From Tubulanus polymorphus (taxonomy: Eukaryota; Nemertea; Palaeonemertea; Tubulaniformes; Tubulanidae), in the NCBI RefSeq assembly GCF_964204645.1, contig NC_134027.1, positions 11,210,485 to 11,274,484 on the forward strand: a stretch of 64,000 nucleotides of DNA, written 5' to 3'. Numbering within the stretch: position 1 is the first letter of the stretch; the number at the start of each line of letters is the position of its first letter. Under the pieces are notes generated by a model that did not search any database, had not been told where the DNA came from, and was given only the letters and a program-made list of their open reading frames with translations. The position numbers and the translations under genes are program-made. Shown one piece after another: positions 1 to 64,000 of the stretch.

Positions 1-224
1 CTACGAGATTTATCATAGCTTTTGTCAGTAATTAGTTCTTGATAACATGACACATATGATTTGTATATGCTGGTCATAACGCGAAATGCTTTCACTTATA
101 TTCCTCATCAAAAATAGTTAATCTGGGCATTTTACTGATAACTTTAGTCCGATGTTTATTACCCGGTATATAATTGTATTATCTTTACTTACGCAGGAAT
201 CAATCTGCAGCTTAAATCACATTC

Positions 225-523
225 TCCCCTAGCAGGGATTAGAACTTAATGGCATCACTAGACTCGGCTACGGCACAAAACCCTGCCACACTAGACCGGG
301 TGTGCACCAATCAGATTGTTCATTGTATAATCGCTGAGACAAATTTCACGGATAAACTTTAAATGGAGAAACTTGAGTTTATAAAATAAAGCAGGATTCT
401 AATAGGCTTATAATGACATCATCTAAGCCACAAATGTAGCTGTGCACTCGGGCTAGTGTGGCAGGGTTTCGTACCGTGGCGGGTCTGCAATGCCATCAGA
501 TTCGAAACCTGCCCGGGGAAAGA
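225..523. repeat. Inverted pair of SINE-like segments
   Basis: The segment at 225-308 and the reverse complement of 447-523 are clearly related. Both carry a shared core reading gaaaccctgccacactag or a near variant, and end in a gtgcac motif. The right copy contains a B-box-like stretch (agattcgaaacc) about 35-40 bases after an A-box-like stretch (tagtgtggcaggg), which would fit a tRNA-derived SINE head. The divergence between copies suggests two separate insertions in opposite orientation rather than a recent hairpin. The SINE assignment is tentative. Confidence 0.4.
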
Positions 524-1485
524 TGTTTAGATCCATCCACACAACTAACAGATGGACATAAGTAATTTAATCACAAAAAGTGATCTTCAAAACTCACAAC
601 TTCAGTGTTTTTGATGTCTGAAGGCTGTAGAGTGATTGCTGCTTTGCTGGCTTTAAATCACTCGTTTGAATGCCTCGGCTTACTTTAAATCGATAGTTAC
701 ATTCATATCATATCGAAAAATTAGTAATAATCATACTACCTTGTTTGTTCAAGCATGCTATATAGATGTGATATTCAATCGCTCATTGTTACTGTTTTCA
801 GAGACGACTGTATCTTGATGTATTGTAGAGAGCACATGAAACGATATGTAATGCATTGGAGCACTTTATTTTCTTAAAATAAACTAATAAAAATCAGTTT
901 CTCTATCCTACAACTGATCATGGAACTGTATGTACAGTACAGTAGTCTCTTCCTAATTAAAATCAATTGGGACCAGATTTTTGTTATATTTCTTGGATAT
1001 TCAAGCAGGGATGGATCCAGAGGCCCATTTTGAATGCCTTGTCAATTTCCAAAAGGGCTTTGATGTCCAAAAAGGCAATATTATGAGTACTCCCCTGCAC
1101 TAAGGGGCCAATTTTGAAGAACTAGTCACATATCAAAAAGGCACTTTGATGTCCAAAAAGGCAATATGTGTACTACTGAAATACATCAATTTTCTTGGTT
1201 CGCATGATAGGAAAAGGCAAATTTGAAAGACTTGTACAGTCTCCCTGGATCCTCCCTTTATGTAAGTGATATGCTATCTTGATGGTTCCAATTAGATTTG
1301 AGTTCAAGTGAAATTATAATTTGGCTCGAAAGGATTTGAATTAAGAAGATACATCAGCAATTATAGAAGATACAACAGCAGTTGCATCTACGAGAAGTTA
1401 CAAAGCGCTTACCTGTGCTAGTAGGATGAAAAATGTAACTGAACTCAAGTTAACTGAACTCAAGAGACTAAATAAATGTTTTACT

Positions 1486-1704
1486 TCAGTCAATTTTTGC
1501 TCGTGTTTTGTTTAAACGATACCTCTCAATGCGTACGGTATATGGCATCCACTTATCATCCTGGATCCAGTTTCCAAAGTATTTCGTAAAAATCATAGGT
1601 TTGGAAACAAAATAATTTACCTTAGTCTTAAAGAAACTCCGATTTATGTAGCAAACTTGGTCCTCGTCTGCTTTTACCCACTTAGTGTACCAGGTTTTTA
1701 TCAT
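1486..1704 (-). other. Unassigned 72-codon open frame
   Basis: An ATG-started open frame rich in aromatic and basic residues (contains WYTKWVKADED and GNWIQDDKW). I do not recognise the family, see no convincing splice partner nearby, and cannot separate a real exon from a chance frame. It is listed because the surrounding 2.5 kb has no other coding candidate and the residue mix is less biased than in the repeat-derived frames around it. Confidence 0.15.
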
Positions 1705-2540
1705 CCTCTATTAGGCCATCACACAATATTTCTCCACTTGGAGCACTACTGGAGAAATTTGATTCAATATCGACTGAAAACTTGTGTGGACTGGTAGCTT
1801 TGAATGAGGAGACTTATTTTACTGCAATCGGTATGTCGGTAAGAACGAACCCTTTTATGCACCTACAGTGTTGCAGAGTTTTCGTGGCATCTGAGAGCGA
1901 TTCGTTTAGATATTGAGTGATAACTTAGGATTTGGACTGTTGGTGGAATGAGACTTTTTGACTGCAATCAGCAATTTCAGTAAGCACCCTTTGACGTGTG
2001 CCTCTGCTTGCTAACACATCAGACAATATCCAGTAATTACACAAGCTCATTTAAATATGGTAGTCAATATCCACCATCCATATCCAGCATTCCAGCATCT
2101 AAGTTCTTTGTAGTAGATATTTCAAGAGTTGAATCCCAGTAGGCATTTAAGAAACAATACTAGAAGCACAACTACCATATATTCATAGATCCATTCATTT
2201 ATTTGCGATGAAATCTTGTATCCAAAAAGCAATATCTAAACAAACCGAATGAGAAAATTTGATTAATTTCATGATGAATTGAAGGAACAAATTTCCTGCC
2301 CTCTGCACTTGATCATACATAAGTAGGTTGACGCAATTGAAAATAGTAATCTAAACGGGATCCAAATCCACGTTTCTGAGTAAAATTGGACCCTTAAGTT
2401 AAAATACTGAAAATGAACTGATTTTGAGTCAACTCCAACTATCAACTGTGGTACCGGACTCTAAAATCAGCGCCTCTCAAAGGCCGTTTATAATTCCCTT
2501 AAAAACACCATCGAAAATGTTCGACAGCTATAGCATTGTG

Positions 2541-5500
2541 CTACGTTGATGAATTCTTTGTCAACAGTTTAGCTTTCAACAATGAAGTTTTAATATCCTT
2601 TTCCCATTGTTTTCGATACATCGTGTACAATCTCATGGTTGCTTGCGCATCGGTGACCTGTGAAAAAAATAAAATACTTGATGCAGGTACCAATTTGTAG
2701 CCTGGACTCAACCCCTTAGGTGTTTGGCATCAATTTTAAATCATTCGGCAGAATGTCTGGTAGACTGATATTTATCTCAGTATTTCAGATTTAATGGGCA
2801 AAACCCACAGTTGATGATATAACGATTCATTTTCTGACTGTTTCGAAGTTTTGATTAAAATTTATAATCAGAGAATTCAACAGAATCATGAACAAAAAAC
2901 TACAAATGAACTACAAACTACACAATCAAATAAGCAGATAAAATCATCATGTACGATGGTAAGCTTATTCATAAAAATTGCCTTGAATCTGAAATTTCCT
3001 AGTCCATTTTTGAGGAAGCAGTCCAAATTCCATGATTTTCCATGCAGGGAATATCGAAATCTTTGATCCAGTGGCACTGTTCTTAGTTAAGATTTCAGCC
3101 GAGAGTAAAAATATTGAAAACTAACTAATCTAATCCCTGGTTTTCTCCGAGCTGTGGGAACCCTGCAACTGCGGAAAATACAGAGATTGCATCGTCACTT
3201 ACCGAACTATGTTCTCCCCCTTGAACCTCGACTCCCAACAGTTTTTGAGAGAGAGTTTTAAGCGAAGGCGTTCGTCCGCCATTGAGTTTACTGAACGGTT
3301 TGTAGGTCGACGTATCGCGTATCATTTTTCTCGGATGATCATAATAAAGCACCTACACATGAAATAATAAACGTCATAGAAAAGAAATAGAAAATGTTAT
3401 TTCAATAAGTTGAAGCATGGTGATCATTTTTCTTGGTTAACCTGTTCACTACCATAAGTGACTGAAATTTCGGCCGCCAATTTTACCTATTGTCAATCAT
3501 TGTGACTGATATTTCAGTCGGCTGTATATGACCTGTAACTGAATGCAAGTACAGCACAGCACACTACCATAGGTGTTTATTGATTCTCAGAAGACTGTAT
3601 GCTTTCATTATAGTTCATTATACATGCATCATCAAAAATAAGCTAACGCCATCTGGTACAGGGCATGCACGATTATCTAGGAGTTAAGAAAGGGTTAAAG
3701 TACCTTGAAATCGTTATGTATAGCGTGTCCGACAACTATTCTGCCTTTTAGAAGGGAATGGACATTTTTCTGGACTGTTTGAAATGAAGGCGCTGTAATT
3801 GATAATAGATGCATAAAACATGTTATTAATGTACTAGATCAAACTACACAAATCGAAAACGATTTCTTCGAATTGCCACGACAGTTTACCATCTTTAAGA
3901 TCTTGCGCGCGAACTCCACTGACCCAGGTTCGGTAATCAGTAACGTTTTCGATAGATTTGACGAACGTGTCATAAATGCATTGTCCGTATTGATTGACTA
4001 TCGACACTCGTGCTAAGTTGCTTTCGCGACCTTTTTCACCGACTCCCACCATCTCGCAATCTATAGCTACTACTTTCGTTAACCTATCCAAAAGAGAATT
4101 ATTCACCTCATTTCAAAATTAGTTAAGTTTTGCTCGTATTAAAGTTTGATTTCTTGCTATTCTTGCTAACCTATCCAAAAAATTATAGGCCACATTTCAA
4201 GTTATGTCTGCATTGGAATTTGATTTTTTCTGACTGATTAATAAATATAAATCAACAAAATCCAAAATCATGATATGTCTAATGAAAATCCACAATTTCA
4301 ATTAGAATGTTTCCCCCGCTCTAATGTTTCAAACTGACCCAAAGGAACAAACACAGAGGGTGAAGATTAAGAAATGTCATAATACAATCGACTTCGTCAG
4401 TGTCTGCTAATTCGTCATTCTGGCTTAATTGTCATTTTTCTTCGAGAATGGATAAAAGCTTCGTTATTTCCTTAATGATTCTGTGCTTAATTCATCATTT
4501 TGCTTTAATCGACACTATTTTGCCGGTTCATTAGTAAAAAAGGTTCAAAGGATATATATGATCCTTTTTGGCCTACCCTTTATGTGAATTCTCCTTCACT
4601 AAACGATCTTTTGAAGAGCTGGCTTCTGGTACTTGTTTTGGCTTTATACTGTCTAGTAATATTTCATCGACATCATCAAACCAAATGTCTGGCTCACTGA
4701 AAAATTATTCATGTTAAAGATGATATTCACAGAAAGAGGCACAATTTCATTTCGGGAACTATTTATGTCGTTTGAGCAGATCTAATGCTGCCGGGTTGAG
4801 GAGCTGCTTACGGTAGCTCTCTAGTACGCAGCACGGTCTCAACATTTTTTCGCGATTAAAATCTATTTGTAATCTTTTTGAATTCAATGACAATAAATGA
4901 AGATTGAAATCTGTGCCACATTTGAACCTTAAAGATCGATCTGAACAATTCATTAACCCTTTCAGTGCTGGCTAATTAATACCCTATAGCGCTGAATTTG
5001 AAAATTCTGAAAAATTCCACCCTAGTGTGTTGAATAACGGGAATACCACTATAGTGTGTCTACACCGCGGCGCAGTGTATCGTTAGTTACTAATATTTCA
5101 CTATGTTTGACAGGTGCTGCATCTTTCAAGAGAGATAATTAGTAATTACTGATTAAATCAATACACCGCAGTGCGGTGTACTAGCAAAATCCATCACTGA
5201 TTCGTACACCGCACTGCGGTGTAGATGCACTGAAAGGGTTAAATAGATGTTTTATTTACCTAATTTTTCTAGGCCTATGTAAAAACTAAAAATCTAGATG
5301 TAAGTTTAATTATCTTGATCAGCTAAGCCTGACAATTCAGTACTGACATCTATTCCATGAAATGACTTCCATTATCCATAAATGCTATGAACCACTTGAC
5401 CTGTACTTATTCAATCATACTTAGGAATTATACCTTGATTCGACTGTTTTAGTATCAAATTTCGACTTCGAGACTTCCTTCTTGGATTTTGCTTTCTTCT

Positions 5501-6182
5501 TTTTGTCGCCAGTGCCCAAAGTCTGAAAAGGATTCATTTCAAATAGAAAGAATGGAAGAAATTGGCAACGATTTTGTTGTGAACCCGCAATTAACGCATC
5601 TAGGATGGAATCACCACATTAGACATTCACTTAAGATAGCAATAATCACTTTTCGAAATTTCGGCAATTAAAGCTTTGAAGATATAATCAAGTAGGAAAA
5701 ATTACGATTGATTATTCAGAAGGCCTATTTAGTGAGTTATTATCATTATCATTATTATCTGAAAGGGTTGGTTCAGGCGGCGGATTCAAAGCCGCACAAA
5801 CGGCTTACCATAGGCAAACAAACGGCTTACATACCTTGAGAAGTTTTTTCCAATTTGCCGACACTTCTTGGATGGATTTCGGAAGAGGATTACCCGAATT
5901 CGTCTTCTTTTTGGTGTTTTCAGCAGCTTTCAAATCGTCATCAACGGTCCTTTTTTCAACGGTCGTAGGAATGTCATTTTTCGGTATCACTTTTTTAACT
6001 TTCAATTTCTTGCGTATTTTAATTTTTTTGCCTACGAAAGTATTCGCTTTCAGAGATTTTTTGCTACTCCTGGCATCATTATTATCAGGACTTTTACTGC
6101 TTATCTCACTCCCTGAAAGTTTGAGTTTTTTGCTCACCGCTACCGGTAATTCAGTGTTTGGATGTTTACGTTTCTGTCCCAT
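2541..6182 (-). CDS. REXO4: RNA exonuclease 4 (REXO4), DEDDh 3'-5' exonuclease
   Basis: Family role: a nucleolar 3'-5' RNA exonuclease related to yeast Rex4, involved in pre-rRNA processing. Exons in transcript order: 5835-6182, 5434-5522, 4577-4696, 3890-4083, 3704-3792, 3203-3352, 2541-2657. They total 1107 bases (368 aa) with matching phases at every junction. Residues 1-145 are a lysine-rich nuclear or nucleolar tail. A conserved WFDDVD motif (exon 3) leads into the exonuclease fold from about residue 186. Catalytic residues are visible: D and E in [11 protein letters not shown] in [11 protein letters not shown], and the H-x4-D of the DEDDh class in EHSSVTDAQA, formed across the last junction. 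RPSL-like and DYRT motifs also match the family. The start is the only in-frame ATG before the basic tail (MGQKRKHPN). Human REXO4 is about 420 aa, so this one is slightly short at the N-terminus but complete in the catalytic domain. The gene is convergent with nothing visible on its left. Confidence 0.93.
4957..5238. mobile_element. piggyBac-like MITE, copy 1 (TTAA target site)
   Basis: This 282-bp element lies in REXO4 intron 2. Its terminal inverted repeats read CCCTTTCAGTGC and GCACTGAAAGGG, and it is flanked on both sides by TTAA (4953-4956 and 5239-5242), the target duplication expected of the piggyBac superfamily. The interior carries two almost identical palindromes (acaccgcactgcggtgta type) near 5162-5223. 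There is no coding capacity. Two more copies occur at 37015-37267 and 59989-60272. Confidence 0.75.
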
Positions 6183-6289
6183 TTTATTGATTATATCTGT
6201 AAGAAAGACACGTCATACCAGTAGAATTGAAATTAGGCTATATGCATAACAAAACCTCAGTACGGAGCACAAGTCAATAAACCAGGCTG

Positions 6290-6535
6290 GACTTTTATTC
6301 AGTTTAGTTTAGAAGATTTTTACATCCCAACTGCAATTAGTTACAGTGTAACCCAAGGGTCTTAATAGATGGCCAGGGCCTTTTTATAGGTTGTTATGGC
6401 TCACAACCTGACTAAGTTAGCAGAGCTTAGTCCATGTATGTGTCTCGACAGCCAACACCAGAGGTGGTTTCGAACTAGGGACCTCTCGGTTCTCAGTCCT
6501 CCACTCAACCAACTGAGCTAACTGCACAGGACTGC
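6290..6535 (-). mobile_element. tRNA-derived SINE
   Basis: Read on the minus strand, 6509-6520 gives a good pol III A box (TAGCTCAGTTGG) and about 6466-6475 a good B box (AGTTCGAAACC), separated by about 40 bases as in a tRNA gene. The flanks do not pair into an acceptor stem and the sequence runs on into an unrelated tail, so this is a SINE head rather than a functional tRNA. The tail boundary near 6290 is approximate. Confidence 0.6.
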
Positions 6536-7280
6536 ATAGACCAGATATTTTTCATTTTCATGAACTACAATCTTTTATATCAATAAACCATGGTTAGAGA
6601 CCTAATCATTGGTGGTGAGCTTCATTAATCCACAGGGGCTCGACTTAGGGTCTAACTGCAGTTTGGCTAGTGTATTAAAGAATGGTCGGTTTAAAAGTGC
6701 AGATCTGCACCGCTCGTGATTGATACAAATTACTGAATTACAAATCACTGTTCTAGCTTCAGAATGTCTCACTGAATCCAATGCAGTGATATATTTCATG
6801 ATATTTTCACTAGAAAGTAGATTTTTGGCCCGGTTTTTATCTAAGAACTGTGACGATCTTTCAATAGGACGCCATATTGGATTGGGAAATCTTAGGTGAA
6901 GATTTGCAGAAACGATGTGAGGGTAATCAGTGCACAAAACTAATCACATTTTTGGCAACAGCCACTGGGATTATTAATGCTCCCTAGCCACATTGTCTGA
7001 TGTTTGTTGAACTTCAGAAGAAATCTTATTTTTCTTCCTCAAATTGAGTGTTTCAGGAAACATTGTTTCAACAAATATTCTAAACAAATCTTCACTTTAG
7101 ATACACCCATCCAATATGGCGTCAGGTTAAAAAATTGTGATCTTGAGACAAAATCCAGGCTAAAAAACTACTTTCTAGTGAAAATTTCATAAGATAAACC
7201 ACTGTACTGAATTGCTGATGACATCTTGATTCTAAAACAGTGATATCTAAAATGTAATTGATTGAACCATTTACGAGAGG

Positions 7281-7719
7281 CGGTCATCCTTATTACCGAG
7301 ATGATGTATTTTACCGAGATGAACCGAGATCAACCGAGATGAAATTAAATATAACACATTTATTTATTCCATATCGATTTTAACCATTGAAATCATATTA
7401 TATCAGTAATAAATGCCTGCTGGGTTCATATTTTACAAATTTTGTCGGATATTTTTGGAAAAATAACTTTTAACTTTACCGAGATGAGATCGTCGATCAA
7501 TCAAAGCAATGAAATTTTATTGCTAACCGAGTTTACGTTTTAACCGAGTCAAAATTTTTTTAAATAAAAAAATATGTAAAATATGACTCTAGGAGGTATT
7601 TATTACTGATATAACGTGATTTCAAGTGTTAAAATCGATAAGGAATAAATAAATGTTATATTTAATTTCATCTCGGTTGATCTCGGTAAAATACATCATC
7701 TCGGTAATAAGGATGACCC
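7281..7719 (-). mobile_element. hAT-like foldback MITE with 8-bp target duplication, copy 1
   Basis: A 439-bp element bounded by long inverted repeats beginning GGTCATCCTTATTACCGAGA and reiterating ACCGAGAT. It is flanked by a perfect 8-bp direct repeat, acgagagg (7273-7280 and 7720-7727). An 8-bp duplication suggests the hAT superfamily. Much of the interior folds back on itself, giving a long imperfect hairpin. It has no coding capacity. A second copy lies inverted at 46541-46970. Confidence 0.8.
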
Positions 7720-8571
7720 ACGAGAGGAGCGGATCAGCCCTTTTACCGAACAGTGTTATGGTTAGGTTAGGTACATAACCATTAGGGACACTCCAAGTAG
7801 GTGATATAGGCCTATTGGATGATCTGATAAGCTACTAACTATAAGTAACCTCCAAACTTCCATCAATTTAACGGGCCCTGACCCGTCAGGTGTCCGTCTA
7901 CTGTGGACGGGGTCATGGATGTGCTATAATCGGATGGTATGTGAACTATCTGGTTGTGAAACTAAACCAACAGCATTATTCTGCATATGCTGGGATTTTA
8001 GAGGGGCTGCATTGAGTAATGCGCAGAGTAAAGTAGTCGCACATTAAATAAAATAATGAATAAATTTTTGAATTGAATTGGGCATGATGAAACCAGACTA
8101 AATTAAAGTATCCTCGAGGTGTTTCGACATTCGGGAGCTATCTAAATAAAGATATCACCAATTATTCTATCCAATCACTTACAGTGGTCCAATTGTTCCT
8201 TTCCTATTATTCTAAATTACAGCGTAATTTCACTTATTTGAAATCCACATGATTTGTTCACGGAGGCTGCCATTTTGAATGGTCGTCTTGATTACTAAAA
8301 TAAACTCGCAGAAATATCTACGAGCGGGCGGGCCGGGCCGTCCGGCCTTTATCGTTTTGGAAATTATGACAAATTTTAATCATATTCAAAAAACTAAATG
8401 AAATGTGATATATGAATGTTTAGAATATCCAAATGATGTTTAATTTGTCTAAAATTTTTAATAATACCGTGTGCCTAGATTGTCTTATCGCTTTGCTACT
8501 TCTATTGATCCGGTGTTTCTTTTTGTTATTTCGAAATATTTTTGAGTCCTTCTGAGAAAGTCTCAAAACAA

Positions 8572-8968
8572 TGGCTTCTTTAGTTTGTGGAAAATCTGTG
8601 ATCATTCCATTGGTTAACGACAGCAGAATGAAATAGATCCGGAACCATCTCGCCTGCAAGCTGCGAATCAATCAATGCAAACAACCAACATTAGAGGAAT
8701 CATAGACCCTCCCTAAAGGATGGCAGCTTCGTAAATCCTCCTTTCATATTGCCAGTCTCCATATTGTGGCAAATAGTGATTGGAACCAAGATCCAGTTCC
8801 ACAGTTCGACTCTAGAATTATAACGTTGAAAATGAACTGATTTTAACTAACTCGAACTCACAACTGTGGAACCGGACCCAGACTTTTAACTGATCTAGGC
8901 ATTTTCATATTAAGTTGATAGACTCTTTAATCCCAATGACAATTTATAATTGCCTACACACTCAATTC
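8572..8968 (-). pseudogene. Decayed duplicate of a copine vWA exon with adjoining intron
   Basis: This stretch aligns with about 12541-12850, which contains the genuine copine exon 12537-12639 and the intron sequence upstream of it. The duplicate still encodes a recognisable FILLSLTNGMITDFPQTKEA (genuine copy [20 protein letters not shown]). The upstream RDGSG part is displaced by a small indel, giving a frameshift, and the splice sites are degraded. The intronic part of the duplicate carries an extra hairpin element (about 8784-8877) absent from the parent. It arose by DNA duplication rather than retrocopying, since intron sequence was copied too. Confidence 0.75.
8784..8877. mobile_element. 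Short hairpin MITE (GGTTCCACAG family) inserted in the copine duplicate
   Basis: A roughly 94-bp hairpin with ends reading atccagttccacag and ctgtggaaccggac. The parental segment at about 12750-12765 reads straight through the corresponding point (gattgga to ccccgactt), so this is a filled site with a matching empty site in the same window. Related hairpins with a gaaaatgaactgattttaa-type core occur near 2388-2461, 60005-60095 and 61665-61735. Confidence 0.6.
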
Positions 8969-9190
8969 CCAAATGTTATTGGTTGTCTTCAGTGCGACAC
9001 ACTGTACCCCGAGATTGTTCAGGCACAATTGTTTTGGCGCAATTGACAAAACCTCTACTTACAATGCATGTTATATAAGCTCACTGACGTGCGGCGACTT
9101 ATTGACAGTCGGTTAATTAGGCCTACAGCATTTGTGTAATTAGAAATGAGCTAATGTTGAATAATAGAAAGATCCGATATTGACGCCACA
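8968..9190. repeat. Dispersed repeat shared with 21022-21245
   Basis: About 220 bases match 21022-21245 in the same orientation, sharing landmarks such as attggttgtcttcagtgc, gagattgttcag and aggtccgatgttgac-like endings. There is no coding capacity. The family is unidentified; the ends were not resolved. Confidence 0.6.
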
Positions 9191-9679
9191 CCACCTACTA
9201 AAATTGTCTCTACCTTTTTTCAAAAATGCCCCTTTTGAATGGTTAGGTAGTCGAAATTGTATCCTGGATCTGCCCTGACCGTGAAAAAGGGAATCAAACA
9301 TGCAAGCACCGGAGTCCTCTACCACAGCGCTCAAACCACCTGAACCAATAAGCCAAATTGCCATAAGTTTTCTGCAGTTGAAAAGGTCGCCATTTTGTTT
9401 TCGTTAATCTACCGTTTGATTGCATGCCTAATACAAACACACCTGACGATGATCTCTAGGGTGAGATCGAAATGTCGTGTATTCTATATTTTTTAGATTG
9501 AATAAATAAATTCTTGTTTTTAAATTCTTTTAACTGCCCGTTTGGAAATAATGACAATCTTAATTGAATTTAAAAAACAAATGGAATGTGATTTATGATA
9601 AGGACCACTAAATAATGTTTTGCTACTAGCGACTTGTGAAGCCGATGCAACACTGCTATTCTCTAATTAGTAGCAAAAG

Positions 9680-9865
9680 CAAACACAGTCAAATTCGTTT
9701 AATTTGGATTGGCTTAATCCGGATTTTGGTCTGATCCGGACAATATTTGCAGTCCATTTGTTCATTAATAGACCGGAAAATGACTCAATCCGGATTTCCC
9801 GTAAACCGGATGAATTTTGTCGGTCCTAAATGATGCGATTTAAGCAGATTCTAACGTAAAATCGG
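9680..9865. repeat. pogo/Tigger-like TIR repeat fragment
   Basis: Contains a start reading cagtcaaattcgtttaattt and repeated aatccgga phrases, ending in ttaagcagattctaac. The same arrangement is present at 43690-43850 and, inverted, at about 57225-57400. Ends of the type CAGTNNAACTCGCTTAAT resemble pogo/Tigger terminal repeats. Non-coding; the superfamily call is tentative. Confidence 0.45.
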
Positions 9866-11429
9866 CTAACCCACACAGTTTTTGCTATGCAACGTACAGA
9901 GGTTAACACGCCCCCTCAACAACTCTTCTTTCATAAATCATACAATTCTTCTTTTATATATATGAAATGTATGATCGAGTAGGGTCGACTTTTCCTCCGG
10001 TTTTTCAAAAATCAAGACAAATTACAAAATTAACAGTCAATCATCTAAATTATAAATGTGATATAATAATGTGGAATATTCAATATGTCCTAAAATAAAG
10101 TTCTAACAATTAGATTTGCGTATAAAATATAAAATCTATTTTTCAGGTTTACAATACAATATGGTAGATTCAATAAAATTCCGCATTCGGATGGGATACA
10201 TGTACATAAAAAAGTTTCATAGGAAGAATTTGGATATTTGGAGTTAGTACGACTAACTGGCCGAACTTATATATAAAATAAAACATCAAATGTTAAAAAT
10301 TGATTATTTAGTGTACAATTAACAAAATATTCAGTCACTTATTCATAAATGCAGAGGCCCGATTGATGAACTCCAGAATTCTCACTTTTTTTTACATCCT
10401 TACAATTGGCATTTTCAGATTTTTTATCACAACAAACTACTAGGATTTTTCTCATACAATTTTTGAGATCAAGGTACAATAACATTATATGCACTTGCTG
10501 TCATCACAATCAGGAAAAATTAAAATAAGATTTTTCAAACTATTAGCCACCTGTTCATAAATTCTACAGAGTAGGGCATAACACAGGATTAAAACATCTA
10601 AAATATTTTCACACACATTTTTTTGGAATCTTTCACTAATTTTCATGATTTCTCACAGGTTTTTCGCATCTGTTTGTAATTTCTAAAGCAGTGATCCATT
10701 TTCACAATTTTTCACATCAATCTGACCCCTGTAACAGTAAAGTGGCAAATATACCCATCGCATAGGAAGCAATCACTCATTTGTGAAATGAGGAAAATAA
10801 TGAAATCACAGATAGGAACGAGGAATACAATAGGGTTTTCTGACAGACATCAGGAAACCCTAATAACGTGAAAGAGGGAAGCATGCTTTTCCTTGGACTG
10901 ACCCAGTCAATTTTAATAGGATATATTACCACTCAACTTAGTGTAATGGTAGTTCAATTACTACATAGTTGCATTGGTTAAATTGGAAAGACAGGGAAAA
11001 TAGGATATAAATATATATCTATACAAATGTTCAGACGTATATACATATAAATCAGTTATGATATAGCAACAAATACAATAGTATTATCGATACAATTATC
11101 AATACCTTAACAAAACGAATGCACAGTATACACAAGCTTCAGGGCTTCAGATGATCTTGAAACTTTTATGCTGATAGTATGCCACTGACTGTTATATGAA
11201 AATTGCTACACATAAACCAGTATACTGGGTGTACCTGAATTGTAATATTGGCCAGGCACAAGAGAACTCTTGAAATATTGAGCAATAATACAGCAGTAAC
11301 CATATCAATTATTTAAGTATTTAAGTTGTCATGTAAGAAATACAACGGAACCATCATTCTCTTATCCTACACGACAAACATCCCTGCTACTAAAATAATG
11401 TACAGATTCAACGTTACTGCAATCTGGTA

Positions 11430-20280
<8,851 letters not shown>

Positions 20281-21021
20281 ATTCAATGATGAGTACTCTT
20301 TTTAACTTGACTAGTAAGCTCTGAAAGGGAAGGCTAAAATTGTTAGGCAACAGCGGAGGGCGTGGGACATGTGCCAATTGTTCAAAAGTTGAGACGAGGT
20401 ATTTAGTAGACCTAACATATTACAGCTGGATAATGAGGGTTGGTTCATTTTAGGTTAACACATTCACTGCCTGCGCTGAATATACCCGTTCTGCTACAAA
20501 TATATTCGTAGCTGAATTTTCAGTCAGGCATAGGCCATATTTCAGATTGTTTCAATTAATAAATTCTCGATTTTAAATTTCTTTTAATTTGTAAATAGTG
20601 GGTTTTTATCTTATCATAGGCCTAGGCCTAGAGGAATGACACAGTTACTGATTGGCTTGAAATGTGAACTAAGTTCTCAGCTTCATTCCCAATGCTCATT
20701 CTCAATGGTCAATTTCGAGCAAAGCAAAGGCTGACTATGTAACAGCTCCAGTGCCAACCTACAAACAAGTACTCTTGGAAGCTGTTGTGCCAATTATCAC
20801 GCAACATTTATTGCACAAAATTGTTTTTGGCCGAAAATATGCAGCGGTTTGCCAAGTGCATGCAACAAGTCTTAGCAACAGTTGTGTTAGAAAATCTGTT
20901 CGATTAGCAGATGTTCTATCATCTCTACATGTTATATCAACACCTCAAAAATATATACTTCACTGACAGTGACACTGAGGTGAATAATCGATTGAATTGA
21001 ATTGAAATTGTTATGATTCCA

Positions 21022-21245
21022 GACACAAATTCCCAACAAACGTCATTGGTTGTCTTCAGTGCAACATACCCTGAGATTGTTCAGACACAATTGTTTTGCG
21101 CAATTGACGAAACCTCTATTTATTATGCATGTTACGAGGTCATTACTGACGTACAGTGACTAATAGATAGTTGGTCAATTAGTGGATTTCTAAAATTAGA
21201 AATGGGCTAATGTTCAATTATAGAAAGGTCCGATGTTGACAGTAA
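21022..21245. repeat. Dispersed repeat shared with 8968-9190
   Basis: Second member of the 220-base family described at 8968-9190, same orientation, non-coding. Confidence 0.6.
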
Positions 21246-21954
21246 AATTAGAGTAGGTTCGAATCCCATCTAATTCAAGAAATATGTGAATGCTCAAACA
21301 CCGTAATTGAACCCCATACATTTCCTATAAATATTTGCCTTAAAGGTCCTGCAGATTGTTTTATCTCCTTAGAGGTGCCATCGATCAATAAAAATACTTT
21401 TTCCAGTTACCACTCTCAAGTGGTGTTTAATCTTATGGTCTAATAAATGTTAACTAACTTAAAGAACCATCAAGATAAAATGCCAGCCTGGGGCTAGTTG
21501 CTCAAAGATAACGGCGGATAAATACCGTAGTAACAATGCACTTATAATTGTCACTATGTCAACTATCCACTGATTAACTATAACCAACTTCCGAGCAACC
21601 GGCCCTAATCTAACTTGAATCCTCGAATGCGCAACTGCCCCCCAGATATCGGCCAAATCTTATGGTCCCAAAAGATCAAAGAGTGTGAAAGAAGTTTACT
21701 GTTTAAAGATATAAAAACTTTATTCTGTATGAAAATAATATCACAATGCTTTAACCAGATATTATTCAATTAAGATTCTAAATATTTAACATCCATATAA
21801 GCTCAAATCAGCTTATATAAAACAAATACATTTCGAGATGATTAATGAGGGTTCCATGGATTCCGTCCAATTTACGTAATCCTGAACAGTTTCATCGAGA
21901 TTTTGATCTTATCCAGACATTATCAACAGTCAAAACATAGACCAATACATACGC

Positions 21955-22185
21955 AGGGCTGCCAACCTCTAATGTAGAAAGTGCTATCAGTAACAATTTG
22001 TTTTTTTTTACAGTAACATTTCATTGAAATACTAAAGAAAATGTTCAAATCAATTTGTAATCAACAGTAAGACCCTCAGTAACGTCTTTCATATTTCTGT
22101 ATGCATCAAACAAATTGAATCAGTATTTCTCATTATGAAATAGTAACAAATACTGTAAATCAGAAACAGTTGGTAGCTCTGCATG
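21955..22185. repeat. Dispersed repeat shared with 14095-14325
   Basis: Second member of the 230-base family described at 14095-14325, same orientation, non-coding. Confidence 0.6.
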
Positions 22186-22471
22186 GCATGTTTTATCCAT
22201 TTTTCAATTACTCAAATGATCCAGATGAATTAGTAAATACATTGTCTATTACAAATTAAGAGGTGCATTTGAGTGGTGCAAACCAATTAGATATCAGTTT
22301 TAATTACACGGTTTTTGAGGCTTTATCAGCACCGGTTTATGCAAATGTCACGTAGATTTTCTTTGATTGAAGAAGATGGTGGGGAACAACATTTCTCTGT
22401 TTCAATATGCCGCCATCTTGGTTGAGTCAGTCTACTCTAATCACAGTTGGGTCCAGTAAACTCAAACCAGT

Positions 22472-22700
22472 CATAACAACTTAGCGGTCTAATCGGTTTG
22501 CTCTAAATAAACTAATACAATGAACAGTAGAACTCACTTAATTCAGATGACTAGGGACTGCCCAGATTTCTCCGAATTAAGTAAAATCCGAATTATCAAT
22601 AATAGTTTACGTGGTTCCAGGTTAAATGGACCAGATATTTCATCCGAATTAAGTGAAAAACTGGATTGAAAAATCCAAATTAAGCAAGTTCTACTGTTCA
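22472..22700. mobile_element. pogo/Tigger-like MITE with duplicated flank
   Basis: The element at about 22528-22698 starts aacagtagaactcacttaat and ends with the inverted attaagcaagttctactgtt. About 55 bases of left flank plus the first half of the element recur at 25975-26120, so this piece was copied together with non-element DNA. The long terminal repeats of the form CAGTAGAAC...CTTAATT resemble pogo/Tigger elements. Confidence 0.55.
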
Positions 22701-23102
22701 GCTCTACAGTATTACTTCTTTAGCAGGAGATATCGCCGCTAAAGTTAGAACATGGGTTCATAAACAAGAGTTAGAACTACGATGATAAAATTGAAATATT
22801 TTTCTAGTTTTTCTAGTACACAAATGCATTTCTAGTCAGGAGTATTTAATTCAGGGCAGATTTATTTACAGTACCACTTCCACTTGTAGATCCATTAAGT
22901 GTGATTCAACCTAGACTACACGACTGTCCAAACTACATATCCAGAATTCAATTTCAAATGAATAAGTTATATCAAGCTTCAACTGGACAATGAATGGTTA
23001 GTGTATTGCACAATTAAAAAGATGCAAATATCTGGTTTTTTGTAAATGCAGCGAAAGCAGATAATGCTATGCACCAAATAATTTGTGAATATCATGCATT
23101 AT

Positions 23103-34480
<11,378 letters not shown>

Positions 34481-35212
34481 TTCTTACAAGATGTTTGATC
34501 TTATTTTGATCAAAAATGAAAATCATCAGGGGTAGGGGTAGGGATTCCCTCATTTGAAAATGACGTCACTCCCGCGTATACTCAGGGAGCTCCCAGGTGG
34601 CAGGACTTGACTGCACGCGCGTGGTGAAGGCCCTTGGCGTTAATGTTGAGAACCCTGTAGAAAGCGATCACCCAGCCGCTTTTCGGCGATAGGCTTCAAC
34701 GTTGATTTTGGAGACCTTGATAAAGACCACGTTTACGCTACGGTGTGCGACGGCATTGGATGATGATAGAGAGATATTCTCGGTAGAATAATAAAGCACC
34801 CTTCTGGTGAGTTGCGACCGATTATAGCGAGTAATTTTTGAATTTGAAAAAACCATTGGTACCCTAGCCCAAAATTTTAAACTCGGAAAGGTGTGTTTGA
34901 CGGGTTATTAAATAGGGAGACCCAGCCGGGCCTGACGCAAACAAAACGTCACCCCACACCGCAACTCGCACAACAAAATTTTTGCCGACCAAAGTTGACC
35001 AAATAGAATTAAAAGCATCTTCTTGGGTACTACACGTACCCATCAAAAATGAAAAGAAAAGCAAGTGTTTTATTTCTGATCCCTCCTTTTTGGCAGGGGT
35101 TTAACCTGTGGTGTCACAACAGGATTCAATTTGTTTGAAATAGATTTGCACAAACGGTTGCTGTTTGTAGGAAAATTGTCTCGTTCATACCGGTTTTTCT
35201 TAAACCTTTACA

Positions 35213-35290
35213 CCTAAATGGTTTACGTTAACCGACTAAATGGTTTACGTTTTTACCGACTAAATGGTTTACGTTAACCGACTAAACCGT
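35213..35290. repeat. Tandem 25-base repeat, three copies
   Basis: Three successive units of the form aaatggtttacgttaaccgact, the middle one with a few extra t bases, in the intergenic region between HELLS and RBM39. Confidence 0.75.
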
Positions 35291-36171
35291 TCGCCGAGCA
35301 GTCAGTAAGATCAAACCGACATCCAGTATTGCGTAGGCCTAGTAAGGAAATTTCCGCTGTCAGCAGACTCGAACCGACATTTCCTTCTGTCACATTTGTT
35401 CTCACGACGGAAAACCGTCTTATGACGCAATTAACCGATACAAACTCGTTTTGTTTTCAAACGTTTGCGCCCCTGCTATGGCATCGCAACGGCGTGCTGT
35501 GAATGCTTTCCTGCGAGAGTGCGCTACAGTACAACCAACAGAAGGTTGTTGTACATGCGCTGTGTTACGGAGGCTCAATCAGAAATCATATGGGTTATTT
35601 TAGCCCGGGTTGTTCCAAGCTTGAGGAATCCACGATATTTGCCTCGGCATTTGTAGTAGGCATTACTACAACCGGCAATCTGATTGGCATTGCAGGTTAA
35701 AATCCCTGCATAGATAAGATGTCTCCTATATGGATAGTCACAAGAGTTTCGCGAGGTTTGCTATACAGCCAACAAATTTCGGGCCAATTCGAGTAGTTAA
35801 TTTAGTTATAATCCATTTGAGTCGGACCTGATGGGAACAAGATTTTTGTAAGAGATAAGTGAATCTGACTTATAAGAAAGATATCGTTTGTTGCTATAAT
35901 TAATTCTCAATGGATTTATTAATTATAGGGTTATTAAAATGAATGTGTACGTGGCCTTGTACGAGGAAAATCCGCACAAAATCTTGCAGCTGGATATGTC
36001 AGTCGGATGCGACCATCAGACTGCATTCTGAATCTGATACATGAATCAATGGATCAACTGAACATTCGGACCATAGTATGGTCATCGCGCGTCCAAAAAT
36101 CAGTCTTATTATCACCGAACACAAATATGAAAAGAGTCATTTCTTTTAGACACTACCTACATGCATAACTA

Positions 36172-36682
36172 GGGTGGCCACCTACCAGGAAATAAGGAAA
36201 AATTCGGGGAATTTTTATATGGGATAGCTCGATTGTGTAAAATCAAACACTTTCCATCTTTGTAACTGATATAATGATAAGTGTCTTATATCCAGCGAAG
36301 CTGCTCGGAGCACTTTGATTTTTTTGTATTCATTGTTTTCAATAAGAAATTAACAAGCCAGGTCCCTTTGAAAAACAGAAGGTCACAGTTCGGGAAACAA
36401 AAGCTGGTTTGAAAAAGCAGGCGGGTCCTTTACAAATGACAGACGGGTCTGGGACCTGGCGCGTTGAAAACACTGGTATTATTACCCCAGCCATTTAATA
36501 CTCTAATACATATCGGTCATCTCTCCCTGGTGAGAAGTAACAATTGCTAACAATTGCTCAGGAGTCATCTATGCCTTGATGTATTAGCTGTGTTTATTTA
36601 TAGGATTCTTTAAGAAGAAATTGCGTGCATGTCGGGAAACAGGCAGGGAATAAGCAAAGTTAAATCAAAGTGGCCACCCTGA
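36172..36682. mobile_element. MITE of the AGGGTGGCCAC family, full-length copy
   Basis: About 510 bases bounded by agggtggccacct on the left and agtggccaccct on the right, immediately upstream of the RBM39 start. The interior has no open frame of note. It probably lies in the RBM39 promoter or 5' UTR region. Confidence 0.6.
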
Positions 36683-36758
36683 TAGATGAATCTTGGTATA
36701 AATATGAATTATATTTTTCAGGATTATTGAATAAAATAGATTGAATAAAAAAGACACA

Positions 36759-39700
36759 ATGGCTGACGAATTAGACGTCGAAGCTATGCTGGAAGCTCCG
36801 TACAGAAAAGAGGTAATGTCTTCAACTGGATTAAACTGTAATGTTCTTTTGATAGCGTATATTTGTTATTAAGTACCCATACCTGTATGTTTATGAAATG
36901 ATGAACAACGACAATTCTTCCGGGTAAATGATATATTTCGGGGGGTTAATTGGATTAAACGAGGATGGTAGTACTGTGTTATTGCAAATAAGCACTTTCT
37001 AGCAATTGTTTTAACCCTTTCAGTGCGTTAGTATAAATCAGTGATAGATTTTGCTATTACAACACACTGCAGTGTATTGATGTAATTGGTAATTAGTAAT
37101 TATCTCTCTTGAAAAATGGCAGCACCTGTCAAACACAGTGAAATACCACCGCGATGTACACGCACTGTAGTGGTATTCCCGTTATTCAACACACTAGGGT
37201 GGAATTTTTGTTTAATTTTCAAATTATCCAGCACTATAGGGTATTAATTAATCAGCACTGAAAGGGTTTAAGTCAATCTGTTTTGAAATCCTAATTTTGT
37301 GGAATGATTAGCCATTGTTATTCGCAAAGGATGTTTTATTCCGGTAAGTATTAAAAAGCCCCGACAAAATAATCAGTGAAATTATGTCTATGAGTGATCG
37401 GACAGTTTGGCGGTGGCCACCGGCGGGGAGGGGGGCAGCAAATAACGTAAAAGCTACATGTGTCCCATTTTGTTCTATCTTAGATACGAAATACATGTAG
37501 TTACAGCTTCTCTGGCTATCCAAGACCAGGTCATCGAGTCTAGAAAAGGTAGACATTCATCCGATTGGTATTATTAACATCTCCGACTTTTAAAAGTCGT
37601 TCGTATAGTCACTCGTCAAACGAGAGAGAAAGAAAAAAAAGCTATTTTCGGTTTGCTTTAAGTCTGGTTGTGTGTACTACAGGAATTGCATGGATTATGA
37701 AAATTACATATTTAAACAATCAATTGTATAACGATAATTTACGATGTTGTTTGGATATTAACGGGAAAAAAAAATTTATTGTTAATCAAACATGTACAAA
37801 CGAAATGAATTCTATATATTTGATTTTTGCTTATTGATTAAATATATTTAACGGAATTAGAATTGTTCAGATGTGTGATTTTAAAAAAAAACAACAAAAA
37901 CCAATTTAGGAATCTTTTCGAATTTTGCGACTGTATCACTTGTGCACTTAAAATCGGTACTGAATATTGTCCATCCTGTCTCGTACCAGGGTCACCCATT
38001 TGATGCAGTCGGTTATGGAAGAATGGTTACCTACACCATCGTAGGCTGAACTACCGGACGGGATTTGCGCACGACAGTGGATTATTGTGCTACGTGTACC
38101 TTAGAACTCTGCCTTTCCCAGCTATCCATTTATTGGCAGTGATTTTAGCTTAAAAGTGTTGTCGGAAAGGTACAATTAAACTGATTTTAAGTCAGGATAG
38201 TGGCCTGTCGAGTGGCCCTCCCATAGTTCTTCTTTTTCAGGTCGCGAATTAATAAAAGGTACCGCCTCGAAGTATGACCCGTGTACTATTTTATGTCATT
38301 TCTCAATCATCAGTTGTTTCACGCAAATTTCGGCGACCAAATTCTTAGTTTTCTTTAAGCGACAGTTTCTGTTCTGAAGGGATATGTGCATGATTAAGAA
38401 ATGACGCATGATATCGTCTCAGGTTATCCTGTCGATTAGTTGACGCCCGGCTCTTTATTTTCGGTTCAAATATTACATAAATTAATTCCTGTCTGGGTCT
38501 CGTCTCGATTTTGATCGAAACCGTTTGAAAATTGAAACATTTCTATGATTAGTTAAGAAGTGGTGAAAAGTTAGTTTTGAATTCGAACTTGCGAGGTGGA
38601 GTCATTCTTTTCGAGCGAAAGCGCAGACCGTAGTTGGTATTCATTTATGGTAATATGCGCTATCCAGAATAACAATTAGAAACACGTCACTATCCTGTCC
38701 CTCCTGGCCCAGTCGCCCCTTACATATATTCATATGTAGCCTAATTCTTAGTACTATTCCAACTGTCGGCTGCTGACACGTACGGCTGGCTCCGTGTGTT
38801 TTCAGGTAACAAGTTGTAAGCTAGTATAATGTGCGAATATTTCGATAAAATAGAACTAATGGCGAATGTTGTTGTTTCTTTTCTTTCCCCTTTTGTTTTT
38901 TCGACCCGCATCTCCGGCGCTGTGTGTGTACGTCGTACATGTGTGTTCGGTGTGTGCTACTACTACTACTGCTACTACTGCTACTCATAACTGTGGTGTC
39001 ACTTATTTTGGAATGGCAGGATGAAATCAAGAATGGCAAAGACAAGGGCAGCAGTCGCGATAAAGACCGCGACAGAGACCGAGATCGGAAGTAAGTTTCA
39101 AATAATTCGTTCTCCTTTATTTTGAGCCTTAATAGTCTTGATATTCAATAATTGTAAGCACTGTCATCGGACAGGCATGTTCATTAGGGGCGTTGAATAT
39201 TGAAATGGTCAAATCGTCTAGCTTTTCAGATCACTTCCCAAGTGAGCATGTTGTCCCTGGACGTCTGGTTATCAGGGAAAGTTGGGGACATTTCTTGAAT
39301 ATAATTAGGGAAGAGTCAGGGAATTTGAGATCGCTAGATTGCGCCTAAAATCAAACAATTTCTGTATGTTTTACATATTTGACAGTGGTAATTGATTGGA
39401 TTCATATCAGATCAAGGCAGGAAAAACAACATGCATGTTTAGGGAATAGTCAGGGGAAAAAGCAAGTCAAATAAAAGTGGCCACCCTGTCATTTTGTTTT
39501 CATATCCTACATAGAAGTATATTCAATAAACTTTCAGAAGACGCAGCCGAAGCCGCGATCGAAAGAGATCGCGATCACGAGAAAGGAAAGATCGCGGCGA
39601 GAGGGATCGCGATCGACGCGACAGAGATCGAGACCGACCGCGGGATAAGGATCGAGACAGCAGACGGAAGAGGAGTCGTTCGCGCAGTCGCGACAAACGC

Positions 39701-41473
39701 AGCCGACGCAGTAGATCGCCGTCGTTTAATCGGCCGCCGCGTAGATCGCGTTCGAAATCTCCGTACGGTGGAGCTGGCGGCGGTGCTGGTGCTGGTGGCG
39801 CCGGTGCTGGTCCGCCTGCTTGGAAGAATAAGAAGAGGAGTCCTTCGCCAAACAGGTATTAAACATTATGTTTTAGTTAGTCGTGACCTAGTCATCCGGT
39901 GTTGAGCTGAACACCTTTGCTGCCACTGTGATATTATGATATTACATAGCCTTTGCTCAAAATTGACCATCGAGAATGAAGCAGAGTTTCTTTACACCGC
40001 CTGCCAATCAGAAACAATAAATCTGGCATGCCAGGGTGTCAATATTTGACAGTGAAGGGTCCGCTACAAGCATACTCATAGTAGTAGTACTTAATGCAAC
40101 TGGGCCAGTTGTGTGTGGAGAAAGGACGTTAAGTCCCGGAAGGGCGATTCAATTGTCTTTAAAAAAAGGAATCAAGTAATGCTCGTTTGGGTATATATTA
40201 TTTCCTTGTATGTGGAATGGCAGTTATAATCTGGCTTAGTGTTGCACACAGCACGAGAAAAATTCCTAACGGCTGTTTGCATAAATATTGTTGAATAATG
40301 TTGTTAAATTTGTTTTCTTGCAGCCGAGAATTCGCAAACCAACCTTATGGTTCTATGCGTTTGACCAGGTAAATTTTTGATTTTCTATGTCGAGCTAGCC
40401 CTATTTTATGAGATTAATTGGGTTGATGCCATTTTTAACTTTTTAACTCGTGTATTTTAGAAACAATCTACCGGAGTTGACTCCTGAGGAGCGCGATGCG
40501 CGAACAGTTTTTTGCATGCAGTTGCCATCGAGTATTCGTCCTCGTGATATTGAAGCATTCTTCTCATCAGTCGGAAAGGTGAGAGATTTGGAGAGAGATT
40601 TTTAAATTCACAACCAACTATGAAATATATCGTACTTTCAGTTCTGTTGTTTCCTCGAGTTATCTCGTAGCGGATAGGCCTTCTTATTCCATCACTGTTG
40701 CATATGCATGTTATGACATCATGGGCGAAATTCAGTTTTCATAGTCGACTAAAGGTCGGAACTAACTGAATGACTTAAGTTTGGTCGTAGCGTATTTGAC
40801 AGTGTTGCCATCTTGGAACTGCGCCCGAACTACAGAAATTCGTCCATTTCCGCACCATAATTCCGACTAATTGAAATTTTGTTTCATTTAGTTTGACTAT
40901 AGTCGACTAACTCCGATAACTGAAGTTTGCCATGGCTGCTGAAGTAGCAAGACTTTCAATCCCTCAAAAAGATAGGGAAAATTAACCTCAATTTTGGCTA
41001 TTCTTCTATTTCTGGTAGGGGCGGCAGATATTTTATAAGGGGTGGGTGGAAAAATGGATGGTATTGTCGCCCCTCTCAAACCTATCGAGAGTACACTGCT
41101 AAGAGGTGATATGCGTGAACTTTAATCCAACGTTTTATTTCAGGTTCGAGACGTGCGAATTATCACGGATAACAAAACGAGACGATCGAAAGGCATCGCG
41201 TACGTCGAATTCGCCGAGTGCGAATCGGTGGCGCTCGCGCTCGGTTTGAACGGTCAGCCGTTGAAGGGCAAACCGATCACCGTTCAGGCGTCTCAGGCTG
41301 AGAAAAATCGCACCGGCAATCCGACGGCCATCTTGCCGGGGATGGATCACAAAGGACCGATGCGATTGTACGTCGGCTCTTTGCACTTCAATATCACCGA
41401 AGAAATGCTCAGGGGTATATTCGAACCTTTTGGAAAGGTGAGATTTCTGATTAAACTGATATTTGATTTCCAC

Positions 41474-41570
<97 letters not shown>

Positions 41571-44425
41571 GTTTATATTATATTATTTGATATGTATAAT
41601 TTCACCTAAAATTTACGCGATATCTTTTAGATCGATCACATAAACTTAGTTATGGACAGTGAGAGTGGCAGATCAAAAGGATTTGGATTTGTTACAGTAA
41701 GTAGGCCTATATTTGTTGTAATCATGTTGTAATTTTTGGGTTAAAATCTGTGTAAGACAACGGGTTTCGATCTACGGAATAAAAACCACTTGTCTGAAAA
41801 TCTTGCCCTACGCAAACACAGTCCAATTGGTGGCACAATCATCTGTTGTATCGAGTGAAAAAAAGCTTTGATACTTAAAGTTGCACTAGCCTGATGGATA
41901 AGTGATGATGATAACCTATTTATCCTAATGAGAACGTGCTTGTCCCGGGCAATGGAACAAGTGCTTGGATCGGACCCTGCCACAAATGTATTAAGTCCTG
42001 TTTTAACTACACGTATTATCATTATCATATTGAAGTGTGTTAATTTGATGTTCTATGTACAGTTCCAGACAGCGGATGATGCGAAGAAGGCTCTTGAACA
42101 GTTGAACGGTTTTGAGTTGGCCGGACGACCAATGAAAGTCGGTCACGTAACGGAGCGGACAGCTGATACCCAGGGCGCGGCAATGCTGGACAGCGACGAG
42201 ATGGATCGAGCTGGTATCGATCTCGGCGCTACTGGTCGACTGGCTCTTATGGCGAAACTAGCTGAAGGTAATTTTGCAAAAAGATCTTAGTATCCTTGTG
42301 GATGCAATGCATGGCCAAACATAGTAATAGTAATTAAATTTCTATAGTGCCCTTTTCACTTTAGAATGGTCAATGGCGCTTTTCATTAAATCGGTAAAAG
42401 TTAAGCCAAACCAAATTTGTATTCAAATTCAATTTGCTGAGTGTTAAGTTGACATTGATTGGATAAGTTAGTCAACACATTCATGGTCTCATCTAAAATG
42501 ACTGAAGCGATTTTGACTAAATGAGATTAGTTCATCATGAGTGGAACGACAATGAGTCATTCAGTCATGAACAGTTCATTCTCAAATCAACTTGAATAGA
42601 ATTTTGAGCCTCGCAGATGCTCACTTGCTACAAGCGGAAGCCTCGACTGCCACGGAATTTTATTCTCTCAACCGGCTTAATCGTGAACTTGTTTATAATT
42701 TTTAGGTACGGGATTTGAAATTCCGCCGGTAGCCGCTAATGCGTTGAGTTTGACTCAACCGACGGAAGCAGCGCCACCAGTTCCTCAACAGGCTGCAGTG
42801 ACTACCGCGCCACCCATAGCTACACAATGTTTTATGCTATCGAACATGTTTAATCCAGTTACGTAAGTATTCCCTGCTTCGTTGTTTAAAGACGAACACT
42901 AACTTGAAAGTAAATCGACGCCTTGAAAAATATGTATTTTGCAAATATTGTCGACAATTTATGTGGATTTGAATATATAGATAATTGAAATGATTGGCAA
43001 CCAGTCTAGCCGGGATAGTGCACATCTCTCAAATATAATAACATTGAAATTTATCGAAAATGAAACAGGAGTTATGAAATATATTTAATTACAAAAGACG
43101 TTAAAAAAAGACTTTGTTGTTTTAGCACTGCAGTACACTTCAGATACATAGCCTCTCATGGCTGATTTCGAAATCTAGAATATGTTGGGGAGTCTTGTGA
43201 AGGGCATATAATTCCTAGGAATTTTTGAATTTCAGAAAGTTTACAATGCACCAGATTATAAAGATGTGCCAATCCTTCTTACTAGTCATGACCAGAATCT
43301 CAATAATTTGCCACTCTAGCCATTTAGGCTGATTGATAACGAGCAGATTTTCGCAATCGGGAATCCATAATTTTGGTGTCGCAGATATCCGAGGGTTGAT
43401 AGTTAGTGATGCACAGTTAAATAGAAATCTCAAATCTCATTTGTAGGGAATCGGAGCCCGGCTGGGATCAGGAAATCAAAGATGACGTAATCAATGAGTG
43501 CAACAAACACGGTGGAGTCTTTCACATATACGTCGACAAAACTTCACCGACAGGCAATGTCTACGTTAAATGTCCGAGTATAGCCGCGGCTGTCGCCTCG
43601 GTGCAAGCGCTTCACGGTCGATTTTTTGCAAGTACGTATTTTACCATTTAACGTTTACTTTACATCCGCACGTGGCCCATGTCCAATTTAGCACAGTCAA
43701 ACTCGCTTAATCCATATTTTGGTCTAGTCCGGACAATATTTGCGGTGCCTGTGTACATTAATATGTAAGAAAATGGCACGTATTTCCTGTGAACCGGATG
43801 AATTTAGTTGGTCCGAAATGATCTGAATTAAGCAGATTCTACTAAAGTTAAAATTTGCAATACAAATTGGGATTAAAAATATGGCCAATTGAATTCGAAA
43901 TATACATATGAAGACCAGAAAGTAATGACGTCTGAAGTGATGTGATTATTTATTTGATTATGACTTAACCCGGATTTAACTGTAGTGACAACTCAAATAA
44001 TGTGACAAACTTATACCGTGTAATTCACTTTATTCTCGGATCAGTTATATTTGGATTTTCATTTATTTCGGATTAAAATTCCAGTCCCCTATTGGTTATT
44101 TCTATTCAAATGAAAGCACGTTTAATTCGCACAAAATTTTCCAGTCCGAGGTGATCCGAATTAAGCAAGGTCTACCGTGTACCGATTTCAACTGTTTAGC
44201 AACATCGTTTATATGGTTTTATTTCTTTTTTTTTCGCTAGGGAAAGTGATTACGGCGGCGTACGTTCCGTTGCCGAACTACCACCAGTTGTTCCCCGATG
44301 CTCAGGTCGCGCGTTCGCTGTTGATGTCGTCGGCGCAGCACCAAGCGCAGTTACAATACGCGTCGCAGTACGGCGCCGCCGCCGGTATGATGGGAGCCAT
44401 GCAGCAGGGTTTGCTGCCTCCGTGA
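36759..44425 (+). CDS. RBM39: RNA-binding protein 39 (RBM39/CAPER), SR-like splicing factor
   Basis: A nuclear splicing factor and transcriptional coactivator related to U2AF65. Exons: 36759-36812, 39020-39090, 39538-39855, 40324-40368, 40461-40578, 41144-41437, 41631-41696, 42063-42267, 42706-42862, 43447-43631, 44241-44425. They total 1698 bases (565 aa) with all phases matching; human RBM39 is about 530 aa. The N-terminus MADELDVEAMLEAPY is diagnostic of the family. Residues 19-160 form an RS/RD-rich region with a Gly/Ala-rich insert. RRM1 starts near 176 (TVFCMQLPSSI), RRM2 near 275 (MRLYVGSLHFNI) and the C-terminal UHM-type RRM near 436 (NKHGGVFHIYVDK, GNVYVKCPSIAAAVA). The LDSDE, ATGRLALMAKLAEG and TQCFMLSNMFNP segments match. 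The tail after VPLPNYHQLFPDA is a Gln/Ala/Met-rich extension. Possible poly(A) signals AATAAA occur near 44729 and at 45486-45491. Confidence 0.96.
37015..37267. mobile_element. piggyBac-like MITE, copy 2
   Basis: A 253-bp element in RBM39 intron 1 with ends ccctttcagtgc and gcactgaaaggg, flanked by TTAA at 37011-37014 and 37268-37271. The internal palindromes are partly eroded compared with copy 1 and the interior runs in the opposite orientation. Confidence 0.7.
39235..39492. repeat. Truncated AGGGTGGCCAC-family repeat
   Basis: In RBM39 intron 2, ending in aaaagtggccaccctgtc just before exon 3, with tcagggaaa-type interior phrases; the left terminal repeat is missing. Confidence 0.45.
41480..41569. 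repeat. (AT)n microsatellite, about 90 bases
   Basis: Nearly uninterrupted AT repeats with a single break near 41511, in the RBM39 intron between the exons that encode the two halves of RRM2. Confidence 0.97.
41745..41925. repeat. Dispersed repeat shared with 48755-48955
   Basis: The shared order gatctanggaataaaa, cttgccctac, ggtggcacaatc, gtatcgagtg, gatgataacc is found in both copies in the same orientation. This one is in an RBM39 intron. No coding capacity; possibly a SINE body, family unknown. Confidence 0.55.
43690..44182. repeat. pogo/Tigger-like repeat fragments in the last RBM39 intron
   Basis: 43690-43850 starts cagtcaaactcgcttaatcc and ends ttaagcagattctac, a TIR pair related to 9680-9865. 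A second degraded piece at about 44030-44182 repeats the aattaagcaaggtctac ending. Both are non-coding. Confidence 0.45.
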
Positions 44426-46540
44426 TCGATGGTCGGTCGATCCGGCGTTTGGGCCTGTTAGGTGCTGGTTATTCATACGACGACGGACTAGGTTCAGGGC
44501 GTGTATTCGAATGTACGTAACGTGGCTGTTTATCAGTCGCGATCGCGTGCGAAAATCTGTAAAGAAAATTTTTAGATCTCCGTAACGTTTTCAAAAAAAA
44601 AGTTCAACCGACAATCTCTACTTCAGTGTAAAACCGGACTCTGACGCGTGCGAATATATCAGCTATCTTACATTAAGAAGAGTTGTCTCTAATTCAGGGT
44701 TACAAATATGATTAACACAAATCACCTAATAAACAAAATTGTCGTGTTTTGTTTTGAATATTTTTGATATTGTAAATTTAGCATATTGCAATCCGAATCG
44801 AATTGTTTGTATATTGTTTTTGTTTTTATTTGGTAAAAAGTTATTCAAATTTTGGCAGCAGTTCAACGGCTTATTGCCTATTGCTTATAAATCATCATAA
44901 TAGGTCGATGACTGGGTATATTTTAATTGATTGCGATTCTATTCCAATGAGAAGTTTTTACGGGTGTGTATTTCAAACTCGGAATACAGTAAACCAAGGT
45001 TTACTGTAGATCGTTTCGGAAATTTTCATAAATTCGACTCGTTTCAAATGTTGATTATTGATAAGGTATTTTAACTGTAAACGTTAATTGGTTTTAATAA
45101 CTCGCCGATGGATATTTAGTTTTGAGTTTGTTCTAAACACGCCATACGATGTTCGATTGTTACTTTTTCATTTGCATTTAATTTCGCTCTTCATAATTTT
45201 GCACATGAGTCGCAATCGTTTTCGTTTTGCCTCCATAAAGAATGAAAAAAAAGGTATGTAAATTATCCGATACTGTACATAGAAATAGACACGATGCTAC
45301 ACGTATGTGTGTGTGTGTATATATATATGTGTATTAACGTTCTATTATTGTAAATTATTAGTTAACGCGTGTTTTCCATTGAAATACCGGTAAATGCTAA
45401 TATTGTACCATGGTTGGATAATCAATCTTGCTATGTCAGGGCTATTCACATACCCGTTATGTAATACTGAAATGTATAAAGAGAAAATAAATCTGGTGTA
45501 TATTGAATTGTAATTTGCTAGTTGTTCTTGGTGATTTTGTGTGGTCGTTTTATGTCGGATTTAGCATTCAGAGTGGTATATATTTCCTTGGTGCGACTAG
45601 ACGACTTCCATTTTGACAATTCCTTTTGTGATTTGACAGAAGTATTAGAAGTGACCAATACTGTTCTTAGTGAATTTGTGTCGAATTAAGCATTCGGAGT
45701 GGTATGTATTTCTTAGGAGCATCTTCACAACTTGTGTTTTGATATAAGTCTAGTACTAGAGACGACCAAAGCTCCCTAACTGCTAATAATGGGATATTTA
45801 TGTGAACATATTAGGCCTATAAGTTTCATTATCTTGGTATCATCGGAAAGCTTGAAACTCCTTGGGAACGGATGCATTTGTTGACCTTATTGTTACTGGT
45901 CACCTAGGTAACCAGCAATATTTTTCCCAGGGGCAAAATGAGGTACCCTTTAGCTAGTGACCTTTTTAATAGTAAACTGTATGATGTTTATGCGAATATT
46001 TGATTACAGTCCAGCACTGATTATAAGTAATCATCATTTATTTTTGGAAACTGGGTACATTTATTTCAAGATCAAATAGCGCTTCAATATTTAATTTGGT
46101 TTCTAAGAACCGAGCCGAGCACTCACGACAAGTACACGCTCGATTAGCTGCTGCTGCCACCTTCTGCCAAACATTACGATCGGAAAATCCCCACACAGTA
46201 CATAACCAACTGAACGAACATCTTTTGCCGTAGTTTAGTTTATTTACGGATGGTAACACCATTACACACATCAACTCGGTAAAATTCACTGTGTCAGTAG
46301 TACTAAAGCTCTCGAACTGATGTATGATGATGTGTATAATTTTACTGTGTAAGTGAAGAAAGTGTACTGTGCTGTGTGTGGTCGGACTCGGAGGCAAAAA
46401 TACTCGTCGTGTACATAATAAAGCCAAAGGGTAGGTAAGTAGATTATTAGAAGTTCTAACAGTTGTTTGTGTTGTGTGTATAGACTTGAGATCGTATGTG
46501 AAGTTACCTGAAACATGGAATGAAAGAATGATCTCTGAAA

Positions 46541-46970
46541 GGGTCATCCTTATTACCGAGATGATGTATTTTACCGAGATCAACCGAGATGAAATTAAAT
46601 ATAACATATCTATTTATTCCTTATCGATTTTAACACTTGAAATCACGTTATATCAGTAATAAATACCTCCTAGAGTCATATTTTACATATTTTTTTATTT
46701 AAAAAAATTTTGACTCAAAAAACGTAAACTCGGTTAGCAATAAAATTTCATTGAATTTGATTGATCGACGATCTCATCTCGGTAAAGTTAAAAGTTATTT
46801 TTCCAAAAATATCCGACAAAATATGTAAAATATGAGCCCAGCAGGCATTTATTACTGATATAATATGATTTCAATGGTTAAAATCGATATGGAATAAATA
46901 AATATGTTATATTTAATTTCATCTCGGTTCATCTCGGTAAAATACATCATCTCGGTAATAAGGATGACCG
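46541..46970 (+). mobile_element. hAT-like foldback MITE, copy 2 (inverted relative to copy 1)
   Basis: A 430-bp element with ends GGGTCATCCTTATTACCGAG and its inverse, flanked by a perfect 8-bp duplication ctctgaaa (46533-46540 and 46971-46978). It is colinear with the reverse complement of 7281-7719 over its full length, with only scattered differences. Confidence 0.85.
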
Positions 46971-47024
46971 CTCTGAAACATTGTTCCCAAAACTACTAAT
47001 TAGTTTCTGCTTCACAATAATTAT

Positions 47025-47025
47025 A

Positions 47026-47107
<82 letters not shown>
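47025..47107. repeat. (AT)n microsatellite, about 80 bases
   Basis: Continuous AT repeats with one tg interruption near 47041, about 55 bases after the hAT-like MITE. Confidence 0.97.
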
Positions 47108-47110
<3 letters not shown>

Positions 47111-47756
47111 GCGATGGGCTTAGGATCATCTTTTCTTAGCTTGGATTTTATATCCGGGTTGTTGATTATCTCGTGAGACGGCGCTAAATATGAACTGCAA
47201 ATAAATTCAAGATATCTCAGAAATACCTTGTGTTTATGTTGTTTATTTATCCGCTATAAAAGTTCCGATAAACAATTGGCCGTTAAGGTTCATTATCAGG
47301 CGGTCGCGACGCTTTACTTTATAAAAACACTGTTTTTAGCGGATAACTAAACAATATCAACTCAAGGCATATTAGCGCCATTCTCGGAAATAAAATCCAA
47401 GCGATGAAAGACGATCCAAGCCCATGGTCAAACCCGTGCAAGGAATCCGAGAATTTCTGTGTCGCGTGCATAGGAAGCAGAAACATAGTTTTGGGAACAA
47501 TGTCGGCAAACCCCTGTGACCCCTTGTTATCGACATACGCATCAGGGCTTCGAGTATCACAATGGGATACGGGCAACGATACAGCGTCGTGGCAAGCGAA
47601 GATTCAGCGATAACCCACCCGGCACTCAAGTTGCATTGCGTTTATCGCGCTTCAATTTCGCTCTGCATTTCTATTAAATTCTAATCTATTTTTCTCATTA
47701 GTAAATTTTCAGCCAAATCTGTAGGCGACCCTTGGCTGAGTGAGAAAGCGGATCTT

Positions 47757-48186
47757 AAGGCCCGGACACACTGGGCGATTTGGTCGCCCGATTTCGTCGC
47801 CCGACGAAATCGCCGGTAAAATCGCCCAGTGTGTCCAGGCAATCGCCTTCGGCGATTTAGTCGGCCGACGAAATCGCCCGAATCCAACATGTTGGATTCT
47901 GTCGCCGGCGATTTCGTCGCCGGCGACAGAATCGCCCAGTGTGTCCGGGTACGGTGATCAGTCGCCTGGAGCGCCGTATTAACCAGCCAATCACGGCTCT
48001 TTGATTTATTAAAGGTGGCGCTAGCAGCTGGTCGTTTCAAAATAAGCGGCGCTGTTCGCCGATTTCGTCGCCGACGAAATCGCCCAGTGTGTCCGGGTCT
48101 GTCGGCGATCAAATCGGTCATAAAATCGGCGGCGATTTCGTCAGCCGATTTCGTCGGCCGACGAAATCGCCCAGTGTGTCCGCGGC
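47757..48186. mobile_element. GC-rich palindromic MITE cluster
   Basis: Four occurrences of cgcccagtgtgtcc or its complement (ggacacactgggcg) punctuate this stretch. Between them are dense self-complementary phrases such as gatttcgtcgcc, gtcggccgacgaaatcgcc and tcgccggcgacagaatcgcc. The block is much richer in GC than its surroundings. The outer ends (gcccggacacactgggcg and cgcccagtgtgtccgcggc) are inverted repeats, so it may be one element with nested copies or two adjacent copies (about 47757-47952 and 48056-48186). A fragment with acacactgggcgaattt is seen near 56811. Confidence 0.65.
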
Positions 48187-48754
48187 TTTATATCTATCCG
48201 ATGACCTGTCTGATAATTTTCGTATGTGGAAGCCTAAAAATCAAGTTCTAATTTCATTGCAAATGAAATGATTTTCGCTATGAGTTACTCTGTGTTTTGT
48301 TGCGCTACCGTATCTGGTGTTGCCCATATCCCAATGTATATCCACAAACCTCAGGTACTCGCGGATGTGTATCAGCTTGGTATACAGTTCCACTACGGAT
48401 TTTGATAATGTGTGTTTTAAATGGTTCTGCAATAAATCAGAAAAATTGTTTTGTTTCTTAAAAAGACATGGCTGCCGGCTCCGGACACATCAGGAAATAT
48501 TGACAAACTTCACTTTTCAATGTAAAATTCAAACGTTATAGGCCTCTATGACACTCACTTGTGATATGACGCTGGTATATCCTAATATTACCATATATAT
48601 CGCTTGTGTGACACTTATCATATTTGTCGAATCATCATCTAGTACCCTTGTGATATAGCCTAATAGACATCGTTTGTTGACCTAGTGTTACTGTTTGAAA
48701 GCCTGTGTCACAATCAGATGTAATAATAGGATATGGGATATGATAATATGGGTT

Positions 48755-48955
48755 AATTCCTGGTCAGCCGTGGGTTTTACAGGGTTTGATCTAAGGAATA
48801 AAAGCATATCAGAAAAATTACTTTCCCCCTCAAAAATCAACTTGCCCTACAAAGGCAGTGCGAATGGTGGCACAATCGTCCATTGTATCGAGTGGGAAAA
48901 GAGCTTTGAGACATAAAATTGCATTAGCCCGGTGAACAAGTGATATTGATAACCT
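48755..48955. repeat. Dispersed repeat shared with 41745-41925
   Basis: Better-preserved member of the family described at 41745-41925, same orientation. Confidence 0.55.
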
Positions 48956-49027
48956 ACAAGTGCGAGAGTCGGCTTATATAAATAGATATTTGGTATCATG
49001 TAGGATTTTCTTTTGAACTGAACCAGC

Positions 49028-49174
49028 GGCCAGTTGCTGCAACTGGCCTACCAGACTTAAGACCAGTCTAAGACTAACTTGGTTCTATAGCTAATCTAAC
49101 AACTTAAGACCAGTCTTAAGATTTAATACCACTTTTAGACTTACCTGGTAAGTTACGACTGTGGAACTGGCCCC
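49028..49174. mobile_element. MITE with GGCCAGTTGC terminal repeats, copy 2
   Basis: Begins cggccagttgctgcaactgg and ends ctgtggaactggcccc. The interior is highly similar to 16855-17004, including the paired taagaccagtct phrases and gttctatagc. Confidence 0.6.
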
Positions 49175-49364
49175 AGATATTACGGTAAATTAATTTTATT
49201 TCAGTATTGTTATCTTTTTGATGAAGATCGACGAATTCTTCAAGTAATTCAATCAACCTTTTGATGAGCCACCAGTAGACAGTCAAACCTAGCCACTGAT
49301 TCTGTGATCATCTGAAACTAGGTTTATTATAATTGATAAATTTTGTTATTACAGAGACACGATC

Positions 49365-52300
49365 ATGGTTTCACAAGTGATAGCTAAATCAATTTCCATG
49401 GGTCGGAACGCTGCGTTACCTCAACAAGGTCGGTAAAATAGAATGAACCTTATTGCACTGTAAATTACTGGTACCTTGGAAACATTCAAGCTGGTACCAA
49501 ACAGACATTCGCTGTTGTCATTACTGCTAAAAATTAGGCTTATAGGTCGTTCAGGTACTGTTGTTTTGGAAGGCTATTTATAAATGTTTCTGTTCTATTT
49601 TTAGTATCGCGTGTGTTTTCGACCTGTCGATTACTAAATAATCCTACTAGTAATGTAGACACTTGGAAGGTTCACCAGAACAAGACTTCGTTAGTCATAT
49701 TCGACAAAGATGGAACGCTTCTATGTTACCATTCTTTATGGATACCGTGGGCACGAAGTTTAGCGAAAAGGTGTGTATATGTGAACCATTCATCTGTGCA
49801 GGGTCCTTACGACTCTTTGATTCTTAAAAAAAACTACTTCTAAATGGAAAATGTTTTCAAGGGTGCTTGAAACTCATTTAATTGGAGCACTTGAAAATTC
49901 CTTCAATTTTTAGAAATAGGCAATCGGATAGGCCTACCTGTACTTTAGAATTTGTACAGACTATGCCTAAATCGGTGCATTTGGGACCAGAATCTCTTTA
50001 TTTCCTGTAAAGCATAACAATATATAAATTTAAAAACTCGATATCCAGGAATAATTGATTTGTAATGTAGTGACCTTGAATAATTGATTTGTAATGTAGC
50101 GACCTTGTTGTAACGTCGTCCTTAATTATCGTTCCGTATTTATATAGGTTACAGGATATGACCGGCATGCGAGTCGCCGACAAAGTGTACAAGACATTAG
50201 GCATCTGCAGCGTCACGGATAAAATATCGCCGGGATTATTAACCGAGTGTTCGCCGGAGGTTATACGCAGCTCGTTGGTGAACATGCTCAACCAAGAAGG
50301 CGTTCATTATACCGCGGCGAAAAACATCGTCGACACCGAATGGCGCACGTGCAATCCGGAGAATCCGAAACAACTCCGCACGCTCGACGATTTATCGACG
50401 ATATTCTCGACGTTGCACGATTACGGCGTGAAAACGGCGGTGTGCACCGAGGACACGCGCCAGGGCACCGTAACGGCGTTGCGCACGCTCGGCATCAGCC
50501 AGTACGTCGATAAAATCGTCTGCGGCGACGACAAGACCGCGTTGCCGAAACCATCGCCGCACAACGTTCTGATGATCTGCGACGCGTTGAACGTCGCGCC
50601 CGCCGAAACGGCCATCGTCGGCGATCGCAAAGTCGACATGGCGATGGGAATCGCGGCGAATCTCGGCACGCGGATCGGCGTGTTGACCGGCGTCGGCAAC
50701 GTCGATGACTTGACGCCGTACGCGCACCACATCGTCGGCAGCGTCGAGGAGATTTTGCCGATCGTTTTGCCGGTGTTGAAGAGTGGCGACGCGGACGCCG
50801 CGCATTCACCGGCGCCAGTGATGAGGGACGTCGACGACGAGGATCGTCACCCGCTCGTGCAGAAATACGGCAAAAAGAAATGGGAACTCGTCATATTCGA
50901 TAAGGACGGTACATTGATATGTTTCCATTCGATGTGGGCGCCGTGGGCCATCGAATTCGCTCGGAGGTAAGCGCGTACTATTTCTACTTACTGTTTGTCA
51001 CCCATGCTTCTCCATGCGATGTTTGGATCTGTGATTTCATTAATAATCAGTTGATCTGCGTAGAATACAGTGAAACCTCGTTAATATGATTCTGTTAAAG
51101 ACAAAACCGGTTTATACGATGATTTCCAGCATGTCCCAGTTAAGATATTTGTTATCAATCAAGCTTTGGATAATACAAAACCAGTTTAGAATGTAACAAT
51201 GGATCTGCGTAACGTGGATCAATTTTCAGCATTGCACGCGAGCGTGTCGAGTAGATTAATGCTGATGAATGAAAGCAAACACAAGTTTACGAAAAATCGT
51301 TGTTCATTATTTCTGAATAAAAAAGTCTTTTTGAACAAATTAATGCATAATAAAAAAGGTAGATCAACTGATTATTAACAAAATTACAGATTGAGAAATG
51401 ACAGACAGTAGGGGGTCGACTTCTTGCTGTATTTTCAGGCAAATAAGTCATGGTCAGAATTTTTGCCTTGAAATAATGGATTTCATAAAGCTTTGCCACT
51501 CAAAAACCCGATGCCCTTCATCAGAGTTCGATTACATCGATTTGTCGATTTATTTGTTTTAATTGACGATGTAAGAGGCTGTTGAACAACAGCACACCAG
51601 TAAGCTGTGTGAGCGTGGTGCTGTTAGATAATGGCATAGGCATACTGTGTGATTTCCTAGTGGTTTTACTATCCGTTTGATTCATTTAGATTCGCTCATT
51701 GAATATGCTATTACGATACATTACAATACACATAAACATATATTGTGACAGCTATATAGGCAGTATAACAGCTTATCCACAGGCTGTTGTGTACAAATGT
51801 GTTACATTGTGTAGCACCTAGCTGATGAAACAAAGTAACAACCTTGCTAAGGCCAAAAAAAGATAAAGATAAGCCTGTCCGGCCAGATGCGAAAATCTTG
51901 GGCTTAGAGAGCGGGTAAAATAAAACCTACCTGTCGGGTGACTAAAAATTAGTTCTTCGTTTATGAAAATGAAATGAAAACTGTTCGGGCGAGTAGTGTC
52001 GGAAAAGGTCTTCTTGTCATTCCTTTTCATGTAATGGGGTTCGAACTTACTGGTACTAGGGGTCACAAGTTTGGCAACAAAGTTGAAGCAATACTTCGAG
52101 TTAAACATTGTTGTGTCAGATGAATTCATCAGACAAAAGTACATGAAATGTGGTGTAGTTGTGTGTGAAATTGGACACGGACACCAAAGACCTGTCTACC
52201 TTGGTCCTTGGTGTCAATCTAACAACATTATGAAGACTGTAAGAGACGTTTTTGACAATGTTATCAGTGGGAACTGATTTTGCGGTTCTGGTGTGAGTGA

Positions 52301-55300
52301 ATGCCCGCACCCCTCTTTGCAAAATTTGTTAAAACTTGGGATCTAAGCTTTTAAAAGAAAGGTTTGCTTCCAAATATTTATATTAGTAATAGAACTGCCT
52401 GCCTGTTCGATATTTCCAAAAATTCATGTTTTTTTAAATGAATGAAAATAAAAACCCGCTTGCCGGGTCATTTTTAGGGATTTCGAAAAAATGAGAAACA
52501 AGGTATCAGTTTTTTTGGGCCCTATTTGTAGTTAATAATGATTTCAAATTGCTATGGAACTGTTGTCACCTACGTTGAACGAAAATCACTGGTTCCATTC
52601 GATTCGAGTTGGGAAGCGTGTACTCTAACTTTCGGTTAAATTGATAGTCATCATATGGAAACATAACAAACATTATCGAATGATTTCAGAATGGAAAAGA
52701 TAAGCCAGCTGAAAGTCTCCGACAAGGTTTTGGACGTGCTCGGCGTCGATAAAGTTACCGAAACCATCAAACCGGGCGTATTCGCCGAAGGCACAACTGG
52801 TCAGGTGGAATCTCGCTTGGCCGATTTGTTAGTGGAACAGGGTTTATCTAGGGAAGACGCTCGATCGGTTGTAAAACAGGTAAGCTGAGATTGTTTCTGA
52901 ATGAGAACTCGGACGTGCCTCAAGCTAGTGCCTGACGGTAGGATTTCATTGATGAACCCCCTTACGAAATTGAAAATGCTTTTTAAGGAGCTCGAAACTC
53001 CTTTAATTTGATCAAAATTCACCAAAACTCGGTGAATCTGAAAATTAGAAATTTTTATCTAGTTTGTTGTTTGACAGTAGGATACCCCTGAATTGAATAG
53101 TTGGGACCTCAATTTTTTTACCCAATTTGGTAGGTACCAGATTAGAAACCAAGTTTAGGTAGCATATAGGATAAAAATTAGCTTACAAAACCACTGAATT
53201 AATCATTAACTGAGAAAGTAGTACCTATTTAGGAGGAGTCAGCTGTGTTTGGGATATGAAAGCGATGCAGACACTCCTCAAAATTTGAAATTTTCTCCTT
53301 AAAAACTCCTTAAATCCAGGAATGACTGATCTGTATGGATCCTATCGTAATAACGTTTATTACATTGGATTAACTGTCGTTACTGCTTTTGTATCCTAGG
53401 TTCAAGACATGCAACAGTCGGATAAACATCAAAAGGAGAGTTTAAAGTCAATCGGCGACACGAGCGACTTGTTCTGTCTGCTGAAGGAGAACGGCGTGAA
53501 GATCGCCGTGTGCACGGCGGACAGTCGCGACAGTTCGACGGAAACGCTGAAACGACTCGGCGCGTTGCAGTACGTCGACATGCTCGTCTGCGGCGACGAC
53601 GAGAACACGCGGCCGAAACCGCAGCCGCACAACGCGTTGAAAATCTGCAAAGAACTCGGCGTCGAGCCGGCCGACGCGATCATGGTCGGCGACACAAAAG
53701 CCGACATGGGCATGGGACGCTCGGCGAAACTGGGCGCGACGGTCGGCGTGCTCAGCGGCGTGGCGTCGACGCGTGAATTGCGCAAACACGCCGATATCGT
53801 CGTGCCGACGATCGAGGAGTTAGTGCATCTGATTTTACCCGATTTGAAAGATGACAATTCGGATGATACGGATAATAATACGACGAAGTGTGTCGAAGAC
53901 GAACAAGAGACTCCGACACCTACACCGTCGCCGCCGAGTGGATATTCGCCGACAAACAATGACGACCGAAGCAGAACCGCCGAAGCGCGGAGATTATTTT
54001 CAACATCGACGCATCCGGTTTTTTACTCGCATCAACACGGACGTTCTTATTCGACAGCAGCGGCCGCTACTCAGGTAAACAAACGCCAATACAAATATAT
54101 CATAGTCGGGGCGGGTAGTGCCGGTTGCGTGTTGGCCAATCGCTTGTCCGCCGACGAAAACAACGAAGTTCTCGTCGTCGAAGCCGGACCTGAGGATGAC
54201 GCGTGGACCATACACATGCCGGCGGCGCTTATGTATAATCTTTGCCACGACAAGTTCAACTGGTATTACCACACCGTACCTCAGCCGTTCATGAACGACC
54301 GCAGCATGTACTGGCCGCGTGGGCGGGTGTTGGGCGGCTCGTCGTGTTTGAACGCGATGGTCTACATACGCGGCCACGCGTTCGACTACGATCGCTGGGA
54401 AAAAGAGGGCGCCGCGAATTGGTCGTACGCCGATTGCTTGCCGTATTTTCGTAAATCGCAAACGCATGAACTCGGCGCCGACGAATATCGCGGCGGTGAC
54501 GGGCCGCTTCACGTGTCGCGTGGCCGTTCGAAAAATCCGTTGTTCGACGCGTTCATTGAAGCTGGGCAACAAGCCGGGTATCCGTACACCGACGATATGA
54601 ACGGCTACCAGCAGGAGGGCTTCGGTCGGATGGACATGACTATTCACCGCGGCCAGCGTTGGAGCGCGTCGATGGGCTATCTTCGCCCGGTGCTCTATCG
54701 AAAGAATTTGACGACGGAAGTAAAAGCTTTGACTAAGCGCATCCTATTTGAGGGAAATCGCGCCATAGGCATTGAATACGAAAAAAATGGCCGCACCGAA
54801 CAGGTGTACAGCGAGGAGGTCATCCTGTCCGGCGGGGCGATTAATTCACCTCAGTTGTTGATGTTGTCGGGCGTCGGAAATGCCGACGAGTTGAAAGCGT
54901 TGGACATTCCCATCGTCCAGCACTTGCCGGGCGTCGGCGAAAATTTACAAGACCACCTAGAGATTTACGTTCAACAGGAATGCAAACAGCCAATCACTTT
55001 GTATTCGGCTCAGTGGAAATTCCCGCACAACATGGTGAACATCGGGTATGAATATTTCACCCGTAAGACGGGCGACGGCGCATCGGCGCACCTCGAAGCC
55101 GGCGGCTTCGTGCGGAGTCGCGCCGGCATCGCGCACCCCGACGTCCAGTACCACTTCCTGCCGTCGACGGTGAACGACCACGGACGCGTGATGGGCGACC
55201 GCCACGCGTATCAAGTCCACGTCGGGCCGATGCGCGCGACCAGTCGAGGCAACTTGAAGCTGAAGTCGCGCGACCCCGCCGATCACCCGGTAATCGATCC

Positions 55301-55736
55301 GAAATATCTGTCGACAGACATCGACCGGTGGGAGATGCGCAATTGCGTTCGTCTGTCGCTCGAGTTGCACGAGCAGCGGGCGTTCGACGCGTACCGTGGT
55401 CGCCTGTTGAATCCGAACCCGTCGGATCTGTCGGACGCCGCAATCGACGACTACGTGCGTCGTTACGCCGACAGCGCGTATCATCCGTCGTGCACGTGCA
55501 AAATGGGCGACGAGTCTGACCCGATGGCCGTTACCGACAGCGAAACGCGTGTCCTCGGCACGCAGGGGTTGCGGGTCGTCGACGCGTCGATAATGCCGTC
55601 GGTCGTCAGCGGCAATTTGAACGGCCCGACGATTATGGTCGCCGAAAAATCGGCCGATATCATACTCGGCAAGTCGGCGTTGCCGAAATCGAAGGTCCGC
55701 GTTTACGTGCCGAAAACGCTAGAAACCCAGAGATGA
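49365..55736 (+). CDS. Tandem HAD phosphatase-HAD phosphatase-choline dehydrogenase fusion
   Basis: A 1191-aa three-domain protein. Exons: 49365-49428, 49605-49770, 50148-50966, 52690-52879, 53400-55736; they total 3576 bases, all phases match and no stops interrupt. Residues 1-40 look like a mitochondrial presequence (no acidic residues; RVFSTCRLL). HAD domain 1 spans about 52-285 and HAD domain 2 about 322-560. Both keep FDKDGT, the motif II threonine (VCTEDT, VCTADS), the KP lysine and the GDxxxD acidic motif. Residues about 641-1191 are a full GMC flavoenzyme: FAD-binding VGAGSAGCVLANRL, GGSSCLNAMVYIRG, catalytic-region YHPSCTCKMG and VSGNLNGPTIMVAEK. The C-terminus (VPKTLETQR) matches vertebrate CHDH closely. 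CHDH oxidises choline to betaine aldehyde in mitochondria; the HAD substrates are unknown. Continuity is supported by one uninterrupted exon (53400-55736) that holds both the end of HAD 2 and all of the dehydrogenase. It could still be processed into separate proteins. Confidence 0.9.
49605..50860 (+). other. HAD domain 1 of the fusion protein
   Basis: Encoded by coding exon 2 and most of exon 3. Motif I is VIFDKDGTLLCYH (nucleophile and acid/base aspartates both present), followed by a helical cap insertion of the subfamily I type. Next come VCTEDTRQGTV (motif II), LPKPSPHN (motif III lysine) and VGDRKVDMAMG (motif IV). The layout resembles phosphoglycolate-phosphatase-like HADs, notably bacterial ones with a DGT...W.PWA motif. 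Substrate cannot be inferred. It appears catalytically intact. Confidence 0.85.
49790..50110. repeat. 430-base dispersed repeat, reverse orientation, in fusion-gene intron 2
   Basis: Begins gcagggtccttacgactctt, the inverse of the right end of the copies in HELLS introns, and contains aaactcatttaattggagca and agactatgcctaaatc. Two 25-base direct repeats (ataattgatttgtaatgtag) occur at its right end. Confidence 0.45.
51064..51215. repeat. pogo/Tigger-like MITE fragment in fusion-gene intron 3
   Basis: Begins tacagtgaaacctcgttaata and contains acgatgatttcca and aaaaccagtttagaatgta; it resembles the start of Tigger-type elements. The right terminal repeat is not clear. Confidence 0.35.
52900..53345. 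repeat. 430-base dispersed repeat, reverse orientation, in fusion-gene intron 4
   Basis: Contains cttacgaaattgaaaatgct, aactcctttaatttgatcaaaa and gatatgaaagcgatgcagaca, matching the reverse complement of the HELLS and DHODH intron copies; non-coding. Confidence 0.45.
53980..55736 (+). other. Choline dehydrogenase (GMC) domain with presequence-like linker
   Basis: After an acidic, low-complexity linker (DDNSDDTDNN, then PTPTPSPPSGYSP) there is a basic, Ser/Thr-rich stretch, RRLFSTSTHPVFYSHQHGRS, followed by YSTAAAATQ (about residues 611-635). It looks like a mitochondrial presequence and lies where that of a stand-alone CHDH would be. The FAD-binding GMC fold follows directly (YIIVGAGSAG). 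The domain is about 550 residues, the same as bacterial BetA and the mature animal enzyme, and it is free of introns here. Third-codon positions are visibly GC-rich. Confidence 0.88.
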
Positions 55737-57224
55737 GAGGCGTGAAAATTTAACATTAACATTTAACGACATATCACGATTACTATCAGTTTGGAAGCGT
55801 TCGCGTAAAGAGTATATGCTATCGGTTAGCTTGAGTTACATAGCGCATCTACTATGATTCCATGATTCGTTAATGAAATTTTTCGTAATTTTTTAAGCAC
55901 CGATTGGCGAATTGGTAGTGTGTACGATGTGGTAATATCTGAGCTGGTCGATTCTGTCTGTAGGCGCACGTGTCTTTCGAATAGTTTAGTCCCGGACAAG
56001 GTAAGAGGGTCGACCTCGTTCGATTTTTGAAATACACACGTGTGTAAGTGTTGTGGAAAATGCTTTGAACAGAATACAGCATAGCGTACACCCTGAATTG
56101 TGTGTAGAAAACCCTCATACCCTGGCTGGGTTTAATATCGTAACGATTTCTTTGTGCGTGTGTATATATTCATGTGTGTTGTATGCATTCTTTTGTCGAG
56201 CATGTGACTCAGTATATTCAGTATACAAACTGCTATTAATAACTTCACTAATTTTGGATTTTCGAGTGCAACATATTTAATTGGTAACATGACGTTCACT
56301 CATGATCCGTCGTTCATTTCGACGAAGGCTCGATTTCGCAATCTCATCCGTTTAACTTTTATCTTATCACCGTCTAATATCAATAATGCAAAAGCCTCCT
56401 GTCATTCAATTTATCGCCGCGACAATGCAATTATTCCTTATTTTCACCATATATATATAGATATTTACGTGTCTATCTATCCTAGCGTGTATTTTCAACT
56501 CGGCTTTATTTTACTCGGCTTTATTATTTTATGGGTAAAAATATCGCGCAGTGTCAGTGTCGTCTATTTCTATAATGACAGCTGCGATCGATCCTCTCGA
56601 TTCGAAAGCTCGTGACAGGCTAGACGAATTTTTATGGCCAATCATTCGCCGTATTATTTGCGCCTCCGGTATTGAATTCGAGAGAGAGCAATGTTTGCAC
56701 AGTTAGATGAACTCGATGCGAGTACCGATTCACCCAAATAGATTCGGCGACGATAGATACTCTACTAGGTAGTTTGTATTTTTTTCGCTGAATTCATTCG
56801 GCAGAAGTGACACACTGGGCGAATTTGAAATTTGGCACGCTATGCAAGCGAAATTAGGCAAAAATCGATTTTCCCAGGTGAAATTCACCGATGAAGTTTG
56901 CCTAGTCAGTCGCAGGCTTTAGTAAAAAATTTCACGTATTTATAATAGAAGGTGAAGGGCGTGCAGAGGAGTAAAAATCATAAGCACAAAAAAGAAAATT
57001 GTTTTTTCAAGTATTTTAATAGCGTATCTGACTGAGATTAATTTAAGTATTCTAGTACTTTAAGTATTACCATAAGCCCTATATCATTTGTGTATCAGTT
57101 ATCTCTCGCCAGCTACCATAGTGTACAGGTACCCAAATTGACAGTAAAGGGTATCTTTTGAAATGTCATATCCACAATGACTTGCACCTATAGGATGTGT
57201 AGTATTATTACAGAAGATTCCGCT

Positions 57225-57400
57225 TTGTTCGGATCATTGGGGACCAAAAAAATTCATCCGTTGTACAGGAAATCTGGATTAAAAATTCATTTTCTTGTAC
57301 ATGTATATTAATGAACAAATGGACTGCAAATATTGTCCGGATTAGACCAAAATCCGGATTAAGCCGATCGTGATAACCCGCTAAGCGGGTTTGATTGTTT
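57225..57400. repeat. pogo/Tigger-like TIR fragment, inverted
   Basis: Reverse-orientation relative of 9680-9865: it shares ttaatgaacaaatggactgc, aatattgtccggattagacc and aatccggattaagc. Confidence 0.5.
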
Positions 57401-58094
57401 AACCGATAGCCTCCTTAAGCTTGTGTATCAGTCATCACCTGGGGAGAGGTACCGAGTTCCTCCTGGGTTGAGAGAGGTAACGACGACTCGATATCCCAGA
57501 GGTTGAACGTACTATGAACCAGTTCAGTCTGCGTTTGTTGACCTATCCTGTTCTATTGAACACCCTGGACAAAATTTCCCGATGATTAAACAAACTTGAA
57601 TTTATATACCTGGGACTGTTAAAAATCCTAGTCTAGACGGGGCTCATTTTTTGCATATCACGAGAGTCGTATTTATTTTCATTTGGGTAAATAGCTCAGC
57701 TGCTGCATATCACACTCAAGCCTTAATGGGGCTGTTTTTTACATTTCAGGCGATTTTCCCAAAGTACATACACGCAATGACTGATGTCGCGGAAAGGCAT
57801 TGATATATATACAAATATGATTGATATTACCTGTTAATACGGCTTTGTTGGTTTTGTCGAATTCTGTACTGTTATGTAGTATAGTAGTGAATATGTTTAT
57901 TGTTATTTTTAATGTTAACTCTTTCGTCGGCGACACGTTTTAGTGTGTTAGGCTATACATAATTGAAAACCTCTATCTGTAATCGGTGAAGAAAAAGATA
58001 TTTTATTCAGTACTTAATGTTGACGATGAAAGAATCGTTGGTTATCGTACGCGTACGTACTCGTGAATTATCAACCGTACAAGGGAACTTCCAG

Positions 58095-58695
58095 GTCTGA
58101 TTTTATAGACTGGTATCCACTTTGATCCAGGGGTTATTAACTAAATCGCAAGTTAATACCAGTCTATGAAACTAGGCCCTATAGTGTAGTCTATACTCAA
58201 ATCAATTTGATTAGTAAAATGATGGAAATTTAATCTGTAATATTGGTTCTAATACCGGTATTTGCGTTAAAGTTAATTCGTAATTCGACTTTCGAAACAA
58301 GGGAAGTTATGTTTACATATTTTTCTCATTCTTTGCTTTGTAATTGTGAAAACCACGTACACATTTCACCAAGCTGAACTTTCAGCCGAGATATATCTAT
58401 AGATATCTATATCTATATACTTAATAATCATTTATTTTGTTTACTAATAAATAGTGATTAGATAAGTATAACTTATGGCCACTATGTGGCCTGGTCGTGC
58501 ACAGAATTGTTTTAGCAAATACCAGTTAAAATGAAACCCGCCTAATCTAGATCAGTTGCGACCGCAATGAAATCCTGGACCGAGTATTATTATAGACTGG
58601 TATTAACTTTAACCCTGGGGGTTAACTCAGTTCATTTTCAATTAAGTCAGCCCCCCGGTTTAAGTTGATACCAGTCTATAAAACTGGGCCCCAAG
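58095..58695. repeat. Two hairpin elements of the GTCTATAAAACTG family
   Basis: The copies at about 58095-58190 and 58587-58695 each start gactggtatnnacttt and end taccagtctatnaaactggg-like, so the ends are inverted repeats; the centres carry gttaac-rich phrases. Related to the copy at 13735-13860. Confidence 0.55.
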
Positions 58696-59988
58696 CAGTT
58701 TTAATGCGAAATCTGAATATAACATCATATTTTGTATACATTTATGTACAGACGGAACGTAAATGATATCTGGATTAGATCCAGAATAAACTGATTTGGA
58801 TGAGGCCGGTTTTGAATGTAGTGCATCGACATTTACTTCAAAAAAGACATGTTTAATTGTAATCTTTGATTGGAGAAGTGTTAGATACATATGCGTCGAA
58901 TTTCAGAACAATCTATTTTGTGTTGGGTTGTAAGGAATTTAGTTTCTATGATCTAATAATCAATTACATTTTACTCCCGACTATAAAACAGACCCGACTA
59001 TGACTGTTCTACTTGAGAGTTTTCACCCTTTTTAAAAGATCAACTATTCCCAAAAATATCGAAATACCCGCAAAATAAGAATAATTTCTAGTTCATTTTT
59101 AATAAAATAACCATTTACAATGACGAATTACTCTAATTTTTGGTGAAAACTACTACAATTAGAGACATCAGGTTGTCTGGCCTACTATGAAATTTCATTT
59201 TGGAATTTTGGCACTTGGTAGACCGTCTTATATGTACTTATATGTAGTTAAAATGCAAAACACAAGTGAAAAATACAGAAATAGTGTAAAGTATTTTTGG
59301 CCTCCACATGTTATTATGTAAATGCTATAAGAAATAAGAATTCTAACTGGTTTCTCGAAGAAATAAAATACATTACTCATAATATTGTCTATCTTTCAAT
59401 AGTGTTCTTTTGTTACATTTTGTGCGGCAACGGGCAAATAGTCACATGTTTGCGCTGAAAAATATATCTTGAACTCGTTGCAACGGGCCGTCGTGACAAT
59501 TAGACAAAAGGAATTTTCTTGAAAATCAAGGTCTGTTGCCTGACATGATTTGCGAAGACAAACCTAGCTCTGCTCGTAAACTTAAGTACCCTTTTTAATT
59601 GTGCATTTGCTGGTTCAAGAAACCTCCATAGAGGTTACCACACAATAAAGAACAAAGGCAACGAGGACTCTTCAAAAGAAGCAATAAGATGAACCACATA
59701 GAATTCTTTTATTAATATCTACCATTTATTTCTTTCATGTATTTGCAAGAGTATGACAAAACAATGCTACTTCAGAGAAATCCCATAATTGACGACTTAT
59801 TCAAAAACTAAAAAATATCATTAGGATTTCGCTGTATTCCACCGCTTTAGGAAATGCCCGCAATAAATTTTTGTCTTCAATTGTGGCATTTCACTTGATG
59901 GATTAGTTAATGCATTTCAATAAAAATGCTTCAGACATACTTTTTCTACTGAGACCTTTTTCTCAGTGCTGCTGTAAAATATCATTAA

Positions 59989-60272
59989 CCCTTTCAGTGC
60001 TGTCTTACCCAGGACCCAGTTCCACAGTTCTGAGTTAGAGTTAACTCTTGAGTTAAAGTTAGTTCATTTTCAATGAGTTAACTCAAGAGTTTTTAAAATT
60101 CCACCTCAGTGAGGGAATAATGGGTATACCGCCTATAGTGTATCGTCAGTTACTCATATTTCAGTCTGTTTAACAGGTGCTGCCATCTTTCAATAAAGAT
60201 AAAAACTATTACATGAATAAGCCGCGATCACCAATTTATACACCGCATTGTGGTGTAGACGCATTTAAAGGG
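59989..60272. mobile_element. piggyBac-like MITE, copy 3, with nested hairpin insertion
   Basis: Flanked by TTAA at 59985-59988 and 60273-60276. The left end is ccctttcagtgctg; the right end is a mutated gcatttaaaggg. A hairpin of the GGTTCCACAG family (about 60005-60095: cccagttccacagttctgag, gttaactcaagag) interrupts the left half. Interior phrases tttcagtctgtttaacaggtgctgccatct-like and acaccgcattgtggtgta match copies 1 and 2. Confidence 0.65.
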
Positions 60273-60895
60273 TTAATTTCTTTTTCTCAGCTTTACTGTA
60301 CATTATATATCATTAATCTTGCATTTAAATCAAGGGTCGGCTACACATGTTCTATACACGCGATTTGAGATTTCTTCTAACATCTGGCGCCAATTGCTCA
60401 AAAGATTGTTACAGTTACCGTAACCTTTAGATAAAAACCATTATCAGTTAACCACGGATTGAAATTAAACCAACTTTTGAGCAAAAGATCCCTGAAAAAT
60501 CGCACAGTAACAATAAGTTATTCATCCCCTGCTTAACTAGAGCATTTGTCCCCTGGATCAAAAATTCTGGTCCACTTCATACTAGATCACTAAGACCTTA
60601 CATAGCTAACAACAAATGATCTATATTACTATATTACCTCTAGTCTAACTATATATTACACAGCTACTTGGATGAATCATGATCATTTGTGGATAAGCCC
60701 GAGGCCTATGCTGGGAGAGCTGAGGAGCCGACCTTTTTTATCAGCAAATTATTTCAACGAACAGATTTCAACGATCAAAAGTCATAGAAGACAATCTCTA
60801 AATATAATGAAAATTCCAGGTTGCAGATTATTCATACGTAAAAACGTTCAATTCCAATGATATGGCACATAGTTGCACATGCGGTAAATCTACGT

Positions 60896-63329
60896 TCACT
60901 TTTTATGGTCTGCTCCTACTGCATCGGCAACTGACACAAATCCTTCTTTTCTGTAAAATAAACAATGTGATCCACGTTATCATATGAACCCCCTACATTG
61001 AAACAATGATTTTGAAATCAAGCTACGCATGGTTGTAAGGAACTAGGGGTCCAGGGACACCATGCCCACTAGGGAAGTGATTTGAAATACTCCACTATCA
61101 GAAATTTACAATATTCAACGCCCCCTGGTGAACAAATTAATAAACCAAATACCTTGAAAGTCGCCACAACCGAACGAACGGATGAAAAGTGAACACAAGA
61201 AAGCTATGAGACAGGTTCGACGACGTTTCAACTCTAAACGTTACGAGCTATATTCAAAAAGATCTAATTTCCAAGAGCTTTCACTACGATGAAACAAGTA
61301 TTTCTCCTTTCAGTCAGTGTCCTACCCTCGCTCTGAGTTAAACGCTGTATGGCCCATAGCATTGAGTCGAAACGTCGAACGACTACATAGTTTTACTATT
61401 GATTATTGGTTATTTTCTTCAATGTCACTCTCATTTCAATGCACTCATTAAACCTGGGTAAGTTGACTCTCAGCAAGAGTGATTTTGTTATCAACACACT
61501 GCATGTACATTGTGTAGTGACATATGTCCGGTGGTTTGTTGATTATTGATTCAGGATCGTTCATAAAAGGACGTACCGGTATGCAAGCTGTAGCAGCTAA
61601 AACCAAAAAGTCTAAAGTGTATGATCTGCCTACATCGGCTAATGAATTGTACGTACTTTATGGCTGACAGTATCCAGTTCATTTCCAATCAGTTAACTCT
61701 TTAGTCATATCTTAACACAGAACTGGGTGGAATTCAAATGATATTGCGAAATGAAAATGAATAGAGAATTCATTAATTGTGTGATGGTCTTGCCCTGTAT
61801 CTTATGACATTTTGGTGCATACATCTTTTGAGAAAATTAAGAAAGGCATGGAGGAACACAAAAAATGTTTATTGATTGAGTTTGTACCAGGATATGCGAT
61901 ACATTTTCTGTCTGAAACTAAGACCATTATCTCAATTTCATTACCATTATTTTTACGTAATTCCTTAATATAATGAATCCTCCCTTATAGAGTCCACACA
62001 TTAATTGACCTTGAAACAGGATCCCTACTGATCAGTCCTTCCTGGATATTGGGAGCTTTAAAGATTTGATATTTCAAGGAAGCGTCTGCATCACTTATAT
62101 ATCCTAATTACAGTGGTTCTTTAATCGGTACTGTATATTTCAGTAAACCGGTAATTGGTGGTTATATAACCAAATTTTTATCCTTTACGCTACCTAAACA
62201 TGGTTTCAAATTTGGCAACCACCTAATTAGATAAAAACAAATCCTAGTCCCCACTATAATGATTCCAGGCGTGGTCTATTGTTGAACTTCTTGAGTATCT
62301 ATTTACCCATTTATCGAGGGAGTTTTAAAGGAGTTCCTAACATTTTGCACAAATTAAAGTAGTTTCAAGCACCTTCTAATGCAGTTTCCATTTAAAAGAT
62401 CTTTTAAGGAATCGAGGAGTCGTAGAGACCCTGTGAAATAAATCTGCCCACGACGAAACAGGCCATACATATCATTAACCTGGGTTCACAAAAGGCTTCA
62501 TAGACTTACTGCAATATTTCTCGTAACTCTCGTTTGATTTTGTTGATTACGGGTGGACCATCATACGCTAAAGCTGAATATAATTGGACTAGAGAAGCAC
62601 CAGCTCGAATCTTATCATACGCGTCTGCTCCACAGCATATTCCTCCTACGCCGATAATAGGCAATTCACCTGTAAATATAGCACATCATATCATCGCTCA
62701 ATCCTTAACCCGTTTTAGCATAATTTTTTCTTCTTCGCCTTCCTTATTGTGATCCAATTGAACTTATTGATTTATACTTAACCCAATACATAAAAAATCA
62801 AAATAAAGAAAAAACAATATCTATTGAAGAGAAAAAAAAACAAATTAAAAATGGTAAAACGTTTCGGATTTTCGCTTCACCCTTGGATGAAATATGAAAC
62901 AAAAATATCATTCACATAATCAAAAGCGCTTGGTTCAGCTAAAACTGCTTGCAGCGATGTGGAAAACAAGAAGAGCCAGGTACAAAAACTTCACAGTTTC
63001 ACAATTCACGATGGCACATGCGTTCAGCTTGATACACGGATCTTAAAACTCAGTCAGAGGGATATTTACAATAGTCATGATTAAGCTTAAACAAGAATTT
63101 TAACAAAATCAGTATTCTGAAATTCCGGCCCATCATACACATGTCCGTAGATGGTTTTGAGTTCTATGGTTTTACCTTTAGTTAAAGAATACATGTTTTT
63201 AATCACTTCTGTTGATATTTCTTTTAATGGCTGTCCGCTAAGTCCTCCCGTTTCTGTCTTATGTTTGCTTTTCAATGACTCTGGTCTGGACACTGTTGTA
63301 TTGCTGATTATCAAACCACTGACACCACA
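60896..63329 (-). CDS. DHODH: Dihydroorotate dehydrogenase (class 2), 3' part of gene
   Basis: Catalyses dihydroorotate to orotate in pyrimidine synthesis, on the mitochondrial inner membrane with ubiquinone. Only the last three coding exons are in the window: 63176-63329, 62510-62669 and 60896-60950 (transcript order). Phases match at both junctions. They encode [37 protein letters not shown], then [40 protein letters not shown], and the terminal [13 protein letters not shown]. These cover the C-terminal half of the TIM barrel with its FMN phosphate-binding motifs ([13 protein letters not shown]). The intron splitting the glycine before ELPIIG is phase 1. Exons further 5', including the catalytic serine loop, the membrane helix and the start, lie beyond position 64000; I found none between 63330 and 64000. 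Confidence 0.94.
61990..62435. repeat. 430-base dispersed repeat, DHODH intron copy
   Basis: Starts caggatccctactgatcagt and ends gtcgtagagaccctgtg. It has the same interior order as 30415-30835 (gttctttaatcggtactgta, accggtaattgg, ggcgtggtctattgt, ggagttttaaagg). It is the most complete member of the family in the window. Confidence 0.55.
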
Positions 63330-64000
63330 CTATGAAATAAGTGAAGTCATTATCGATAAAGTAAGACTGTTATAAAACACTGTTTAAATTATCAAGTTTG
63401 GAATGCAATGAATTTCTGAGCCTAGATTCATCAATGCAGGGACAAAATTTACCTGATGTTTAGATTTTTAAACCCTCGGGACTAATTCACACTCGGGAAA
63501 TTTCAGTGATAAACAAAATATTTGGCTATAGGTATGAAATATGTTTCCTGGGGTCAGGGCCATATCTAGCAGAAATTTTGAAAAATATTTTCCAAATTGT
63601 ATTGTTATATCCTATACAACTGCCCTTTTTCGCTTTCCTCTGCCCCCTGAAATTAAAATGCTAGATATAGCCCTCGGGGTTAAAGAATGAATACAACAGT
63701 ATCAATTCTTTCATCCCAGGGAAATGAACTCAAATCTTTCGTACCAACAGTAAGAGCTGTCATAGAATAGGTATTATCAAATTATAACCAGGGTAAACTT
63801 TCATAAGGACGTTTTAGATTGATTTAGAAATTAGAATCGGCTCTAAAATCATGATCAAGCTAACCATAACAGACCTGGCAGTTATAGAAATGAACAGATA
63901 ACACAATTTTTTTGCAGTTTCCAAGAGTGACTCGGCTGATTAGGAGAAACAAGCTATCATTTTATTTCAGCCTAATGAAATCAAATCTAGTGAGTCTAAA
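63330..64000. other. DHODH intron sequence to the window edge
   Basis: No exon with plausible splice sites and DHODH similarity was found. The two short phrases ctagatatagccctcgggg and gccatatctagcagaaatttt (63565-63685) form an imperfect inverted repeat, probably another worn MITE. Confidence 0.4.

Follow-up and report, generated by a model that had tools for sequence, protein, structure and literature searches.

Introduction

Choline dehydrogenase (CHDH/BetA) is, to our knowledge, familiar only as a stand-alone enzyme, and no report of a HAD–CHDH fusion was found by title or abstract start within the open-access collection searched. Precedents do exist for mitochondrial precursors that contain more than one enzyme. 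Arg5,6 of yeast functions in arginine synthesis. It is reported to be made as one mitochondrial precursor of two enzymes, which MPP splits at an internal site (PMC8835746). ACAD10, described in mouse tissue and human cells, is a mitochondrial precursor of ~130 kDa with an N-terminal HAD and a C-terminal dehydrogenase, and it is reported to be divided into separate proteins by internal cleavage, likely the work of MPP, at two MPP-consensus sites (PMC11342911). Engineered MPP linkers, including the double-copy RGGGRRAFST, are likewise reported to free enzymes from polyproteins (PMC10450427). The locus described here lies in a stretch of 64,000 nt from Tubulanus polymorphus (NC_134027.1, positions 11,210,485–11,274,484, forward strand), referred to as the window; all coordinates below are positions within it. 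A Hox match that extends through a Lox5-type tail is consistent with a lophotrochozoan source, though no proof of one, while searches for mollusc haemocyanin (PF14830) and COX1 returned nothing and are uninformative.

Gene model

Five exons with GT–AG borders, all on the + strand, span 49365–55736 and join in frame to encode 1191 aa (131.9 kDa) in the order presequence, HAD1, HAD2, linker, CHDH. The fused reading frame is confirmed as real, and the preliminary description of one five-exon frame joining two HADs to CHDH is borne out. Exon 1 (49365–49428) provides the start codon and the first part of a mitochondrial-type presequence and is the least certain of the five. An in-frame stop lies upstream of its ATG, at 49305. 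Its donor, GTCGGT, is weak (score 1.93; the four donors used range from 1.93 to 7.16), and several alternative donors likewise preserve the frame. Exon 2 (49605–49770) holds the end of the presequence (RVF/ST, aa 24–28) and motif I of HAD1 (FDKDGT, aa 54), followed in exon 3 (50148–50966) by the remainder of HAD1 (T177, K211, GDxxxD at 235–240), a 28-aa spacer and motif I of HAD2 (aa 327). The cap region of HAD2 is encoded by exon 4 (52690–52879). Exon 5 (53400–55736) carries the second half of HAD2 (T452, K486, GDxxxD at 510–515), the linker, the entire CHDH and the stop codon.

The 2337 bases of exon 5 form one open frame of 778 aa, so that this exon alone joins the C-terminal half of HAD2 to a complete CHDH, as had been claimed. 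An assembly join was rejected since the junction is spanned by this single exon, which lies deep within a large contig (C3, at position ~11.26 Mb). No evidence in favour of an assembly or annotation join of unrelated genes was found at the locus, and such an artefact is very improbable.

HAD and choline dehydrogenase modules

HAD1 (49694–50787, +, spliced; aa 52–290) and HAD2 (50872–53855, +, spliced; aa 319–565) are 42 % identical to each other. Each matches PF00702, PF13419 and PF13242, and in the Pfam search of the whole protein these families gave two stretches apiece. A residue-by-residue listing upholds the earlier reading of two HADs with intact catalytic motifs: all four motifs (DxD, T, K and GDxxxD) are complete in both, with D55, D57, T177, K211, D236 and D240 in HAD1 and D328, D330, T452, K486, D511 and D515 in HAD2. 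The cap, which we take to be of the C1 type, is located between motifs I and II, 114 residues apart in HAD1 and 116 in HAD2. Both domains pass the TIGR01549 HAD-IA cut-off of 23.3, with scores of 25.7 (HAD1) and 42.3 (HAD2). The first intron of HAD2 interrupts an Arg codon whose counterpart in HAD1 is interrupted in the same phase, which indicates that the two arose by tandem duplication.

Among the best 25 NCBIfam models listed for each whole HAD domain, no substrate-specific cut-off was reached. Whole HAD1 and HAD2 scored 49.3 and 56.4 bits against TIGR01449 (bacterial phosphoglycolate phosphatase, cut-off 180) and 52.6 and 60.9 bits against PRK13288 (PpaX, cut-off 218). Membership of the phosphoglycolate phosphatases was rejected, the cut-off being missed by partial HAD pieces as well as by whole domains. 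For TIGR01452 (eukaryotic PGP/pyridoxal phosphatase, cut-off 201.95) HAD1 reached 24.4 bits, and the model is absent from the best 25 of 35 families for HAD2.

Judged by its sequence, the C-terminal module (54069–55733, +; aa 637–1191) is a choline dehydrogenase of the GMC oxidoreductase type, and its full length agrees with the preliminary description. It scores 813.9 bits against PRK02106 (cut-off 605), with CHDH matched over its full length, and narrowly passes the TIGR01810 betA equivalog at 737.3 bits (cut-off 732.1). The FAD motif GAGSAG at aa 650, YHPSCTCKMG with H1108, and GNLNGPT all align with 9lq0; the His of the second motif and the Asn of the third are presumably the catalytic pair. 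Within a plasmid collection, identity is ~52 % to enterobacterial BetA and 59 % to Indioceanicola BetA.

No second CHDH, and no second HAD of the HAD1/HAD2 kind, was found in the 268 Mb assembly. Two weak matches on C1 were considered as stand-alone CHDH and rejected, as they are pieces of a GMC gene that has several exons and differs in type. That GMC gene adjoins a homocysteine-methyltransferase-like (BHMT-like) gene.

Linker between HAD2 and CHDH

The two enzymes are separated by a linker of 213 bases (53856–54068, +; aa 566–636), acidic over aa 566–608 (net charge −7) and then basic and free of D/E over aa 609–636 (net +3), just ahead of CHDH. Its frame contains neither a stop nor an ATG, and no poly(A) signal was found in it. 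The absence of in-frame ATG codons extends from 53712, within HAD2, to 54216, within the FAD domain of CHDH; thus, exon 5 alone cannot start a complete CHDH. From base composition, the probability of the linker being open by chance is 0.034–0.041. Its codon score, for which the remainder of the same gene served to train the codon table, was matched by none of 3000 intergenic pieces. The +1 frame is open too, with a per-codon score of 0.074 vs 0.124 for the coding frame, which makes the linker by itself a modest argument; the weight for fusion lies in the intact domains that flank it in one frame.

The linker also holds a fair donor-like site, CAG/GTAAAC at 54074 (score 3.58), and three acceptor-like sites, so alternative transcripts are possible. 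These sites raise the possibility of two neighbouring genes that partly share sequence, in which a separate transcript, with an unseen 5′ exon joined to the linker by splicing, would supply some or all CHDH, while HAD–HAD transcripts would end or splice elsewhere. The retention of a presequence in the linker, as a separate CHDH would require, fits such an arrangement, whereas the open and codon-biased frame lacking both a poly(A) signal and an in-frame ATG argues against it. The pyrimidine content of the acceptor-like sites (0.60–0.65) is likewise below the 0.70–0.75 of three of the four acceptors used, a weak objection given that the fourth has only 0.50. On balance, we consider two genes unlikely.

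Presequence and MPP-type sites

The first 39 residues have a net charge of +4, contain no D/E and include RVF/ST with the Arg at −2/−3 that is typical of presequences, although aa 1–21 depend on the uncertain exon 1. Two further MPP-type sites are located in the linker: RLF/S (53991–54002, +; aa 611–614), within RRLFST, and RSY/S (54042–54053, +; aa 628–631), within GRSYST. The pattern R-x-[FY]-S occurs exactly three times in the 1191 residues: one copy is in the presequence at the N terminus, two are in the linker and none lies in the folded domains; shuffled sequences contain a mean of 0.26, and three were reached with P = 0.0026. The tighter R-x-[FY]-S-T was matched in 0 of 20000 shuffles, a post hoc figure as the motif was picked from the same data. 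The broader R-x-[FYL]-[SA] has further matches within folded domains, at aa 72 and 1100.

By a crude presequence score, ranked over windows separated by >15 residues, the linker segments come 4th (aa 628–651) and 6th (aa 609–632). Two windows within the folded CHDH outscore even the presequence at the N terminus, and another is ranked between those of the linker. The longest stretch free of acidic residues measures 56 aa and extends into CHDH; this length was reached in 276 of 5000 shuffles and is unremarkable alone.

The likeliest product, and one we regard as reasonably probable, would be a single precursor cut by MPP into HAD–HAD and CHDH. The N-terminal presequence would carry the precursor into the mitochondrial matrix, where MPP would trim it at RVF/ST (aa 26/27) and would also cut the linker at RLF/ST (613/614) and/or RSY/ST (630/631). 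A tandem small-molecule phosphatase of ~64–66 kDa and a CHDH of ~63–65 kDa would be released, presumably in equal amounts. The buried segment was probably once the N-terminal presequence of an intronless stand-alone CHDH that landed in frame behind a HAD gene. Since the presequence-like linker segment, which the preliminary description overlooked, predicts cleavage, a 130 kDa band could be missing even if the fusion is real.

The same single frame could also yield an uncut trifunctional mitochondrial enzyme of 130 kDa, in which closeness to CHDH lets HAD1 and HAD2 supply or regulate it and the buried presequence is a fossil. Active domains could be tethered by the long acidic spacer, and the presequence score of the linker is only moderate. 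However, the linker retains two intact R-x-[FY]-S sites, a type that the folded domains lack, and the near precedents bearing such sites (ACAD10, Arg5,6 and the engineered linkers) are reported as cut. An uncut enzyme is rather unlikely.

Bacterial relatives and possible substrate

The closest relatives found for both HADs are stand-alone HAD hydrolases of Chloroflexota-class genomes (clade L033–L041 plus L047), 31–39 % identical over nearly the whole domain at the 12 loci measured. The fork that joins the pair in the window with ten of these HADs has a support of 99/96. Genes of methylamine/betaine-demethylation type are neighbours of 9 of 40 HAD relatives examined vs 0 of 40 control stretches, and six of the nine relatives fall in the clade nearest to the pair. 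Within that clade, 6 of 10 HADs adjoin MttB/corrinoid or Rieske/GcvT/DMGDH-type genes. A broad link of the HADs to quaternary-amine or one-carbon metabolism thus has genomic-context support, and, for the cleaved precursor, the probable substrate of the HAD pair would be a phosphorylated metabolite from the one-carbon metabolism of choline and betaine in mitochondria.

A narrower proposal, that the HADs hydrolyse phosphocholine and so supply choline to CHDH, is improbable. The fusion per se suggests a common pathway, and the quaternary-amine-type genes adjoining some bacterial HAD relatives point the same way. On the other hand, no Pfam match to a HAD of phosphocholine-phosphatase type was obtained: PF06888, which we take to be the family of PHOSPHO1, is absent among the 15 Pfam families matching the whole protein at E ≤ 0.1. 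Additionally, of 20 Chloroflexota-class genomes with the HAD, eight have some GMC match and just one a near-full-length CHDH match, on a different contig from the HAD; this HAD does not, then, normally travel with choline oxidation. No CHDH match was found in nine prokaryote genomes with distant HADs, which shows little as the search had no positive control, and a search of viral contigs for relatives of the HAD or CHDH parts found none and is uninformative. The earlier idea of a pathway from phosphocholine to betaine has only loose support, none of it specific to phosphocholine.

Taken as a whole, it is possible, if tentative, that an MPP-cut polyprotein provides the animal's only CHDH together with a tandem HAD that is an unrecognised mitochondrial enzyme of choline/betaine one-carbon metabolism. 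Its HAD family would then be one in which the closest bacterial relatives found serve corrinoid-/folate-dependent demethylation of quaternary amines.

Comparison with known systems

If this is true, betaine synthesis in an animal and a phosphatase are coupled within one gene. Betaine is a main osmolyte in many marine invertebrates, so a hidden step in, or control of, its metabolism becomes testable. Both phosphatases would be overlooked if the gene were annotated from its CHDH domain alone. A cleaved precursor would also show that gene fusion is tolerable when the downstream protein carries its own cleavable presequence, and would be a second mitochondrial precursor of HAD plus dehydrogenase next to ACAD10, suggesting a repeated origin of such polyproteins.

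ACAD10 resembles the protein in the window in its size of ~130 kDa and in having a HAD at the N terminus and a dehydrogenase at the C terminus. Its single HAD is reported to lack a complete DxD and to show negligible phosphatase activity (PMC11342911), whereas two HADs with complete motifs are found here. ACAD10 also combines a kinase domain with an acyl-CoA dehydrogenase; here a GMC choline dehydrogenase takes that place, and kinase (APH) and acyl-CoA dehydrogenase domains are both absent among the 15 Pfam matches of the whole protein. Arg5,6 shares the layout of one precursor and two enzymes, but the enzymes themselves are unrelated to HAD and CHDH. Compared with the Chloroflexota-class HADs, which are single-domain proteins of about 250 aa, the protein encoded in the window has tandem HADs plus CHDH. 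With CHDH/BetA it shares the full-length domain, which here lies in one exon and comes third among the modules of a longer frame. The engineered linker RGGGRRAFST is close to the RRLFST and RSYST found here, both being double MPP-type sites between enzymes; the engineered linkers are a synthetic design meant to be expressed in yeast and E. coli, whereas the linker in the window is natural.

Gene structure and domain content

Five spliced exons on the forward strand (49365–49428, 49605–49770, 50148–50966, 52690–52879 and 53400–55736), all with GT-AG borders and in one frame, yield a single reading frame of 1191 aa. Pfam recognises two HAD hydrolase stretches in this protein (HAD1 and HAD2), together with both the N- and the C-terminal domain of a GMC oxidoreductase. 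The HAD-HAD-choline dehydrogenase (CHDH) frame over five exons proposed in the preliminary description is thus upheld, as is the placement of the HAD2–CHDH join inside one exon, exon 5 being uninterrupted from HAD2 through CHDH. Exon 1 is the least certain of the five, since the frame is also preserved with several other donors. The assembly containing the window comprises 267.8 Mb in 77 contigs.

HAD1, HAD2 and CHDH look like intact enzymes. The complete set of catalytic residues is present in each HAD domain, in agreement with the motifs first described. The two domains are 42 % identical, and an intron splits an Arg codon 23 residues past motif I, in the same phase, in both; judged from this matching intron, HAD2 is a tandem copy in which the intron was retained. 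A query with the C-terminal half of HAD2 matched only HAD2 and HAD1 among the best candidates scored in this possibly incomplete assembly. Against NCBIfam, the general HAD-IA model alone was passed by the whole HAD1 and HAD2 domains (among the best 25 of 28 and 25 of 35 families, respectively), and neither reached the phosphoglycolate phosphatase or PpaX cut-offs.

At 737.3, the CHDH part scores just above the betA equivalog cut-off (732.1), and it clears that of PRK02106 easily, bearing out a full CHDH. It is ~52 % identical to enterobacterial BetA from a plasmid collection, and its active-site regions can be aligned with PDB 9lq0. Among the best candidates scored in the same assembly, the CHDH query found the window copy and two short, weak matches on contig C1, with identities of 43 and 53 % and E values of 1e-9 and 4e-7. 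A multi-exon GMC oxidoreductase gene of another type, with a hydrophobic N-terminal segment, lies on the minus strand at ~1600–6830 of a stretch of this contig (G000:C1:3441500-3451400). It directly adjoins, in the same orientation, a BHMT-like homocysteine methyltransferase gene whose family match is barely above cut-off; this is possibly another betaine-linked pairing, or chance.

The linker between HAD2 and CHDH

The 213-base linker (aa 566–636; 53856–54068, forward strand) is open in frame, for which the chance is 0.034–0.041 given base composition. Its codon score, from a table trained on the rest of the same gene, was reached by 0 of 3000 intergenic pieces. Neither a poly(A) signal nor an in-frame ATG was found in the linker. 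The +1 frame is likewise open, with a codon score slightly below that of the coding frame, and the linker alone is therefore modest evidence. The next in-frame ATG, at 54216, lies past the CHDH FAD motif at 54108; thus exon 5 cannot start a complete CHDH, whose beginning must come from the frame upstream or from an unseen exon farther 5′. Alternative transcripts across the linker are possible, given the one donor-like and three acceptor-like sites within it.

The linker is acidic over aa 566–608 (net −7), while aa 609–636, immediately before CHDH, carry net +3 and no acidic residues. It contains the motifs RRLFST and GRSYST; the N-terminal presequence has RVFST. R-x-[FY]-S occurs at three sites in the whole protein, in the N-terminal presequence and twice in the linker, against 0.26 expected (P 0.0026, shuffling). 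An Arg at −2 or −3 is given as a feature of cleavage by the mitochondrial protease MPP in a review (PMC8835746). Three observations count against a buried presequence: a crude presequence score ranks the linker segments only 4th and 6th, behind two windows of folded CHDH (1st and 2nd) and the N-terminal presequence (3rd), with a third window of folded CHDH 5th; of 5000 shuffles, 276 have an acid-free run as long; and a looser motif is found additionally at aa 72 and 1100.

Bacterial relatives of the HAD domains

A scan of prokaryote genome contigs gave 14 distant HAD relatives, the best being a Chloroflexota record. In its class, 86 of 298 genomes have HAD matches (E <= 1e-10), and 51 matches span nearly the whole domain. 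Of the top 42 matches, two at contig ends were omitted, and up to 16.7 kb of surrounding sequence was taken for the other 40 (495 kb). At most the first 16.7 kb of contig 1 from each of these genomes served as control (477 kb); many contigs are shorter than that. Queries were 12 proteins encoded beside the HAD at five of these loci, ten with a family match and two, a second corrinoid and a second DMGDH-like protein, named by eye. The gene types counted were MttB, corrinoid, pterin-binding, RACo, DMGDH, GcvT, Rieske and sarcosine oxidase. Neighbours of these types occur at 9/40 HAD loci versus 0/40 controls (Fisher 0.0024), and at 4/35 versus 0/40 with the five query-source loci excluded (Fisher 0.043).

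In an unrooted tree of 56 HADs, drawn at midpoint, HAD1 and HAD2 form one clade (support 100/99), and a fork (99/96) unites them with ten HADs of the Chloroflexota class. Neighbours of the counted types accompany six of these ten versus 3/30 others (Fisher 0.003), or 2/6 versus 2/29 without query-source loci (Fisher 0.13). Five of the six belong to one subclade, so the neighbourhoods are not independent events. MttB copies number 0–8 per genome (14 genomes), so that a chance HAD–MttB meeting would be infrequent yet possible. Neighbours are identified by family, not substrate: the Rieske protein, at 227, stays below the GbcA cut-off (670), and the MttB proteins, at 344 and 348, stay below the trimethylamine one (525). 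A GMC match is present in 8 of 20 HAD-bearing genomes, and a near-full-length CHDH match (52 %) in one, on a contig other than that of the HAD.

The suggested role of the HADs in a choline pathway is retained in part. Their relatives' neighbourhoods point to quaternary-amine or one-carbon metabolism; phosphocholine specifically is not singled out, and in a Pfam search of the whole protein HAD1 and HAD2 did not match PF06888, which we take to be the PHOSPHO1 family. At four HAD loci (L037, L038, L039 and L041) a small protein of ~110–140 aa, with an NSYAR motif close to the N terminus, is encoded directly upstream of the HAD gene; a comparison of the L038 protein with NCBIfam gave no family at E <= 1e-20.

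Other features of the window and assembly

Likely exons at 39535–44425 (forward strand), one with an RRM domain, resemble in translation the splicing factor RBM39. An exon at 25558–25770 (reverse strand) resembles an SNF2-type helicase, HELLS-like by eye; this short piece gave no Pfam match. The GC-rich stretch at 47700–48190 resembles a local repeat, with CGATTTCGTCGCC-like words scattered through it and several frames open on each strand; a (TA)43 tract lies nearby at 47022–47107. Elsewhere, ten homeoboxes that all point the same way are spread over ~316 kb at G000:C6:5318228-5634765 and apparently form a Hox cluster. The query carried a Lox5-type tail; the best match extends to the last of its 67 residues, which would agree with a lophotrochozoan.

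Proposed processing and known systems

The HAD and CHDH domains themselves are already known. Among the open-access papers listed in literature searches, none reports, by title or opening of the abstract, two HADs joined to CHDH or a CHDH probably released from an MPP polyprotein. An intronless CHDH gene, its own presequence included, may have landed in frame downstream of a HAD gene; that presequence, left as a fossil between the modules, would account for the origin of the fusion. Cleavage of the precursor is favoured as the most likely outcome because of three parallels (ACAD10, Arg5,6 and synthetic MPP linkers); a cut in the linker would give a HAD-HAD protein of 64–66 kDa and a mature CHDH of 63–65 kDa. 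Double-copy synthetic MPP linkers, including RGGGRRAFST, have served in E. coli and in yeast mitochondria to free enzymes from polyproteins (PMC10450427). Arg5,6 is a further parallel for an internally cut precursor (PMC8835746). The gene would belong to two known kinds, the mitochondrial polyprotein and the HAD-dehydrogenase fusion. Of the parallels, ACAD10 comes closest: this mitochondrial precursor of 130 kDa, like HAD-HAD-CHDH, combines a HAD domain with a dehydrogenase, and internal cuts at two MPP-consensus sites are reported for it (PMC11342911).
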